Assembly: GCA_020722565.1 (NCBI GenBank)
Contig: DYKO01000008.1
Coordinates: 1 to 64,000, forward strand
Reading direction: 5' to 3'
Source of the DNA: Rikenella microfusus
GTDB taxonomy: Bacteria > Bacteroidota > Bacteroidia > Bacteroidales > Tenuifilaceae
DNA length: 64,000 nucleotides
The notes under the pieces were generated by a model, which was given only the letters and a program-made list of their open reading frames with translations, did no database searches and was not told the DNA's origin. Positions 1 to 64,000 of this stretch are shown here, in pieces. Position 1 is the first letter of the stretch. Every line of letters starts with the position of its first letter. Both the position numbers and the translations under genes were made by a program.

Positions 1-21
1 CTCCCCTCTCGAAAGCGGGTG

Positions 22-53
22 CAAATGTAGAGCTTCTTTTTGAACCTTGCAAG
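22..53 (-). promoter_or_regulatory. Bacteroidetes-type promoter for a gene beyond the left edge
   Basis: On the minus strand TTG (50-52) is followed after 20 nt by TACATTTG (22-29), a full match to the TAnnTTTG -7 box used by the Bacteroidetes primary sigma factor. Transcription would start near position 15 and run out of the window. The downstream gene cannot be seen. Confidence 0.55.
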
Positions 54-121
54 AGGTGAAAAAAATTTTTTAAATTAAAGATCAAAAAAAATATAACTCA
101 ATGAATGTCAAGAATATTTTT

Positions 122-856
122 TTAAAAAATATTTCGATTAATCTTTTTGAGAAATTTTGATGCAATCTCAATATTTTCAGGTTTGCCAACATCTATAACC
201 TCGGAATTAGAAAGTTCAACTCCTTGAATTATATAATTTTTACATAGTTTAAGATAGGCTTCTACCATTGAGAACTCGCCCTGATGGGGTAGCAAGTTAA
301 AAATGTCAGGGGAAATAATATGGATTCCAGAAAAAGCGAATGCAGTTAGCATTTTTGAGAGGTTAGTAATAATAACCTTCCCTGTAATCATATTACGCCA
401 ACCTGCCAGTGCCATTTGATTGTCAAAAAGGAAAACCCTCGACGACTCCCTTTTGCTTACAGCCAGGGTAGCTATTGCATAAGAGTTCATATGTCGCTCA
501 TACAAATACTGCAAGTCGATATTCGATACTATATCTACATTATGAACCAGAAAAGGTTTACCCTGATCCAGAAATGAACGGGCATGGACAATTGCACCAC
601 CAGTATCCAGCAATCTATCGGTTTCATCTGATATCTCAATTTGAGCATCGAAACGAGAATTGTTAAGAAATTCTATGACCTGGTTGGCATGATGATGAAC
701 ATTCACTATAATATCTCTAAATCCATAGCGAATAAGGTTATTGATGCTAATTTCAAGTAGCGTTTTCCCATTAACCTCAATAAGCGCTTTGGGTTTATCG
801 AATGTCAGGGGTTGCATTCGGGTGCCTAAACCGGCTGCTAAAATCATTGCTCGCAT
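122..856 (-). CDS. Sugar-phosphate nucleotidyltransferase, MurU-like
   Basis: This 244-residue protein is a nucleotidyltransferase of the GT-A-like NTP_transferase family. The N-terminus has the nucleotide-binding signature LAAGLGTRMQPLT followed by KPKALIEVNGK (about residues 7-30), and a VHNVDI metal-binding segment lies near residue 105. Close relatives are mannose-1-phosphate guanylyltransferases and MurU, the MurNAc-1-phosphate uridylyltransferase. It is the last gene of a three-gene minus-strand operon behind an AmgK-like kinase, which favours MurU: AmgK makes MurNAc-1-P and MurU makes UDP-MurNAc, by-passing de novo synthesis. The length fits MurU (about 220-240 residues) and there is no C-terminal hexapeptide domain. 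The substrate is inferred from context; a heptose- or mannose-1-P enzyme cannot be excluded. Confidence 0.75.
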   Translation of the reverse strand: MRAMILAAGLGTRMQPLTFDKPKALIEVNGKTLLEISINNLIRYGFRDIIVNVHHHANQVIEFLNNSRFDAQIEISDETDRLLDTGGAIVHARSFLDQGKPFLVHNVDIVSNIDLQYLYERHMNSYAIATLAVSKRESSRVFLFDNQMALAGWRNMITGKVIITNLSKMLTAFAFSGIHIISPDIFNLLPHQGEFSMVEAYLKLCKNYIIQGVELSNSEVIDVGKPENIEIASKFLKKINRNIF

Positions 857-872
857 GAAAGTAGTTCTTTTA

Positions 873-1001
873 CTATTTGTTGCTGGTGGGTTTACAAATT
901 TTAGATTTCTTGTTCAAGGTTGCCTTGCATTTTCTGCAAACAAAAGCCTTTTTCTCTTTATAATTGCCCGATTGTCCTTTAGCACATTTAGTTTTTGGCA
1001 T
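873..1001 (-). CDS. Small Cys-rich basic protein (42 aa)
   Basis: Reading the gap between the two amino-sugar genes on the minus strand gives a complete ATG-to-TAG frame of 42 codons. The product starts MPKTKCAKGQSGNYKEKKAF and has four cysteines (C6, C22, C25, C36), with a CRKC knuckle at 22-25 and about one third Lys/Arg. The arrangement looks like a minimal zinc ribbon, but no metal binding can be proven from sequence. It begins 6 nt after the upstream kinase stop codon and ends 16 nt before the next start, so it should be co-transcribed and probably translationally coupled. I have an impression that similar small proteins occur in other Bacteroidetes, but I cannot verify this. Function is unknown; nucleic-acid or ribosome binding would be a guess. 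Confidence 0.7.
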   Translation of the reverse strand: MPKTKCAKGQSGNYKEKKAFVCRKCKATLNKKSKICKPTSNK

Positions 1002-1007
1002 GTAAAA

Positions 1008-2417
1008 CTATGATTTATCAATTTCTAAATGGTTGATAGTTACAGCGATGCTCGGAATCTTTCTTAGATGCTCGGCAAGTTGTTCTGCACAAAAAACCGA
1101 ACGATGCTGACCTCCTGTACAACCAAAAGATACTGATAAATGTTTAAAATTTCGGCTAATGTAATCAAAAACCGCAACATCTACAATCGATTTAACTTTT
1201 TCCATGAATTGGATTACAACATCATAACCCAACAAGAACTTTATTACTAAATCATCAATTCCAGTAAGCGATTTGTACTCATCAAATCTGCCAGGATTAG
1301 GCAGAAAGCGGCAATCGAAAACAAAGCCTCCCCCATGTTCAGGATGTACTGGTGGATAACCGTTTTTTAACGAAAAACTATAAATATTAACTGTTAAAAC
1401 ATCGGATAGATTCGTGTTAAAGGAATAAATTTCGATTAACATATTGACCAACTGCTCAACATAACCCAAGCGGTTATTATTAAGTGTTTGCAACAAAGAA
1501 ATCGAATTGTTTAAAGCCAATGGTAAACTTTTAATAAAGTGACCCTTGCGTTCCACTAATCCACGAAATCCATAAGCACCAAGGGTTTGAAGAACTCTCA
1601 GGAGAGCCATGTAGGGAAAAATTTCTCTTAAATGAGAAGCGTTGACGCTTCTGATGCGCCCCAGTTCGTCAATGTAAAGATCAAACAAATTGTTTCGTGT
1701 AGCCTCATCGAAGTTAGCTCTGGCCTGGAATAAAAATGATGCCAAATCGTATAAACCGGGACCGATACGAGCCCCCTGGTAATCAATAAAGTAGGGCTTT
1801 CCCTGATAAACCATAACATTCCTGGACTGGAAATCACGGTACTGCAAAAAACGTAAATCGCATTCCAATACAATATCTGCCAGAAAATCAAAGGCACTTT
1901 CAAGTTTCGACTCGTCGAATGAAATACCTGAAGGTTTAAGTAGACAATACTTAAAGTAGTAAAGATCCCACATCACCGATTTTCTGTCGAAATTCTTTAC
2001 CGGGTAAAGCATATCCTTGTTCAGCTCATCAAAACCAGCTACATTGAATAGTACAAGCTGTTTAATTGTCTGATTTAAAATAGATTGTGTTTCTGTTGAA
2101 ACATCTGGTGCAACTAGCAAATCAAAAAGTGAAGTTTGTCCTAAATCGGTCTGAAGATAATACTGTCTGCAACTGGATTTTGCTAAAATATTTGGCACGG
2201 GTAATCCAACTCTTTCCAAATGTTCAGAGAGGTAAAAAAAGGTATCATTCTCTTTAACATCACTATTAAATGTTCCAATACATGATGTATCGTTATGTTT
2301 CAACCTGAAATAAAGACGGGAAGAGCCAGAACCCTTTATAGGAACAACTAATTGTGGCTTTTTATTAAAATTTTGTTCGAAAAGATGCTCCAAAACTTCA
2401 ATGTGAACGCTTTTCAT
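1008..2417 (-). CDS. AmgK-like amino-sugar kinase fused to RapZ C-terminal domain
   Basis: This is a 469-residue fusion. Residues about 1-320 form an aminoglycoside-phosphotransferase fold kinase: the catalytic loop is QYRDFQSRN (192-200) and the metal-binding segment is FIDYQGARIGPGLYDLASF (210-228), the form found in AmgK, the anomeric MurNAc/GlcNAc kinase. Residues about 340-465 match the RapZ C-terminal domain, with FDCRFLPNPGRF (367-378) and the phosphate-binding-like loop FGCTGGQHRSV (431-441). In E. coli the RapZ C-terminal domain binds glucosamine-6-phosphate. The RapZ N-terminal P-loop kinase domain is absent. The gene heads an operon with the Cys-rich mini-protein and a MurU-like transferase. 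A role in MurNAc salvage with built-in amino-sugar sensing is an inference. The ATG at 2417 is the natural start. Confidence 0.8.
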   Translation of the reverse strand: MKSVHIEVLEHLFEQNFNKKPQLVVPIKGSGSSRLYFRLKHNDTSCIGTFNSDVKENDTFFYLSEHLERVGLPVPNILAKSSCRQYYLQTDLGQTSLFDLLVAPDVSTETQSILNQTIKQLVLFNVAGFDELNKDMLYPVKNFDRKSVMWDLYYFKYCLLKPSGISFDESKLESAFDFLADIVLECDLRFLQYRDFQSRNVMVYQGKPYFIDYQGARIGPGLYDLASFLFQARANFDEATRNNLFDLYIDELGRIRSVNASHLREIFPYMALLRVLQTLGAYGFRGLVERKGHFIKSLPLALNNSISLLQTLNNNRLGYVEQLVNMLIEIYSFNTNLSDVLTVNIYSFSLKNGYPPVHPEHGGGFVFDCRFLPNPGRFDEYKSLTGIDDLVIKFLLGYDVVIQFMEKVKSIVDVAVFDYISRNFKHLSVSFGCTGGQHRSVFCAEQLAEHLRKIPSIAVTINHLEIDKS

Positions 2418-2854
2418 CTATTTATATTTATCTGATGATTCTATTCTTATTATTAAAATATTAGCATTCATAACGTTATTAAACAAAAACACCATAAACC
2501 TTAATTAAGTAAACATTTAACTTATGGGATTACATACTGACAAATTAAAATTTTTAAAAGAGCTGTTAATAAATATTTTATGGAACTATGCCCCAAATCA
2601 CACCCATACTCATGTGCTGACAATAGAGAGAAGGTTGAAATTTTTCCCAGATGGGTGTAGGTCTGGGGGTTCTTCCGCTCGATAATGTTTATCCAGCACA
2701 AACTGACTCAAACAGATTCGCTTAAATATACCCCTGCAGCTATACCCCTGATATCTATGTATTAAAAAAGATTTTATATCAATATCAAGGGACAAACAAA
2801 GATTACCCATAAACGTTTTTTTGAAAAAATGATACTTAAACCTAAACAATACAT
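2418..2854. other. Intergenic region, no gene seen
   Basis: This 437-base AT-rich stretch separates the start of the kinase operon from the end of the DUF554 gene. Frames in it have no recognisable domain or protein-like composition. The promoter of the kinase operon should lie near 2420-2480, but no convincing TTTG/TAnnTTTG pair was found. A slightly GC-richer patch at about 2580-2760 has no assignable function. Confidence 0.4.
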
Positions 2855-3532
2855 TCATAAAAATAACCAAACAAATACTATAATAAAGACAAGCGAAGGA
2901 AGCATATTTACCACATCAAATCGTTTTATTTCTAATATATTGAATCCTAAAGCAACCAGAAGTATTCCACCAATGGCCGATAATTCATTTATAAAGTTTT
3001 CTGGCATAGACTGAAAAGCAAACGATGCCATCAGAGTTAACGATCCCTGATATAACAATAAAGGGATAACCGAGAATAAAACTCCAATTCCTAAAGCCGA
3101 TGCTAAAGCTATAGAGGAAAAACCATCCATTAAACTTTTAAGATATAAAAGTTTAGGAGGATTTCCGGAACCCTCTTCGATAGCCCCAAGAACAGTAAGG
3201 GAGCCCATGCAGTAAAGCAAAAAAGCAACAACCAAGCCCTCGGAAAACTTCTCGTTTCCTATACGAAAGTGGGTTTTAATTCTTTCCGATAATTTTTCCA
3301 GTTTCCCCTGAAGTTCAAGAAGCGTTCCAGAAATCGTTCCCAGAATCAGGCTAAATACAACAAGTAATGGTTGCGAAGTTTTAATAGCCATTGATATTCC
3401 AAGTACAAGGGTAAACAGGCCTACCACATGGAAGAAAACCCTATTATATCTTTCTGGTAAACTTGAACCTACAAACAAACCAATGGCTCCCCCTACTAAT
3501 ACTGCCCCAGCATTGATGAGTGTACCAATCAT
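2855..3532 (-). CDS. DUF554 family membrane protein
   Basis: This is a 225-residue integral membrane protein of the DUF554 (YdfK/YqgA) family. The N-terminus MIGTLINAGAVLVGGAIGLF with its glycine-rich first helix, the LILGTISGTLLELQGKLEKL segment at about 80-100, and repeated helices with short loops are typical; length matches the usual 220-240. About seven hydrophobic segments are visible. The family is a predicted inner-membrane transporter with no established substrate. It appears to be a single gene, with intergenic sequence on both sides. Confidence 0.8.
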   Translation of the reverse strand: MIGTLINAGAVLVGGAIGLFVGSSLPERYNRVFFHVVGLFTLVLGISMAIKTSQPLLVVFSLILGTISGTLLELQGKLEKLSERIKTHFRIGNEKFSEGLVVAFLLYCMGSLTVLGAIEEGSGNPPKLLYLKSLMDGFSSIALASALGIGVLFSVIPLLLYQGSLTLMASFAFQSMPENFINELSAIGGILLVALGFNILEIKRFDVVNMLPSLVFIIVFVWLFL

Positions 3533-3601
3533 ATACGATGAATTAAATTAACAAATTTCAATTCTAAGAAAAAAAAACGAAAATGTATCAATAAAAAATG
3601 C

Positions 3602-3609
3602 TATATTTG
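3602..3609 (+). promoter_or_regulatory. Possible -7 box upstream of the 3.7-kb gene
   Basis: TATATTTG matches TAnnTTTG and lies about 80 nt before the start of the next plus-strand gene. No clear TTTG is present about 20 nt further upstream, so this is a weak call. Confidence 0.3.
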
Positions 3610-3692
3610 ACTTTACTTAGTAAACTATATGGTAAGCACCAATAATAGTTTTTAACCAAATACCTGTAAGACATTTGAAATTATAGTTGCGT

Positions 3693-4172
3693 ATGCCCAT
3701 ACCGATTGGAAAAATGAACCTGAGCCTTCTAAAGAAAAACGAGATCATTGATTTCGTTGAGTTCAACATAACAGGAGATTCAGAAAACTATATTCGCTGT
3801 TCCGATGAATCCTACTACCTGCAAACCAATGTATTCAATATTTTTGCGAGTTGCTTTGAACGGAGCAATCATCTTTTCGATTACATTTCGCCCACCATGT
3901 ATAATGCACGTAGATTCATAGTTCTTAGAAATGAGCTACTTTCGAACTTAGAAAAGCTCCTGGTAATTAAAAATGTGGGGCAGTTTCAAAATTACATGAG
4001 TAGCATTTTCTTAGGAAAGGACTTACTTGAAGTTCTTAAACAATCGGACCCTGATTATGAGAGGCACTGGAGGGGCTACATCCGTAGGCTGATACAGGTT
4101 AACCGCCATCTTATGCGTTTGATTGACCAATGTATTGATGAGGAGCGCGTTCTCTGGGTTATCCCCTACTGA
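3693..4172 (+). CDS. Hypothetical protein (159 aa)
   Basis: This gene is not recognised. The product is a soluble, mainly helical protein of about 159 residues with no signal peptide or membrane segment. It starts MPIPIGKMNLSL and ends in a basic, Leu/Ile-rich helical region (ERHWRGYIRRLIQVNRHLM) and the tail VLWVIPY. ATG at 3693 is preferred over an in-frame TTG two codons earlier; an ATG at 3714 is also possible. It converges on pdxB, with stop codons only a few bases apart. Protein-like composition and a full-length frame support it as a real gene. Confidence 0.6.
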   Translation: MPIPIGKMNLSLLKKNEIIDFVEFNITGDSENYIRCSDESYYLQTNVFNIFASCFERSNHLFDYISPTMYNARRFIVLRNELLSNLEKLLVIKNVGQFQNYMSSIFLGKDLLEVLKQSDPDYERHWRGYIRRLIQVNRHLMRLIDQCIDEERVLWVIPY

Positions 4173-4180
4173 AAGCAATT

Positions 4181-5272
4181 TTATTCTGTTGTACTAAAAC
4201 CTATTATTTGAAGCAGTTCGGCAAGTTTGCCGTGGGCATTAACCGTATGACCAGAGAAATCGCGCCTAAAAGTGTAACTATTCCTGTACTCCTCGAAAGA
4301 ACCGTTCAATTTTCGTATATCGTCGTTATCAATATTATACGAGAAGCCAATGGCCTCAGTAACACTACTCACCGGGCCAATAGCAAGTTTTTGCTTCAAG
4401 GGATCGGGAATGGGCCACCAGGGGTCAATCCCCAAGTTAAAATGACGGCTAATGGCATCGACAACCATTTTGGTAGCCATTACCTTCCCCTCAAGTGAGT
4501 ACCCCGCTATATGGGGCGTAGCCACCAGCGCGCGTTTCAACAAAACTGCATTAATATTGGGTTCCCCCTCCCATACATCAAGTGCAACTTGGGCTTCGGT
4601 ATTCATGTCTAAAAAACCTAGCAATGCGTTCTCATCAATTACCCCACCCCGCGAGGAGTTAACTATGTATACGGTAGGCTTGCATAGCGACAAATTTGAT
4701 TTATCGAGCATGTGGAACGTGGGGTATCTTCCAGATTTAGTTAATGGGACATGAAAGGTCACCACATTAGACATTTTAAGCAAATCTTCAAAATTAACAT
4801 AATCCACTAGTCCTTCAGCCTCAGCCCTATATGGATCGCAGCAAATCACATTCATACCAAGCGCCCTACCAAGAGCCACCACTTTACTGCCAATGCTTCC
4901 AACACCAACAACCCCCAGCGTAAGGGAATCAGGGCGTAGCCCCTTTAAACTTAGCCTTTTAATTATTGCGGCCCCCACCCATTGCTGAACCGCCGGAGAA
5001 TTGCAACCCGGAGCTGTGCTCCATGCAATGCCATTTTCCGAACAGTAACTAGTATCGATATGATCAAATCCGATGGTAGCTGAGGCAATATACTTTACCT
5101 TTGAGCCCTCGAGCAAATCCTTATTGCACCTTGTATGGGTGCGAATGATTATGAAATCGGCATTCCGAACCGAATGGGCATTAATCTCATCACCTTTTTT
5201 ATAATGAATTTCACAGAAAGGTTCTAGTACTCCCTTTATAAAAGGTATATTACTATCAATAATACCAATCAT
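4181..5272 (-). CDS. pdxB: Erythronate-4-phosphate dehydrogenase
   Basis: This 363-residue D-2-hydroxyacid dehydrogenase carries out the second step of DXP-dependent pyridoxal 5'-phosphate synthesis: 4-phosphoerythronate to 2-oxo-3-hydroxy-4-phosphobutanoate. Visible hallmarks are SATIGFDHID (64-73), the NAD-binding loop GVVGVGSIGSKV (120-131), the substrate Arg in NSSRGGVID (R208), the Glu in WEGEP (E237) and the catalytic His in TPHIAGYS (H254). The N-terminal IDSNIPF and the C-terminal extension after residue about 290 (PIPDP onward) distinguish PdxB from other 2-hydroxyacid dehydrogenases such as SerA. The usual PdxB length is about 370-380. It is a single gene with no operon partner here. 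Confidence 0.9.
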   Translation of the reverse strand: MIGIIDSNIPFIKGVLEPFCEIHYKKGDEINAHSVRNADFIIIRTHTRCNKDLLEGSKVKYIASATIGFDHIDTSYCSENGIAWSTAPGCNSPAVQQWVGAAIIKRLSLKGLRPDSLTLGVVGVGSIGSKVVALGRALGMNVICCDPYRAEAEGLVDYVNFEDLLKMSNVVTFHVPLTKSGRYPTFHMLDKSNLSLCKPTVYIVNSSRGGVIDENALLGFLDMNTEAQVALDVWEGEPNINAVLLKRALVATPHIAGYSLEGKVMATKMVVDAISRHFNLGIDPWWPIPDPLKQKLAIGPVSSVTEAIGFSYNIDNDDIRKLNGSFEEYRNSYTFRRDFSGHTVNAHGKLAELLQIIGFSTTE

Positions 5273-5570
5273 GATTTATTATAGAAATTAACCTATTCAG
5301 TAATAAAACTAACTATAACGCTTACAAAAGTCGTCAATTTTTTATATAGATCAACTAAGGACAAAAACAAGATTTATAAAAGGATGTTAAATTCAAAACC
5401 TAAAGCCATGTTTTTAGTAAGCCATTTCTTTTAATCAGTCGCTTGGCTACCAATAGCCGTAATATGTCACTTGAAAATTGCAGTTTGGCTATTTTTTTAC
5501 AATCGATTTTATTTATAATTTATCTTTCGGGCACTAATAATTTTAACCACTAACCTAAACATAACAAACT

Positions 5571-8500
5571 ATGAGAAAAATTTTACTAATTGTGCTTTTA
5601 GCTGCATTACAAGCAATGGGAATAGCCCAATCGTACAAGGTTGGCTATAGCGTAAAGAAGGGAGAAAGACCACCTATTGATTTATCAAAAGTATCCCCTG
5701 ATGCCTACGAGCAAGGTAAACTCCGTATTAAGCTTGCCTCTAATATGGATAAATCAATCCCAACAGATTTGATACTATCCGGAAGCAAGGGGTATGTTGA
5801 AACTGGCATTCAGGCACTTGATGCCTTAAACCAGAAATTTGGTGCAAAGCAGTACAAGCCATTACTTTATAACCTTTATAAGGTGTCAGCAAAAACTGCT
5901 GAATATGAAAATAGGCATAAAGCATGGGGATTTCATTTATGGTTTGAAATCGAACTATCAGCTAAAACTGATATTAAGGATGTAATTAAACAGTACGCAG
6001 AACTCAACGAGGTTGAATTTGCTGAACCAGTATATAAGAAGGTTCTGATAGCAAATGTACCACCAAAAGGAGAATCCGAAAATAACGGAACAAAATGGAC
6101 CCCATCCGATACTCGCTATAATGAGCAATGGCATTACCACAATACCGGCCAACAAGGAGGAACTGTTGATAAGGATATTGATCTGCCCGAAGCATGGGAA
6201 ATTGAAAAAGGAAATTCGGCCGTTGTTGTAGCAGTTATCGATGGTGCTATTCAAACGAACCATCCTGACCTTTCAGGAAATATTTGGTCGGGGGTGGGTT
6301 ACAATTTTGTTGATAACTCATCAACATTAGTTCCCCAACCCCATGGTACCCATGTGGCTGGAACCATTGCTGCCGAAACCAATAATAGCACAGGCGTTTC
6401 AGGAATTGCTGGTGGAACAGGAGCAAACGATGGGGTTAGGCTTATGTCGTGTCAGGTATTCACCGACAATAATAGCGGTGGTTTTGATCAGGCAATGATA
6501 TATGCTGCCGACAATGGTGCTGCCATTTCACAAAACAGTTGGGGTTACACCAGTGTAAATGTATATGAACAAAGTGTTTTAGACGCCATTGATTATTTCA
6601 ACGCTAATGGTGGCGGAACCATAATGAACGGTGGTATAACCATATTTGCAGCTGGCAACAGCAATGCCACGGGGAATTGGTATCCTGGTTGTTATAGCGG
6701 AGTTTTAGCTGTAGCCGCTACCAACAATAATGATGTAAGGAGCTACTATTCAAACTATGGTACATGGGTTGACATATCTGCTCCTGGTGGTGAGCAAAGC
6801 TATGAGAATGATCCCAAGGGTATTCTAAGTACGGTTACCGGAAGTTCCTACGAATTTTATCAGGGAACATCAATGGCTTGCCCTCACGTTTCGGGCGTTG
6901 CAGCTCTTCTACTTTCTAACGCTGCCCGGCACAGTTTTAAACCCACCAGCTCCCAACTTTGGAACCTATTGGTTGACAATGTTGACGATCATTATAGTGT
7001 TAACAGCAACTACAGTGGTCAACTTGGTTCGGGCCGTTTAAATGCAAATCTTGCCATGCAAGCACTACAAAACCTTTACTCAGGGGGAACTCCACCTGCA
7101 ATACCAACAGGGCTTTCTACATCAAATATAACATCAAATAGTGCTAAACTAAACTGGAATGCCGTGAGTGGCGCTACCTCATACGATGTGCAAATTAGAC
7201 CTCAGGGCGGAACTTATGCCACCTATAACGTTACAACTAATTCCTACACTACCACCGGACTAACCGCAAGTACCACCTATGAATGGAGTGTCAGAGCAGT
7301 AAATAGCTATGGGAACAGTGCCTATGCTGCAACTCAAACATTTACAACCCAATCATCGCAAAGTGGAGTAAGTCTCCCATATTCACAAACCTTCAACACC
7401 TCAACCCTACCTACCGGTTGGACAACACAAAATGTTGGTAGTGGAATTACAGAAAGGTGGACAGTTTCCAATACTAATAAGGCTGGGGGTTCAGCTTACG
7501 AAATGAAATGTACCTACCAAAATATAAATCCCGGAACCACCCGTCTTATTACTCCAGCCATTAACACCACAGGAGTTAGCCAGGTATCGCTCACCTTTAA
7601 GCACATGTTGGATGCTTATAGTACGGGAGCAACCTTAAAAGTTCAAACCTCTAACGATAAGACCAACTGGACTAACACTTCGTGGTCGGTTGCCACAACC
7701 AGTTCAAACATTAACGCCACGAGCGTAACCATTAACATTACCTCAAATCTTAACTCACCCACCACCTATATTGCTTTTGTGGTAGATGGAAACATATATA
7801 ATATTGATTACTGGTACATCGATAATGTATCGATAACTGCAGGTTCAGGGGCAACAACCCCAACGGTTACAACAAGTAGCGTAAGCAACATCACCTCGAG
7901 CAGTGCTACCGTATCCGGTAATGTAACCGCCGATGGCGGAGCAACCGTTACCGAACGTGGAATTTGCTACAGCACCTCCCAGAACCCAACCATTACAAAC
8001 AGCAAGGTAGCAAGCGGTTCGGGTATTGGATCCTATAGTGCAACCCTCAGCAGTTTAGCTGCCAATACAACCTACTATGCAAGAGCCTACGCAACCAATG
8101 CCCAGGGAACGTCCTATGGTAGCCAGGTAAATTTCACCACCACTACTTCATCCGTTACCTATTGTACCTCGAAGGGGAATAACGCCACCTACGAGTGGAT
8201 TGATCTTGTTCAGTTTGCTGGCATCAACCGTACATCGGGTAATGATGGTGGCTACAAGAACATGACAAGCATGCAAGCAAACGTTTCGCCAGGATCAACA
8301 TACACATTGTACATTAGCGCTGGTTTCAAAAGCAGCTCTTATACAGAGTACTGGGCCATATGGATTGATTACAACCATAATGGTATTTTTGACGATGCCG
8401 AAAAGGTAGCCAGTGGTTCATCATCGAGCAGCGGAACGCTATCGGCTAGTGTAACTATTCCTGCTACTGCCACTTTGGGTATAACCCGTATGCGTGTAAG

Positions 8501-8876
8501 CATGAAATATAATTCTGCTCAAACCGCCTGCGAAACATTCAGCTATGGTGAAGTGGAGGACTACAGCGTTAACATTACAAACAACGCACCAGCTAATACC
8601 ACTGATGTTCCATTTGCCGAAGAGCTTACAAATAATGGGAATGAAATCTACATCCTGTATCCCAACCCAGCATCTGAAGCAATTAATATCAAACTAATTG
8701 GTATTGAAGGAGAGGTTACTGCCCGAATTTACGACATGCGTGGTGCTGTTGTTAAATTCCAGTTACTAACAGATAGGATTAGCTCCATGGATATTAGTGA
8801 TTTAGCTCCGGGCGTTTATATGATCTCAATTGATGATGAAAAGCAACCTATAGCCAAACAGTTTATCAAAAAGTAG
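5571..8876 (+). CDS. Secreted subtilisin-like (S8) protease with T9SS sorting domain
   Basis: This 1101-residue exported protease has a signal peptide at 1-19 (MRKILLIVLLAALQAMGIAQ), an N-terminal propeptide region to about 175, and an S8 catalytic domain with Asp224 (AVIDGAIQTNHPDL), His258 (HGTHVAGTIAAE), oxyanion Asn363 (AAGNS) and Ser434 (GTSMACPHVSGVAALLL). It is followed by a fibronectin III domain (about 508-593), a jelly-roll/MAM-like region (about 600-757), a second FN3-like domain (about 763-857), a GEVED domain ending FSYGEVEDYSV (about 864-1000), and a Por-type C-terminal sorting domain (about 1025-1101, with YPNPASEAINI and the end GVYMI...KQFIKK). It should cross the outer membrane through the type IX system and be anchored or released. 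A TATCTTTC near-match to the -7 box lies at 5521. A terminator follows. Confidence 0.9.
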   Translation: MRKILLIVLLAALQAMGIAQSYKVGYSVKKGERPPIDLSKVSPDAYEQGKLRIKLASNMDKSIPTDLILSGSKGYVETGIQALDALNQKFGAKQYKPLLYNLYKVSAKTAEYENRHKAWGFHLWFEIELSAKTDIKDVIKQYAELNEVEFAEPVYKKVLIANVPPKGESENNGTKWTPSDTRYNEQWHYHNTGQQGGTVDKDIDLPEAWEIEKGNSAVVVAVIDGAIQTNHPDLSGNIWSGVGYNFVDNSSTLVPQPHGTHVAGTIAAETNNSTGVSGIAGGTGANDGVRLMSCQVFTDNNSGGFDQAMIYAADNGAAISQNSWGYTSVNVYEQSVLDAIDYFNANGGGTIMNGGITIFAAGNSNATGNWYPGCYSGVLAVAATNNNDVRSYYSNYGTWVDISAPGGEQSYENDPKGILSTVTGSSYEFYQGTSMACPHVSGVAALLLSNAARHSFKPTSSQLWNLLVDNVDDHYSVNSNYSGQLGSGRLNANLAMQALQNLYSGGTPPAIPTGLSTSNITSNSAKLNWNAVSGATSYDVQIRPQGGTYATYNVTTNSYTTTGLTASTTYEWSVRAVNSYGNSAYAATQTFTTQSSQSGVSLPYSQTFNTSTLPTGWTTQNVGSGITERWTVSNTNKAGGSAYEMKCTYQNINPGTTRLITPAINTTGVSQVSLTFKHMLDAYSTGATLKVQTSNDKTNWTNTSWSVATTSSNINATSVTINITSNLNSPTTYIAFVVDGNIYNIDYWYIDNVSITAGSGATTPTVTTSSVSNITSSSATVSGNVTADGGATVTERGICYSTSQNPTITNSKVASGSGIGSYSATLSSLAANTTYYARAYATNAQGTSYGSQVNFTTTTSSVTYCTSKGNNATYEWIDLVQFAGINRTSGNDGGYKNMTSMQANVSPGSTYTLYISAGFKSSSYTEYWAIWIDYNHNGIFDDAEKVASGSSSSSGTLSASVTIPATATLGITRMRVSMKYNSAQTACETFSYGEVEDYSVNITNNAPANTTDVPFAEELTNNGNEIYILYPNPASEAINIKLIGIEGEVTARIYDMRGAVVKFQLLTDRISSMDISDLAPGVYMISIDDEKQPIAKQFIKK

Positions 8877-8898
8877 CTACACATACATGCTCATGAAT

Positions 8899-8932
8899 AA
8901 AGAGGAGGGACGCTTTCGTCCCTCCTCTTTTA
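8899..8932 (+). terminator. Rho-independent terminator of the S8 protease gene
   Basis: A near-perfect hairpin AAAGAGGAGGGACG / CGTCCCTCCTCTTT with a short loop lies 23 nt after the protease stop codon and is followed by a short T-rich tail. Confidence 0.8.
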
Positions 8933-9129
8933 TGCCCAATGACTACTGCTAAACTGTACATGATTAAAAATATTACAAGGGCATAAAATATCTTTGATTT
9001 ATTACTAATGAGACAAACTAATCAACAGAAACACTTAAGATTAAAGTGAAACAGCAACTTACAAATTAAAATATGTATTAAAAAGATAGGTTAAATGAAA
9101 CATAAGCCCTACAACTCTATCAGCTTTCA

Positions 9130-10158
9130 TTAATTTTTTATTCCCTTGACTCGTTTCTCCCAGTTCCATGCCGTAAGCAGTGCCTCTTCGAGTGTGCTCA
9201 GGGCCTTCCATCCCAATTCTGTTTGAGCCAATGAAGTATCGGCCCAAACCTTTTCTATATCGCCAGCCCTACGGCCAACAATTTCATAATTTAACTTGAC
9301 TCCGGTAACGCGCTCAAAAGCCTTCACAACTTGTAAAACGGTTACCCCTTTCCCCGCACCAACATTAAAAACTTCGTATGTCGCTTTACTTTTACCATCA
9401 ATCATTCGCTGCAAAGCAAGCACGTGGGCACGAGCCAAATCAACCACATGAAAGTAATCGCGTATTGCCGTACCATCGGGCGAATCATAATCGCCCCCAA
9501 AAATCTGCAATTTTTCACGAATACCAGCAGCGGTTTGGGTAATAAAGGGGACCAGGTTATCGGGCTTCCCCAAGGGCAGCTCACCAATTTCGGCTGAGGG
9601 ATGGGCACCAATAGGATTAAAATAGCGCAGCGCAATGGCATAAATTCCATGACTTGCCTTCACGGTGTCCTGAATTATATCCTCTCCCACCCTCTTGGTA
9701 TTCCCATAGGGTGACATTGCTAGCTTTCGGGGAGTTTCCTCGGTTACAGGAAGCACATCGGGCTGCCCATAAACAGTGCATGAGCTGGAAAAAACCATAT
9801 ACTTTCCTCCAAATTCGCTAAGCATCTGCATCATGTTAATGGTTGAGAGCAAATTATTTCGGTAGTACTCCAATGGACGTTCAACACTTTCGCCTACAAC
9901 CTTTAGGGCAGCAAAATGAATTATGCCATCAATGTTTTTTTCTTCAAAAAAAAGTTTTTGCATAGCCTGTATATCGGAGCAATCGGCTTCATGCAACGAA
10001 GGACGAATACCGGTAATTCTCTCTATACCATTTATAGAATCGGGTGTAGAGTTCGAAAAATTATCAACAATAACAACCTCAAAGCCTGTATTAATTAGCT
10101 CAACAACAGTATGCGAACCAATATAGCCAGCACCGCCTGTAACAAGAATTTTCTGCAT
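9130..10158 (-). CDS. galE: UDP-glucose 4-epimerase
   Basis: This is an extended short-chain dehydrogenase (about 342 residues) that interconverts UDP-glucose and UDP-galactose. It has the NAD-binding motif TGGAGYIGSH at the N-terminus, NFSNS, the FAALKVVGES segment, the catalytic Ser/Tyr/Lys set (VFSSSCTVYG and SPYGNTK), and RYFNPIGAHPS and FGGDYDSPDGTAIRDY typical of GalE rather than other epimerases. The track start six codons upstream is rejected in favour of ATG at 10158 (MQKILVTGGAGYIG), as in the family; a -7 box sits just upstream. It marks one end of the polysaccharide locus and supplies UDP-Gal. Confidence 0.93.
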   Translation of the reverse strand: MQKILVTGGAGYIGSHTVVELINTGFEVVIVDNFSNSTPDSINGIERITGIRPSLHEADCSDIQAMQKLFFEEKNIDGIIHFAALKVVGESVERPLEYYRNNLLSTINMMQMLSEFGGKYMVFSSSCTVYGQPDVLPVTEETPRKLAMSPYGNTKRVGEDIIQDTVKASHGIYAIALRYFNPIGAHPSAEIGELPLGKPDNLVPFITQTAAGIREKLQIFGGDYDSPDGTAIRDYFHVVDLARAHVLALQRMIDGKSKATYEVFNVGAGKGVTVLQVVKAFERVTGVKLNYEIVGRRAGDIEKVWADTSLAQTELGWKALSTLEEALLTAWNWEKRVKGIKN

Positions 10159-10160
10159 AG

Positions 10161-10210
10161 TTGAAAATTTACGCAAAAGTAATATTTTTGTAGTAGTATT
10201 TCCAAAATCA
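10161..10210. promoter_or_regulatory. Overlapping divergent promoters, galE and wzz-like gene
   Basis: On the plus strand TTG (10161) and TATTTTTG (10183-10190) are spaced 19 nt and point towards the Wzz-like gene. On the minus strand TACTTTTG (10174-10181) with TTTG about 21 nt upstream points towards galE. Both match the Bacteroidetes consensus and overlap, so transcription of the two directions may interfere. Confidence 0.5.
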
Positions 10211-10230
10211 TTTTACCTAACAAAACGAAT

Positions 10231-11220
10231 ATGAATAACGAACCTACAACACGTCCTCAAGTTAATGACGAAGTTGATTTGCTTGAACTTTTTAATAGGA
10301 TGGGGCGAAGCATTAGAAATGGATTTAACTGGGTGTTAAGCCAATTGTTGAACTTGTTCAAACTAATCCTCAGAAAATCGATTTGGATAATTGCTTTTGG
10401 TATAATTGGTTTGATAATTGCATATTTATACTACCTTAATAGCCGCAGGTACTACTCTTCAGAAATGATAGCCATTTCCAATGCGGTTAATAACTCATAT
10501 GTAGTTGGTTCCATTAACATGTTGAACGATGCATTCAAACAAAAAAATCATGCAACTGCTGCCAGCTTCCTTGACATGGATATCAATAAAATTCAGCAGA
10601 TAAAATCGGTTGAAGCTTTTTACACTCTTGACCTTAATAAAGATAATATTCCTGATATAACTGATTACTTAAGAAAATGGAACCCAAAAGATACATCTAT
10701 TCGTCGATTAAGCAACTACTTTGTGGTTCGCATTGACGTTTTTGATGAAAATGTTTTTGCAGGAGCAAGAGATGGACTGAAAAAATACATCTATAAAAAT
10801 AAATTTATAATCGATAATAATAACGAGCGAATACGTCAAAATCAGATTCTAATACAGAATATTGGATCAGAAATCAGAAAGTTAGATAGCCTGCAAACCG
10901 TTGAATATTTTCAGCTACCCCAGATGCAAAGGGCTGCATCAAACCAAATGGTTGTTTTAAATGAGAAAGACCGCAAACTTTATCACGAACAAAAGCTTAA
11001 CCTTGAAAAAGAAAAGTTACGTTTAGAAAAAGAAATTAACATTAATAGCGAGCCAATTACCATTGTTCAAGACTTCACCCCCCTTTCAAAAGCTGAGAAT
11101 CCCTATTCTAAATATGCAGTAATAATGGGGTTAATTTTTGCAATGCTGGGGTTTGCAACATCAATTATCTGGCAGTATAGAACATTTATTTGGGATGCCA
11201 TTAAAAACAGGCACTACTAA
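10231..11220 (+). CDS. Wzz-like chain-length determinant family protein
   Basis: This 329-residue protein has the architecture of polysaccharide co-polymerases: a cytoplasmic N-terminus, transmembrane helix about 50-68 (SIWIIAFGIIGLIIAYLYYL), a large periplasmic region with an EKDRKLYHEQKLNLEKEKLR coiled-coil at about 245-275, and a second transmembrane helix about 295-314 (YAVIMGLIFAMLGFATSII). It lacks a C-terminal tyrosine-kinase domain. It is the only plus-strand gene inside the polysaccharide locus and has its own promoter and terminator. A role in setting O-antigen or capsule chain length is inferred from architecture and location. Confidence 0.7.
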   Translation: MNNEPTTRPQVNDEVDLLELFNRMGRSIRNGFNWVLSQLLNLFKLILRKSIWIIAFGIIGLIIAYLYYLNSRRYYSSEMIAISNAVNNSYVVGSINMLNDAFKQKNHATAASFLDMDINKIQQIKSVEAFYTLDLNKDNIPDITDYLRKWNPKDTSIRRLSNYFVVRIDVFDENVFAGARDGLKKYIYKNKFIIDNNNERIRQNQILIQNIGSEIRKLDSLQTVEYFQLPQMQRAASNQMVVLNEKDRKLYHEQKLNLEKEKLRLEKEININSEPITIVQDFTPLSKAENPYSKYAVIMGLIFAMLGFATSIIWQYRTFIWDAIKNRHY

Positions 11221-11235
11221 GCTACTCCCTAAAAT

Positions 11236-11267
11236 AAAAAAGCCGGATACTATTCCGGCTTTTTTTA
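11236..11267. terminator. Bidirectional terminator between convergent genes
   Basis: The hairpin AGCCGGA / TCCGGCT (11241-11260) is flanked by an A-run on the left and a T-run on the right, so it can end transcription from the Wzz-like gene (+) and the O-antigen ligase operon (-). Confidence 0.85.
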
Positions 11268-11283
11268 TAAGTATTAAATATCG

Positions 11284-12546
11284 CTAAACAGGCTTTTTAA
11301 GATGATTTAAGGTAAGTAAAAAAGAAAAAAATGCAAAAAATATCACGCCAAAAACTCTCTCAAGAATAGATTCAAATAAAAAATTTATTGCAATAATCAT
11401 AGCAAATAAGAATAATACCATACTACCATTATTAACTCCAATTTTTACAATGTAAATTAAAATTGCCAACAGAATAATAAATCCAAATATGCCTGTAGAA
11501 ATAAATGTTTGAAGGTACTGATTATGGGCATTTAACTTTTCGTTTAAGGCAAATTCAATCTTTTCCTTTTCATAAACCCTGAGCAATTCATCCTTAACGT
11601 CGCCGGCCCCTACGCCAAAAATCCACTCATAGCTTTTTAAAGCCATGGGTACAGAGCCCCAGATTTTAAATCGAACTAAATCCTCTAAGATTAACTTCCT
11701 ATCAAAATCAGTAAGCTCTTCCCTATCCCTCGAGGTAACAGAATTAATAATAAATTTTACTCTTTCGTTACGCAGAACTAATATTGTACCTATTGTTAGG
11801 AAAACGGATAATGCTATCCCTACAATTACTTTTCCTCTTCGTTTAATATTCAAGAAAAGGATAACCAGAAGAATTACAAAAACAGTAAGAATTCCGGCTC
11901 TCGATGATGCAAAAAAAGTAACAGTGGAAAGAAATAGTATGCCCAGGTAATATAAAATCTTGATATTTATTTTTGTTTGCTGTTTTATTCTAACACCAAG
12001 CAACGAAATCCCTAAAGCAAGATACATAGAGTAATAGGTTGGGTGATGGGGTTGAACAAATAATTCGTAAAAAAAGAAATTTTCCCACGGTACGCCCACC
12101 GGAAATGGGCGAAAAAATATACCCTGAGGAGTAATCAACGTTGACTGGTAAGCTGCTCTTGCAAAAAGGTAAATAGAATTACCTATTAAGGCATATAAAA
12201 ATGCTTTTTCTGAAAGTTCGAGTTCTTCACGATTTATCCGAAAAGGGATAAAAGCAAGAGGTATTAGAATTAACGATAGTTTCTGAGCCATATCATTAAT
12301 TCCATACTCTAAATTATCGGAAAATGATAGCGAAAATAGATGTAATAAATATAAAGCAGCAAAAAGAACAAGTAACCTGTTTTTTAAAATTTTAAATGAA
12401 AAAGGTTGAGACAGGAAACCTATAATTGACACAAGGTACAATAATCCAAGTGCATACAGGGAAAACCTGTAACTAATGGGAATGGAAAATGCTACTAATG
12501 CCAGAGCATAAGGATATATGTTTCTTGCAAATTGAAATGTTTTCAT
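11284..12546 (-). CDS. O-antigen ligase/polymerase family membrane protein
   Basis: This is a 420-residue polytopic protein with about 10-12 hydrophobic helices. The Wzy_C/O-antigen ligase family signature is visible: a helix starting FASSRAGILTVFVILL, preceded by PHHPTYYSMYLALG, and after a periplasmic segment NAHNQYLQTFISTGIFGFII, with the His in NAHNQ in the position usual for the family. It is the last gene of the glycosyltransferase operon and overlaps the upstream gene by one base (TAATG). It could be the ligase that transfers finished chains to lipid A core or protein, or a Wzy polymerase; sequence alone does not separate them. Confidence 0.75.
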   Translation of the reverse strand: MKTFQFARNIYPYALALVAFSIPISYRFSLYALGLLYLVSIIGFLSQPFSFKILKNRLLVLFAALYLLHLFSLSFSDNLEYGINDMAQKLSLILIPLAFIPFRINREELELSEKAFLYALIGNSIYLFARAAYQSTLITPQGIFFRPFPVGVPWENFFFYELFVQPHHPTYYSMYLALGISLLGVRIKQQTKINIKILYYLGILFLSTVTFFASSRAGILTVFVILLVILFLNIKRRGKVIVGIALSVFLTIGTILVLRNERVKFIINSVTSRDREELTDFDRKLILEDLVRFKIWGSVPMALKSYEWIFGVGAGDVKDELLRVYEKEKIEFALNEKLNAHNQYLQTFISTGIFGFIILLAILIYIVKIGVNNGSMVLFLFAMIIAINFLFESILERVFGVIFFAFFSFLLTLNHLKKPV

Positions 12547-13775
12547 TACAATATCTCGTCAAAAAGGTTTAGGTAATTGGTTGCTCCTTTTTCAGTTGTG
12601 TATTTCTCCTCAAAACTTCTTCGGGCATTAATAGCCATTTGCTTACGAATGGCATCATTCCCTTTTAAGTACAAAATATTTTTAATTAGCCCTTGAACAT
12701 CACCCGGTTCAGAAACCAGTCCACACTCCGATTCGCTAACAATCATGGCAATTTCTGAGTTCATTGGGGCAATGGCAAGAACTGGAACTCCAGCAGCCAT
12801 TATCCCAAATATCTTGCTGGGAACGCCCATTCCAACCGCTTCGGGTCGAAGCGTTACCAGCCCGCAATGGCAAGCGGTTACTGAAAGCGCATACTCCTCG
12901 TTACTCAAAAAATTGAGGAATAGGGTTCTCTCAACTCCCTGTTGCCCCATGGCTGCCACAAGTTCCCTTTTTCTGATGCCATCGCCAATAAACACAAATT
13001 TTACACCATCCATACCTACCCGTACGGCTTTCCCTACCGTTTCAAGATCGTTCCAAAGTCCCATGTTTCCAGAGAATTGAACCACAAAACTTTCGTGCAA
13101 ACCATATTTATTGACAAAGGGGTTATCGGTAAAAGCTATGGGGTTTAATGCTTTTTCATCCTGCCATAAGGGGATGTGCTTTAACCGAACATCATCAATT
13201 GAAGGAATCTCGGATTTAACCCATTGCAGCATGTCGCGTCCAATAACAACCACCCGTTCTGAACTTTTTATTGCCTTTCTATGCCATCTCTTCCAAAATC
13301 TTATTAAAAGGTTACGCTCACTAACCTTATTCAAACGGAACAAGCCATCGGGGAAAATGTCCATCAATACATAAACAATCCTTATCTTTTTAACCTTGGC
13401 AAGCATAATTACCAAAATTGCCAGAAGGGGGGGGGCAGTGTGTACAAATATTAAATCATACCGTTTTCTTTTTAGAAAAAGAAGCCGAAAAAATACACTT
13501 TGGGTATAGGTAAGCATGTTAACCAACCTTCCGATAAGTCTCTCCTTACCAAAATTTGTTGACGGAAGACAGTAAACATCTATTTGCTTATACCTGCGGT
13601 AATACGGCTGACGCTGTAGTGTGGTGTAAAAGGGTTGAGCGCACCAAACCGTTATGCCATACCTGTGAACTTCAGTTATTCTTTCAAATAGTTTGGTGAA
13701 AAGGTTTGAGGTTGCCACCTGATCGGGGTGAAACATATGGGTAACAAAAAGTATCTTTTTGGGTGTTGGGCTCAT
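12546..13775 (-). CDS. Glycosyltransferase family 4 (WcaI/WbuB-like)
   Basis: This 409-residue GT-B enzyme has an N-terminal Rossmann domain starting FVTHMFHPDQVATSNLFTKL, an HTAPPLLAI segment at about 110, and the C-terminal donor site including VVQFSGNMGLWND, VKFVFIGDGIRKREL and GVPSKIFGIMAAGVPVLAIA. The last motif, with P-S-K before the conserved Gly/Pro turns, is typical of the WbuB/WcaI-like group. It should add one sugar to the lipid-linked repeat at the cytoplasmic membrane face; donor and acceptor are unknown. The start codon overlaps the stop of the upstream gene (ATGA). Confidence 0.8.
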   Translation of the reverse strand: MSPTPKKILFVTHMFHPDQVATSNLFTKLFERITEVHRYGITVWCAQPFYTTLQRQPYYRRYKQIDVYCLPSTNFGKERLIGRLVNMLTYTQSVFFRLLFLKRKRYDLIFVHTAPPLLAILVIMLAKVKKIRIVYVLMDIFPDGLFRLNKVSERNLLIRFWKRWHRKAIKSSERVVVIGRDMLQWVKSEIPSIDDVRLKHIPLWQDEKALNPIAFTDNPFVNKYGLHESFVVQFSGNMGLWNDLETVGKAVRVGMDGVKFVFIGDGIRKRELVAAMGQQGVERTLFLNFLSNEEYALSVTACHCGLVTLRPEAVGMGVPSKIFGIMAAGVPVLAIAPMNSEIAMIVSESECGLVSEPGDVQGLIKNILYLKGNDAIRKQMAINARRSFEEKYTTEKGATNYLNLFDEIL

Positions 13776-14821
13776 GAGAATAAGTTGATAATATTTTCCC
13801 TAAATAATTGATTCGAGTATTTTGTTCTGTAAGTCAATAGTAATTTATTTTCAATTACGCTTTTAGGTTCAAATCTATCAAATTCAAAAATTTTATATTT
13901 TAGCATTTCAACATGGTGTGGCTGAAATAAAAAAGGATAACCGCTATCAAGCATATCTGGTATATCGCCCACAGCTGATGCAATAACAGGTAACCCTACC
14001 GACATGGCTTCGAGTATTACCAAAGGCTGCCCCTCATTCCACGAAGGGAGAATCAAACAATCCGATTCCAGCATAAGATTGGTTAATGCTTCCCTATCAA
14101 TATGGGTTATAAAGATGACATTGGAACTTTTTACCTTTTGAAGTTTTTGATAGAAAACCGGTTCATACACACGTCCCACAATTTTTAGGTTAAAGTCCAT
14201 AAATTTGTAATTGCTAAAAGCCAGAACGAGATCGTATAAGCCCTTGGTCTCAATAATATTTGATACGCAAATAAAGTTGCGGCTATAGGATTTTACTGTT
14301 CTATTTCGCATTTCAATCATTGATGTATTGGGTACTACATCAATATTAATACTTTTTTTAATTTTATGAAGATCATCACCAAATTTGCTACTAAGAACAA
14401 CAACATGATAAAAAAATGATAGGTTTATCTTAAAAATTAATCTGTTAAATATAGAATTATATGAAAACTCCTGAATATCACCTCTGTGAATATGTCCAAT
14501 AACTTTTGAACGAAAAGAAAATATTTTAATTATGGCATTGGTAATAAAAAGACGAACCTGACCAGCGCTAGAAAGTGGTATATTCAAATATAAATAGTTA
14601 GGTTTTGATTTAATAAGTAAAGTAATCAACTTGAGATGGGAACCTAAAATATAATGGAAAATGCGCATTAACCCGCGATAAATCCAAGCAGACTCATCTA
14701 TAATTTGAACACTTTTACCCTCATTAACCAGAATATCGCGAACCATGGAATTAACCATGCTTATACCCGTATGGGTAGCAGGTGGAAAATCGCCTATTAT
14801 AAGGACATCAACGCGTTTCAA
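13772..14821 (-). CDS. Glycosyltransferase family 4
   Basis: This is a GT-B glycosyltransferase of about 349 residues. The N-terminal LIIGDFPPATHTGISMVN carries the Gly loop of the acceptor domain; the donor domain has SNIIETKGLYDLVLAF, LKIVGRVYEPVF and LILPSWNEGQPLVILEAMS, with the E-x7-E motif (EGQPLVILE), followed by VGLPVIASAVGDIPDML. An ATG 17 codons upstream would give a 52-base overlap with the previous gene; TTG at 14821 forms a TTGA overlap with that gene's stop and begins the product at KRVDVLIIGDF, so it is preferred. The specificity is unknown. Confidence 0.78.
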   Translation of the reverse strand: MKRVDVLIIGDFPPATHTGISMVNSMVRDILVNEGKSVQIIDESAWIYRGLMRIFHYILGSHLKLITLLIKSKPNYLYLNIPLSSAGQVRLFITNAIIKIFSFRSKVIGHIHRGDIQEFSYNSIFNRLIFKINLSFFYHVVVLSSKFGDDLHKIKKSINIDVVPNTSMIEMRNRTVKSYSRNFICVSNIIETKGLYDLVLAFSNYKFMDFNLKIVGRVYEPVFYQKLQKVKSSNVIFITHIDREALTNLMLESDCLILPSWNEGQPLVILEAMSVGLPVIASAVGDIPDMLDSGYPFLFQPHHVEMLKYKIFEFDRFEPKSVIENKLLLTYRTKYSNQLFRENIINLFS

Positions 14822-15606
14822 AGCGATTTTGATTTTAAAAAGTAAATTACATGTTTCAAAGGCCAATCGCATTCAAAATGCCTACGATTAATAACCCTTC
14901 CGTTAAACGAAAAATACCTACGATAATTATCCTGGCTATAAACGTAAGAAAAAGTGCTGCATGCAACATCAACTCCTGTTAAGCTAATATATTTAAGTTG
15001 ACCATAGGGAAAGGCAAAATGCGCAACCTCAACATTAAGCTGCTCCTCTATCCTGATTTTGCTTCCAGCTATTTGATGTTTTAAAAAATCAACGTCAGTG
15101 GAATTAAGCGAGAGATGGTCGAGCGTATGGGCACCAATGGTATGACCCTCTGCAGCAAGCTGCTTAATCATATCCCATGTCATAGGATTTTTATTAGTAA
15201 GCACCACGTTCTTTTTGAAATTTTCTTTGTAAACGTTACTGCCATCAATAAAATTTGGATTGATAAAAAAGGCAGCCTTCAGGTTCCACTCATCCAATAC
15301 CGGTTTAATTTTAGTAAAGCATTCCTCAAAACCATCGTCCCAGGTAAATGCAACCAGGCATTTATCTGTAGGAATATTCAACTCTGTAATTCGATTTACG
15401 GCATCGGTAAAATTGATAAAACCAACACCTGCATTTTTCAAATCATACAACAGATTGTGGAATAGTTCAGGGCTGGCACTATTGTCTAAACTTAAAAAAT
15501 GACCGTTAAGTATATGAACCCCGGGTCTGGGTTTCGAAACGATTGATAGTACATCAATCATCATGTTTCGAAAAAACTTGCGGTACATCAGGTAATTACT
15601 TTTCAT
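14818..15606 (-). CDS. Polysaccharide deacetylase family protein
   Basis: This 262-residue protein is a carbohydrate esterase family 4-type (NodB homology) enzyme. The first catalytic motif is FTWDDGFEE, giving the paired aspartates, and the second is HTIGAHTLDHLSL, with the H-x3-H-type metal ligands; HFAFPYGQLKY supplies the later motif. The track's upstream start is rejected: ATG at 15606 overlaps the preceding stop (ATGA) and gives MKSNYLMYRKFF. It has no signal peptide, so it may act on a lipid-linked precursor in the cytoplasm, or on a hydrophobic N-terminus at the membrane. The most likely role is N-deacetylation of an amino sugar in the repeat unit. Confidence 0.8.
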   Translation of the reverse strand: MKSNYLMYRKFFRNMMIDVLSIVSKPRPGVHILNGHFLSLDNSASPELFHNLLYDLKNAGVGFINFTDAVNRITELNIPTDKCLVAFTWDDGFEECFTKIKPVLDEWNLKAAFFINPNFIDGSNVYKENFKKNVVLTNKNPMTWDMIKQLAAEGHTIGAHTLDHLSLNSTDVDFLKHQIAGSKIRIEEQLNVEVAHFAFPYGQLKYISLTGVDVACSTFSYVYSQDNYRRYFSFNGRVINRRHFECDWPLKHVIYFLKSKSL

Positions 15607-16706
15607 TTTTGCACCTGGGCAATAAATTCTATGATTTTTTGTGACACAATTTCTGGTAGGTAGCCGTATTCCATTATCCTTTTCCGGCAATCATGAGCTA
15701 TTTTGTATTTATCCGTCACTAACCTTTTTAGCCAGTATTCTATTTTACTGGCTAAATCCTCATAGTCGCCCTCCCTAAACAGATCGCCAGTTACTCCCGG
15801 AGTGATAAGTTCAATTTCAGGGCCATGTAGGCCAAAGGCATCAGTTGTAATTACCGGAAGGCCATACGAAAGGGCCTGAACCAATGATAAACCAATTCCG
15901 CCGGGATAAACAAATAATTGTGCTTTGCTAAAGTACTGTTTCAGTTCCTCGCCATATTTTGGACCTAAAAAATTAATACGATCAGTAATCCCTAAATCTT
16001 TGGCGAGTTGTTGATAATAGCTTATTTTGCCTCCACCAACTACAAAACATCTAAAATTAATACCTTTATCTTTTAAAACCTTAAGCGCTTTTATAAGAAC
16101 ATCCAACTTTTTCTCCCGCGTAATTCGACCAGAAAAAAGCAAAACCGATTCATTTGACTCATTATTCATATTAGAATTAAAACCATATTCAATTGAATTT
16201 AGTGCATTACCTATTATTTTTATTTTATTTTCAGGGACACCGATAGAAACAAGATTTTGCTTTCCCTTGTTACTATATACCAGTATTCCCTCACAAGGCC
16301 TGTAAAAAATTGAACGTAACTTTTGGCCTAATTTCCCCTGGTTGCCCAATCCTGCATGTGACCACCAAAGGAATTTTATTTTTAAAAATTTTGCCAATAA
16401 AAAAGCAAGCAACGTGTGAATATGCCTAAAATCGACACCTGAGCAAACAATAATATCAGGTTTATATTTTCTAACAAAATGCAGTGTCTTGCGTAAATAG
16501 TAAAATTTGATAAAACCAAATTTAATTTTGATATATCTATTCTTAATTACATTATTCAGCTCTGATTCTTTTATGTTTTCGTAATCGGTTCCTGCCAACA
16601 GAAACGATTCAAACAGATTGGAATTCAGCAAAAAACTGAATGTATCGTGCCTATAATGTGCAAGGACTGGTTCAATGAAAAGCACCCTTTTACGGCCCTG
16701 AGTCAT
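15603..16706 (-). CDS. Glycosyltransferase family 4
   Basis: This is a 367-residue GT-B transferase. Residues near the N-terminus (FIEPVLAHYRHDTFSFL) and a W-rich acceptor-domain segment (FLWWSHAGLGNQGKLG) lead to the donor domain with LLFSGRITREKKLDVLIKAL, FRCFVVGGGKISYYQQLA, NFLGPKYGEELKQYFSKA and the late donor-site motif GGIGLSLVQALSYGLPVITT. The E of the usual E-x7-E is replaced (GIGLSLVQ), which is seen in some GT4 members. It overlaps the flippase gene upstream by 4 bases. It probably adds a residue to the lipid-linked repeat; the sugar is unknown. Confidence 0.78.
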   Translation of the reverse strand: MTQGRKRVLFIEPVLAHYRHDTFSFLLNSNLFESFLLAGTDYENIKESELNNVIKNRYIKIKFGFIKFYYLRKTLHFVRKYKPDIIVCSGVDFRHIHTLLAFLLAKFLKIKFLWWSHAGLGNQGKLGQKLRSIFYRPCEGILVYSNKGKQNLVSIGVPENKIKIIGNALNSIEYGFNSNMNNESNESVLLFSGRITREKKLDVLIKALKVLKDKGINFRCFVVGGGKISYYQQLAKDLGITDRINFLGPKYGEELKQYFSKAQLFVYPGGIGLSLVQALSYGLPVITTDAFGLHGPEIELITPGVTGDLFREGDYEDLASKIEYWLKRLVTDKYKIAHDCRKRIMEYGYLPEIVSQKIIEFIAQVQK

Positions 16707-17968
16707 TTGGTTTTATTAACTAAATGTATCAGTAAAACAATCATTGTAATATTTGCAGCTACCTCAATTAATGTGTAAACAATAATAAAATTATTAAAGC
16801 TGAGCCATGCAAATAATGGTAGCAAAGAAATAATAATAAAATAGAAGACCTGCCATATACTCTGCCATGTTATTTTATTTAATGCAACAAAAAGCGATGT
16901 AAACGATGAAGTAATAAAATTGAGCGCAAAGGGTAACACCAACAGTTTAGAAATTTCACCGGAAACCAACCACTTTTCTCCAAAAACAAAGGTAAAAAGC
17001 GATTCCGACCATAACACAATTACCAGTACCTCAAAAACACTTATTGAAAGCACAATCCATATTAAAGGTTTTATTTCACCTAAGAATGGCTTTTGGTTAC
17101 GGTAGCATTCAGCAGTTTTATTGAGCACTACGCTTGAAAATGAGTTGGCAACCAATGCAAGTGGGACAGAAAGAATCAACTTGGCAAGATCGAAGTAGCC
17201 AGCCTGTTCGGCTGTATAGTATTTATTAATAAAAATTACAGGCATCATATAGCAAATGGTGCTCATTAGGGCCGGCAGCAGATTTACCTTTGGGAATATA
17301 ATGTACTCTTTAGCAAGTCGCTTGGCATCGTCGTACTTAACAGGCATTAACCGGTATCCGCTTTTTAACGACTGGAAAAACGAAACTATAGCGTTGGCAA
17401 GTTGTCCAGCTATATCCCCAAAAATTAGGCCCCCCGATACCTTTGAAAAAGCTAACGTTGATTGCGTTGTGCCCTCAACCGCTCTTCGAGTAATTTTATT
17501 AACCGAAATTGACCTAAAGTTCTTTTTCCTGATTAACCAGTAGTTATAGACCTGAAAAATGCTCAATAGAAGAGTTCCTAATGGAACTAGGTAAAGCATA
17601 AAACCCTTTTCGTGCGGCAAATTTAAAATTTGAAGGAATGACGCATGAAATAGGGCTACTACAAAGAAAACTATTACGCTGAAAATAAGGCTTATTGAAA
17701 GTGATAAGTTAACCAACTTATTGGAATCGGAATCGGATTTTGGTAGCACTATAGCCTGCTCGTAGCGCAAACTCGAAATAACCATAAGAATACCGATTAT
17801 ACTAAGGTATATTGAATAGTAGCCAAAATCTGATGGGTCAAAGTAGCGCCTCAAAAAGGGTTGAAGCAGTATGGGTAGGGATTGTGCAATAAGGGTTCCG
17901 CCCACTAAAACGGATGCATTTTGAACAATCTCGGTACGCTGAATGTAAGTTAGAACTCTTTTAACCAT
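16703..17968 (-). CDS. wzx: Oligosaccharide flippase (Wzx), first copy
   Basis: This is a 421-residue polytopic protein of the polysaccharide-transport/MOP superfamily, with about 12 helices and the N-terminal signature VLVGGTLIAQSLPILLQPFL followed by YFDPSDFGYYSIYLSI. It is expected to flip undecaprenyl-PP-linked repeat units across the inner membrane. It starts directly after the stop of the WecA-like gene and overlaps the next glycosyltransferase by 4 bases. A second flippase lies at 29.4-30.7 kb with different base composition, so two assembly systems are likely. Confidence 0.85.
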   Translation of the reverse strand: MVKRVLTYIQRTEIVQNASVLVGGTLIAQSLPILLQPFLRRYFDPSDFGYYSIYLSIIGILMVISSLRYEQAIVLPKSDSDSNKLVNLSLSISLIFSVIVFFVVALFHASFLQILNLPHEKGFMLYLVPLGTLLLSIFQVYNYWLIRKKNFRSISVNKITRRAVEGTTQSTLAFSKVSGGLIFGDIAGQLANAIVSFFQSLKSGYRLMPVKYDDAKRLAKEYIIFPKVNLLPALMSTICYMMPVIFINKYYTAEQAGYFDLAKLILSVPLALVANSFSSVVLNKTAECYRNQKPFLGEIKPLIWIVLSISVFEVLVIVLWSESLFTFVFGEKWLVSGEISKLLVLPFALNFITSSFTSLFVALNKITWQSIWQVFYFIIISLLPLFAWLSFNNFIIVYTLIEVAANITMIVLLIHLVNKTK

Positions 17969-18982
17969 CTAATCTTTTGCAAATGGGAAAATTTTATCTA
18001 CATATCTTACAAGCATGTAAAGAAATATAAGGGTGAGAATGTAAATCGGTATTTTCAGAAAATCCCACTCGCGATATAATGAAATAAGTAAAATTATTAC
18101 AATGTTTATAAGAATTAAAACAAAATCGAGCTGCTCATGGGAATGCCCGGCAAGGACATAGCGTTTGAAAACAAATTTATTGTGTGTAGTACTCAGGTTT
18201 TCACCGTTACGCCATCGGCGGTAAAGAGTAAGTGTTGCATCGAACCAAAAAGGCGATGTAAGCATTATCCAGTTAAAAATTGAAAAATTAAGGGTATTGT
18301 GATAGTGCAACCCTAAAACAACCAAAATAAAACCGAACTGGGTACTTCCCACATCACCCATAAAAATTTTGGCCTTGGGCCAGTTCCAGTAAAGAAATCC
18401 TAAAACCGATGCTGCCAGAATTAATAGTTCCAAATTACCTGTAAACCAGTGCAGAGTAAGTGCAACTATAATAGCCTGGATTGACGCAATGCCATCGGCA
18501 CCATCCATAAAGTTAAATAGGTTTATAAACCAAACCATGCCAACAATGGCTAAGGGATAGGTGATAACCGGTGTTGAAAGGACATCTATCCCAAAAGTAA
18601 TGGGCTTTCTAATTCCGCCCAACAGATAAAACGCACCAATAACAACTAAAAACTGAACTAAAAGCCTATATAATGGCCTAACCTCAAAAATATCATCAAT
18701 TAGGCTTACAACGGCCAGTACAAAACCTGCCATCAATGCATAGTAAAGCTCATTGTCTATTTCGCCCAAATAGTAAAGTAGTGTTATTCCAATATACCAA
18801 ATAATAACAACCGCTAAGCCTCCCCCCCTTGGTGTAGCCGATGCATGAACCTTTCTATCGCTTGGTTTATCAACCACATCGAATTTTATGGCCAACTCCT
18901 TTACTACATAAACCAAAATCCATGAGCCTAAAAACGCCAATGCAATAATCACTGAAATATTTATTAAACTGGTAAAATTCAT
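17969..18982 (-). CDS. WecA/MraY-like polyprenyl-phosphate sugar-1-P transferase
   Basis: This is a 337-residue polytopic phosphoglycosyl transferase with about 10 helices. It has the family motifs DRKVHASATPRGGGLA (cytoplasmic loop 1), NLFNFMDGADGIASIQ (the DxxD-type motif) and KIFMGDVGSTQFGF, close to WecA and WbpL. It should transfer a HexNAc-1-phosphate (GlcNAc or a related sugar) from a UDP-sugar to undecaprenyl phosphate, starting repeat-unit synthesis. It is the first gene of the operon 18982 to 11284. A second, unrelated (monotopic) initiating enzyme lies at 26.2 kb. Confidence 0.87.
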   Translation of the reverse strand: MNFTSLINISVIIALAFLGSWILVYVVKELAIKFDVVDKPSDRKVHASATPRGGGLAVVIIWYIGITLLYYLGEIDNELYYALMAGFVLAVVSLIDDIFEVRPLYRLLVQFLVVIGAFYLLGGIRKPITFGIDVLSTPVITYPLAIVGMVWFINLFNFMDGADGIASIQAIIVALTLHWFTGNLELLILAASVLGFLYWNWPKAKIFMGDVGSTQFGFILVVLGLHYHNTLNFSIFNWIMLTSPFWFDATLTLYRRWRNGENLSTTHNKFVFKRYVLAGHSHEQLDFVLILINIVIILLISLYREWDFLKIPIYILTLIFLYMLVRYVDKIFPFAKD

Positions 18983-19030
18983 ATCAGCTTTTATGGGAAA
19001 TTTATGGTTTCAACTATTTCTGAAAAAAGT

Positions 19031-19075
19031 TTAAAGATTCAAGAACTTGTCCGGCGAAGTCGGATTATAGGTTCA
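19031..19075. repeat. Interspersed intergenic hairpin repeat, copy 1
   Basis: TTAAAGATTCAAGAA is followed by GTCCGGCGAAGTCGGAT, a small inverted repeat (TCCG / CGGA). The same kind of element recurs at 24.7 kb and 37.5 kb. It lies between the WecA-like operon and fcl. Confidence 0.6.
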
Positions 19076-19160
19076 ATAGTTAATTAGGCATAAACCTATT
19101 TTGGATTGAAAAAGATATTTAAGCTGTATTTATTTTCAAATAATTAAAATTAGAGCCAGA

Positions 19161-20246
19161 TTACTTAGGAAGATAATCATTGTACACCATTTTGATCCCA
19201 TCCTCCAGTTCAATGTGATACTTCCACCCAAGTTCATTGAGTTTACTCACATCAAGCAGCTTACGGAATGTGCCATCGGGTTTTGAAGTATCCCAAAAAA
19301 TTTCGCCGGTGAAGCCTACCGTATTTTTAACCAGTTGGGCTAGGTCTGAAATGGTAACATCCTTGCCGGTACCAATGTTTATATGAGTGTTTCTTACCTC
19401 GCTTAAACCTTTTTGAATATCATCGAAATCGACATTTTGCATGATATGCAAACAGGCATCGGCCATATCGTTGGAATGCATGAATTCCCTAAAGGGTTTC
19501 CCTGAACCCCAAAGGGTCACACTCACCCCCATCCTTCCCCTATTTATTCCATATCCCGATAAAAGCCTAATAATTTCATCCGTATCAGCATTTCCATCAA
19601 CCCCGTTAATTGGAAGTCGATTTAAATTGGTGCGTATTGTAGTCCAATCATCATGTTCCAAACATTTTGCCAGATGAAATTTTCTAATTAAAGCAGGCAG
19701 AACATGGCTTTTAGCCAAATCGTAATTATCTCCAGGGCCATAAAGGTTTGTAGGCATTACCGCAATAAAATTTGTACCGTACTGAAGGTTGTACGACTCG
19801 CACATTTTTATGCCGGCAATTTTTGCTATGGCATATGGCTCGTTGGTATATTCAAGCGGCGAGGTTAACAGGTACTCCTCCTTGATGGGCTGCTGTGCAT
19901 CCCTGGGATATATACATGAGCTTCCCAAAAATAGCAGCTTTTTGACACCCTGCCTATATGACGTGTGGATAACATTGTTTTGGATTTGTAGGTTCTCATA
20001 AATAAACTGTGCCCTGTAGGTATTATTGGCCATAATACCCCCTACCCTTGCGGCTGCCAGAAAAACATACTCAGGTTTTTCGGTTTCGAAAAAGCTATTC
20101 ACCTGGTTGGCATCCAACAGCTCAAGTTCGGCATGCGTTCGGGTAACAATATTTTTATAGCCCCGCTCAGCTAATTTTCTCAGAATGGCGCTCCCAACAA
20201 GTCCCCGATGCCCTGCAACGTATATTTTGGAGTTAACAGAAATCAT
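19161..20246 (-). CDS. fcl: GDP-L-fucose synthase
   Basis: This 361-residue extended SDR enzyme carries out 3,5-epimerisation and 4-reduction of GDP-4-keto-6-deoxymannose to GDP-L-fucose. Visible motifs are VAGHRGLVGSAI (NADP loop), the catalytic LGSSCIYPRDAQQPI with the downstream EPYAIAKIAG (Y-x3-K), MPTNLYGPGDNY and GSGKPFREFMHSNDMA. It is longer than the E. coli enzyme (about 321) because of an insert before GRMGVSVTLWGSG, as seen in other Bacteroidetes. ATG at 20246, 13 bases after the gmd stop, is preferred over an upstream start that overlaps gmd. Confidence 0.92.
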   Translation of the reverse strand: MISVNSKIYVAGHRGLVGSAILRKLAERGYKNIVTRTHAELELLDANQVNSFFETEKPEYVFLAAARVGGIMANNTYRAQFIYENLQIQNNVIHTSYRQGVKKLLFLGSSCIYPRDAQQPIKEEYLLTSPLEYTNEPYAIAKIAGIKMCESYNLQYGTNFIAVMPTNLYGPGDNYDLAKSHVLPALIRKFHLAKCLEHDDWTTIRTNLNRLPINGVDGNADTDEIIRLLSGYGINRGRMGVSVTLWGSGKPFREFMHSNDMADACLHIMQNVDFDDIQKGLSEVRNTHINIGTGKDVTISDLAQLVKNTVGFTGEIFWDTSKPDGTFRKLLDVSKLNELGWKYHIELEDGIKMVYNDYLPK

Positions 20247-20259
20247 TTTATTTATCAAT

Positions 20260-21300
20260 TTACTTAGTTTGATGAACCGCTTTCCAATCAGCATTAACCA
20301 TTATTCTCACAAGTTCTTTGAAACTCACTTTAGGCTTCCAGCCAAGTAAATTTTCAGCCTTAGCAGCATCTCCTACAAGTAGGTCGACCTCAGTTGGTCG
20401 GTAGTAGTTTGGGTCAACCTCAACCAGTACCCTACCGGTTGCCGAATCAATACCCTTTTCGTTGGCTCCCTTGCCTGTCCACTCAATGCTGATACTCAAC
20501 TCAGCAAATGCGCGTGTGGCAAACTCCCTGACCGTATGGGTTTCGCCGGTGGCCAACACAAAATCCTCGGGGGTATGGTGCTGCAGCATGAGCCACATAC
20601 CCTCAACATACTCAGGAGCATAGCCCCAGTCGCGTTTAGCATCCAGGTTACCCAGGTAAAGTTTTTCCTGAAGTCCATCCTTTATGCTTGCAGCAGCCAT
20701 GGTTATTTTGCGGGTAACAAAAGTTTCTCCCCGCCGTGGCGATTCGTGATTAAATAGTATCCCATTGCAGGCAAAAATGCCATACGCCTCACGATAATTT
20801 ACGGTTATCCAGTAGGCATAGAGCTTGGCAACACCATAGGGGCTCCTTGGGTAAAAGGGGGTTTTTTCTGTTTGCGGCACATCCTGCACTAAACCGTACA
20901 GCTCACTTGTTGAAGCCTGATAGAATTTAGTTTTTAATCCGGTATCCTTGATGGCATCCAGAAACCTAAGGGTCCCTAGGGCATCCACCTCGGCTGTGTA
21001 CTCAGGAACCTCAAACGAAACCTTAACATGGCTTTGTGCCGCCAAATTATATATCTCATCAGGTTCAATACGTTCCAGCAAGCGGTTAAGGTTACTGGAA
21101 TCGGTCATATCGCCATAGTGCAAAAACATCCTTACATCTTTATTATGCCGATCCCGATATAGATGATCGATGCGATGTGTGTTAAAGGTTGAAGCCCTGC
21201 GGATTATCCCATGAACCTCATACCCCTTTTCTAAAAGTAATTCGGCCAGATACGATCCGTCCTGGCCGGTTATGCCTGTTATTAATGCTTTTTTGGGCAT
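20260..21300 (-). CDS. gmd: GDP-mannose 4,6-dehydratase
   Basis: This 346-residue SDR enzyme converts GDP-D-mannose to GDP-4-keto-6-deoxy-D-mannose, the precursor of GDP-L-fucose. It has [22 protein letters not shown] trimmed here to [16 protein letters not shown] at the N-terminus, [31 protein letters not shown], the catalytic STSELYG and [28 protein letters not shown] and [20 protein letters not shown]. These are all specific for Gmd. It lies directly upstream of fcl and 13 bases downstream of the large O-antigen ligase gene, so the three are probably one transcript. Confidence 0.95.
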
Positions 21301-21313
21301 GACAATTGGTGAA

Positions 21314-24300
21314 TTAACTATTTATTTTTTCTATTTCGTTCTTCCCCTCAACAAAACCTATAATATACGGCAAAGCACTTAAAACTCCAAATATGCCGGG
21401 TTCAAAGGGCAAATTTGAACTAAAAAATGAGTAGAAAAATGTTATCAGAAAAGCTACACCAAAAATCCAGTACTGGCGACGATGCTTGTAATAGAGATAT
21501 ACAGCCCTAACATAGAACCAAAGGTAGATAACAAAGCCCAGCAATCCGGAGTAAAGCAACGCCGAAAGAAAAGGGTTATGAGGATAGTCATAATCACGAC
21601 TAGGCTCATTGAAAAGGAATTTTCGTGCAAATTTTTTGGTATAGTCAAATCCCCCACCAAAAAGTTTTTGACTGGTGCTATACTCATTAGCATAGATGTA
21701 AAGGGCATACCGCCACCTATCAATTCTGGGGCCGGCAAAATGATCGTCGGTCATTGTTGGAACAAACCCGTCGTCGATGGCATCGGTTTCTGAACCATTG
21801 GCTTGAGCCATTAATCCAGCAATATTTAAATTCCTCATGGTATTTAAAACCGATATTTTACCCGATTTAACCACCAGCTGTGGGTAGGCAAAGGTTACAT
21901 AACCCTTTAGATTTGAAAAATCGGTAACCCCTTTTTTTGAGAAGAAGTAAACGCCATAAACCCTATCTTTCCCGGTTGCTACAGCTTTTGCCTTTAATAA
22001 TACCCATTTTCCCCTCTCGTTCAAATTGTAACGCTCCAAACGTGGGCCATTAACTTTTCCCCGAATCTCAACCCTTGCCTCATTCCCATCGAAATCGGGG
22101 GAAACATAGCAGTAAACCGAGGCAAAAATGGAATCGCCAACCTCAACGGGTAACCCCCAATAGTGGGTTGATGAATGGTAAATATCCTTCCATTGGTTAC
22201 CCTCGGTATTTGCACTATACCTTGCACCCGCAACACCTGCGGGTACAATTTCGGTATTCCTCCCCTCAAGGGGATACTCCCTTATATAGGTGCTTGATGT
22301 ATAGGTTTCAGGATCCTTAGGGTTATGCCTCATAAGTTTAAAAGAGGGGCTAGCCCATATCACATAACCCTTGAGGTTGGAAAAATCCTTAGAACCGAGA
22401 TTTTCGAAATAGGTAGTGGAGTAATACTCATCATCAGCTTTACCCCAGTTATTAATGGTAAGTTTCTGCCATGTACCCCTTTTATTGAGATCGTACAATT
22501 GGGCCGAATTACCCCATAACTCCTTTGCCCCCCCTCCTAAACGTACACTTTTACCACTAAAATCATTGGAAACATAGACATAAACCGATGATTTCACCCT
22601 GTAATTGCTACCAGGTATTTTAATTTTTTTTAGAGGATTTGAGCTGTACGATAAATCTTTCGAAATCCTTGCCTGGGCATCCCTATCAATTCTCATTCCT
22701 ACACTACCGCGGGGTACAATTTCAGCATTGCTACCTTCAAGCGGGTAAACCCGCTTAAAGTTGGAACCCGCCCAGGCAATTGGCTCATTGAAGTTGAACC
22801 GTATAAATTTCTCCTTGGGATTAGCAAAAAGAACATACCCCCTAATGGAATCGGAGGCACTTTTTGCCTTTTTTCTGTATACATAATCAACCCAACTTGA
22901 GCCCTCATACATACTGTACGATAGGAATAATTTCTGCCAGGTGCCCTTTTTGGTTAAATCGTAGCTATGCTTATTGAAACCATAAATTTTACCACCAGCA
23001 TTTAAGTACACCTCATCGCCATTAAAATCGGGCGATACCCAAACGTAAAGTGAGGGTATAATCCGCGCACTATCCTGAAAATTGTACCGGAAAAGCCCTG
23101 CACCAAAAATGAGCAGGCTATCCTTTTCCCTATACCGTACATTGCCAGCAAGTGGCTTAAGGGCAACCATACCCCTAGACAGTAGCTCACTACCATTAGC
23201 AGGCAATATTTCAACCGGTTCGAATTGTGAATACGCCCATGAAAAGGGATTTTCAGGGCTATACTCAATTTTTTGCAGCTGGGGATAGGCAAATATCACA
23301 TGGCCATTAAGGTTATTAAAGGTTGAATCATTTTCGCGACAAACATAGAAGTAAACCTTGCTATCGGTGCTATCGGGCAAAAAAGAGTTCTTAAGTTGCT
23401 GCCAGGTGCCCTTTCGGGTCATATCGTAGTACCAATCCCGAATCCCCCGATTATGTCCGCGAGTGCTAAGACGCACCCAGGAACCATTAAAATCGGGTGA
23501 TACATAAACGTAAACCGATGAAAGATACCTTTTATTTTCAGCATTGCTAACATCAAAAAGTTTTGAGTAGTATAATGCCTTTCCATTCCAGTTAGTTAGC
23601 GAACTTCCCCTACCAATTTGTGCCCCAATGGCATCGGAAGGGACTTTGGACAAACCATGCTGCGGTAGGTGATCGACAAGGGAATAGCTTCCTGTAGCCC
23701 AACCCGAATAGGGGTAGCGGGGATCAAAAGTTGTAGCCCAAAGCTGTTCCGATACTTCATTGTAGGTGGTCTTGCCCCTGAAAATTGATTCGTAACTGAG
23801 TACCTGAAAGTTGATGTATGTGTTCATCTCAACCCTATTGAACGACGATTCCATGAGCCAACGGTTCCGCTTCAGCGTATCGACCCTAAATAGCAATACA
23901 TACCACGTAACCATTGAACCTAGCATCAAAATAATAAATAGCCAGGTGCTGCGTAATAGGTGATGGTTTGATTTGAACCTGTAAAAAAGCGAAACCAACG
24001 TAGTAATGAAATAAAATCCAAAGAGCGTAAACGAAATAATCCCCCCCCTACGCGAGGTGGCAAGCAACGAGCTCAGCGCAATCACATAGAGTGCCAGCTG
24101 ATAAGCTATTCTTTTTAATCTATTTTGATTTTTGAACAACCGTGGAATAATGAACAGCATTCCGACAGCACCCACCAGCGTATAAAAATTATCGTCGGGA
24201 CCCAACGATGTACCCTGTGGATATCCAACTCCCTCGGGTTTTAAAAAGTCGAGATAGATACCCCTTAGCTGCAGGTAGAGCTTAGCAATCCCTGCAATGG

Positions 24301-24697
24301 CAAAGAGTACACCAAACCATATGGTAAGCGTTGCAAACTTTTTCAGGGCATCGGTTAGCTCCTGCCGGGGAAGGTCCAATACTATCAGTGCAAAAATAAA
24401 TCCCAGCACCACCAGCAAATTAATTATATCTTTAACAAGGCGGTCGGAATAGTAGCTGGTTGAAAACAGGGCGTAGCCCACAAAAAGCGAAACGGCCAGC
24501 AGTGGAATAAAAACCCTGTAGGCCGCTAATGAGAAGTTCCGGTACCTCCCCTCGTAAATGTACAGGGCAACGGAAAGAACTATGAAGATAGCCGTTAGCG
24601 GGAATAACAGGTACTTGATATGCTGGGGTATGGCAAGCCTTACCAGAAAAAGTAAAAAAATTAATGCAAATAGTATTTTAGCTATTTTGCGAAGCAT
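21314..24697 (-). CDS. O-antigen ligase family protein with four periplasmic repeat modules
   Basis: This 1127-residue protein is almost three times the usual length. Residues 1-270 hold about 9-10 membrane helices, including [13 protein letters not shown] (211-223), the Wzy_C-type motif. Residues about 330-945 are a soluble insert in the periplasmic loop, made of four modules of about 155 residues. The cores begin at 393 ([18 protein letters not shown]), 549, 703 and 859, each with [SA]-x-Y-x-[YW]-VS-x-DF-[ND/S]-G, then YDLxxxGTWQKL, and each module ends LxGYVxxAxPxx. The protein then returns to the membrane with [19 protein letters not shown] (1037-1055) and two or three helices. The modules look like jelly-roll carbohydrate-binding domains, by pattern only. 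It is likely a ligase/polymerase that holds its glycan substrate. It is upstream of gmd and fcl. Confidence 0.8.
21863..23710 (-). repeat. Four tandem protein-level modules (about 155 aa each) inside the ligase gene
   Basis: Core starts are at residues 393, 549, 703 and 859, giving spacings of 156, 154 and 156 residues. The modules are diverged, so the repeat is visible at protein level rather than as DNA identity. Module boundaries are near residues 330, 485, 641 and 800. Confidence 0.8.
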
Positions 24698-25098
24698 AGA
24701 TTAAAGATAAAAGAATTTATCCGGCGTTGACGGATTAAAGAGACTGTCCGAATTTGGCGGATTTAGGGTATGTTTTTCAAGTTAATGGAAAAACTATAAA
24801 ATGCATTGAAAGAATGATAATGAAGTGTATAAAAAATATAACTGGCACCCAACTATGCTCCATTTGAAAACCCATGGCCATAGGGGCTTAAGTAGTTAAT
24901 ATACACCTTGACGTTGAGAAATACTGCTATATCCCTGCGATGAAAAAAAACTAAACTTTTATTTTTCAATAATTACTAAGCCCTTTAATAAAAAACCTTC
25001 CAAAGGAACCTTTAATTTTTGGATTTTAAACCTATGTATCCAATCATGTTAAGATTTGCAACATAAACATTTTAAATAGGTTTGTGCAGATAAATTGT
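24698..25098. other. Intergenic region with hairpin repeat, copy 2
   Basis: This 401-base gap separates the ligase start from the aminotransferase stop. At 24701-24740 it holds TTAAAGATAAAAGAATT followed by the hairpin ATCCG-GCGTTGA-CGGAT, and at 24746-24764 a second related hairpin GTCCG-n7-CGGAT. The remaining sequence is AT-rich with no frame that looks coding. The promoter of the ligase-gmd-fcl unit is expected here, but no clear pair of boxes was found. Confidence 0.5.
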
Positions 25099-26250
25099 TT
25101 ACTTAATATTAAAAAAGGTTTTCAATACCCCGCTAATCCTCACTTTCTCAATATCCGTTAAGTTTGACCCCGATGGCAAACACAAACCCATTTCAAAAGC
25201 TTTTTCGGAAAATCCATTGGTGTAAGCAGGGACATCATTAAATACGGGTTGTAAATGCATGGGTTTCCAGAGCGGACGCGATTCAATATTCTCCGCCTCA
25301 AAGGCTAACCTTAATTCCTCACGGGTTCTTTGTGTTTTATTAGAATCAATTAAAATTGATGTAAGCCAATAATTTGAATACCTGCTGCCGGACTCGGTAT
25401 GAAAGCTAACACCCTCGATACCACCTAGCAATTCACGATAAAAAGCATTGTTGGCCCTACGTTGCTTAACCCTTAAATCAATTGCTTTTAACTGCCCCCG
25501 CCCAATGCCTGCAAGTATATTGCTCATGCGATAATTGTAACCGATGTTTGAGTGCTGATAATGCGGAGCATTATCGCGTGCCTGTGTGGCCAAAAAACGA
25601 GCTTTTTGAATATATTCCTGATTATCCGAAACTAATGCACCACCACCTGAGGTAGTAATAATTTTATTCCCATTAAACGATAAAACACCCATGGTACCAA
25701 ATGTACCGCAAAATCTATCGTTATACCTACTTCCAAGTGCTTCGGCAGCATCTTCAACTAGTGGTATATCATATTTTTGGGCAATGCTAACTATTTCATC
25801 TACTTTAGCAGGCATGCCATAAAGATGCACAATTATAATAGCTTTAGGTTTTTTACCTTTCTTTATCCTACCCCTGATAGCTTCTTCAAGAAGAGCAGGA
25901 TCCATATTCCATGTTTCCGGCTCACTATCAACAAATATAGGAGTAGCCCCCTGATAAACAATAGGATTGGCTGTAGCAGAAAAGGTAAAGCTCTGACAGA
26001 TAACCTCATCGCCGATACCCACGCCTAGGTTAATTAAGGCAAGGTGTATTGCTGCAGTTCCCGACGACAATGCGCAGCAATGCTGCGCCCCTAAGTAACT
26101 AGCTAACTCATTTTCAAAACCATCAACATTGGGACCCAAAGGTGCAACCCAATTCGACTCAAAGGCCTCATTAATATACCTCATCTCCTCCCCACTCATA
26201 TGTGGCGAGGAAAGCCAGATTTTACTGGATTTTAAAATATCTTTTCTCAT
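25099..26250 (-). CDS. DegT/DnrJ/EryC1 family sugar aminotransferase (PglE-like)
   Basis: This is a PLP-dependent aminotransferase of about 383 residues. It opens with the motif IWLSSPHMSGEE, typical of the group that includes PglE, which aminates UDP-4-keto-6-deoxy-GlcNAc. Other marks are ALSSGTAAIHLALIN, VICQSFTFSATANPIVY, VEDAAEALGS, and the PLP lysine in LSFNGNKIITTSGGGA. The partner 4,6-dehydratase is not seen nearby. ATG at 26250 is preferred; it overlaps the sugar transferase stop by 29 bases, and a longer form from 26277 has a less family-like N-terminus. It closes the operon that runs from 35453. Confidence 0.82.
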   Translation of the reverse strand: MRKDILKSSKIWLSSPHMSGEEMRYINEAFESNWVAPLGPNVDGFENELASYLGAQHCCALSSGTAAIHLALINLGVGIGDEVICQSFTFSATANPIVYQGATPIFVDSEPETWNMDPALLEEAIRGRIKKGKKPKAIIIVHLYGMPAKVDEIVSIAQKYDIPLVEDAAEALGSRYNDRFCGTFGTMGVLSFNGNKIITTSGGGALVSDNQEYIQKARFLATQARDNAPHYQHSNIGYNYRMSNILAGIGRGQLKAIDLRVKQRRANNAFYRELLGGIEGVSFHTESGSRYSNYWLTSILIDSNKTQRTREELRLAFEAENIESRPLWKPMHLQPVFNDVPAYTNGFSEKAFEMGLCLPSGSNLTDIEKVRISGVLKTFFNIK

Positions 26251-26836
26251 CGTATGTCTTTCGTAATATAGTGTCAATAATTATTTTAACATCCAACCAA
26301 AAACTCCAATTCTCATAATATAATTTATTTATTCTTACCTTATCAGGGAAAATAATATTATCGTTATACCATTGGGGATTTTCTACTTTAGACAATATTT
26401 CCTCTTCATTTATATATTTTAAACTAGCAGGCCCCGTTAAGCCTGGTCGAAGATTTAAAATCTTTCTATAATCACCCTCTAGTTTATCGTAATAACCCGG
26501 CACATCAGGTCTTGGTCCAACAAAACTCATATCCCCTTTTAAAATATTCCATAATTCAGGAAGTTCATCTAGTTTATATTTTCTTAAAAAAGCGCCAAGA
26601 GGGGTTATTCTTTTTTCACCTTTAATAGACATTGTTGAACCATTATGTTCATTTATCATTGTTCGAAATTTAAATAATATAAATTTATTCCCACCGCTAC
26701 CAATTCTAAACTGTTTAAAAAAAATAGGTTTCCCCATATTAATTTTTATAAAAATTGCTATAAAAAGCAGTAAAAGAAAGGAAAATATAATTCCTAAGAT
26801 CGAAAGAATTAAATCTGAAAATCTTTTTAAAAACAT
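26222..26836 (-). CDS. Undecaprenyl-phosphate sugar transferase (PglC/WcaJ-type)
   Basis: This is a 204-residue monotopic phosphoglycosyl transferase. The N-terminal re-entrant helix (RFSDLILSILGIIFSFLLLL) is followed by GKPIFFKQFRIGSGGNKFIL, FKFRTM, the catalytic KYKLDELPELWNILKGDMSF (Asp-Glu pair) and VGPRPDVPGYYD, then LRPGLTGPASL. The size matches small PglC-like enzymes (about 200) rather than WcaJ (about 460). With the adjacent PglE-like aminotransferase it suggests that a bacillosamine-type sugar could be the first residue. It is AT-rich like the rest of the block. Confidence 0.85.
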   Translation of the reverse strand: MFLKRFSDLILSILGIIFSFLLLLFIAIFIKINMGKPIFFKQFRIGSGGNKFILFKFRTMINEHNGSTMSIKGEKRITPLGAFLRKYKLDELPELWNILKGDMSFVGPRPDVPGYYDKLEGDYRKILNLRPGLTGPASLKYINEEEILSKVENPQWYNDNIIFPDKVRINKLYYENWSFWLDVKIIIDTILRKTYDEKRYFKIQ

Positions 26837-26847
26837 TAAATTATATA

Positions 26848-27891
26848 TTAACGAGATAGTTTAATACTTACATTTCTTTTCTTTAAAATCACAAAATCTA
26901 AAAATCCTATTAAATAACCAGTACCATAGCTGATATGGGAAATAAAATAGCCCCACGTTATAAAAGGAATAAGTAATATAGTTTTATTAATAATAGAATT
27001 TGTAAAAGCAAAAATAAAAGAAAGTGTTAAGTAAATAATAATTGTGAAGAGCCAGACATAGAAAAAGGGAAAATAAAGTGTTGATAGTATTAATGGAACA
27101 GCTAATGATAACACAAATAATGCAGGAATATACCTTCTAACCCTAGTAGGACGACCTAACTTTAAATCAACCAAAGGTCCGAAATAGCCATACTGGTAAA
27201 ACATCTTAAATAGTTTTGTATAGTTCTCCCTTGCATAGTATTTAATTTTCACACTAGGTATTAGGTATATCCTGCCACCCGCCTTTTTTAGCCGCTCATT
27301 AAACTCATTATCCTGATTCCGGGTCAGCTCCTCATCAAAAAGGCCAATACGATCAAACACATCGCGACGGTAACAACCAAAAGGGACAGTATCTACCTCA
27401 ATAAATTTAATAGAAGTTGATTTGTTTAAACGAAATGAAGCATTCCCTACACCAAATTTAGTTGACATGGCAATTGCAATAGAACGTGCCTTTAAAGTAT
27501 TACTTGCAGTAATGGTTTCTGCTGATGCTCCAACATTGTCGGCATTCAACTTATTTAGATAGTTAACAAGAGTAGAAATATAGTTTTTGGGATATTTTGC
27601 ATGTGCATCAAGGCGAATAATTATATCCCCTTTTGCTTGTTTTATTCCAAGGTTTAGCGCAAAGGGGACTGTTTTTTGCAGATTAGTAAGATGTTTAATA
27701 AATTTATACTTTTGCGTATAATTTTGGATTAGCTCTGATGTTCCATCAGTGCTCAGTCCATCGATTAAAAAAACCTCAAGTAGCTCCTTGTCATAATCCT
27801 GTTCTAAAATAGAATTAATTAAATTAGAAATGAAATCTTTTTCATTTCGGACAGGAACAATGATTGAAACAAAATTATTTTGAAAGATCAT
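26848..27891 (-). CDS. Glycosyltransferase family 2 with C-terminal membrane helices
   Basis: This 347-residue GT-A enzyme has VSIIVPVRNEKDFISNLINS at the N-terminus, FLIDGLSTDGTSE, the DxD-type metal site in IIIRLDAHAKYP, FGCYRRDVFDRIGLFDEEL and the base region RNQDNEFNERLKKAGGR. Two or more hydrophobic helices follow from about residue 250. This architecture is like ExoA/succinoglycan-type GT2 enzymes, which work at the membrane on lipid-linked acceptors. It overlaps the Wzy-like gene upstream by 17 bases, so translational coupling is likely. Confidence 0.83.
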   Translation of the reverse strand: MIFQNNFVSIIVPVRNEKDFISNLINSILEQDYDKELLEVFLIDGLSTDGTSELIQNYTQKYKFIKHLTNLQKTVPFALNLGIKQAKGDIIIRLDAHAKYPKNYISTLVNYLNKLNADNVGASAETITASNTLKARSIAIAMSTKFGVGNASFRLNKSTSIKFIEVDTVPFGCYRRDVFDRIGLFDEELTRNQDNEFNERLKKAGGRIYLIPSVKIKYYARENYTKLFKMFYQYGYFGPLVDLKLGRPTRVRRYIPALFVLSLAVPLILSTLYFPFFYVWLFTIIIYLTLSFIFAFTNSIINKTILLIPFITWGYFISHISYGTGYLIGFLDFVILKKRNVSIKLSR

Positions 27892-28942
27892 TATTAAAAA
27901 TTAAAAAGTATAAAAAGAAAATATCGAGTATTGAAATACCCCAAAAAATACCATACTGCGTTAAACTTAATAAAATAAAGGGTAATACATATTTATAATT
28001 GGATTTTTGAATGTTATATAAAATAAGAATTATGTACAAAATAAATATTATTAAACCATGTGTTGCAAGAACCTGAATAAATGAATTATGTGCATGATAA
28101 AAAAGATTGTTATAAAATAAAGTTAACCTATAAGAACCATTACCAAAAAAGAGATGAGATGATATGAATTGAAAAAAATAATCTAAAACAACAAAACGTT
28201 TATGGAAATCAGATAATAAAGATATCTTTCTGGTAAATTGAGTAACTATAGAGTCAAAATATATTGCAAATATTATTGATATAATTACAATTATTAATAA
28301 AACAAAAAGTCGAATTTTAAATTTTAGAATAAAGTATTTTATTTCATTAATATTTTTTAATATGTAAAAAAATACTAAAGATATAATTACTGATCTGTTA
28401 AATGTAACAATAGCTCCAAGAATAAAAAAAATGTAAAGTAAAAAATTAAAACTTTTTTTAGAGAATATATTTAAATCTAAAATTAAAAAAGCAACAAAAA
28501 TTTTATATGCTAGTTCACTAGAGTTATTTGATAACCCAAATGCTCGCTGATAATAAAGTAAACCAGAGCTATACCATTGACTAATTTTAGTTGAAACAAA
28601 TTCTTTAAAAAATGTTGGCGTTGAAAAAATAAATTCTAATATAGCAACTAAAGTCTCTATAAAAATAAAGATTAAAATATATTTTAAAGTTGCTTTATTT
28701 ATTGATTTTGAAATAAAATATGTAATAAAATATGCTAGTGTGTATGGGAAAATTGCTATTTCATTTGTATTATAACTTAAATGTAATATTCTATTTAATA
28801 GTGAAAGAAAAAATATTGCAAATAATACTAAAAGGTTACAATCAATACGTAGTCTTTTAGGAACATAAAATATACCTAAAGCATATAAATAATGAGGGAA
28901 AAAAATTATAGACGGTAAAAAAATTAAAAGCGCCAGAAACAT
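27875..28942 (-). CDS. O-antigen polymerase (Wzy)-like membrane protein
   Basis: This is a polytopic protein of about 355 residues with 9-11 very hydrophobic segments and extremely AT-rich codons. A motif AHNSFIQVLATHGLIIFILY near residue 290 resembles the H-x-S/Q... loop of Wzy/O-antigen ligases, and AFGLSNNSSELAYKIFVAFL lies at about 140. Two starts are possible: ATG at 28942, used here, or TTG at 28948, which would give a TTGA overlap with the upstream stop. Wzy proteins are poorly conserved, so the call rests on membrane topology and its place between a flippase and glycosyltransferases. Confidence 0.7.
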   Translation of the reverse strand: MFLALLIFLPSIIFFPHYLYALGIFYVPKRLRIDCNLLVLFAIFFLSLLNRILHLSYNTNEIAIFPYTLAYFITYFISKSINKATLKYILIFIFIETLVAILEFIFSTPTFFKEFVSTKISQWYSSGLLYYQRAFGLSNNSSELAYKIFVAFLILDLNIFSKKSFNFLLYIFFILGAIVTFNRSVIISLVFFYILKNINEIKYFILKFKIRLFVLLIIVIISIIFAIYFDSIVTQFTRKISLLSDFHKRFVVLDYFFQFISSHLFFGNGSYRLTLFYNNLFYHAHNSFIQVLATHGLIIFILYIILILYNIQKSNYKYVLPFILLSLTQYGIFWGISILDIFFLYFLIFNNDLSK

Positions 28943-28944
28943 GC

Positions 28945-29448
28945 TCAATGAAATCTTTTCTCTGCTTTTAGTCTTTCGTAATGTTCAATATTTCTGTACT
29001 TAAAAACCCGCGATGGATGACCACCAGCAATTGCACATTTTGGAATGTTGGACACTACTACACTTCCTGCTTGAATAATAGATCCTTCTCCAATGGTGAC
29101 ACCCGGTAGAACAGTTACATTGATACCAAACCATACATTATCTTCAATAATAACATCTCCAGTAATAATTGTCTCATCATAAGGAATTTTTTCACCCTCG
29201 TAATTGTGATTATGGGTCATAACTATACACCCAAAACCTGAATGAAAATTATTACCAATATATACATTACCACTACCTAGCACTTTAAAACCATTAAAGT
29301 TAACATTTGTACCAGTTTTGGTTCGAGGTGTAAGTCTTGTGTAATAATTGGCTTTAATTTTTGCTTTCAGATCATGCAGTGTCATTTTTGCTATAAATGT
29401 ATAAAATAGGGTTAAAAATAATTTAATAATTTTAATAATTTGTCTCAT
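28945..29448 (-). CDS. Hexapeptide-repeat O-acyltransferase
   Basis: This 167-residue protein is a left-handed beta-helix acyltransferase. It contains hexapeptide turns such as NVYIGNNFHSGFGCIVMTH, with the catalytic-type His in THNHNYEGEKIPYDE, and DVIIEDNVWFGINVTVLPGV, TIGEGSIIQAGSVV and AIAGGHPSRVFKYR. It resembles maltose/galactoside O-acetyltransferases. It likely acetylates a sugar of the repeat unit. It overlaps both neighbours by 4 bases (ATGA). Confidence 0.85.
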   Translation of the reverse strand: MRQIIKIIKLFLTLFYTFIAKMTLHDLKAKIKANYYTRLTPRTKTGTNVNFNGFKVLGSGNVYIGNNFHSGFGCIVMTHNHNYEGEKIPYDETIITGDVIIEDNVWFGINVTVLPGVTIGEGSIIQAGSVVVSNIPKCAIAGGHPSRVFKYRNIEHYERLKAEKRFH

Positions 29449-30740
29449 AGTTTATCGTATTTTTTAATTATATTCCAAGGCATAGGATAGTACTTCTGAA
29501 TAAAATACACAAAAATTATAAAATGAAAAAAGAAAGTTAAAACTAAAGCAATTGACGCACCAATTAATCCATATTTATTTATAAATAAATAGTTAAGAAC
29601 AACATTTATAAAAAGAGCAAATAAAGTACCATATGCAATAATCATTGTTTTTTTAATAAAGAAAAGATAATTAACAATCATTTTATAAAAACCATTGAAA
29701 AGAAAACCTATAGAAATGAATATAATAACAATACTATTAATATGAAACTCTTTTCCAATAATCTTATATAATAAAGGTGTAACCAATATAAAACCAAGTG
29801 TTATAATAATAAGGAAAATGAAGTATAGATAGGTGATTCTAATTAATCTTGACTTATTTTGAATAGATTCATTATTTGAGAGACTATTAAAAAGATACGG
29901 CACCCATGCCTCATTAAAAGATGTATGAAAGAGCGACACTACAAAGCATAACTGGTATGCAGATGCAAAAATTCCAGCTTCAGTAACACCAAGCTCATGA
30001 ATTATGAAAAAACGATTTAAGAACCCCAGTAAAATGCCTGCAATAGTGTGAATCAATAAAGGGAAACTAAAGTTTAAAGCAGTTTTAATGTAATTAAGAT
30101 TAAATGAGAATGAAACCATGCCTTTAATATATAAAGCACGGATTGAAATAAATGAAACAACTAATAACCCTAAAAATTGACCAAATATGCGACCATGCCA
30201 ACTTCTATAAAAAAAATACACTAAAACCAAAGATGCTACTAATTCTATTGCTGTTCGAAGTAATCCAAGAATACCATAACTAAAACTCTTTCCATAAAGT
30301 CTTAAATTTGTAGTATGTACAAGGTAAATTTGTTCAAAAAAAGCAAATATTGATACTGTAAATGAAAAGAAGGGAATTGGTTTTAGAGTTACAACATCAA
30401 AAAATAGTTTGTTAAATGTAATTGAGAATATAGCTAGAATTAAAAATGTTGCAAATGAGAAATTGAGTATAGTTGAAGTAAAATATCTGTAATCTATTGT
30501 CTTATCAAAATAATACCGACTAAGTGCACTAACTGTATTAAAACCAATTAAAGGTATTAGAATATAAGTAAAGTTTGTAAAAAAATCTATTATTGCGTAA
30601 TCTGAAGGATTGAGATAGTGAGTAAGAAAAGGGAGTAAAATAATTGGTAATGATCTGTTAAGTAATCTAAAAAAAGTGTATATGGAAATGTCTTTTAAAA
30701 GGGCTGATTTTAGTATTTTATTAGAATTCAATACACTCAT
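29445..30740 (-). CDS. wzx: Oligosaccharide flippase (Wzx), second copy
   Basis: This 431-residue MOP-superfamily flippase has about 12 helices. The N-terminus includes SIYTFFRLLNRSLPIILLPF followed by LTHYLNPSDYAIIDF, the usual first-helix pattern of Wzx. It is strongly AT-rich and differs in sequence from the flippase at 16.7 kb. Together with the Wzy-like gene and the monotopic initiating transferase it completes a second Wzy-dependent assembly set. Confidence 0.85.
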   Translation of the reverse strand: MSVLNSNKILKSALLKDISIYTFFRLLNRSLPIILLPFLTHYLNPSDYAIIDFFTNFTYILIPLIGFNTVSALSRYYFDKTIDYRYFTSTILNFSFATFLILAIFSITFNKLFFDVVTLKPIPFFSFTVSIFAFFEQIYLVHTTNLRLYGKSFSYGILGLLRTAIELVASLVLVYFFYRSWHGRIFGQFLGLLVVSFISIRALYIKGMVSFSFNLNYIKTALNFSFPLLIHTIAGILLGFLNRFFIIHELGVTEAGIFASAYQLCFVVSLFHTSFNEAWVPYLFNSLSNNESIQNKSRLIRITYLYFIFLIIITLGFILVTPLLYKIIGKEFHINSIVIIFISIGFLFNGFYKMIVNYLFFIKKTMIIAYGTLFALFINVVLNYLFINKYGLIGASIALVLTFFFHFIIFVYFIQKYYPMPWNIIKKYDKL

Positions 30741-30741
30741 C

Positions 30742-32100
30742 CTAAATCTGTTTCATAATATTAATAAAATTATTTAGATTCTGCAAATAGTTATCTTTAA
30801 TAATGTGACTATAAGTTTTAATTACATCAAATTTATCATATATAGGTTTATTATTTACAATGCTTATAAAATCATTAACTGTATCGGCAAAAAAGTTATA
30901 TGGATAATCCATTAAGTATGCATAGTATTTTTTTGACCAACCATCAATATTAATAAAAATATTCGGAATTCCTAAACAAAGCGCTTCTATTCCACAGGTT
31001 GATGTTATAGTACAGTGCATAGTAGATCTCCTAATAACATCATAGGTATTTAAAGTATTAATAAAAACAATATTTGGAGGTAAATTTATATTATTCTCTA
31101 TAAAATAATTTTTGTCTCTTGGAATATAAATAAAGCCGACATAAGGAAGTATTATAGATAAATCTATAATAAAAGGGGCTAAAATATGGTCAAATGCGTT
31201 TTGTCCTGTAATAGAAATTGTAAACTTAAAATTTGATGTTTTTTGTTCAAACTCTGAATAGTTAAGTTTAGATTTTCTATAATAATCTATTAGATAGTTT
31301 CCAACGACAAAAACATTCTCTTTTTTAATAAAATTATTATTATTAGATTCAAATACTTTTTTTTCGGATTCACCATAAGTTAGTATGTAATCAGGGAAAA
31401 AAATGTCACTATATCTTTTATTAATATTGTATGCATAGTGTGCTTCATTAATAACGCCATGTTGTAATTCTACTACAGGTATATTATTTCTTTTACATGC
31501 AATTATAATTCCTTCTTTTGTATATGAAACAACTAAAAAAACACCTTTAATCTTTTTAAACCTAATTATTAGCCCCATTACTATGCTTTGTGCTATAACT
31601 TTTTTTAATATCTTTTTATAATCAATAGAAATATTGGCATCAAAAAGTATTGTTTTAATAAGGCTCTCATTTTCAATTCTTAATATTATAAAATATGAAA
31701 TAATTTCTTGAAGTAAAAAAAATGGTAGGCTAGATGATAAATATTTAGTTTTAGTTTTACTTTTAGGAAAATGTTCAAACAAAGGTGTTTCAAAAACAAG
31801 TAATTTTAACTTTTCAGCAATTGGATCAACAAGTCGATCATAATAAACTCCATCAATTAAAACTCTTCTGCCACTATCGGAGAATGCAAGATAACCATTT
31901 TTGAAGATTAATAAATTATAAAATCCCAGAAAAAAACTTTTTAAGAGAGAAAATATATTACCCTTATTAACTGTTACTCTATTTTTATTTAAAATTAGTT
32001 TTGATGCTAAATAAATTCTAAGGATTGGCCATGCCTCAATTCCATTGAACTTAATAGTTTCAACATTATATTTATTTTCAATGTATTTAAAATCAACCAT
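30742..32100 (-). CDS. Unrecognised protein, possible GT-B glycosyltransferase of the nonulosonate block
   Basis: I do not recognise this 452-residue protein. It lacks a signal peptide. The central part resembles capsule-type GT-B enzymes: VVSYTKEGIIIACKRNNIPV followed by ELQHGVINEAHYAY (the Q-H-G motif), PDYILTYGESEKKVF, FVVGNYLIDYY, and late in the protein TITSTCGIEALCLGIPNIFI, similar to the nucleotide-binding end of such enzymes. It overlaps the KdsC-like phosphatase by 8 bases and sits beside NeuB and CMP-transferase genes. A CMP-nonulosonate transferase is a reasonable hypothesis. Confidence 0.6.
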   Translation of the reverse strand: MVDFKYIENKYNVETIKFNGIEAWPILRIYLASKLILNKNRVTVNKGNIFSLLKSFFLGFYNLLIFKNGYLAFSDSGRRVLIDGVYYDRLVDPIAEKLKLLVFETPLFEHFPKSKTKTKYLSSSLPFFLLQEIISYFIILRIENESLIKTILFDANISIDYKKILKKVIAQSIVMGLIIRFKKIKGVFLVVSYTKEGIIIACKRNNIPVVELQHGVINEAHYAYNINKRYSDIFFPDYILTYGESEKKVFESNNNNFIKKENVFVVGNYLIDYYRKSKLNYSEFEQKTSNFKFTISITGQNAFDHILAPFIIDLSIILPYVGFIYIPRDKNYFIENNINLPPNIVFINTLNTYDVIRRSTMHCTITSTCGIEALCLGIPNIFINIDGWSKKYYAYLMDYPYNFFADTVNDFISIVNNKPIYDKFDVIKTYSHIIKDNYLQNLNNFINIMKQI

Positions 32101-32605
32101 TTAGCAATTTTTTTTCAATTATACTTTCAATATTAATGTTGTTAATTTTAATAATATATTCTACAAACTCACGAAATGCCCCATCTCCCCCTTTGGAACT
32201 TGTTATAAAAGTACAATGTTTTTTAATATATTCTGGAGCGTCAGATACAGTACCTGGAAAACCTACATTTTTTAATAAATATAAGTCGTTAATATCATCA
32301 CCAATGTAAGCAACATCCTCAAATTCAATACCTAGATCATTGATTAACTTTTTAGTTTGAAATAATTTGTCTTTAACATTAATGAAGCAATATTCAATAC
32401 AAAGTTTCTCAGCTCTACGAGTTACTAATTCTGAGTTTTCACCAGTTAGAATTCCTACAGAAATATTTAAAGCTTTGCAAAGTAAAACACCAGCGCTATC
32501 TTTAGTATTAAACTTTTTGAATTCTGTGTTGTTTGGACCATAATACATACCTCCGTCTGTCCAAACACCATCAATATCAGTAAGTATTAATTTTGGTAAA
32601 CTCAT
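32093..32605 (-). CDS. KdsC-like HAD phosphatase (nonulosonate 9-phosphatase?)
   Basis: This is a 170-residue C0-type HAD hydrolase. Motif I is LTDIDGVWTDG, motif II is VGILTGENSELV, motif III includes the Lys of NVKDK, and motif IV is YIGDDINDLYLL; GGDGAFREF at the C-terminus is typical of KdsC tetramers. KdsC acts on Kdo-8-phosphate, but in Bacteroides thetaiotaomicron a close relative (BT1713) is a KDN-9-phosphate phosphatase. Here the gene lies 2 bases after neuB, which favours a KDN- or Neu-9-phosphate substrate. Confidence 0.82.
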   Translation of the reverse strand: MSLPKLILTDIDGVWTDGGMYYGPNNTEFKKFNTKDSAGVLLCKALNISVGILTGENSELVTRRAEKLCIEYCFINVKDKLFQTKKLINDLGIEFEDVAYIGDDINDLYLLKNVGFPGTVSDAPEYIKKHCTFITSSKGGDGAFREFVEYIIKINNINIESIIEKKLLNG

Positions 32606-32606
32606 T

Positions 32607-33659
32607 CTATAAAATCATATTAGGATAAATAATCTCATCTTCATCAATATCAAAAGCGGCATGCTTACCTAAAACATTATCTTTCTCAGTCCATTTAAAT
32701 CCATCGCCTGGTGATAGTAGATGAATATCATTTATTGAAATAATTTCACCTTTCCTTATTTTTCTTTTTGTTGCAATGCTCCTTTCAAGTTTAATTTTCG
32801 ATCCCTTAACATCTTCTTCAATAAAAATATCCTCAACACCTAATGACATTTCAAGCAAACGAATATCCCTTATCATTCTATTAACACCGTCTGGTCCCAG
32901 AGAACCTTTTTGATCAGTACCTTTCATTCTCCTATCTATTGTAACATGTTTTTCAATTATTTCGGCCCCCATAGCTACAGCTGCTACAGGAGCAGATATA
33001 CCAATTGTATGATCAGAAAAACCTATTTTATATTTAGGATACATTTTTTTTAAATAAGTTATGGTACGCAAATTAACATTTTTAGGGTGTGTAGGATATT
33101 GAGAAACACAATGTAAAATAGAAATATTTTCATGATATTTTACAATGATTTCTAATGCATCATCGAGTTCCTTTTTTCCAGACATACCAGTTGAAAGTAT
33201 TATAGGAATTTTTGTAGAAGCAAGCGCATCTATCAACGGCAAATTAGTTAAATCTCTACTCGCCACTTTTAAATAATCTGGCGTAAACTTTGATAGAACA
33301 CTCATAGCGCCTATGGCACATATAGTTTCTACAAAATCAACATGATAGGTTTCTTTAGCATATCTGTATATCTCATAATGCTGATCGTCAGTTAACTCTA
33401 AAAAAGCTCTATGCTCACCATATGTTTTACCAAAGGAATTAGGATTATCATATTGCATAGCCATTTGTGTTTTTGAAAGTTCTTCTTTTAAATCTCTTTT
33501 AGTAAGTTTAACAGCATTAATAGGTTTCAACTCTAAATTAAATAATTCTTCTACTATCGGTCGACAAATCATATCAACTATCAATTTGGCAAGGTCAACA
33601 GAACCATTATGGTTTTGGCCAATTTCTCCGATAATGTAAACCTCATTATTATTTCTCAT
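32607..33659 (-). CDS. neuB: NeuB-family nonulosonate (sialic acid/KDN) synthase
   Basis: This 350-residue enzyme condenses PEP with a mannose-type sugar (phosphate) to make a nine-carbon acid. It has YIIGEIGQNHNGSVDLAK, the AVKLTKRDLK segment, VASRDLTNLPLIDALA, ILSTGMSGKKELDDAL, ILHCVSQYPTHPKNVNLR, IGFSDHTIGISAPVAAVA, EKHVTIDRRMKGTDQKGS and a C-terminal antifreeze-like/SAF domain (RSIATKRKIRKGEIISINDI, about 285-345). No NeuC or legionaminate/pseudaminate genes lie in the window, and a phosphatase follows, so phosphorylated ManNAc-6-P or Man-6-P is the likely substrate. Confidence 0.9.
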   Translation of the reverse strand: MRNNNEVYIIGEIGQNHNGSVDLAKLIVDMICRPIVEELFNLELKPINAVKLTKRDLKEELSKTQMAMQYDNPNSFGKTYGEHRAFLELTDDQHYEIYRYAKETYHVDFVETICAIGAMSVLSKFTPDYLKVASRDLTNLPLIDALASTKIPIILSTGMSGKKELDDALEIIVKYHENISILHCVSQYPTHPKNVNLRTITYLKKMYPKYKIGFSDHTIGISAPVAAVAMGAEIIEKHVTIDRRMKGTDQKGSLGPDGVNRMIRDIRLLEMSLGVEDIFIEEDVKGSKIKLERSIATKRKIRKGEIISINDIHLLSPGDGFKWTEKDNVLGKHAAFDIDEDEIIYPNMIL

Positions 33660-34398
33660 ACTTATTTATTTGTTGGTTCATAGTTTGTTTGATATTGATA
33701 TCATTATCAACTTCAAATAAAAGAGCCTTCAAAAATTCCTCTCCTCTTAACACATTTAATTTGCCATATAATTTACTAATAATTTCAAAATCCTCAATTG
33801 TGTCTATCGTTAATCTAATATCTTTTCTATTTACAATAATTTTTGGTAAATCTAAAAATCGTACATTAAATATATTTTTATTACCGTATATGTAATTTGT
33901 TACATGTTCTCTGTAAATTTTATCTGTTGTAAGTTCATAAACTTTTTGAAGTGTTTTCAATGTAGTGTATTCACCAAATAATCCAATATGTGATTTAATA
34001 ACAGGAGTACCATCTGGAAATCTATACGATAAATAATCATCAGCATCAGTTGAAAAATTGATTAGTTCCTCTATATATTCTGGCATTATAAATGGATTAT
34101 CAGCACAAACCCTCACAATACCTTGAACCTGGTAATTTTTTGCACATTCTATAAATCTATTTAAAACGTCGTTTTCATTCCCTCTAAATACTGACAGACC
34201 ATAATTGTTTGAGATTCGTTCAATAATATTATCATTTTCGTTTGTTGATGTTGCTAGAATTATGTTATTTTTAAAATTTTTGTGTAAACGTTCAATTACA
34301 ATTTCTAATAAAGCCTTTCCGTTAAAAAAGGGCATTATCATCTTTTTAGGTAATCTTGTAGAACCAGTTCGTGCTTGAATTATAATTTTTTTATTCAT
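33649..34398 (-). CDS. CMP-nonulosonate cytidylyltransferase (SpsF/NeuA family)
   Basis: This is a 249-residue CTP_transf_3 family enzyme. The N-terminal IIIQARTGSTRLPKKMIMPF is the SpsF-type nucleotide loop, followed by ILATSTNENDNIIE, GLSVFRGNENDVLNRF and VRVCADNPFIMPEYI (metal-binding Asp), and YREHVTNYIYGNKNIFNV. It should activate the nine-carbon acid made by NeuB to its CMP-sugar. It overlaps neuB by 11 bases. The SpsF subgroup is broader than NeuA, so substrate assignment depends on context. Confidence 0.82.
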   Translation of the reverse strand: MNKKIIIQARTGSTRLPKKMIMPFFNGKALLEIVIERLHKNFKNNIILATSTNENDNIIERISNNYGLSVFRGNENDVLNRFIECAKNYQVQGIVRVCADNPFIMPEYIEELINFSTDADDYLSYRFPDGTPVIKSHIGLFGEYTTLKTLQKVYELTTDKIYREHVTNYIYGNKNIFNVRFLDLPKIIVNRKDIRLTIDTIEDFEIISKLYGKLNVLRGEEFLKALLFEVDNDINIKQTMNQQINKYEK

Positions 34399-34403
34399 TA
34401 CGT

Positions 34404-35453
34404 TTAATTATTAAAAGTTAAAAACCACTCCACAAACCTTCTGACCCCTTCCTTAATATCGGTATTCGGTTTGTAATCAAAATTTTCGGCCAGGTCGGTT
34501 ACATCGGCCCAGGTGGCGGGGACATCGCCGGGCTGCAGGGGAAGAAAATTTTTAATAGCCTTACGTCCCAGTGCCTCCTCAATGGCCTCAATGAAATCCA
34601 TTAGTTTTACCGGTTTGCTGTTGCCAATGTTGTAAACCCTATAGGGGGCAACAGATGTGCCCGGATCGGGCGCTTTACCGCTCCACTGGGGGTTACCAGC
34701 AGGGGGATTATCGAGCACCCGTATAATTCCCTCCACAATATCGTCGATATAGGTGAAATCGCGCTTCATATTGCCGTTGTTGTACACATCAATGGGTTTA
34801 CCTTCAAGAATTGCCTTTGTGAATAGGGAAAGTGCCATATCGGGGCGCCCCCATGAGCCATAAACGGTAAAGAACCGTAAACCGGTTGTGGGTAACCCAT
34901 AAAGGTAGCTATAGGTATGGGCCATTAGCTCGTTGCTCTTTTTGCTCGCAGCATAAAGGCTTATGGGATGGTCAACATTGTGATGAACCGAGAATGGCAT
35001 TTCCTCATTCAGGCCGTAAACGCTTGAGCTGCTGGCGTAGGCCAAATGCGCAACTCCATTATGCCTGCAGCCCTCCAGAATATTTATAAAACCAACTATA
35101 TTGCTATCGATATAGGTAAAGGGATTTTGCAAGCTGTACCGTACCCCAGCCTGGGCTGCAAGATTACAAACCCTATCGAACTTTTCAACAGAAAATAGTT
35201 TTAGAATTGCTTCTCGATCCTCGAGTTTGAGTTGTATAAATTTATAATTATTGAACTTTGAACTTTGAACAAACTTACCATACTCAACCTCACCTCTGGA
35301 AATCCCTGTTTGCCCAAGTCGTGCGTACTTAAGATTTACATCATAATAATCGTTAATGCAATCCAGACCAACCACCTCATCGCCGCGCTCTAGCAATCGC
35401 TTGGCAAGGTGAAATCCAATAAATCCGGCGGTTCCGGTTAGGAGGAACTTCAT
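34404..35453 (-). CDS. UDP-glucuronate 4-epimerase
   Basis: This 349-residue extended SDR enzyme converts UDP-GlcA to UDP-GalA. It has [48 protein letters not shown], the catalytic SSSSVYG and [36 protein letters not shown] (the GxWGRPDMA signature of GlcA epimerases), and [15 protein letters not shown]. Its UDP-GlcA can come from Ugd at 36.1 kb. Base composition returns here to that of the host, marking the edge of the AT-rich block. Confidence 0.92.
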
Positions 35454-35460
35454 AATAGAT

Positions 35461-35515
35461 AAAGGTTAAAGATAAAAGATTAAAGATTAAAGATTAAAGA
35501 TAAAAGGGTAAGGAT
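35461..35515. repeat. Tandem TTAAAGA-type heptamer array
   Basis: Several copies of the unit GATTAAA in tandem, interrupted by GATAAAA variants, lie just upstream of the UDP-GlcA epimerase start. The same words recur at 36.1 kb (reversed) and 37.6 kb. Confidence 0.6.
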
Positions 35516-35551
35516 TTAAAGTAAATAGAAGGAAAAATGTTCCTATTGGTC

Positions 35552-35887
35552 TTATCTTTGTTTTGAGGTTTTTGCGAATATTGATCCTAAAATTTTCATT
35601 AACTCTTTGGATTCTTTTTCTAATTGTAGAAAGTTCGAATTACTTTTATTAATCTCTATAATTAACCATAGCCAATAATTTGTTTCACGCATTTCCTTAA
35701 GTGCAATTTCCACTTTATTAGAAAAATCCTTTTTTGAAACCCCAGCCTGAGATTCTTCGTAATTTGCAGCGGATGAGGTTACAGACTTAATTAACTGATA
35801 TAGAATAATCTTATACTCATAATCATTTGGTAATGCGCGGCATTCTTTTATGGTAATTACACTAAAATTAAATAATCTTTTGGACAA
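35552..35887 (-). CDS. Four-helix-bundle protein (S23/intervening-sequence family)
   Basis: This is a 111-residue member of the four-helix bundle family first seen in 23S rRNA intervening sequences. The family words are RLFNFSVITIKECRALP, LIKSVTSSAANYEESQAGVS, KKDFSNKVEIALKEMRET and NYWLWLIIEI. The only in-frame start after the last stop is TTG at 35887. An ATG at 35933 runs into TAA after three codons, and removing one T would join MNN...LVEERTEDYND to the family-like N-terminus, so the gene may carry a 1-base frameshift. Function is unknown. Such genes are common in polysaccharide loci of Bacteroidetes. Confidence 0.75.
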   Translation of the reverse strand: MSKRLFNFSVITIKECRALPNDYEYKIILYQLIKSVTSSAANYEESQAGVSKKDFSNKVEIALKEMRETNYWLWLIIEINKSNSNFLQLEKESKELMKILGSIFAKTSKQR

Positions 35888-36108
35888 ATCATTGTAATCT
35901 TCTGTTCTCTCCTCAACTAAATTAATTATTCATATCAAAATAATAAAAGTTTAAATCCAAAATTTCTCTAGGCTATTCAAAAAAATTATAATCTATTTAA
36001 TGCATATTTAAACTTTAACCAACCAATTTATTATATAAATCCATTCTTTAGATGATCTTAAATATTCTTTTTTTCCACTTTCGTCTACCTATACCCCAAA
36101 ATTATAAC

Positions 36109-36149
36109 CTTTATCTATTTTCTTTTATCCTTAACCTTTAACCTTTTTC
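36109..36149. repeat. TTAAAG-type repeat in reverse orientation
   Basis: Read on the minus strand this reads AAAAAGGTTAAAGGTTAAGG followed by ATAAAAG and ATAAAGG, the same words as the arrays at 35.5 and 37.6 kb. It overlaps or abuts the 3' end of ugd. Confidence 0.5.
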
Positions 36150-37533
36150 AATACTTCTTCCCAATCGCCTTTACTTTAAACCCTATCTCCAAAAGTTTTT
36201 TATGATCGAGAATATTTCGTCCATCAAAGATAAACGCAGGTTTTTTCATGCTATCGTAAATACGTTGCCAATCGTACGCTTTAAACTCGTCCCATTCAGT
36301 GATAATAGCAATGGCATGCGCATCCCTACAGGCCTCGTAAGGATCATTAGCAACGATAAGGAACTTACGGTTCTCCTCAGGGGAACGGGTTCCCAAGTTA
36401 TTCAAATCGGCATACATGCTATTGGCAGGTACCTTGGGATCAAATACCCAAACATTAGCCATATCATTGAGCAGGTGGTCCGATACGTAAATAGCAGCGC
36501 TCTCGCGGGTATCGTTGGTATCCTTTTTAAATGCCCAACCCAGCATGGCTATCTTTTTGCCGCTAACAGTGTTGAACAGCGTATGAATGATATCTTGAGC
36601 AAAGCGGCGCTTCTGGTAATCGTTTAAAAGAATAACCTGCTCCCAGTAGCGGGCTACCTCGGGGAGATTAAAGTACTCGCAGAGGTAAACCAAATTAAGA
36701 ATATCCTTCTGGAAGCATGAGCCACCAAACCCTACGGAAGCCTTAAGAAACTTTGGGCCAATGCGCGAATCGCTACCAATGGCATAGGCCACCTCATCAA
36801 CATCGGCGCCGGTGGCCTCACAAAGAGCCGATAGGCTATTGATTGACGAGATGCGCTGGGCCAGAAAGGCATTGGCGGTTAGCTTGCTAAGCTCCGACGA
36901 CCATAATCGGGTTTGAATGATACGGTCACGGGACACCCAGCTGGCGTAAACCTGAGTAAGCTCCTCAATGGCAGCAAGCCCCTCAGGGGTTTGGTCGCCA
37001 CCAATCAGAACCCTATCGGGTTCAAGCAAGTCCTTAATTGCCGTACCCTCGGCAAGAAACTCCGGATTGGAGAGCACCTGAAAACGTGCCGTACTTTGGG
37101 TCTCGGAAAGGATGGTTTTTATGGCTTCTGCTGTACGAACCGGCAGGGTTGATTTTTCAATAACAATCTTATCGGAGGTAGCAACCCCGGCAATCTGACG
37201 AGCACAGAGCTCAACATACTTCAGATCGGCGGCACGCCCTTTACCTACTCCATAGGTTTTGGTGGGTGTGTTCACACTGATAAATATCATATCGGCCTCA
37301 CGTATGCCAGCCTCAATATCAGTGGAAAAGAAAAGATTACGACCTCTTGCCTGCCTAACAACATCGAGTAACCCGGGCTCATATACCGGCAGCTCATCGG
37401 TATTCCATGCAGCAATACGTTCGGGGTTAATATCAACCACATTAACCCTAATATGAGGGTTTTTTAAAGCAATTACTGCCATTGTGGGTCCACCCACATA
37501 ACCGGCACCAATGCAACAAATGTTTTTTATCAT
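36148..37533 (-). CDS. ugd: UDP-glucose 6-dehydrogenase (eukaryote-like UGDH)
   Basis: This 461-residue enzyme oxidises UDP-glucose to UDP-glucuronate with two NAD+. It has [87 protein letters not shown], and the catalytic Cys in [17 protein letters not shown]; the length and the [13 protein letters not shown] insert place it with the animal-like group rather than the short bacterial Ugd. Its product can feed the UDP-GlcA 4-epimerase. It is separated from its neighbours by intergenic repeats on both sides. Confidence 0.93.
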
Positions 37534-37539
37534 GGAATT

Positions 37540-37640
37540 CGAGATTCAAGATTCAAGAGCTTATCCAGCGAAGACGGATTTAAGGATTAAAGGTTAAAGA
37601 TTAAAGATAAAAAAAGCAAAGGTTAAAGGTTAAAGATATA
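37540..37640. repeat. Interspersed hairpin and TTAAAG repeat, copy 3
   Basis: GATTCAAGATTCAAGAGCTT leads into ATCCAGCGAAGACGGAT, which matches the hairpin at 19.0 and 24.7 kb, then several GGTTAAAG/GATTAAAG words up to 37640. It lies just upstream of ugd. Confidence 0.65.
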
Positions 37641-37754
37641 GGATATTCTACAGCTTCGCCCAGTCAGCCACACCGCTAAGCTGCATGACCTACCCGACTT
37701 GGAATGCGAAATTAATATATTTTGATTAATTTCTATCTAAATTTTAACGGCAGT

Positions 37755-37785
37755 TAAAAATTAAGCCCCGTACTGGGGCCTAATT
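37755..37785 (-). terminator. Terminator of the wbp-like operon
   Basis: TTAGGCCCC / GGGGCTTAA with a 5-base loop, read on the minus strand, is followed by a T-run (37755-37760). It lies about 25 nt after the stop codon at 37809. Confidence 0.75.
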
Positions 37786-37808
37786 TATTGAACTATGGGA
37801 TATAATAA

Positions 37809-39101
37809 TTACAGGCTCCAGTAGGTTAATTTTTTTATTTTACCACGGTATATCCCCTTCACATCAACAAAAACACAGGCGGGATTGGAAAGATTAATGA
37901 ACCAATCCTCGTCTATATTTAGGTACTGCCGATGGCTAACGGCCATAATAATGGCATCGTACTTGCCGGTAGGCTGTTCAGCCAGTTCAAAGCCATACTC
38001 CTCGTTTACCTCATGGCTATTGGCAAATGCATCAATAACCTCTATATTATTTATTCCAAACGATTTAAGTTCGTTGTATATGTCCACCACCTTAGAGTTA
38101 CGTATATCGCTTACATCTTCCTTAAAGGTAACCCCCATGATAAGGATTCGTGATTCCTTAAGGTTTTTATCGGCAGCAATAATCTTCTTAACGGTTTGCT
38201 TGGCCACGTAACCGCCCATGGAGTCGTTAATAAATCTGCCAGCCGTAATAATTTGGGGGTGATAGCCCAGCTCTTTCGCTTTATATACAAGATAATAGGG
38301 GTCAACACCAATGCAGTGGCCGCCAACAAGGCCAGGGAAAAACTTTAAAAAGTTCCACTTGGTCCCAGCAGCCTCAAGCACCTCGTAGGTATTAATTCCC
38401 ATACGGTTGAAAATAATAGAAAGTTCATTCATGAATGCAATATTGATATCGCGCTGGGTGTTTTCAATAATTTTAGCCGCCTCGGCAACCTTTATTGAGC
38501 TAGCCCGATGAATCCCGGCTTTAATAATCAGTTCGTAGGTCAGTGCAATCTCTTCAGCCGATTCTGCATCACAACCCGAAGTAATCTTTTTAATGGTGGT
38601 AAGGGTGTGATCCTTATCGCCAGGGTTAATACGTTCGGGCGAAAAGCCAACCTTAAAATCCTTTATGTATTTTAATCCAGAAATCTCTTCAAGTAGTGGC
38701 ACACAATCCTCTTCGGTACACCCCGGATAAACAGTTGATTCGTACACCACATAATCGCCCTTTTTAAGCACCTGTCCAACAGTTCTTGTTGCTGCAAGCA
38801 ACGGTTTTAAATCGGGAAGGTTATGCTCGTCGATGGGTGTGGGCACAGCAACAACGTAAAATTTAGCATGACGTAGATGGTCAATACTAGAAGTGAAGGT
38901 GATATCGCACCCCTCAAAAGCTTTGGTTTCAAGTTCTCGACTTGGATCGATTCCCTTCTTCATCATCTCAACCCTCTCGGGTTTAATGTCGAAACCAACT
39001 ACAGAAAGTTTTCGGGCAAATTCAAGAGCAATGGGAAGGCCAACATAGCCTAAACCCACAACTGCCAATTTCTCTTTTTTTGCAATTAGCTCGTTGTACA
39101 T
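37809..39101 (-). CDS. wbpA: UDP-GlcNAc 6-dehydrogenase (WbpA/TviB-like)
   Basis: This 430-residue nucleotide-sugar dehydrogenase has VVGLGYVGLPIALEFARKL, VAVPTPIDEHNLPDLKPLLA, YESTVYPGCTEEDCVPLLEE, GFSPERINPGDKDHTLTTI and the catalytic segment GLVGGHCIGVDPYYLVYKAK, then MGVTFKEDVSDIRNSKVVDI. These are signatures of the WbpA/WbpO/TviB group, which oxidises C6 of UDP-GlcNAc or UDP-GalNAc. As the last gene of a four-gene set with WbpB, WbpD and WbpE homologues, it most likely makes UDP-GlcNAcA for a 2,3-diacetamido-glucuronate. The Cys in GGHCIGVD is the expected nucleophile. Confidence 0.87.
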   Translation of the reverse strand: MYNELIAKKEKLAVVGLGYVGLPIALEFARKLSVVGFDIKPERVEMMKKGIDPSRELETKAFEGCDITFTSSIDHLRHAKFYVVAVPTPIDEHNLPDLKPLLAATRTVGQVLKKGDYVVYESTVYPGCTEEDCVPLLEEISGLKYIKDFKVGFSPERINPGDKDHTLTTIKKITSGCDAESAEEIALTYELIIKAGIHRASSIKVAEAAKIIENTQRDINIAFMNELSIIFNRMGINTYEVLEAAGTKWNFLKFFPGLVGGHCIGVDPYYLVYKAKELGYHPQIITAGRFINDSMGGYVAKQTVKKIIAADKNLKESRILIMGVTFKEDVSDIRNSKVVDIYNELKSFGINNIEVIDAFANSHEVNEEYGFELAEQPTGKYDAIIMAVSHRQYLNIDEDWFINLSNPACVFVDVKGIYRGKIKKLTYWSL

Positions 39102-39103
39102 CG

Positions 39104-40051
39104 CTATAAGTTTAAATGTTTACAAAATGGATGATAGTCACCGGTTAAACCCACAGGAGCAGTATTTCTTATAGTAAAAACCGTTTCAATTGATGCCCGG
39201 GCGTCGTTAAGTCCAAAGCTATTGCCAGCAAGTATCTCTTGATAGCTGGTGGTATGAAGATCGGTAAAGCCAGCGCTAAACTCCAGTTCCTTATCGGCTA
39301 TACGTATGGAGCGGTAGGTCCGTTGCCCCTTCTTTTTTATCTCATTGGGTATGTCATCATAGTCAACACTTAAGAACCAGCGCACCCTTGCCCTTTCAAG
39401 TTCAAGGTAGCCAGCGGTCTTGTCGGGTTGAGATATATGAACAACATTGGACTTCACATTGCCAAAAATCCATATAAGCATATCGAAAAAGTGAACACCA
39501 ATGTTAGTGGCCACACCTCCCGATTTTTGTATATCACCTTTCCAGGATATGAAGTACCAACGGCCGCGACTGGTTATGTAAGTTAAATCGATATCGAAAA
39601 TTTTGTCCATAGGAGCCTCATCAATTTGCCTCTTCAATTCAATAATAGCTGGATGCAGCCGTAGCTGAAGAATGGTGCTAATACGTTTACCCGTTTCCTT
39701 TTCAATTTCGGAAAGGGCATCGATATTCCAGGGATTCAGGACAATTGGTTTTTCGCAAATGGCATTAGCCCCCTGGCGAAGCGCGAAACGGATATGTGAA
39801 TCGTGCAGGTAGTTAGGGGTGCAAATGCTAACATAATCAACCCTAACGCCCTGACGTTTCAACTTATCGATATGCCTATCAAATCGTTCATACTCAACAA
39901 AGAAATCGGCTTCAGGGAAATAGCTATCCATTATGCCAACGCAGTCGTGCTTATCCAAAGCGGCTAACAGATTATTCCCCGTTTCCTTAATCGCCTTAAG
40001 GTGGCGAGGGGCAATATAACCTGCAGCGCCAATAAGTGCAAAGTTTTTCAT
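39104..40051 (-). CDS. wbpB: UDP-GlcNAcA 3-dehydrogenase (WbpB/WlbA-like)
   Basis: This is a 315-residue Gfo/Idh/MocA oxidoreductase. The N-terminal FALIGAAGYIAPRHLKAI and SICTPNYLHDSHIRFALRQG, the CEKPIVLNPWNID segment, GRWYFISWKGDIQKSGGVAT, NIGVHFFDMLIWIFG and KTAGYLELERARVRWFLS closely follow the WbpB/WlbA group. It should oxidise C3 of UDP-GlcNAcA to the 3-keto sugar, with NAD+ regenerated through 2-oxoglutarate in characterised homologues. It is 2 bases upstream of wbpA. Confidence 0.87.
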   Translation of the reverse strand: MKNFALIGAAGYIAPRHLKAIKETGNNLLAALDKHDCVGIMDSYFPEADFFVEYERFDRHIDKLKRQGVRVDYVSICTPNYLHDSHIRFALRQGANAICEKPIVLNPWNIDALSEIEKETGKRISTILQLRLHPAIIELKRQIDEAPMDKIFDIDLTYITSRGRWYFISWKGDIQKSGGVATNIGVHFFDMLIWIFGNVKSNVVHISQPDKTAGYLELERARVRWFLSVDYDDIPNEIKKKGQRTYRSIRIADKELEFSAGFTDLHTTSYQEILAGNSFGLNDARASIETVFTIRNTAPVGLTGDYHPFCKHLNL

Positions 40052-40054
40052 AAT

Positions 40055-40633
40055 TTACTCAATTCTAGTCACATTATCATTCTCAAGTCTATATTTTTGC
40101 CCGCTTTCGGGGCAAATAGCAATTCCTTGGCTATTAAATTCAAGGCGGTGGCCATACTCGCTCATCCAACCGATTTGGCGGGCAGGGTTTCCAACCACTA
40201 AAGCATAGGGTTTAATATCCTTGGTTACTACTGCACCTGCAGCAACAAATGAAAACTCGCCGAGGGTCACCCCACACACAATGGTAGCATTTGCGCCAAT
40301 AGTAGCACTACGCTTTACCAATGTGGTCATATACTCACTCTTGCGGTTAATTGCGCTTCGAGGGTTTATAACATTTGTGAATACCATTGATGGTCCCAAA
40401 AAAACATCATCCTCACAGATAACGCCGGTATATATGGAAACGTTGTTTTGAACCTTAACATTCCTACCCAATTTTACACCCGGCGAAACCACCACGTTTT
40501 GACCAATATTGCAATTTTCACCAATTTCGCAACCCGTCATAATATGGCAAAAATGCCATATTTTTGTGCCGGCACCAATTTTACAATCCTTATCGATAGC
40601 TGCAGTTTCATGGGCAAAGTAATTTCTTTCCAT
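40055..40633 (-). CDS. wbpD: UDP-GlcNAc(3NH2)A 3-N-acetyltransferase (WbpD/WlbB-like)
   Basis: This 192-residue left-handed beta-helix acetyltransferase has the family N-terminus FAHETAAIDKDCKIGAGTKI followed by WHFCHIMTGCEIGENCNIGQ, then VQNNVSIYTGVICEDDVFLG, PSMVFTNVINPRSAI, ATIGANATIVCGVTLGEFSF and VVGNPARQIGWMSEYG. It should acetylate the 3-amino group made by the WbpE-type aminotransferase, giving UDP-2,3-diacetamido-2,3-dideoxy-glucuronate. It is 3 bases upstream of the dehydrogenase gene. Confidence 0.88.
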   Translation of the reverse strand: MERNYFAHETAAIDKDCKIGAGTKIWHFCHIMTGCEIGENCNIGQNVVVSPGVKLGRNVKVQNNVSIYTGVICEDDVFLGPSMVFTNVINPRSAINRKSEYMTTLVKRSATIGANATIVCGVTLGEFSFVAAGAVVTKDIKPYALVVGNPARQIGWMSEYGHRLEFNSQGIAICPESGQKYRLENDNVTRIE

Positions 40634-40655
40634 GATTTAATTTTTTTATTCAAAA

Positions 40656-41786
40656 TTAACAATTCAAGGCTTCAAGCAAAGAATCAGTAATAAATTTAAC
40701 CTCATCAGAGGTTAGTTCGGTATGCATGGGCAAAGATAATACTGAATTGGCAAGCAGCTCTGAGGTATTAAACAACTTACTATTGTATATTTTATAGGGT
40801 TCAAAAGCTTTTTGACTATGCAAGGATATTGGGTAGTAAATCATCGATGGTATGCCCTTTTCTGCCAATTTATTTTGAACTTTATTCCTATCGGTTTCCA
40901 CCAATTTAAGGGTATATTGGTGAAAGATATGGCTGCTCCAATTCGCTCTTTTAGGGGTTACTAACTTAGAGCAACCCTTAAGGAGGTAGTCGTAGCTATC
41001 AGCAGCAGTAATTCTTGCTTTATTGTAGCTATCAAGGTATTTGAGTTTTACCCTAAGAATGGCAGCCTGAATGGTATCGAGGCGTGAATTCACGCCTATC
41101 CTATCGTGGTGGTAACGGACTATCATTCCATGATTGGCAATGGAACGGATTTCGGCGGCAAGGGCATCGTCGTTGGTGAACAGGGCGCCACCATCGCCAT
41201 AACAACCGAGGTTTTTGGAAGGGAAGAAAGATGTTGTTCCAATGGTGCCAATGGTTCCCGCTTTTGATACCCTACCATCGGCATGATAGTAGTTGGCACC
41301 CAATGCCTGTGCGGTATCCTCTATTACATGAATATTGTTTTTTTGGGCAATTCTCGTTATTTCATCCATATTGGCACATTGTCCAAAAAGATGTACAGGA
41401 ATAATAGCTTTTGTATTTGTGGTAATTGCCTCTTCCAACTTACTAACGTCCATAGTAAACGTTAAGGGGTCAACATCCACCAGAACAGGTGTAAGGCCAA
41501 GTAGTGCAACAACTTCAACTGTAGCAATAAAGGTAAAATCGGGGGTAATCACCTCGTCCCCTGGCTTAAGATTCAAAGCCATTAAGGCTATCTGAAGCGC
41601 ATCGGTCCCATTGCCGCAACCAATTACATGTTTTACATTGAGATACGAGGCCAACTCGTCTTGAAACAAGTTGACCTCTTTTCCTTTAATAAATGCTGTG
41701 CTATCAATTACACCTTGAATGGCTGTATCAATCTCATCTTTAATTTTTTGGTACTGCCTCTTCAGGTCGCACATTTGAATATCCAT
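40656..41786 (-). CDS. wbpE: UDP-3-keto-GlcNAcA aminotransferase (WbpE-like)
   Basis: This is a 376-residue DegT/DnrJ PLP aminotransferase. It has IQMCDLKRQYQKIKDEIDTA (the WbpE/WlbC-type N-terminus), HVIGCGNGTDALQIALMALN, EVITPDFTFIATVEVVALLG, VIEDTAQALGANY and the PLP lysine in TTSFFPSKNLGCYGDGGALF. It installs the 3-amino group from glutamate. It is the first gene of the operon (41786 to 37809). No WbpI-type 2-epimerase is seen, so the sugar may remain gluco-configured. Confidence 0.88.
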   Translation of the reverse strand: MDIQMCDLKRQYQKIKDEIDTAIQGVIDSTAFIKGKEVNLFQDELASYLNVKHVIGCGNGTDALQIALMALNLKPGDEVITPDFTFIATVEVVALLGLTPVLVDVDPLTFTMDVSKLEEAITTNTKAIIPVHLFGQCANMDEITRIAQKNNIHVIEDTAQALGANYYHADGRVSKAGTIGTIGTTSFFPSKNLGCYGDGGALFTNDDALAAEIRSIANHGMIVRYHHDRIGVNSRLDTIQAAILRVKLKYLDSYNKARITAADSYDYLLKGCSKLVTPKRANWSSHIFHQYTLKLVETDRNKVQNKLAEKGIPSMIYYPISLHSQKAFEPYKIYNSKLFNTSELLANSVLSLPMHTELTSDEVKFITDSLLEALNC

Positions 41787-41894
41787 AGCTAAAAACTTTT
41801 TAGATTAAAAAGCAAGGGAAAAGGATGATAAAAATAAAAGTTCAAGGTCCAATGTTCCTCGAACCCTATAGTACCCATTACTAAACTCGACACC

Positions 41895-43430
41895 CTATTT
41901 TGCATAACTAATTGCGCGGGTTTCACGAATTACAGTAATTTTAACCTGTCCTGGGTAGGTCATCTCATCCTGGATTTTTTTAGCGATCTCGAACGATAGC
42001 TTATTAGCATCCTCATCGGAAACCTTTTCGCTGCCAACAATTACACGAAGTTCTCTACCAGCTTGTATGGCATAGGTTTTAAGCACACCAGGATAAGAGA
42101 GAGCAAGATCCTCCATATCTTTCAATCGCTTAATGTAGGATTCAACAACTTCGCGACGAGCGCCAGGACGAGCACCTGAAATAGCATCGCAAACCTGAAC
42201 AATTGGAGCAATAAGGGTGGTCATCTCAATCTCATCGTGATGTGAACCAATGGCATTGCACACCTCGGGTTTCTCTTTATACTTTTCAGCCAGCTTCATC
42301 CCCAGGATTGCATGTGGTAGTTCTGGCTCATCATCAGGCACCTTACCAATATCATGAAGCAATCCGGCACGTTTGGCAATTTTAGGGTTAAGTCCTAGCT
42401 CTGAAGCCATGATTGCGCAAAGGTTAGCCACCTCGCGGGAGTGCTGAAGCAGGTTTTGGCCATATGAAGAACGATATTTCATTTTACCTACCAACCGAAT
42501 GAGTTCGGGGTGCAGACCATGAATTCCAAGATCGATAGTGGTACGCTTGCCCACCTCAATAATTTCATCCTCAACCTGCTTTTGTACCTTTTGAACAACC
42601 TCTTCGATCCTTGCCGGGTGGATACGGCCATCAGTTACCAGCTGGTGAAGTGCCAGGCGGGCAATCTCACGACGAACGGGATCAAAAGCTGAGAGTATAA
42701 TAGCTTCTGGGGTATCATCAACAATGATTTCGACACCGGTGGCAGCTTCCAATGCCCTAATATTACGACCTTCGCGGCCAATGATCCGACCCTTAATCTC
42801 ATCGGAATCAATATTGAAAACGGTAACGGAATTTTCGATTGCAGCTTCAGTAGCAACACGCTGAATGCTTTGAACAACAATACGCTTGGCCTCTTTGGTG
42901 GCAGTCATTTTGGCCTCATCAACAATCTCGTTAATGTAGCTCATGGCTTGAGTGCGTGCTTCGGCTTTAAGTGATTCAATAAGTTGTGCCTTAGCCTCTT
43001 CGGCCGACATACCTGAAATTGCCTCCAATTTGTCAACCTGAGCCTTATGCAGGCGCTCCAAGTCCTCGCTACGTTTTTCTACCAGTTCCATCTGGTTGTT
43101 CAGGTTTTCCCTGATTGCATCCACCTCCTTTTGCTTGCGTTGGATTTCCTCAAGTTTTTGGGCTAATTGTAGTTCACGTTGCTTAGTCTTGGTTTCTGCC
43201 TGAGCAATCCGATTGTTCTTTTCGTTTATAACCTTTTCGTGCTCAGCTTTCAGCTGCAAGAACTTCTCCTTAGCCTGAAGTATTTTCTCCTTTCTAATGA
43301 CTTCAGCTTCCGTTTCGGCTTCCTGAACTATCTTATTCCGCTTTGCGACAAGGAACTTATTCCAAAGCATGTACGACACAAAGCCCCCAATTAGCAATGC
43401 CGCAACTGCAACTATTATTAATGTTAACAT
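41895..43430 (-). CDS. rny: Ribonuclease Y
   Basis: This 511-residue endoribonuclease initiates mRNA decay at the membrane. It has an N-terminal transmembrane helix (about 1-22), a long charged coiled coil (about 30-190), a KH RNA-binding domain with [20 protein letters not shown] (212-231), and an HD domain with the metal-binding pair in GLLHDIGK (His359-Asp360) and GSHHDE near 396-400. Length is typical (about 515). It lies downstream of zapA and a 6S-like RNA, on the same strand. Confidence 0.95.
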
Positions 43431-43461
43431 AACAACTTGATTTTATGTGGTTTATATATAT

Positions 43462-43660
43462 AAAAAACCCGCACTATGCCTTAAATTTATGTAGAAACCC
43501 CAGTCAAACATGGGTGGAGAGGCTAACCGATTCAGACTACCAGCGTCTCCCGAAGGAAATCCCGAACGAGCGGTAAACAGGCCTGTCTTTGGCGGAGAAA
43601 GTCCTTCTCCAATTTTTGTAGTGTTGAGTTTCGCAAAAACCTTAAGGCGATAATGCGGGC
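43462..43660 (-). ncRNA. ssrS: 6S-like RNA
   Basis: The gap between zapA and rny is unusually GC-rich and has the shape of 6S RNA. Read on the minus strand, CCCGCATTATCGCCTTAA at the 5' side pairs with TTAAGGCATAGTGCGGG at the 3' side, closing a structure of about 190 nt, with internal hairpins such as GGAGAAGG...CTTTCTCC and CGGGATTTCCTTCGGGAG. The closing stem is followed by TTTTTT, a terminator. A TAGTATTG near-match to the -7 box precedes it. In many bacteria 6S RNA lies beside zapA, which is the case here. 6S RNA mimics an open promoter and binds the housekeeping RNA polymerase. The fold was drawn by eye. Confidence 0.72.
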
Positions 43661-43664
43661 AATA

Positions 43665-43973
43665 CTATTTGAAAGAACTCATGTTTTGCTTTGCTATATA
43701 AGAACCCAGCCATTCATCCAACTCATTCATCTCCCCTAACAGATCAATGGCATCGTTGCGTTCTTCGCATTCTATCAATTTAATAACAAACTGAAGCGCT
43801 GCCATGGCCACGTAATCCTGTACGTCCTTGTCGCTATACCTTTGCTTGTACTGTTGTACCTTATCGTTTATCAGTTTAGCAGCCTTACGAATCTTCTCCT
43901 CATCATCTCTGTCGATTTTAAGGGGATAGTACCGTTCGGCAACATTAACGTTAATTGACAATTTATCGTCCAT
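43665..43973 (-). CDS. zapA: Cell division protein ZapA
   Basis: This is a 102-residue ZapA-family protein. It has the N-terminal beta segment KLSINVNVAERYYPLKIDRDD and the helical core EEKIRKAAKLINDKVQQYKQRY with VQDYVAMAALQFVIKL; this domain bundles FtsZ filaments at the division septum. Length matches the family (about 95-110). The small coiled-coil gene upstream and the 6S-like RNA downstream give the arrangement seen around zapA in other bacteria. Confidence 0.88.
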   Translation of the reverse strand: MDDKLSINVNVAERYYPLKIDRDDEEKIRKAAKLINDKVQQYKQRYSDKDVQDYVAMAALQFVIKLIECEERNDAIDLLGEMNELDEWLGSYIAKQNMSSFK

Positions 43974-43991
43974 TCAGGTAGCTTCAGGTTC

Positions 43992-44285
43992 TTATTTATT
44001 AAGTAAAGCAATACATCTGTCAATTTCCCGCACAATCCGGTTCACTTTAATTTTCGCCTCGTGCATATCGGAATCACTTGCCTTTAGCACCTTGGCTAAC
44101 TTTAATCGGGAGTAACGCTCCTCAAGCTCATTGTATGCCAACTCTTTGGCCTTAAGGGTAACTTCAAGTTGTGCCTTTTGGGCTTTAAGTAGCTCATTCT
44201 CCTGTTTAATGCGCTCATACATAAAAACAAGAGTCTGAACTTTTTGTTTAATGCTATCGCTTATATGGCTTGAGTCAACGTTCAT
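43992..44285 (-). CDS. Small coiled-coil protein preceding zapA
   Basis: This 97-residue protein is nearly all one heptad-rich helix (VFMYERIKQENELLKAQKAQ, then LEVTLKAKELAYNELEERYS), with no signal peptide. It precedes zapA by 18 bases in the same transcript. In other lineages small coiled coils next to zapA (for example ZauP in Caulobacter) act with ZapA at the divisome, and ZapB is a similar coiled coil. A ZapA partner is therefore a reasonable inference, not proven by similarity. Confidence 0.65.
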   Translation of the reverse strand: MNVDSSHISDSIKQKVQTLVFMYERIKQENELLKAQKAQLEVTLKAKELAYNELEERYSRLKLAKVLKASDSDMHEAKIKVNRIVREIDRCIALLNK

Positions 44286-44304
44286 ATCCCAGATAAAGGT
44301 TTTA

Positions 44305-44336
44305 CAAAGTTAAGTAAACCATAATCAAAAAACAAA
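44305..44336 (-). promoter_or_regulatory. Promoter of the coiled-coil/zapA operon
   Basis: On the minus strand TTTG (44333-44336) and TAACTTTG (44305-44312) are separated by 20 nt, a full match to the Bacteroidetes promoter. The predicted start of transcription is about 13 nt before the first ATG. Confidence 0.65.
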
Positions 44337-44465
44337 TATCTTAAACGAATTTTAACTCCACCTCATATCTTTAAAAATCCTTTTGAAATGTGGAATACGG
44401 AAACTCAACATAAATAATTGAACAGTTTTTAGATGATTTACATAGTAGAGTTATGAAACCCTTTT

Positions 44466-44473
44466 TATATTTG
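44466..44473 (+). promoter_or_regulatory. -7 box of the M23 peptidase gene
   Basis: TATATTTG matches TAnnTTTG and lies 20 nt before the GTG start; the -33 element is not clear. The 5' leader would be very short. Confidence 0.45.
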
Positions 44474-44493
44474 GGGCAAAAATAAACATCTAG

Positions 44494-46182
44494 GTGAACC
44501 GGTTATTTTATATATCGATACTAATTGCCTTTAGTAAATTTTTATTAGCACAAAAGGTTCAGCTATTCCCCCCTCTAAATATTCCTCCCTCTTTTTCAGG
44601 ATCGTTTGGTGAACCCAGAACCGATCACTTTCATTCCGGGGTTGATTTGCGCACGCAGGGGATAATAGGATTAAAGGTTTATGCAGCAGAACAGGGATAC
44701 ATATCGCGCGTGAAGGTTGGTGCAACGGGTTTTGGAAAAGCCATTTACATTGATCATCCCAATGGTAAAACAACAGTTTACGCACATCTCGACCGATTTG
44801 TTGGAAAGATTGCCAAGTATGTAGAAGATGCCCAATACAAAAACCAATCGTTTGAGATAGAACTCTTCCCAAAACCCCATGAGTTTCCTGTAAACAAAGG
44901 CGATATAATTGGTATTTCAGGGAATAGCGGCTCGTCCGGTGGTCCCCACCTTCACTTTGAGATAAGAGAAACTTCTACCCAAAAAATTATCGATCCCTTT
45001 AACTACTTTAGCCAATGGGCTAAGATCGATGAAATTGCGCCAGTATTTACAAACCTTTTCATTTATGAATTTGATAGCATCAATTACCTTGTCGATAGCA
45101 TCCAATATAACGTTTACAATCCCAAATTCAATGGAAAATACTTCAGCATACCCTCTACAGTTCAAGTCTCGGGTAGCATTGGGATTGCTACAGGAATTTA
45201 CGATGCCATTAATTCAACAAGTTTAAATACAGGTGTTAAAAAAGTAGAGGTAAAGGTTAACGGTAGCCCTGTTTTTTTTCTAAACCTTAACAAATTTGCG
45301 TTTGATGAGACCCGTTATGCCAATGGTTTAATTGATAAGCGAGTGGGTAACGGAAAAATTATTAGGCTCTGGATCGACCCCAATAACAGCTTTTCAGGAA
45401 TTGAAAATGTAAAAAAACACGGATTAATTAATATAAAAAGCGATAGCACATATAATATTGAAATTACTGCCTACGATCACTCCAACAATTCAAGTAATCT
45501 TATATTTCAAGTAAGCGGCAAACAAAGCATTGACTGCAGCGATGCCCGCACTGTACAAGGAATTTTTGCAAAGTGGAATGAGGAAAACACCTTCGAAACC
45601 GAAAATTATAGGGTAGTTTTTCCCAAAAATGCTCTTTTTCACAATGTTCTTTTCCGGATAAATGAATACACCAACCCATCGTTTCCCTATCCGCTAATAA
45701 TTGTACACACACCAAGAACCCAATTGTTCAAGAAATATGTTCTGGAATTCAAACTTGAAACGATTCCTGACAGTCAAAGGAATAAACTATATATAGCACG
45801 CCTAAACGGAAAAGGACAGGAATATGTAGGATGTTCAATTTTGAACAATAAACTATCGGGTATTTGCAGCAAATTTGGTAGCTATACCGTGCTCATCGAT
45901 ACCGCTCCACCAGAAATTGTTCCGCAGAATATCATCCCTAACTCTAAAATTTCGGATCAAAAAGACATACGTTTCCAGTTAAGAGACAACACTGGGATAA
46001 AAACATATGCAGGGTACATTGATGAAAAATGGACACTGTTTGAGTGGGATCCTAAAACAGGGGTACTATCACATGAGTTCCATGGAAACCGGATACAACT
46101 AAAACAATGGCATAAACTTAGAATAGTTGCTACCGACTACCTGAATAATACATCCGAATTTTATACCACCTTTTACTGGTAA
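44494..46182 (+). CDS. M23 family metallopeptidase (LytM-type)
   Basis: This 562-residue exported protein has a signal peptide (MNRLFYISILIAFSKFLLAQ) and, directly after it, a LytM endopeptidase domain with HFHSGVDL (His47, Asp51), HPNGKTTVYAHLDRF and the HLH motif GPHLHFEI (152-154), so all zinc ligands are present. The C-terminal 350 residues are beta-rich, with no named domain that I recognise. It should cleave murein cross-links or act on divisome-associated peptidoglycan in the periplasm. The gene uses GTG at 44494 and heads a set with an acyltransferase, an exported protein and anmK. Confidence 0.87.
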   Translation: MNRLFYISILIAFSKFLLAQKVQLFPPLNIPPSFSGSFGEPRTDHFHSGVDLRTQGIIGLKVYAAEQGYISRVKVGATGFGKAIYIDHPNGKTTVYAHLDRFVGKIAKYVEDAQYKNQSFEIELFPKPHEFPVNKGDIIGISGNSGSSGGPHLHFEIRETSTQKIIDPFNYFSQWAKIDEIAPVFTNLFIYEFDSINYLVDSIQYNVYNPKFNGKYFSIPSTVQVSGSIGIATGIYDAINSTSLNTGVKKVEVKVNGSPVFFLNLNKFAFDETRYANGLIDKRVGNGKIIRLWIDPNNSFSGIENVKKHGLINIKSDSTYNIEITAYDHSNNSSNLIFQVSGKQSIDCSDARTVQGIFAKWNEENTFETENYRVVFPKNALFHNVLFRINEYTNPSFPYPLIIVHTPRTQLFKKYVLEFKLETIPDSQRNKLYIARLNGKGQEYVGCSILNNKLSGICSKFGSYTVLIDTAPPEIVPQNIIPNSKISDQKDIRFQLRDNTGIKTYAGYIDEKWTLFEWDPKTGVLSHEFHGNRIQLKQWHKLRIVATDYLNNTSEFYTTFYW

Positions 46183-46217
46183 TAATTATTTTTGAAACAT
46201 TTTAAAATTTTGGATAA

Positions 46218-47111
46218 TTGGTAACAGTATTTTATTTTATACTATTCTTATTTTCAGTAGTACTTGTTTCGTTGCTGCCATGGTGGCTAATATACCGTTA
46301 CAGCAACCTAATGGCTATTCTGCTCCACGATGTTATAAAGTACAGGGTTAAGGTAACCCAAAGCAATCTTAAAATGGCATTTCCTGAAAAGAGCCTTGGG
46401 GAGCTAAAAGAAATTGAAAGAAAAAGTTACTTAAACCTTGCCGATATATCAGTTGAAGCACTAAGAGGTTTTACCATCAAAAATTCAGTAGTTCGAAAAA
46501 AACACAAAATTTTAAACCCGGAACTACTCGATCACTACTTTTCAAGAAATCAGAGTTTGATAGGGGTAACGGGGCATTTGAACAACTGGGAGTGGGGAGC
46601 GCTATCGGCAGGGATTCAGCTAAAGCATCATCCCATAGCCATATACAAACCATTAAGCAATAAATTGATAGACTGGTTTCTAAAATGGAACCGCTCGCTC
46701 AGGGGCACCGAGCTGGTGCCAACTAATCGAACCTACGAAACCTTTTATAACAACAAGCATCGACCCTGTATCTACATAATGGTTGCCGACCAAAGTCCAT
46801 CGAACCTATCGAGGGCCTACTGGATTAACTTCTTCAACCAGGAAACCGCTTGCCTCCACGGCCCTGAAAAGTATGCTCGGATGTATAATTATACAGTCAT
46901 CTATATTGATATTATAAGGGTTAACCGGGGTTACTATACCGTTGAGCTCAGTGTGCTCTGCGAAAACCCAAAAGAAATGGCCGAAGGTAAAATTACTGAA
47001 TTATACATGAAACGTTTGGAGGAAAGTATCCGCCAAAGACCTGAAAGCTGGCTTTGGACGCATCGCCGTTGGAAAAGAAAGAAACCACACATAGTAAATG
47101 AAACTCGATAG
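46218..47111 (+). CDS. Lipid A acyltransferase (LpxL/HtrB-like)
   Basis: This 297-residue membrane-anchored protein belongs to the LpxL/HtrB/MsbB late acyltransferase family. An N-terminal helix (VFYFILFLFSVVLVSLLPWW) is followed by GVTGHLNNWEWGALSAGI, where the family's H-x4-E catalytic pair is seen as HLNNWE, IYKPLSNKLIDWFLKWNRS, VADQSPSNLSRAYWINFF and, late, RPESWLWTHRRWKR. It should add a secondary acyl chain to lipid A. TTG at 46218 follows an in-frame TAA and is the only possible start. It lies 36 bases after the M23 gene. Confidence 0.85.
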   Translation: MVTVFYFILFLFSVVLVSLLPWWLIYRYSNLMAILLHDVIKYRVKVTQSNLKMAFPEKSLGELKEIERKSYLNLADISVEALRGFTIKNSVVRKKHKILNPELLDHYFSRNQSLIGVTGHLNNWEWGALSAGIQLKHHPIAIYKPLSNKLIDWFLKWNRSLRGTELVPTNRTYETFYNNKHRPCIYIMVADQSPSNLSRAYWINFFNQETACLHGPEKYARMYNYTVIYIDIIRVNRGYYTVELSVLCENPKEMAEGKITELYMKRLEESIRQRPESWLWTHRRWKRKKPHIVNETR

Positions 47112-47128
47112 TTTGGGATTGATTTTTG

Positions 47129-47159
47129 TTTGAATATTTTACTATAAGTTATAATTTTG
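47129..47159 (+). promoter_or_regulatory. Promoter upstream of the exported hypothetical gene
   Basis: TTTG (47129-47132) and TAATTTTG (47152-47159) are 19 nt apart and point to the gene starting at 47180. This would also drive anmK. Confidence 0.55.
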
Positions 47160-47179
47160 AACACTCTAAATAATCAGCC

Positions 47180-47872
47180 ATGAAAAAGATAATATTTTTG
47201 CTTACCCTTGCTTGCGCAATTTTAGCAAACGATAGTTTTGCCCAAAAGTATCGAAAAAAAGAAACCACACTCATTTCCTTTAAGATATATATCACCCCTG
47301 ATTATATGGCCAAATTCAGCGAGTATTCCAACCTGTTTCGTAAACCTGTAAAACCCGGAGTAAATCGGATAACCAGCCACTTAACTTCCGATATCTGGGA
47401 CATGGTAAAACAAAAACTTACAAGCGATGTGGGAATGTTAATTCTTCCCATCGATGCCTATGGCAACAAATTCAATTACGATCAGTATGGGTTTCCTGAT
47501 GTTAGTATCAATAAAGCGTTGCAAAGAGGCAATTCTAAACTTTACATAAAGGTAGATGTGGAAATATCCCCGGAATTTGAATCGAAATATCTGACCAAAA
47601 GTTCATCCGACTCATCAACTCAACTGGTTCAACTTACATACAACGAGATTAAGCCCAAAATAACCATAAAAATGAACATTTTCAATGATAAGGGAGTTGT
47701 TCCTGTTGCCAATTGCATTGGCGAAGCAGTTTCATCAAAAGTTATAACCCTTAACGATAAATACTTCGATGGATTCGTAAACACAAACATAGCAGTTCCA
47801 CACGAAACCCTTTACAAATTGGTTGACCAAGCCATCAAAGGACTTATCATTAGTGTATACACCAACAAGTAA
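47180..47872 (+). CDS. Exported hypothetical protein (230 aa)
   Basis: This gene is not recognised. The 230-residue product has a signal peptide (MKKIIFLLTLACAILANDSF, cleaved before AQ) and an all-beta periplasmic or surface part with PVVNCIG-like and KVDVEISPEFESKYLTK segments; there is no lipobox. The stop codon overlaps the anmK start (TAATG), so the two are translated from one message. That and the M23/C69 peptidases nearby hint at a cell-envelope role. Confidence 0.65.
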   Translation: MKKIIFLLTLACAILANDSFAQKYRKKETTLISFKIYITPDYMAKFSEYSNLFRKPVKPGVNRITSHLTSDIWDMVKQKLTSDVGMLILPIDAYGNKFNYDQYGFPDVSINKALQRGNSKLYIKVDVEISPEFESKYLTKSSSDSSTQLVQLTYNEIKPKITIKMNIFNDKGVVPVANCIGEAVSSKVITLNDKYFDGFVNTNIAVPHETLYKLVDQAIKGLIISVYTNK

Positions 47873-48951
47873 TGTTCTTCGGCACTGGCAGCTCACAATA
47901 CAGAATGATAGGACTAATGTCGGGGACATCGCTCGATGGGCTTGATATTTGCTACTGTATTTTTACTAAAAACGGAAACGGCTGGGAATACTCAATTAGG
48001 CAATCCGAAACCGTGAAATACCCTGGAGTATTGCAACGAGCACTTCGTGAAGCCATGACCTGCAATGCCGAAATCCTAACCCAACTCGATTTTGAGTACG
48101 GGATTTACATGGGACGAGAGGTGCGAAAGTTCACCGATAAACACAACTTATCCGTTGACTACATAGCCTCACACGGCCATACCGTACTACATAACCCATC
48201 AAAAGGCTTCACCCTGCAAATAGGTAAAGGAGCAGCCATTGCTGCCGAAACAGGGATACCCTGCATAACCGATTTCCGTTCGGGCGATGTATGCCGAGGT
48301 GGTCAAGGCGCACCATTGGTGCCAATTGGCGATAGGCTACTGTTCAGCCAGTTTGATATTTGCCTTAACCTTGGCGGAATAGCAAATATCAGCTACGATA
48401 ACGAAAAGAGCATCAGACAAGCATACGACATAGGGATTTGCAACATGCTCCTGAACCACCTGTCGGGCTTAAACGGTATGGATTTTGACAAAAATGGGGA
48501 GCTTGGTAAGTCGGGCGCGGTAATCCCAGAACTACTCAACGAACTTGAATCCCTACCCTACTTTTATCAAACACCACCCAAATCGCTGGGCCGGGAGTGG
48601 TTCAAAAGGGAAATGCTACCCTTGTTTAAAAAGCATTCAAATAAACCTTTAACACACTTAATAAGAACCGCATACGAACATATTAGCAACCGAATTGCCA
48701 GCGATTGTAACAAATTAAACAAAAACAGCATGCTGGTTACTGGAGGAGGGGCCAAAAATGAATTTCTAATGGAACTTATTGCTCAAAAAACCAAACTAAA
48801 AATCACCATCCCCGATAGCCAAACAATTGATTTTAAAGAGGCACTCATCTTTGCGTTTTTGGGAGTTTTATTCCTTGAAAGATTTCCGAACTCGTTATCA
48901 TCGGTTACCGGTGCTAGATCCGATTCCGTTGGTGGTTGCCTATACCAGTAA
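47872..48951 (+). CDS. anmK: Anhydro-N-acetylmuramic acid kinase
   Basis: This 359-residue kinase converts 1,6-anhydro-MurNAc to MurNAc-6-phosphate in murein recycling. Hallmarks are MIGLMSGTSLDGLDICY (the ATP/sugar loop), ASHGHTVLHNP, FTLQIGKGAAIAAETGIPCI, DFRSGDVCRGGQGAPLVPI, CLNLGGIANIS, YDIGICNMLLN and VTGGGAKNEFLMELI. It is separate from the AmgK/MurU-like operon at 0.1-2.4 kb, so this genome appears to hold genes for both 6-phosphate and 1-phosphate MurNAc recycling routes. Confidence 0.93.
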   Translation: MFFGTGSSQYRMIGLMSGTSLDGLDICYCIFTKNGNGWEYSIRQSETVKYPGVLQRALREAMTCNAEILTQLDFEYGIYMGREVRKFTDKHNLSVDYIASHGHTVLHNPSKGFTLQIGKGAAIAAETGIPCITDFRSGDVCRGGQGAPLVPIGDRLLFSQFDICLNLGGIANISYDNEKSIRQAYDIGICNMLLNHLSGLNGMDFDKNGELGKSGAVIPELLNELESLPYFYQTPPKSLGREWFKREMLPLFKKHSNKPLTHLIRTAYEHISNRIASDCNKLNKNSMLVTGGGAKNEFLMELIAQKTKLKITIPDSQTIDFKEALIFAFLGVLFLERFPNSLSSVTGARSDSVGGCLYQ

Positions 48952-49000
48952 AACAAAATCTATATTAAACCCTCGCATAAATTGGTTGTCAAAAAAATAT

Positions 49001-49008
49001 TACGTTTG
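49001..49008 (+). promoter_or_regulatory. -7 box of the C69 peptidase gene
   Basis: TACGTTTG matches TAnnTTTG, 26 nt before the ATG at 49035; the -33 element is less clear. Confidence 0.45.
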
Positions 49009-49034
49009 CAACTATCAATTAAAACCATACGATT

Positions 49035-50789
49035 ATGAGAAAACTCACAATCCAGATTTTATCTGTTTTTACGCTTATAGGATATACCCATAGCGGAGAT
49101 GCATGCACCAACTACCTTGTAACCAGAGGAGCCTCGGTGGATGGGTCAACCATAATAACCTATGCAGCTGACTCACACTCCCTTTTTGGAGAACTCTACT
49201 TCCGCCCGGCTGCAGTTTACCCCGCTGGCACCATGATGAAAATTTATGAATGGGATACAGGAAAATTCATGGGCGAAATACCTCAGGCACAGCAAACCTA
49301 CTCAGTGGTAGGTAATATGAATGAGTTTCAGGTAGCTATAGGAGAAACCACCTATGGAGGCAGGGAAGAGCTACAGGATAGCACCGGACTAATTGATTAC
49401 GGTTCACTCATGTATATTGCTCTTCAGCGCTCCAAAAGCGCCCGCGAAGCCATTAAAGTTATGGCAGACCTTGTAGAGCGTTACGGTTACTACAGCTCCG
49501 GTGAATCGTTCTCCGTTGCCGATAAAAATGAGGTTTGGATATTCGAAATGATTGGCAAGGGAGTAAACATGCAGGTTGATAAGAAAACCAAAAAAACATT
49601 CAACGCTAACAAGGGTGCTGTTTGGGTAGCCATCCGCATACCCGATGGATATATTTCGGGGCATGCCAACCACGCCCGTATTACCACCTTCCCACAGGAA
49701 AACATGAAAACCTCCATTAGTTCAAAGAATCTTGATAAGATTTTTGACCCCAATATCGAGGTAGTTTACGCCCACGATGTAATCAGTTTTGCCCGCCAAA
49801 TGGGCTACTTCAATAAGAAGGATGAGGAATTTAGCTTCTCCGATGTTTACGCTCCCCTAGATTTTGGTGCTGCCCGTTTTTGCGAAATACGCGTTTGGAC
49901 ATTCTTTAAGGATGTTAACAAAGAGATGTGGAGTTACTTTGACTATGCCAAGGGACACAATTTAAAGAATCGCATGCCATTATACATTAAGCCTGAGCGT
50001 AAGCTCTCCGTTCGAGATATGATGAACTTTATGCGCGATCACCTTGAGGGCACCGAACTGGATATGAGCAAAGACCCAGGTGCTGGACCTCATGGATTGC
50101 CCTACCGCTGGCGTCCTCTAACATGGGAATACGAGGGCAAAACCTACTTTAATGAGCGTGCTACCGCGACCCAACAAACCGGTTTTTCCTTTGTTGCTCA
50201 AATGCGAAACTGGCTTCCCGATGCCATTGGGGGTATCTTTTGGTTTAGCGTTGACGATGCCTCTTCAACCGTTTACATCCCCGTTTACTGCAGCGTTACC
50301 GCTGTTCCTGAGGCCTACGCTGAAGGTAAAGGCGATATGCTCACCTACAGCGATGACTGCGCTTTTTGGGTATTCAATAAGGTATCAAACTTTGCTTATT
50401 TGCGCTATGACCTTATGATCCAGGACATTAAGAAGGTTCAGAATGAACTTGAAAACCGTTTCATTTCACAAACATCAATTATAGATGAAACAGCTAAAAA
50501 AATGTACGAAACCAGTAAGGATAAAGCTGTTAGGTTCCTAACCGATTACACTGTAAACACTGGTAACTATGTAGTTAATCGCTGGGAAAAGTTGTTCCAA
50601 TTCCTTCTCATGAAGTATATGGATGGCAACGTTAAGCAGGAGGACGGCAAAGGCGGATTGAAATACAATAATTACAACTACTGCCCTGCCCCTGTGAGTA
50701 ATCCTGAATACCCCGACTGGTGGAAGAAAAATGTTATAGAGGCAACAGGCGATAAACTGAAACAACCCGAAGGTGCCAATAGCCACTAA
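49035..50789 (+). CDS. C69 family dipeptidase
   Basis: This 584-residue exported N-terminal-nucleophile peptidase has a signal peptide (about 1-23, IQILSVFTLIGYTHSGDA) whose removal exposes the conserved Cys24 in CTNYLVTRGASVDGSTI, the catalytic N-terminal residue of C69 enzymes. YTRSGESFSVADKNEVWI-like and DFGAARFCEIRVWTFFKD segments follow, typical of the dipeptidase PepD family. It likely processes peptides in the periplasm. A strong terminator follows at 50811. Confidence 0.9.
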   Translation: MRKLTIQILSVFTLIGYTHSGDACTNYLVTRGASVDGSTIITYAADSHSLFGELYFRPAAVYPAGTMMKIYEWDTGKFMGEIPQAQQTYSVVGNMNEFQVAIGETTYGGREELQDSTGLIDYGSLMYIALQRSKSAREAIKVMADLVERYGYYSSGESFSVADKNEVWIFEMIGKGVNMQVDKKTKKTFNANKGAVWVAIRIPDGYISGHANHARITTFPQENMKTSISSKNLDKIFDPNIEVVYAHDVISFARQMGYFNKKDEEFSFSDVYAPLDFGAARFCEIRVWTFFKDVNKEMWSYFDYAKGHNLKNRMPLYIKPERKLSVRDMMNFMRDHLEGTELDMSKDPGAGPHGLPYRWRPLTWEYEGKTYFNERATATQQTGFSFVAQMRNWLPDAIGGIFWFSVDDASSTVYIPVYCSVTAVPEAYAEGKGDMLTYSDDCAFWVFNKVSNFAYLRYDLMIQDIKKVQNELENRFISQTSIIDETAKKMYETSKDKAVRFLTDYTVNTGNYVVNRWEKLFQFLLMKYMDGNVKQEDGKGGLKYNNYNYCPAPVSNPEYPDWWKKNVIEATGDKLKQPEGANSH

Positions 50790-50808
50790 TTTTGACAAAC
50801 CTAAAGAG

Positions 50809-50848
50809 AGAAATTGGGCACCAGAATTGGTGCCCAATTTTTTTTAAA
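50809..50848 (+). terminator. Terminator of the C69 peptidase gene
   Basis: The hairpin AAATTGGGCACC / GGTGCCCAATTT with a short loop, followed by eight T, lies about 20 nt after the stop codon. Confidence 0.85.
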
Positions 50849-50861
50849 ATTTCAGTACAAT

Positions 50862-50893
50862 TTTGTGTAATTTGCTAAAATTAAATATCTTTG
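50862..50893 (+). promoter_or_regulatory. Promoter of rplS
   Basis: TTTG (50862-50865), a 20-nt spacer and TATCTTTG (50886-50893) fit the Bacteroidetes consensus exactly. Transcription should begin near 50900, leaving a leader of about 80 nt. Confidence 0.75.
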
Positions 50894-50899
50894 TGGCCA

Positions 50900-50980
50900 A
50901 TTTAGTGTGTAATCTCTTACCAGGACACAGGGGCCGGGAATATTCCACACTCTTATACTAACCAGTTAAAAAATAAGAAA
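50900..50980 (+). promoter_or_regulatory. Candidate L19 mRNA leader
   Basis: The leader holds AGTGTG (50904-50909) pairing with CACACT (50946-50951) around a C/G-rich segment ACCAGGACACAGGGGCCGGG and the palindrome GGAATATTCC. A structured leader before rplS suggests feedback by L19, as for other ribosomal-protein leaders. No covariation can be shown here. Confidence 0.45.
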
Positions 50981-51349
50981 ATGGATCTCATTAAGATTGC
51001 CGAACAAGCATTTGTTGAGAAAAAGGAACACCCCAATTTTAAGAGTGGCGATACCATTGTGGTTCACTACAAAATCAAGGAGGGAAATAAAGAACGTATC
51101 CAAAATTTCAGGGGTGTTGTCATCCAACGCAAGGGTACCGGAACAACTGAAACCTTTACTGTTCGTAAAATTTCAGGTGGAGTTGGCGTTGAAAGAATTT
51201 TCCCTTTACACTCCCCCTTTATTGAAAAGATTGAACTTCAGAAAGAGGGTCGAGTTCGCAGAGCAAGAATTTACTACCTGCGCAACCTTACCGGTAAGAA
51301 AGCGCGTATTAAAGACAAGATTCGTAACATTGAAGTTAAAGAAGAATAA
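50981..51349 (+). CDS. rplS: 50S ribosomal protein L19
   Basis: This 122-residue protein has the bL19 motifs [80 protein letters not shown]. It contacts 16S/23S rRNA at the subunit interface. It has its own promoter, a structured leader and a terminator, so it is a monocistronic unit. Confidence 0.97.
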
Positions 51350-51377
51350 AAAAATCCCCGAAAGGGGGATTTTTTTT
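51348..51377 (+). terminator. Terminator of rplS
   Basis: AATCCCC / GGGGGATT with a GAAA loop, followed by seven T, lies directly after the rplS stop codon. Confidence 0.85.
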
Positions 51378-51386
51378 GATCAACCA

Positions 51387-51416
51387 TTTGCAGAAATATT
51401 TTTTTTACTACCTTTG
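51387..51416 (+). promoter_or_regulatory. Promoter of tRNA-Arg
   Basis: TTTG (51387-51390), 18 nt, and TACCTTTG (51409-51416) match the Bacteroidetes consensus; transcription would start about 10 nt before the tRNA. Confidence 0.65.
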
Positions 51417-51433
51417 CACACGCAATGATAAAC

Positions 51434-51507
51434 GGCTCCGTAGCTCAACTGAATAGAGCATCTGACTACGGATCAGAAGGTTGGGGGTTTGAATCCCTCC
51501 GGAGTCA
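51434..51507 (+). tRNA. tRNA-Arg (anticodon ACG)
   Basis: The sequence folds into a standard cloverleaf of 74 nt. The acceptor strands GGCTCCG and CGGAGTC pair with one G-U, the anticodon stem TCTGA / TCAGA encloses CTACGGA (anticodon ACG), and the T-arm GGGGG-TTTGAAT-CCCTC is complete. CCA is not encoded. A34 is likely edited to inosine. The 3' end of this tRNA is copied twice more downstream. Confidence 0.95.
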
Positions 51508-51511
51508 CTTG

Positions 51512-51544
51512 AAAAAGCCAATCAAAACAGATTGGCTTTTTTTT
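51512..51544 (+). terminator. tRNA-Arg terminator, copy 1
   Basis: AAAAGCCAATC / GATTGGCTTTT with loop AAAACA and eight T, 4 nt after the tRNA. Confidence 0.85.
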
Positions 51545-51623
51545 ATTTCTAAGGCCACTGCCCGTGTAGGATGTCCGGAGGGATCATGGAGCGGAGCGAA
51601 ACTAATCCCTCCGGAGTCACTTG

Positions 51624-51656
51624 AAAAAGCCAATCAAAACAGATTGGCTTTTTTTT
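51624..51656 (+). terminator. tRNA-tail terminator, copy 2
   Basis: Identical copy of the first terminator, 112 bases further on. Confidence 0.8.
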
Positions 51657-51735
51657 ATTTCTAAGGCCACTGCCCGTGTAGGATGTCCGGAGGGATCATG
51701 GAGCGGAGCGAAACTAATCCCTCCGGAGTCACTTG

Positions 51736-51767
51736 AAAAAGCCAATCAAAACAGATTGGCTTTTTTT
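51736..51767 (+). terminator. tRNA-tail terminator, copy 3
   Basis: Third copy; the T-run is one base shorter than in the first two. Confidence 0.8.
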
Positions 51768-51893
51768 GCTATTCAGAATAATAATAAATTTTTCTTGTCG
51801 CAACAGTCAGACTAATAGCCTGATATCGTAATTGTTTTTTCCAAACACCTACTCAGTAATGCAATAAAATATTCTGTATGGCAACTATTAACA

Positions 51894-52313
51894 CTAATAA
51901 ATCTCCCTTTTAGAGAAGAAAAAGCTCCACTCTCGTTCAGCATGTTCATAGCTGTCAGCTGCGTGAACGGCATTATAAGTGGTATTGGTACCATACATTC
52001 GTCGAATGGTTCCCTCATCGGCCTGAGCTGGGTCGGTTTTTCCAATAAGTTTACGAAGCGCATCAATTGCATCGGGACGCTCTAATACCATAGCCATTAC
52101 TGGGGCTGAACTCATAAAGGTGGTCAGCCTATCAAAAAATTCCTTTCCCTGATGAATATCGTAGAACTGCTCTGCCTTACTTTTGGTTAGCATGGTAATT
52201 TTAATTCCCCTAATTTTAAAGCCCGCCTTGAGAATTTCAAGGAGAATATCGCTCACCTTATCGTTTTTAAACGCATCGGGCTTAATCATGCAAAAGGTAA
52301 ATCGTGTGTTCAT
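51894..52313 (-). CDS. ndk: Nucleoside diphosphate kinase
   Basis: This 139-residue enzyme transfers the gamma phosphate between nucleotides through phospho-His. It has FCMIKPDAF (Lys11) at the N-terminus, RRMYGTN (105-110) and the active His117 in NAVHAADS. The usual sequence is NAVHGSDS, so the two residues after the His are changed, but the catalytic His is present. Length fits the family. It is a single gene facing away from nrnA. Confidence 0.93.
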   Translation of the reverse strand: MNTRFTFCMIKPDAFKNDKVSDILLEILKAGFKIRGIKITMLTKSKAEQFYDIHQGKEFFDRLTTFMSSAPVMAMVLERPDAIDALRKLIGKTDPAQADEGTIRRMYGTNTTYNAVHAADSYEHAEREWSFFFSKREIY

Positions 52314-52366
52314 AGCGTAGTTAATTTATTTTCTAAAATAGAAAATAAATAGTAACCAGTAAAACA

Positions 52367-52374
52367 TATCTTTG
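52367..52374 (+). promoter_or_regulatory. -7 box upstream of the DHH phosphoesterase gene
   Basis: TATCTTTG is a full match to TAnnTTTG, 28 nt before the ATG at 52403; the -33 element is unclear. Confidence 0.5.
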
Positions 52375-52402
52375 TAAACTAATTGGGAAAATTTATAATC
52401 AT

Positions 52403-53425
52403 ATGCTAAAAATTGACAAAAACATTCTAAATACGTTAAACAATTTCATAGGGAGTGCCAAAAATATAGTTATAACCACTCACCATAATCCCGATGGCGA
52501 TGCAATAGGTTCTGTTCTTGGCCTCTACCATGCCTTAAAAACCAAGAATATCACTTCTGCCATGATAACCCCGAACGGTTTCCCCAATTTTCTGGCATGG
52601 ATGCCCGAGGCCAACAGTATTGTGGACTACTCAAAAAATAAAAAAAAGGCAGAAGAGCTCTTAGCCAATGCCGATCTGATTTTTTGCCTCGATTTCAATG
52701 GTTACCGAAGGGTAGAGGGCATGGCCGAGGTTTTGGAAAAATCAACAGCCAAACACATCCTAATCGATCATCATCCTGATCCTGAAAGCACCTTTGATAT
52801 TCAGGTATCATTTACTGAGGTAAGCTCAACCGCCGAACTGGTTTACGAAGTAATTGAACAGCTGTATGGCCCCGATAATATAAATTACAACTGCGCAGTT
52901 TGCCTATATACGGGTATAATGACTGATACCGGATCGTTTAGCTACGCTTGTTCGCACCAACAAACATTTGCCATTGCCGGGAAACTTGTTGAAAAAGGGG
53001 TAAATGTTGAGGAGGTTCAAGGGCTCGTTTATAACAACTTTACCGAAAACCGCATGCGTTTACTGGGATTTTCACTGGCAGAGAGAATGAAAGTTTTCCC
53101 TGAGTATAAGGCAGCTTACATTTGGCTTTACCGCAACGACCTTAAAAGGTTTAAACATCAACTTGGCGATACAGAAGGATTCGTAAACTACCCCTTATCG
53201 ATTAAGGGCATTAATTTTTCGGCATTGTTCACTGAAAACGATAATCATATTAAGGTATCGCTCCGATCGAGAGGGAACTTTGCCGTTAACCAATTTTCAA
53301 AACTTTACTATCAGGGAGGCGGACATAAGAACGCAGCTGGAGGTAAGGCTTTTATGAGCATGGACGAAACCATAAAGCAGTTCGAGGAGCTGCTGAAAAA
53401 ACACTCAAATGAACTAAATGCTTAG
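52403..53425 (+). CDS. nrnA: DHH/DHHA1 phosphoesterase (NrnA-like)
   Basis: This 340-residue enzyme degrades nanoRNA and hydrolyses pAp. It has TTHHNPDGDAIGSVLGLY (metal site), LIFCLDFNGY, the DHH motif in LIDHHPDPES, TGIMTDTGSFSYA, and the C-terminal DHHA1 motif ending YYQGGGHKNAAGGKA. The gene starts a run with the FKBP lipoprotein genes, 3 bases before the next one, so they are probably co-transcribed. Confidence 0.9.
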   Translation: MLKIDKNILNTLNNFIGSAKNIVITTHHNPDGDAIGSVLGLYHALKTKNITSAMITPNGFPNFLAWMPEANSIVDYSKNKKKAEELLANADLIFCLDFNGYRRVEGMAEVLEKSTAKHILIDHHPDPESTFDIQVSFTEVSSTAELVYEVIEQLYGPDNINYNCAVCLYTGIMTDTGSFSYACSHQQTFAIAGKLVEKGVNVEEVQGLVYNNFTENRMRLLGFSLAERMKVFPEYKAAYIWLYRNDLKRFKHQLGDTEGFVNYPLSIKGINFSALFTENDNHIKVSLRSRGNFAVNQFSKLYYQGGGHKNAAGGKAFMSMDETIKQFEELLKKHSNELNA

Positions 53426-53428
53426 CAA

Positions 53429-53956
53429 ATGAGAACCACAAGAAAATATCTTTTGCTGTTATTGATTGGCCTTTGGGCCTGCAACAATAATCATCCAAAT
53501 AATAAAACCAACATTCCAATTTCAAAAACCAAACAGGTACTTGTTGAGGTAAATAGAGATTTAGCATTAAAAGATAAAGAGCAGATACTTGCATTTATTC
53601 AGCGCCATAAGTTGAAAATATCCGAAAGCACGAGTGGCCTATTTTACAAAATATATGGTGAGGTAAAGGGGAAACAACTCCAAACGGGCGATTTAGTTAC
53701 CTTGGATTATAAAATATCACTACTCGATGGCACAGAGTGCTACAAAAGTGAAGTTGGAAAACCTAAAAGTTTCATTGTTGGCCATGGTGGCGTGGAGTCA
53801 GGACTTGAGGAGGGAATTTTAAAGATGCACGAAGGGCAAAAAGCGATATTTATCATGCCGCCTCATTTAGCCCATGGATTAATTGGTGATATGAAAAAGA
53901 TACCACCTCGAGCATCAATTGTATATCAACTTGAACTTATTAATGTGCAGCATTAG
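53429..53956 (+). CDS. FKBP-type peptidyl-prolyl isomerase lipoprotein 1 (GldI-like)
   Basis: This 175-residue protein has a lipoprotein signal (LLLLLIGLWAC, Cys at about 18) and one FKBP domain (about 65-172): TGDLVTLDYKISLLDGTECY, VGHGGVESGLEEGILKMHEG, FIMPPHLAHG and the last strand IVYQLELINV. The size and single FKBP domain are like GldI, a lipoprotein needed for gliding/type IX function in Flavobacterium. It should help fold proteins in the periplasm. First of four related genes in a row. Confidence 0.83.
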   Translation: MRTTRKYLLLLLIGLWACNNNHPNNKTNIPISKTKQVLVEVNRDLALKDKEQILAFIQRHKLKISESTSGLFYKIYGEVKGKQLQTGDLVTLDYKISLLDGTECYKSEVGKPKSFIVGHGGVESGLEEGILKMHEGQKAIFIMPPHLAHGLIGDMKKIPPRASIVYQLELINVQH

Positions 53957-54064
53957 AATATTTGCTAACTTTACGCCAAATTTAAGTTTTAATATACAAT
54001 AATAAAGCAAACCAACCAATTTTAAATCATGTACCTATCTAAAGGTATTGTAAATACAAATAAA

Positions 54065-54949
54065 ATGATTAAAAAGATAGCGTTTGGGTTGATAGTAACC
54101 CTAACCACTGTATCCTGCTCAAACCACTCAAAGCTATTTCCTGGCTATAATGTAACCAAAACAGGAATCCACTATAAACTCATAACAATTGGCGACAGCA
54201 TCAGCCCAGCAAAACCAGGCAACTATGTAACAGCTGTTATTTCGTATCGGACAATTGCTGATTCAATATTTTTTAACGGTGTTCGACAATTTCAACTTAC
54301 AGCACCGGATTACGACGGGGCTATTGATGAATGCTTTTTAATGCTATCAACCGGCGATAGCGCTTCTTTTTACATTCAGGCCGAACCATTTTTTACCAAA
54401 ACATTGGAAACCAACCCACCAAAGTTCATCAAGCCCGATGAATTCATGCGTGTTGATATTAAAATGTTAGAAATTAAAACTACCGAAGAGTTTCAAAAAG
54501 AGATGGTAGCTTTCATGAGTTGGATTAACGACTTTGGCGAATATGAAAAGGTAATTTTAAGGCAATACCTTGAAGGGGAAAAAATTGATGTAGAACCCTC
54601 TGCTTCGGGATTATACATTATACCTCAGGTTAAAACTCAAGGGAAAATGGTAGAGGTTGGCGACACCGTAACCATTCATTACGAAGGCCGCTTTTTAAAT
54701 GGTAAATTCTTTGATTCCACAAAAAAAAGAAAAGAACCCTTTGTTTTTGTTTATGGTCAAAAATGGCAGGTTGTTCCAGGATTAGAGGAGGCAATTGGTA
54801 AAATGCGCGAAGGCGAAAAGGCTATGCTGATTGTTCCCTCACATCTGGCCTTTGGCCAACAAGGAAATACAAACGGTTTGATTCCAGCATTTACATCGGT
54901 AATATTTGAACTCGAAATAGTTGAAGTAAAAAAAGGATTCCGGCAATGA
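54065..54949 (+). CDS. FKBP-type peptidyl-prolyl isomerase lipoprotein 2
   Basis: This 294-residue protein has the lipobox TVSC after MIKKIAFGLIVTLT. It holds two FKBP-like halves. The N-terminal half (about 30-160) is degenerate, while the C-terminal half is canonical, with GDTVTIHYEGRFLNGKFFDS, VPGLEEAIGKMREGEKAMLI, PSHLAFGQQGN and SVIFELEIVEV. The ATG at 54065 is used because it gives a proper lipoprotein signal; an upstream ATG adds a hydrophilic extension. It is probably the active isomerase of the set. Confidence 0.83.
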   Translation: MIKKIAFGLIVTLTTVSCSNHSKLFPGYNVTKTGIHYKLITIGDSISPAKPGNYVTAVISYRTIADSIFFNGVRQFQLTAPDYDGAIDECFLMLSTGDSASFYIQAEPFFTKTLETNPPKFIKPDEFMRVDIKMLEIKTTEEFQKEMVAFMSWINDFGEYEKVILRQYLEGEKIDVEPSASGLYIIPQVKTQGKMVEVGDTVTIHYEGRFLNGKFFDSTKKRKEPFVFVYGQKWQVVPGLEEAIGKMREGEKAMLIVPSHLAFGQQGNTNGLIPAFTSVIFELEIVEVKKGFRQ

Positions 54950-55842
54950 ATCTTAAAATTAGCATCAACCTATTCATAACCCTTATAGCATTAAACAGCT
55001 GTGATAACTCGCTGGAAACCGATAAGCGTGTTGCAGAGGAAAAAAGCATTGAGAGCTACCTTAGCACTAAAAAGTGGCAATACACTAAAGCCGATGGGGT
55101 TTACCACGTGGCACAAAACACATCCTATGGCTACGAAGTTAACATTGGCGACACCATCATTTTTTGGTATAAGGGCTACACAATTGGCAGTTCCACAATA
55201 GTTTTTGATACCAACATTAAAAGCGTGGCAGCTGAAGCAAAAATGGATACCATTGTCAGAAAATTTGAGCCAATTTTTGCCGTTATGGGAAAAACTGATC
55301 TGCTAAAGGGTCTTTACTATGGACTAAGACTTTGCAGGGAGGGGCAAAAAGCAACCATATTATTCCCATCAAACTTGGGCTATAAGGATAACTACATGGG
55401 ATCCGTACCAGCCTGGAGCCCATTAGCCTTTGATGTAGAAATTATCTATTTAAATGGTCAAGGGAAAATTTCTGAGCAAAACATCCTCAACAACCTGAAC
55501 CTTGATGAATATACCCAACATTCATCGGGCCTATTTTATAAGTATGTCGTTGATACCGGATCGATAAAACCCCTTGAAATTGATTCCATTTGGTGCAGCT
55601 ACAACATTTCGCTTATCAATGGCTCAACGGTTGAAGAATTCCAAACCAATCAAAAACCAATTGCTATTAAATCATTAAATATAGATGCTCTAAAAATTGG
55701 CTTCAGCCTAACCTCAACGGGGGGTACCACAAAAATTATTTCACCATCGCCACTGGCTTATGGGAAAAAGGGTAATGAAATGGTTCCATCCTATACACCT
55801 GTTGAAATTACCATCAAACTTGATAGCATTAAAAAGAATTAA
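54946..55842 (+). CDS. FKBP-like lipoprotein 3, degenerate
   Basis: This 298-residue protein has a lipobox (LNSC) after a hydrophobic N-terminus. Two FKBP-like segments are seen: GDTIIFWYKGYTIGSSTIVF with YGLRLCREGQKATILFPSNL, and a weaker second one ending YGKKGNEMVPSYTPVEITIK. Several canonical pocket residues appear changed in both, so isomerase activity may be lost. It overlaps the preceding gene by 4 bases (ATGA). Confidence 0.72.
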   Translation: MNLKISINLFITLIALNSCDNSLETDKRVAEEKSIESYLSTKKWQYTKADGVYHVAQNTSYGYEVNIGDTIIFWYKGYTIGSSTIVFDTNIKSVAAEAKMDTIVRKFEPIFAVMGKTDLLKGLYYGLRLCREGQKATILFPSNLGYKDNYMGSVPAWSPLAFDVEIIYLNGQGKISEQNILNNLNLDEYTQHSSGLFYKYVVDTGSIKPLEIDSIWCSYNISLINGSTVEEFQTNQKPIAIKSLNIDALKIGFSLTSTGGTTKIISPSPLAYGKKGNEMVPSYTPVEITIKLDSIKKN

Positions 55843-55865
55843 CTTTGATTTATAACCCTAAATGC

Positions 55866-55873
55866 TATATTTG
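55866..55873 (+). promoter_or_regulatory. -7 box of the fourth FKBP gene
   Basis: TATATTTG matches TAnnTTTG, with TTTG 18 nt upstream; it is 20 nt before the start at 55894. Confidence 0.55.
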
Positions 55874-55893
55874 CAGGAAATTAATATCAAATT

Positions 55894-56886
55894 ATGAGGC
55901 GATTTTGTTTTTTACTCTTACTGAGCAGCTCTTTGGCTTTTATTTCATGCGACAGAGACTTTAATGATCCCATAGGCGATGAAGAAGCACGCTTTAACGC
56001 CTGGATTCAGGTACATAATATCCCTGCCGAGGCAAAAAAGCCTAGCGGGTTGTATTTTGTTTCAAACACCCCAGGAAGCGGAACTACTCCAACAAATGAG
56101 AGCTGGGTTTTATACTCATACACCGAAGAAACATTGGATGGAATGGTTTGGTTAACGAGCAATCAGAATTTAGCCCTCCTCTATTCCAAATATGATAATA
56201 GCTACCACTATGCCCCCGTATTTGTTAAGTTAGATAAAGCGCCCAAGCTAATTACTGGTTATAATAGAACCCTGCTAAAAGGAGTATTTGAGGGCTTAAC
56301 CTACATGAAAGAAGGAGAAAAAGCTACACTTTACATACCCTACTATTTAGCATATGGAACAAATTCTGCAACCAACGGACTTGGTTACCAATCATTAATT
56401 TATGAATTAGAGTTGCATAAAGTGATTTCCGACCCCAGAGCTTATGAAAAAGAGATAATTGATACCTATATAGCCCAGAACTACCCCGGCCTTGAACCTA
56501 TCAACGATAGTATTTATTACATTCAGTTGGCTCCACCAACTGTTGATACTATAACCCTAGCTAAGGATTCGGTAGCTTATGTTTACTATAAAGGCATGTT
56601 CCTCGACGGCTTTGTTTTTGATACCAATATCGACAGCGTAGCAACAAAATTAGGACGTAAATTTAGTTCAACCGATTCGCTCAGGGTCACAATAGGAGGC
56701 ACTGAAACCATAAAGGGTTTCAGCCAAGCCTTAGCTAACATGAAACAGGGAGAGTGGGGACGTGCCATCATCCCATCGTTCTGCGCTTACGATTCATCAG
56801 GGAACAACAGTATTCCTCCCTTTACACCCCTGATATTTGATATCTACTTTAGCAGCAAGGGTAAAGCATCAATCAAACCAAAATAA
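55894..56886 (+). CDS. FKBP-type peptidyl-prolyl isomerase-like lipoprotein 4
   Basis: This 330-residue protein has the lipobox AFISC and two FKBP-like units: an N-terminal one with LLKGVFEGLTYMKEGEKATL, and a C-terminal one with KDSVAYVYYKGMFLDGFVFD, TETIKGFSQALANMKQGEWG and FCAYDSSGNNSIPPFTPLIF. It has its own promoter. It is convergent with the RsmI-like gene, with no gap between the two stop codons. Confidence 0.75.
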   Translation: MRRFCFLLLLSSSLAFISCDRDFNDPIGDEEARFNAWIQVHNIPAEAKKPSGLYFVSNTPGSGTTPTNESWVLYSYTEETLDGMVWLTSNQNLALLYSKYDNSYHYAPVFVKLDKAPKLITGYNRTLLKGVFEGLTYMKEGEKATLYIPYYLAYGTNSATNGLGYQSLIYELELHKVISDPRAYEKEIIDTYIAQNYPGLEPINDSIYYIQLAPPTVDTITLAKDSVAYVYYKGMFLDGFVFDTNIDSVATKLGRKFSSTDSLRVTIGGTETIKGFSQALANMKQGEWGRAIIPSFCAYDSSGNNSIPPFTPLIFDIYFSSKGKASIKPK

Positions 56887-57594
56887 TCAGGCCAACAGGA
56901 CAAAAACAACATTTTTCTTATTAATATAGGGGAGTGGAAGTTTTTTCCACTCCCCTATTGTTTTGGTAACCACCATTTCATCCCCAGAGGTAAGCTCCTT
57001 TGCAATGGTAAGCCGGGTATGCTCATTACAATCCAATAGTAATTCCTTAAAAAGCTGTATGTTGCGGTATGGAGCTTCGATAAATATTTGAGTTTGACCC
57101 TCGGAACGGCTACGCTGCTCAAGTTGTCGGATTTTTTTTCTTCGTTCCATTGGTTTAACGGGTAAATAGCCCACAAATGCAAAGTTTTGTCCGTTAAAAC
57201 CACTTGCCATAAGAGCTAGCAAGATAGAACTAGGCCCCACTAGCGGAACTGTTCTGATACCTTTTGAATGAGCCAGTTCAACGAGCATGGCTCCTGGATC
57301 AGCAATGGCTGGTACACCCGCCTCCGACATTAACCCCATATCATTTCCCTCGAGGAGGGGTTTCAACATTTCCTCAAGTTCTTCGGGTTGGGTGTGCTCG
57401 TTGAGCAAAAAAAATGTTAATTCATCAATAGGTGTTGCCACCCTAACTCGAGATAAATATCTACGGGCAGTTCGCAGCTCCTCTACCACAAAATATTTAA
57501 GGTTTCTGGTAACATCAATTACTCCCTGGGGCATAACCGCTTCAATACGACTATCGCCTATGGGTGTTGGAATTAAGTATAGTTTACCTTTCAC
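56887..57594 (-). CDS. RsmI-like SAM-dependent methyltransferase paralogue
   Basis: This 235-residue protein is a tetrapyrrole-methylase fold enzyme close to RsmI. It has LYLIPTPIGDSRIEAVMPQG, VEELRTARRYLSRV, NDMGLMSEAGVPAIADPGAM, VPLVGPSSILLALMASGFNG and FVGYLPVKPMERRKKIRQLE, then FIEAPYRNIQLFKELL. RsmI methylates C1402 of 16S rRNA. This copy is shorter (usual about 280) and has VEELRTARR in place of the E-D-T-R motif, so it may be a paralogue with a different target. The start is GTG at 57594. Confidence 0.75.
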   Translation of the reverse strand: MKGKLYLIPTPIGDSRIEAVMPQGVIDVTRNLKYFVVEELRTARRYLSRVRVATPIDELTFFLLNEHTQPEELEEMLKPLLEGNDMGLMSEAGVPAIADPGAMLVELAHSKGIRTVPLVGPSSILLALMASGFNGQNFAFVGYLPVKPMERRKKIRQLEQRSRSEGQTQIFIEAPYRNIQLFKELLLDCNEHTRLTIAKELTSGDEMVVTKTIGEWKKLPLPYINKKNVVFVLLA

Positions 57595-57656
57595 TGTGAT
57601 ATTATTTGAAGGGTTGTTACTATATTTACTGAAATTTTTAGCGAATTTAGCATTAA

Positions 57657-58571
57657 ATGCTCAGATATTTCAAACAACTCATTCGAAGTAGAAATGCCAT
57701 TCTGGTTATAGCTGTTCTAACAGGCATGATTGCCGGCGAATATGCAGGTAAGTTAAAGTTTCTTACCTTTCCAGCACTCTCGCTAACCATGATCTTTTCA
57801 ATGACCGGCATTAGCCTCCGTCAGGTTAGGAAGATGGATAGAATATACAATCCGATACTGCTTGGAATCGGATTAAACTACCTAGTTTTTTCAGCAGTAC
57901 TACTCCCGCTGGCCTACCTACTGATGCCCACAAAGGAACTGTTTTATGGATTTGTTGTAATTGCTGCTGCTCCACCAGGTGTAGCAATAATACCCTTTAC
58001 ATTTATTTTGAAAGGAAACGTTGTTTACTCCATATTAGGTGTAACTGCAGCTTTTTTGAGTTCAATAATAATTGCTCCCTTAATGGTAAAGTATCTGGCA
58101 TCATCTGTGGCCATAAACCCTATTGACCTATTTTGGATGATGGTCCAACTGGTAATTATACCATTAATTGTTTCACGTTTTTTACTTTGGAAACCAATTA
58201 AACCCTATATCGAAAAGGTAAGAGGGAAAGTGGTTGATTGGGGTTTTGCGCTGCTTATTTTTGTTGCTGTGGGATTGAACCGTAGCGTGTTCTTTACCAC
58301 ACCAATTTTACTTCTAGAAATCGGTGGGATACTAATGGTTACGCTTTGGGGATTAGGTTATATTACCAATTGGGTGGCTAAATATTTTAACCTACCGTAT
58401 GAAAAACGAATTGCACTAACCATGATGGTTGGAATAAAGAGTTCGGGTTTCTCAGTGTTTACTGCCCTTTCGCTTTTTGGTCAGGAGGCAGCCATTCCCT
58501 CGGCTGTGCTTGCTGTTGTTGTATTGATTTACTTAATATTTCTTTCTTTTAAATCAAAATTAATTAAGTGA
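57657..58571 (+). CDS. BASS-type (bile acid:sodium symporter-like) membrane protein
   Basis: This 304-residue polytopic protein has about 9-10 helices and BASS/SBF features: SLTMIFSMTGISLRQVRKMD, FVVIAAAPPGVAIIPFTFIL and the crossing helix near MMVGIKSSGFSVFTALSL. The substrate is unknown; relatives take up organic anions with sodium. The next gene starts inside its last codons (4-base overlap), so the two are co-transcribed. Confidence 0.75.
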   Translation: MLRYFKQLIRSRNAILVIAVLTGMIAGEYAGKLKFLTFPALSLTMIFSMTGISLRQVRKMDRIYNPILLGIGLNYLVFSAVLLPLAYLLMPTKELFYGFVVIAAAPPGVAIIPFTFILKGNVVYSILGVTAAFLSSIIIAPLMVKYLASSVAINPIDLFWMMVQLVIIPLIVSRFLLWKPIKPYIEKVRGKVVDWGFALLIFVAVGLNRSVFFTTPILLLEIGGILMVTLWGLGYITNWVAKYFNLPYEKRIALTMMVGIKSSGFSVFTALSLFGQEAAIPSAVLAVVVLIYLIFLSFKSKLIK

Positions 58572-59329
58572 AGCTAACATTTCTTGGAACAGGAACTTCG
58601 CAGGGTGTGCCAGTAATTGCCTGCCCGTGTCCGGTTTGCCAATCGACAGACCCCAGGGACAAACGACTAAGAACCGCAGCCCTTATTGAACATCAAGGTA
58701 TAAACATAGTAATTGATGCCGGACCCGATTTCCGGCAGCAAATGCTAAGAGCCAACGTAAAAAACCTTCACGCCATTCTTATCACCCATGAACATCGCGA
58801 CCATATCGCCGGCCTAGATGATGTTAGGGCCTTTAACTGGATTCAAAAACGCCCCATGGATATTTGGGCTGAAGAAAGAGTTCTTGTTGAGCTACAAAGA
58901 GAATATGCCTATGTTTTTGCAGAGCAAAAGTACCCTGGAATACCTGAATTCTCCTTACATATAATTGAAAATCAAATATTTGAAATATTAGGGATTAAGA
59001 TTACACCCATCAGGCTTTACCACTATAAGCTTCCTATTTACGGATTTCGAATTGGGAATCTTACCTATATCACCGATGCTAATTTTATTCCAGAAGAAGA
59101 AAAGGAAAAGATCATAGGCACAAAATATCTGGTAATAAATGCCCTCAGGATGCAAAAGCACATCTCGCATTTTTCACTACCCGAAGCATTAGAACTTATA
59201 AATCAGTTTAGTCCCAAAAAGGCATTTCTTACGCATGTGAGCCATCAAATGGGATTTTACAAGGATGTATCCAAAATGCTTCCGGATAATGTTTGTTTGG
59301 CATACGATGGACTAGAAGTACTATGCTAA
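58568..59329 (+). CDS. MBL-fold metallo-hydrolase (PhnP-like)
   Basis: This 253-residue metallo-beta-lactamase-fold enzyme has TFLGTGTSQGVPVIACPCPV with the extra Cys cluster (CPCPVCQS), VIDAGPDFRQQML, the metal motif THEHRDHIAGLDDVRAF and, near the C-terminus, AFLTHVSHQMG. These features are shared with PhnP-type phosphodiesterases that act on cyclic ribose phosphates. No phn genes are near, so the substrate is open. The GTG start overlaps the previous stop. Confidence 0.85.
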   Translation: MKLTFLGTGTSQGVPVIACPCPVCQSTDPRDKRLRTAALIEHQGINIVIDAGPDFRQQMLRANVKNLHAILITHEHRDHIAGLDDVRAFNWIQKRPMDIWAEERVLVELQREYAYVFAEQKYPGIPEFSLHIIENQIFEILGIKITPIRLYHYKLPIYGFRIGNLTYITDANFIPEEEKEKIIGTKYLVINALRMQKHISHFSLPEALELINQFSPKKAFLTHVSHQMGFYKDVSKMLPDNVCLAYDGLEVLC

Positions 59330-59465
59330 CAAGTTGCTCCCCTTTAAATTAAAAAACTTGTAAAAAAGAATATTTAAGTACCAGCAAATGCAAATGCTAC
59401 GCTAAAAAGTGCAGTACTAAGGCCCTACATATCAGCTATCCATACACAAAAGTGACCCCAATAAA

Positions 59466-59502
59466 AAAAATAAAAAAAAGGGTTGCCAAATTGCAACCCT
59501 TT
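59466..59502 (-). terminator. Terminator of the M3 peptidase gene
   Basis: On the minus strand AAAGGGTTGC / GCAACCCTTT is followed by a long T-run, a few bases after the stop codon at 59512. Confidence 0.85.
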
Positions 59503-59511
59503 ACCATTCTG

Positions 59512-61623
59512 CTACTTAAGCCCTCTATTTTTAAGAAGTGGCTCAATTGATGGTGACTTGCCTCTAAACTTTAGGTACTGAGCCATACCATCATTGTTGC
59601 CACCATCGGAAAGAATATGTTTTCTAAACCGTTCAGCAACCTCCTTATTGAAGATATCGCCTGTTTCGATGAACGCATTAAATGCGTCAGCATCTAACAC
59701 TTCTGCCCAAAGGTAAACATAGTATCCGGCGGCATACCCCCCAACAATGTGATTAAAATAGGTTGAACGGTAACGGGGATATATCTCTGGGATTAGATTA
59801 ATTCGCTTCATCGACTCGTTTTCGAACTCTACAACATCAACCCGACGGGGTTCAGTAAAGCTGTGCCAATCGAGATCGAGAATTGAAGCCGCAATATATT
59901 CAACGGTTGCAAATCCCTGGTTAAAGGTTTGGCTCTTCTGAAGTTTTTCGATTAGTGCATCGGGAATAACCTCGCCCGTTTGATAATGTCTTGCGTAAAC
60001 CTTTAACACCTGTGGCTGGCTCGACCAGTGCTCCATGATTTGCGAGGGCAGCTCAACCATATCGCGAGGAACGCTTCCCGCAATTCTATCATAGGGTCCA
60101 TCGGTGAATAATCCGTGTAGCGCATGGCCGAACTCATGAAAGAGAGTTTCCACCTCATCCCATGTAAGCAATGCAGGGGCAGCTGCAGTTGGACGAGTAA
60201 AATTGGTTACTATGTTAACAATAGGTGTAATTCGTTTGCCATTCTCGTAGGTCTGCTGTCGAAAACGACCACACCACGCTCCAACGCGTTTACCTGGACG
60301 CGGATGGTAATCGAGATAGAGTAATCCTACGTGATTTTCATTTTGATCCTTTACCTCAAAAACCTCAACTTCGGGATGATAAACGGGTAAATCGGTTCGT
60401 TTGGTGAATGTTATGCCGTAAAGTTGAGTAGCCACGTAGAACATGCCATCACGTACGTTTTCGAGTTTAAAATAGGGTTTTAGCTCCGATTCATCCAAAT
60501 CAAACTTTTCCTTACGCACTTTTTCTGCATAGAACCACCAATCCCATGGGGCCAACTTAAAGTCCCCCCCCTTGCGGTCAATCATAACCTGCATTGCATC
60601 GCGCTCGCGTTCAGCTGTTTTTAGGGCAGGTTCCCAAACCTCATTAAGGAAATTATAAACTGCCTGAGGGGTTTTGGCCATATTATTGCTGATAACATAA
60701 TCGGCGTAAGTGTTATAACCTAACAACTTAGCCCTTTGTGCTCTAAGATTTGCAATTTCAAGAATAATGGCCTTATTATCAAACTCATTATTATTATTTC
60801 CTCTCATCAGGTAGCCCATGTAAAGCTTTTCCCTCAGCTCACGGTTTCTAGCATACTGAAGGAAGGGTATCATGCTTGGTTTTTGAAGAGTGAATACCCA
60901 TTTGCCCTCTTGACCGAATTGCTTTGCGGTAATGGCTGCAGCATTAATGACATCTTGTGGAAGGCCTTCAAGATCCTCAGGTTTATCAACCACCAAGTAG
61001 AAATTTTTGTTGGTTTCGGCCAGCAGGTTTTCGCCAAATTTCAATCCCAACTGCGATAATTGCTGGTTAATATGGCGAAGCTTAGCCTTATCGGCTACAT
61101 TCAGGTTTGCACCATTGCGTACAAAGTCATCGTAGTACTTTTCAACAGTACGCTTTTGCAAGCTATCGAGGCCTAACTTATCACGATTATTGTAAATGGT
61201 TTTGATTCGCTGAAAAAGTTTCTCGTTAAGGTTTATGTTATCGCGGTGCTCGGTAACCTTTGGTGCCACTAACCGAGCAATTTTTTGCATCTCGTCGGAT
61301 GTTTCAGCACTATTAAGGCTGTAAAATACAATACTTACCTTTGAAAGTAGCCTCCCCGACTTATCGAGTGCCAAGATGGTATTCTCAAAAGTTGGAGCAC
61401 TAGGGTTATTGATTATGGCCTCAATTTCCTTACGTTGCTCCTCAATACCCTTCTCAAAAGCTGGCACATAGTGCTCGAGTTTAATTATGTGAAAGGGTGG
61501 TACCTTAAACGGGGTTTGGTACTCTGAAAAAAACGGATTGTCCAACGGATTGTTTTGGGCCTTACTCATTGTTACGGCCATGCCAAATGCAAGAACTAGC
61601 ATAATTAATTTTCTCATTGCCAT
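59512..61623 (-). CDS. dcp: M3 family peptidase (Dcp-type dipeptidyl carboxypeptidase)
   Basis: This 703-residue zinc peptidase has a signal peptide (MRKLIMLVLAFGMAVTMSKA) and the M3 zinc motif HEFGH (496-500) in ETLFHEFGHALHGLF; PSQIMEHW downstream gives the third ligand. Other signatures are LLYLDYHPRPGKRVGAWCGR, FTRPTAAAPALLTWDEVETL and EVLDADAFNAF. It should remove dipeptides from peptide C-termini in the periplasm. It is longer at the N-terminus than cytoplasmic E. coli Dcp because it is exported. Confidence 0.92.
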   Translation of the reverse strand: MAMRKLIMLVLAFGMAVTMSKAQNNPLDNPFFSEYQTPFKVPPFHIIKLEHYVPAFEKGIEEQRKEIEAIINNPSAPTFENTILALDKSGRLLSKVSIVFYSLNSAETSDEMQKIARLVAPKVTEHRDNINLNEKLFQRIKTIYNNRDKLGLDSLQKRTVEKYYDDFVRNGANLNVADKAKLRHINQQLSQLGLKFGENLLAETNKNFYLVVDKPEDLEGLPQDVINAAAITAKQFGQEGKWVFTLQKPSMIPFLQYARNRELREKLYMGYLMRGNNNNEFDNKAIILEIANLRAQRAKLLGYNTYADYVISNNMAKTPQAVYNFLNEVWEPALKTAERERDAMQVMIDRKGGDFKLAPWDWWFYAEKVRKEKFDLDESELKPYFKLENVRDGMFYVATQLYGITFTKRTDLPVYHPEVEVFEVKDQNENHVGLLYLDYHPRPGKRVGAWCGRFRQQTYENGKRITPIVNIVTNFTRPTAAAPALLTWDEVETLFHEFGHALHGLFTDGPYDRIAGSVPRDMVELPSQIMEHWSSQPQVLKVYARHYQTGEVIPDALIEKLQKSQTFNQGFATVEYIAASILDLDWHSFTEPRRVDVVEFENESMKRINLIPEIYPRYRSTYFNHIVGGYAAGYYVYLWAEVLDADAFNAFIETGDIFNKEVAERFRKHILSDGGNNDGMAQYLKFRGKSPSIEPLLKNRGLK

Positions 61624-61695
61624 AAAATTTTGGTTCTTTTATTTTGACAATTGCCATAAATAAGGGTTTAAATCATTTACCAATTTTACTATTTC

Positions 61696-62328
61696 TTATT
61701 TTTTAAGATAATTGGCAAACACCTTTTCAAACTTTTCAAGTTTGGGTGTAATGACCATTTGGCAGTAGGGTTGATTTTTATTCCCCTCATAGTAGTTTTG
61801 GTGGTAATCTTCGGCTCTGTAAAAGTTGAGGTAGGGTTCAATAGCAGTTACAATAGGATCGCTCCAAATGCCTGCCCTATCAAGTGCATCCCTAACCTCA
61901 ATAGCAGTTGCCTTTTGATCCTCATTATGGTAAAAGATTACCGAACGGTACTGCGAACCAATATCGGCTCCCTGTCGGTTCAGCGTAGTTGGATCATGTG
62001 TTTTAAAGTAGATTTCAAGAATCTTGGCAAAAGGAATAACATCGGGGTTAAAGGTAACCTGAACCACTTCGGTATGACCGGTTTCACCGGTGCAAACCTG
62101 TTGGTAGGAAGGATTCTTTACGTGTCCACCGGAATATCCCGATTCTACCTTAATAACACCATTCAAACGGCTGAATATAGCCTCAACGCACCAAAAGCAT
62201 CCAGCTCCAAGGGTAACTGTTTCTGTTTTAGTATTCATGGTTTCTACGTTTTTAGTTGCTTTATATCCACAGCTATGTGCAATAAACAACACTGCTAATA
62301 ATGTGGTTGTTACCATTATCTTTTTCAT
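61696..62328 (-). CDS. msrA: Methionine sulfoxide reductase A, lipoprotein form
   Basis: This is an MsrA of about 210 residues. The motif LGAGCFWCVEAIF holds the catalytic Cys, GYSGGHVKNPSYQQVCTG and TGHTEVVQVTFNP, then FKTHDPTTLNRQGADIGSQY and EDYHQNYY complete the family pattern. ATG at 62328 gives a lipoprotein signal (MKKIMVTTTLLAVLFIAHSC), so the enzyme is probably anchored in the periplasmic face of a membrane to repair envelope proteins. An ATG 9 codons upstream would disrupt this. Confidence 0.92.
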   Translation of the reverse strand: MKKIMVTTTLLAVLFIAHSCGYKATKNVETMNTKTETVTLGAGCFWCVEAIFSRLNGVIKVESGYSGGHVKNPSYQQVCTGETGHTEVVQVTFNPDVIPFAKILEIYFKTHDPTTLNRQGADIGSQYRSVIFYHNEDQKATAIEVRDALDRAGIWSDPIVTAIEPYLNFYRAEDYHQNYYEGNKNQPYCQMVITPKLEKFEKVFANYLKK

Positions 62329-62501
62329 TGCTTTACATTTTTTGTGCAATGCCACTATACATAAACGTTTCGGGATTGATCTTGTTCAACTGCAATAATG
62401 TTTGAATGTTTCAAATTTCAAAAAATACATCCATGGCAAGTTTGCACTACAAAATAAAGAAACCAACAGCAGCCGGTTTGCTTTTTTAAAAAGAATTTTT
62501 T

Positions 62502-64000
62502 TTAGTTGAACCTATATGATAGTTTGACAAGGAAAACGCTATAGGGATGAGAACCTATTAAGTTATCAACATCTCCGGTAAATGAATTGGAATACTCAGC
62601 GGTATAAGCCTGTTTATCGAGTGTCCAGACAAAGTAAACCGTTGAACCAGGGCGATACTCCCAGCGAAGTATTAAGTTGGACTGCAGGCTCATGTAGTTG
62701 AAGTTATAATTTGAAAATGTATAATCGGAGGTACCGTTGATATCCTCATCAATTAGATACTCATTATTGACCTCGTCAAAAGTTAGCTGATTATTACTAT
62801 AGGTTATAAAACGTTCGGAATACTTATCATCCCTGGGATTGGTAATATATTTAAAATTGGAATATTTTCCACTGGTAAGATAGGGTCGGCCATAGTACTG
62901 TATCGATAAATCAGGATTTATGCTGTACTCCACACGTAACGATAGAGTGTAGGTTTTTCTATTGAGCTGCCCCTGAATGTATCGGATATCGTTCTGATAG
63001 GAAACATTAGCAACATATTCCAATTGGCTGTTGCTGGTTGAGTACGAAGGGCTTAATTTTAGTAATAAACTATTTAACGGACGATAAGCCATTGACAAAC
63101 GAACACTCTGGTTCATGGATGAGTTTTGATCGCCCAGATATGTGCTACCCGATAAACCAACTATAAATTTTTTACGATCATCGGAGCTGAGCGAATACCA
63201 TACCTTCCATCCCCCGGGTAATTTCAGAGCGGGTCCGCCTCTAAGGGCAGAAACATCGAGTTTTTGGCCATCCCAATTGATTCCTGTTCCTAAATACCAG
63301 TAATTAGGAAACTGCATGTTCAAATTAACATTGGCACCTTTATATAGCGACTCACCACCAAAGTTCCAGCCTGTCCACTGATTAAAATTTATGTTGATGT
63401 TTCGATAAAACTTTGTGGGTTCCCAGTAACGAAATCCAACCCATACCACCTGAAAGATATCATCAACATTTTGTACAAAACCAATATCATTTATTTCGAG
63501 TTGTGGTGAACGCCAAGCAAGTCCAGCCATATATCGAATATGCCCTTCTCCTACCTTTCCAAAATTAAGCAAACCACCTGTTCCAGAAAGAGATGTTTTT
63601 AAAGAGTCGATTCTAACATGTTTAATATCGGGACGCTGAAAGTAACGTGCCGAACTGGTTTGGGTTTGCAGAATGGCTTGACTTGTGCCATTAACATAAC
63701 TACCGTAAAGTTTAGCCGACAGCATATACTTTTTGTTTGCCCACAGGTGTAATAAATCGATTCCTCCCGAAAAGGCATTTCTATGATAGTGGTCCTGTAT
63801 AATCTCGTTAAGACTGCGATTGGCAGCAGTGGCCATACCTGAAATTACGGTGTTCCCGTCGTTAAATTCCTTTTTCAAACTTGCAACGGTATAGTTGGTT
63901 AAGGGCTCCACCATATCGTGACTACGGTATCCAGCCGAGTCGATCAATGCATAGGTGTTGCCTGTAATACTTTCCACTAACCCAACCGACATGCCATTAC
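62502..64000 (-). CDS. DUF5916-type outer-membrane beta-barrel protein (partial)
   Basis: The 496 residues seen are the C-terminal part of a larger protein; the reading frame stays open to the right edge, so the start is outside. The sequence has alternating polar/hydrophobic strands with many Tyr/Asn/Ser residues (for example YRPGSTVYFVWTLDKQAY) and ends HPYSVFLVKLSYRFN with a terminal aromatic residue, typical of outer-membrane barrels. Segments such as DIGFVQNVDDIFQVVWVGFR and FYRNININFNQWTGWNFGGE match the DUF5916 family, which often carries an N-terminal CBM9-like domain. Function is not known. Confidence 0.7.
   Translation of the reverse strand, partial: NGMSVGLVESITGNTYALIDSAGYRSHDMVEPLTNYTVASLKKEFNDGNTVISGMATAANRSLNEIIQDHYHRNAFSGGIDLLHLWANKKYMLSAKLYGSYVNGTSQAILQTQTSSARYFQRPDIKHVRIDSLKTSLSGTGGLLNFGKVGEGHIRYMAGLAWRSPQLEINDIGFVQNVDDIFQVVWVGFRYWEPTKFYRNININFNQWTGWNFGGESLYKGANVNLNMQFPNYWYLGTGINWDGQKLDVSALRGGPALKLPGGWKVWYSLSSDDRKKFIVGLSGSTYLGDQNSSMNQSVRLSMAYRPLNSLLLKLSPSYSTSNSQLEYVANVSYQNDIRYIQGQLNRKTYTLSLRVEYSINPDLSIQYYGRPYLTSGKYSNFKYITNPRDDKYSERFITYSNNQLTFDEVNNEYLIDEDINGTSDYTFSNYNFNYMSLQSNLILRWEYRPGSTVYFVWTLDKQAYTAEYSNSFTGDVDNLIGSHPYSVFLVKLSYRFN

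Follow-up and report, generated by a model that had tools for sequence, protein, structure and literature searches.

A divergent Wzy_C-type membrane protein of Rikenella microfusus with four tandem modules, probably of carbohydrate-binding type, in its predicted periplasmic loop

The window analysed here, a stretch of 64,000 nucleotides from Rikenella microfusus, carries a locus of surface-polysaccharide type containing flippases, initiating transferases, GDP-fucose genes and glycosyltransferases. Within it lies an intact open reading frame, with an ATG start and no internal stops, that codes for an 1127-residue membrane protein. The features of this protein and the genes near it are shown in Table 1. 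Genes for Wzy_C proteins are found at six places in the genome, three of them in this locus; one of the others codes for a Wzy_C protein of 522 residues (L132) and lies among genes read as housekeeping. In all six loci compared among the relatives, a WecA-like homologue lies no more than about 5 kb from the module protein; the seventh locus (L014) is on a short contig without one.

Table 1. Positions in the window of the module protein, its parts and nearby genes
Feature	Coordinates	Strand	Residues and remarks	Basis
Whole gene, Wzy_C-type (O-antigen ligase/polymerase superfamily) membrane protein with four loop modules	21314..24697	-	1127 residues
Predicted TM1-TM9	23888..24685	-	5-270; includes SRRG motif with Arg217 (codon 24047-24049)
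Periplasmic loop, part one, before the insert	23747..23887	-	271-317
Module M1	23273..23746	-	318-475	repeat alignment, tree; marginal CBM_4_9 match
Module M2	22802..23272	-	476-632	repeat alignment, tree
Module M3	22328..22801	-	633-790; sole module with a predicted structure	repeat alignment, tree
Module M4	21863..22330	-	790-945; one-residue overlap with M3 as drawn	repeat alignment, tree
Periplasmic loop, part two	21572..21862	-	946-1042; Arg991 (21725-21727), PHN-motif His1040 (21578-21580)
Predicted TM10-TM12	21350..21571	-	1043-1116
Wzx-type flippase	16703..17968	-
WecA/MraY-like polyprenyl-phosphate sugar-1-phosphate transferase	17969..18982	-
GDP-mannose 4,6-dehydratase and GDP-fucose-synthase-like genes	19161..21300	-	directly downstream
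DegT aminotransferase and Bac_transf (initiating sugar transferase)	25099..26836	-	upstream
Two other Wzy_C proteins, same region	11284-12546, 27875-28948

A hydropathy scan with a simple predictor gives 12 transmembrane segments and a single 772-residue loop between segments 9 and 10, which by hydropathy would face the periplasm and in which, as originally predicted, the modules lie. The candidate catalytic residues R217, R991 and H1040 are invariant in all 17 aligned loop-type relatives and probably correspond to those of WaaL. Together with a weak Wzy_C match, these features uphold the view that an O-antigen-ligase-type membrane core is retained; the protein end singled out in the original prediction, [19 protein letters not shown], corresponds to residues 1037-1055. 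The match to Pfam Wzy_C (PF04932) has an E-value of 6.1e-05 and a score of 23.3 bits (27.2 bits in the genome-wide search), and the congeneric proteins L039 and L040 score 24.1 and 22.7 bits. Because these scores fall below the curated cut-off of 31.7, the 1127-residue protein is, as judged from its sequence, best regarded as a divergent relative of the Wzy_C/GT121 superfamily and not as a curated member. The loop-type relatives are also weak in Wzy_C (L042, E 0.01; L047, no match) and were assigned to the group by alignment. NCBIfam gave no match to the 1127-residue protein, and a profile search of solved structures with the loop-type family returned two matches, at E-values of 1.2 and 5.8, and reached no O-antigen ligase structure.

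The modules had been thought to replace the large loop, but loop residues are kept on both sides of them, and the insert sits at a single site between W320 and R991. The columns of these two residues are separated by 670 residues in the 1127-residue protein and by 18 in L058, a relative without modules.

BLASTP comparison of the protein with itself returned the full-length match only, and the four modules were therefore aligned in pairs, each of the six alignments being set against 500 shuffles. Local scores range from 129 to 230, against a maximum of 61 in the shuffles (z 17.6 to 37.1). Four modules of about 155 residues are thus present as predicted, and the predicted spacings of 156, 154 and 156 are correct to within two residues, albeit with a start near residue 318 instead of the proposed 330. 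The motif [VC][YW]VSxDF begins at residues 397, 552, 707 and 863 (spacing 155, 155 and 156), and Y[DN][LM]xxxGxWxxL at residues 424, 579, 735 and 890 (spacing 155, 156 and 155), such that two of the three patterns described earlier recur in all four copies in relaxed form. The third, LxGYVxxAxP, does not hold strictly throughout: LxG[YH]VxxAxP is strict in three of the four copies, and M2 has [10 protein letters not shown]. The residues invariant across the modules (P7, F81, G83, W111, G145 and P152 in M3 numbering) look structural.

None of the four modules reaches a Pfam CBM cut-off, which for CBM_4_9 (PF02018) is 25.9 bits. M1 gives a marginal CBM_4_9 match (E 0.089, 13.6 bits in the whole protein; E 0.0047, 18.3 bits in a second scan), and this match, below cut-off throughout, recurs in all three congeneric whole proteins, the window's and those of L039 (E 0.012) and L040 (E 0.017). 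Among 29 modules scanned individually, with E-values up to 10 accepted, CBM_4_9 matched three, the best at 0.00069; M3 scanned alone had no Pfam match. A profile search of solved structures with the modules gave one match (E 0.15), to an entry with a leucine-rich-repeat-type immune receptor name, which we take as chance.

M3, folded as a single module, is predicted to be a beta-sandwich with a pLDDT of 88.4. A model of the whole protein, made from its sequence together with that of L014, reached a pLDDT of 31.9 and a pTM of 0.23, and we draw no conclusion from it. Foldseek searches with the M3 model return eight matches at E≤0.001, six of them carbohydrate-binding modules (CBM4-2 and engineered forms, a porphyran CBM and a hyaluronan-binding module) and two of them MAM proteins, all with modest TM-scores of 0.44–0.54 of the query. 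The best is CBM4-2 (E 2.8e-04). A single xylanase module, in several forms, accounts for four of the six CBM matches; among these we count 3jxs, which we take to be kin of CBM4-2. VIA-align places M3 close to CBM61 2xom (Z 10.4, rmsd 3.3, 126 aligned), CBM16 3oea (Z 10.3, rmsd 2.9, 125 aligned), CBM4-2 2y64 (Z 9.8, rmsd 3.4, 133 aligned) and CBM22 4xup (Z 9.7, rmsd 3.6, 136 aligned), although MAM domains, Stig cyclases, phage fibres and others score equal to or above the CBMs. The beta-sandwich of CBM type proposed for the modules is thus borne out by the fold search for one module, with the best Foldseek matches mostly CBMs and with non-sugar proteins tying in VIA-align. A fold of this kind, as modelled, does not by itself show sugar binding.

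Relatives with different numbers of modules, for which a search had been suggested, do exist: modules of the same family are found at the loop site in sets of four, three or one, and the number differs between genera. About 670 residues lie between the fixed flanks in four-module proteins, 524–531 in those with three and 251–252 in those with one. The two three-module proteins are not alike, one having M2, M3 and M4, and the other an M1/M2-type module followed by M3 and a weakly placed M4. Among 393 genomes of the order, all 18 module matches, from eight genomes, fall in Wzy_C-type proteins; among 395 genomes of the phylum, the sole match is the window's own protein. Viral contigs contained no relative of the 1127-residue protein.

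Six other relatives carry one or two modules of a different sequence family at the same loop site. Two of these exceed the CBM_4_9 cut-off (L045, 31.7; L050, 34), L053 and L049 match below it, and L048 and L047 have no match; the assignment of this second family as CBMs is by these Pfam matches. With these CBM_4_9-like modules, a profile search of solved structures found no clear relative, the matches being GH26 and laminarinase chains (E 0.011 and 0.02) and a cellobiosidase chain (0.11). Alignment of the two loop-module families with hhalign gave a probability of 0.4%, that is, no profile similarity, albeit from 29 and 8 alignment rows, with which very distant kinship could escape. Given this dissimilarity, the loop site seems to have acquired a CBM-like fold more than once.

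Modules of the first family also occur at the C-terminus of five Wzy_C proteins of another kind, all of which score above the Wzy_C cut-off. These have four hydrophobic segments after the HN motif, whereas module-free and loop-type proteins have three. The extra segment is present in all five in a 15-residue scan; in a 19-residue scan it is seen in L056 and L087 and not in L060 or L061, and in L059 there is a doubtful stretch within the module. Such an extra membrane segment would place the C-terminal module on the periplasmic side too.

The number of modules is constant at four in the four congeners with the whole gene, and in a tree of the modules every position forms its own old clade. Within these congeners the modules thus appear to be fixed, old and position-specific copies, and the tree does not support a simple counter altered by recent duplication. 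Identity to the two more distant congeners is 42–65% for the modules and 39–41% for TM1-9; the near congener L014 shows no such advantage for the modules (72–78%, against 77% for TM1-9). The four-module proteins of congeners G016, G014 and G018 are 76%, 54% and 51% identical to the 1127-residue protein. G018 is a single-contig genome, and the G016 copy sits on an 8,934-base contig that is the same as L014.

The reading we prefer, with a probability of about 0.6, is that the modules are periplasmic glycan-binding domains that tether a lipid-linked chain near the active site of a Wzy_C-type transferase. The enzyme would be an inner-membrane glycosyltransferase of the Wzy_C/O-antigen-ligase superfamily, acting at the periplasmic face on undecaprenyl-diphosphate-linked glycans, with four CBM-like beta-sandwiches set in tandem into its catalytic loop at a single fixed site. 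These would most likely bind a lipid-linked glycan leaving the flippase, either the donor chain or the acceptor glycan, and so concentrate it locally next to the active site, which may give specificity or processivity. We infer the substrate of the modules, their sugar binding and their tethering role alike.

Several known systems offer partial parallels. With WaaL, CAZy GT121 and Pfam Wzy_C the protein shares 12 predicted transmembrane segments, a long periplasmic loop, the SRRG arginine, a loop arginine and the PHN histidine; it differs in having about 628 additional loop residues, which make up the four putative beta-sandwich modules, and in its Pfam score below cut-off. Its M3 model shares the beta-sandwich fold of CBM_4_9 and of CBM4, CBM16, CBM22 and CBM61, whereas the modules fall below the Pfam cut-off and belong to a membrane transferase instead of a hydrolase. 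BcsB chains, from the cellulose secretion complex, are among the M3 fold matches, albeit weakly (Foldseek E 0.003 and above). In BcsB, periplasmic CBM-like domains serve a polysaccharide membrane machine, although as a separate subunit and not as part of the transferase. A working analogy for tethering is Wzt, in which a jelly-roll glycan-binding domain is joined to a machine handling lipid-linked O-antigen (PMC9445017). This C-terminal domain holds O-antigen for the ABC transporter; it is on the nucleotide-binding part of the transporter and binds the chain cap, whereas here up to four modules lie in a transferase loop. Meitil et al. 2024 (PMC10920833) describe O-antigen ligases with 12 transmembrane segments, a long loop, two arginines and one histidine, which our protein matches, as well as a ligase of two modules, WadA, to which a GT25 domain is appended; the terms 'CBM' and 'carbohydrate-binding' are absent from its main text. 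Targeted searches of an open-access library, judged by titles and abstract openings, brought up no description of a Wzy_C-type protein with such modules.

Other explanations differ greatly in their merits. That this architecture is an assembly chimera, or arose when an unrelated surface protein was inserted neutrally, is extremely improbable: nothing was found in its favor, the reading frame is intact, and the same four-module protein recurs in three congeners, of which one has a single-contig genome and one is also present as a separate record. For these reasons a chimera was rejected, and the stronger conservation of the modules than of TM1-9 relative to the two distant congeners, and equal conservation relative to the near one, speaks against neutral insertion. 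It is unlikely, though to a far lesser degree, that the modules do not bind sugar and instead serve as a scaffold, either structural or for binding proteins, that forms a ring or docks to co-polymerase, export or T9SS parts. The structural look of the invariant residues, the presence of the BcsB crown among the Foldseek matches, and the MAM domains and phage baseplate or fibre proteins that are level with CBMs in Foldseek and VIA-align would all fit a scaffold, but sugar-binding modules make up six of the eight best Foldseek matches, two relatives have Pfam CBM_4_9 modules at this very site, and a ring of modules in one chain leaves the single-module versions, whether of the loop or the C-terminal type, unexplained.

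A special form of tethering is a molecular ruler, in which module number sets the length of chain held and hence glycan length. Natural variation in module number and in flank-to-flank length would fit a ruler, but we consider it improbable, given that four modules are constant in four congeners with each position an old clade, as if their tasks differ, and that the two three-module proteins differ in which module is missing. We see about even odds that the protein is a Wzy-type polymerase of a WecA-initiated glycan, its modules holding the growing chain, with another Wzy_C protein serving as the lipid A-core ligase; this is compatible with tethering. The WecA-like genes near the module protein in all six loci compared point this way, as do the six Wzy_C places in the genome, with L132 situated among housekeeping-like genes as a general ligase might be, although the two other Wzy_C proteins of the region could themselves be polymerases. 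Ligase and polymerase activity are not separable from sequence alone here.

Glycan tethering by the modules, if correct, may be part of a broader pattern, which we put forward tentatively as a doubtful but possible extension: in the Bacteroidales, one fixed loop site could act as a socket into which glycan-binding arrays are exchanged, unrelated CBM-like families having filled it at least twice and the arrays having grown to between one and four modules; these arrays would grip the lipid-linked chain and by their make-up set specificity, processivity or length. Little is understood, in our judgement, of the way in which membrane ligases and polymerases select, hold and measure lipid-linked glycans, and a series of related enzymes with zero, one, two, three or four modules at one loop site provides a direct experimental handle. 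The modules also look expressible separately, and could be a source of glycan-binding reagents for bacterial surface sugars.

A hydropathy scan of the window protein gives 12 segments, arranged as nine, a 772-residue stretch and three, and with a cytoplasmic N-terminus we infer the stretch to be periplasmic. Pfam returned a Wzy_C (O-antigen ligase) match below cut-off (E 6.1e-05, 23.3 bits; cut-off 31.7) and a marginal CBM_4_9 match at residues 388–458 (E 0.089); a third match, at E 4, was taken as chance, and an NCBIfam scan of the protein gave no match. The four related loop modules of the original prediction were borne out, with pairwise local scores among M1–M4 of 129–230 against a maximum of 61 for any pair in 500 shuffles (z 17.6–37.1), and with spacings of 155, 155 and 156 for one motif and 155, 156 and 155 for the other.

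Features of the window protein and its locus, and module architectures among relatives
Feature	Position	Strand	Carrier or remarks
Window protein gene	21314-24697	minus	ATG start, 1127 residues, no internal stop
M1	residues 318-475		window protein; pairwise local alignment
M2	residues 476-632		window protein; pairwise local alignment
M3	residues 633-790		window protein; pairwise local alignment
M4	residues 790-945		window protein; pairwise local alignment
WecA-like initiating transferase	17969-18982		window locus
Bac_transf initiating transferase	26222-26836		window locus
(a) Four modules	loop		window, L014, L039, L040
(b) Three modules	loop		L041 (989 aa), L042 (980 aa)
(c) One module	loop		L043 (720 aa), L052 (700 aa), L044 (truncated by contig start)
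(d) One or two CBM_4_9-like modules	same loop site		L045, L050, L053, L049, L048, L047
(e) One module	C-terminal		L056, L059, L060, L061, L087; all above Wzy_C cut-off

The predicted structure of M3, modeled from an alignment of 8 sequences, namely all modules of the window protein and of L014, is confident and mainly beta (pLDDT 88.4, pTM 0.86). Foldseek returned eight matches at E ≤ 0.001, six to CBMs (four to CBM4-2 or its derivatives, one porphyran CBM and one hyaluronan-binding module) and two to MAM-domain proteins. The top VIA-align match was the glucosyltransferase 5x7o (Z 11.1, rmsd 3.5, 134 aligned), and within 1 Z of it lie a MAM protein (10.8), phage K2 depolymerase (10.8), Stig cyclases (10.5), 2c26 (10.4), CBM61 (10.4) and CBM16 (10.3). 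Because of these matches, the modeled M3 fold is assigned as a CBM-type beta-sandwich, as had been proposed, although this fold also serves other tasks, with MAM proteins and Stig cyclases tying with the CBMs; M1, M2 and M4 would share it by homology to M3. Of 29 modules scanned with Pfam, three touched CBM_4_9 (best E 0.00069); in the congeners L039 and L040 the family is matched by the M1 region (E 0.012 and 0.017, respectively).

Alignment of 17 loop-type relatives (A4) shows that the invariant residues include D168, N170, S215, R217, R991, G1014, F1027, P1039 and H1040. Between W320 and R991, which flank the insert, there are 670–671 residues in the four-module proteins (n=4), 524–531 with three modules (n=2), 251–252 with one (n=2), 375–397 with two CBM_4_9-like modules (n=2), 183–197 with a single such module (n=4), and 18 in L058, the sole module-free relative. 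The loop is therefore interrupted by the modules and not replaced by them. Overall, the original prediction was right in its observation and partly right in its interpretation. At the same site, L054:3506-6190 (-) and L055:5728-8325 (-) carry 437–443 residues in which Pfam at E up to 0.1 found no match, possibly a third module type. The published description of the ligase gives it 12 TM segments, a long periplasmic loop, two arginines on phosphates and one histidine on the acceptor (PMC10920833). R217, R991 and H1040 fit that description, and a residue-by-residue equation may be drawn.

Homologues with differing module numbers were found, as the prediction had asked, with four, three or one in the loop. 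In the CBM_4_9-like type, L045 and L050 have two modules each with one stretch per protein above the Pfam cut-off, L053 and L049 match below it, and L048 and L047 are without a Pfam match and are linked by phmmer to the L045 module (1.1e-35 and 4.1e-36); no profile similarity between the two module families was detectable. All five C-terminal-type proteins have four hydrophobic segments between the HN motif and the module in a 15-residue scan, compared with three post-HN segments in the window protein, the window's 420-aa Wzy_C protein and L064 (3/3 comparable; two others lack the pattern). A 19-residue scan finds the fourth segment in L056 and L087, not in L060 and L061, and in L059 only by counting a stretch inside the module. 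If the extra segment is right, the C-terminal module would also be periplasmic, possibly by a second topological route. The four C-terminal-type proteins compared match the window protein by BLASTP in the modules only, which suggests transfer of the module between two sorts of ligase-like protein.

In a maximum-likelihood tree of 29 modules, M1–M4 of the four congeners form four separate groups (M1 99/99; M2 99/98; M4 100/98; M3 87/81, or 96/92 including the second module of L041). The three modules of L041 group with M2 (100/99), M3 (96/92) and M4 (96/93), and those of L042 with the M1/M2 side (92/98, precise position weakly supported), M3 (91/85) and M4 (60/93, weak); particular modules have therefore been gained or lost with their order kept. 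Against the two distant congeners, the window modules share 53–65% identity (but 42% for L040 M2), TM1–9 39–41% and TM10–12 62–63%; against L014 the values are 72–78% for modules and 77% for TM1–9. To judge by sequence, the modules are under constraint.

An assembly error joining unrelated genes is ruled out: of six congeners searched in addition to the window's genome, three have the same four-module design (G016, G014 and G018; 76%, 54% and 51% identity), and G018 is a single-contig genome. G016 and L014 (a Bacteroidales MAG, UBA4073) have the same protein. In a fourth congener, G017, a contig end truncates the gene, and nothing was found in G013 (130 contigs, 92% complete) or G015 (360 contigs, 78% complete).

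In the profile searches, scoring was confined to the top first-look candidates of each genome, so that a lack of matches does not strictly mean absence. The module profile A1 (29 rows) found four places in the window's own genome, all in the window protein, 18 places in eight of 393 order genomes, all within Wzy_C-type proteins, and the window's own genome only among 395 drawn from the phylum. The order matches include a second, divergent C-terminal-module protein in G121, L087 (E 2.3e-11). The loop-type profile A4 found 16 of 295 order genomes and, among 247 phylum genomes, the window's genome only; the CBM_4_9-like profile A5 found six places in four of 198 order genomes, all in already-known ligase-like proteins.

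The window locus contains two flippases, several glycosyltransferases, three Wzy_C proteins (of six Wzy_C places in the genome), and GDP-mannose dehydratase and GDP-fucose-synthase-like genes. Among six relatives' loci, all have a WecA-like gene within ~5 kb of the module protein and a DegT homologue (24–75% identity), five have Bac_transf and four a Wzx_a homologue; L014, the seventh locus compared and on a short contig, lacks all four. Because its neighbors are flippases, initiating transferases, and sugar and glycosyltransferase genes, the gene is placed in a Wzx-dependent surface-glycan locus, as a putative polymerase or ligase. The two other Wzy_C proteins of the locus, of ordinary size, are at 11284-12546 (-) and 27875-28948 (-), the latter scoring just under cut-off in the locus scan and above it in the genome search. 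The two flippases, two kinds of initiating transferase and extra Wzy_C proteins perhaps reflect two glycans from one region.

Genes for a nucleotide-sugar dehydrogenase, Gfo/Idh/MocA oxidoreductase, hexapeptide acetyltransferase and DegT aminotransferase lie in a row at 37809-41786 (-), enzyme types that we take to be those of WbpA-B-D-E. In P. gingivalis that pathway is reported to be connected with the T9SS linking sugar (PMC7468200). NCBIfam gave no WbpA-B-D-E names to these genes. Close to the polysaccharide locus, a subtilase with GEVED, fn3 and Por_Secre_tail domains (5571-8876, +) is likely type IX secretion cargo. A NeuB-family synthase followed by a cytidylyltransferase (32607-34398, -) perhaps belongs to a nonulosonic-acid pathway. 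Fusions of Wzy_C-type proteins to a C-terminal Bac_transf-like domain occur at L055:1444-3384 (-) (Pfam E 1.4e-53), and, by sequence similarity only, at L054:841-2859 (-) and L057:1407-3188 (-); in L054 and L055 the fusion has a large-loop relative of the window protein nearby.

On the periplasmic side, the modules would be suspended from the catalytic loop, after its first part and ahead of the R991/H1040 segment. Placed in this way, a glycan-binding array could keep hold of the chain with the lipid end or acceptor in the active site. The nearest documented analogue known to us is the jelly-roll domain of Wzt, which would resemble the proposed array in holding a glycan. That domain is described as recognizing the O-antigen cap and as essential for capped-chain export (PMC9445017). 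Because conservation is position-specific, the sequences point to separate tasks or sugars for the individual modules more readily than to plain counting of repeats. The design is an apparently new form of the O-antigen-ligase-type protein, and its range of module numbers is an unusually favorable natural series on which to experiment.
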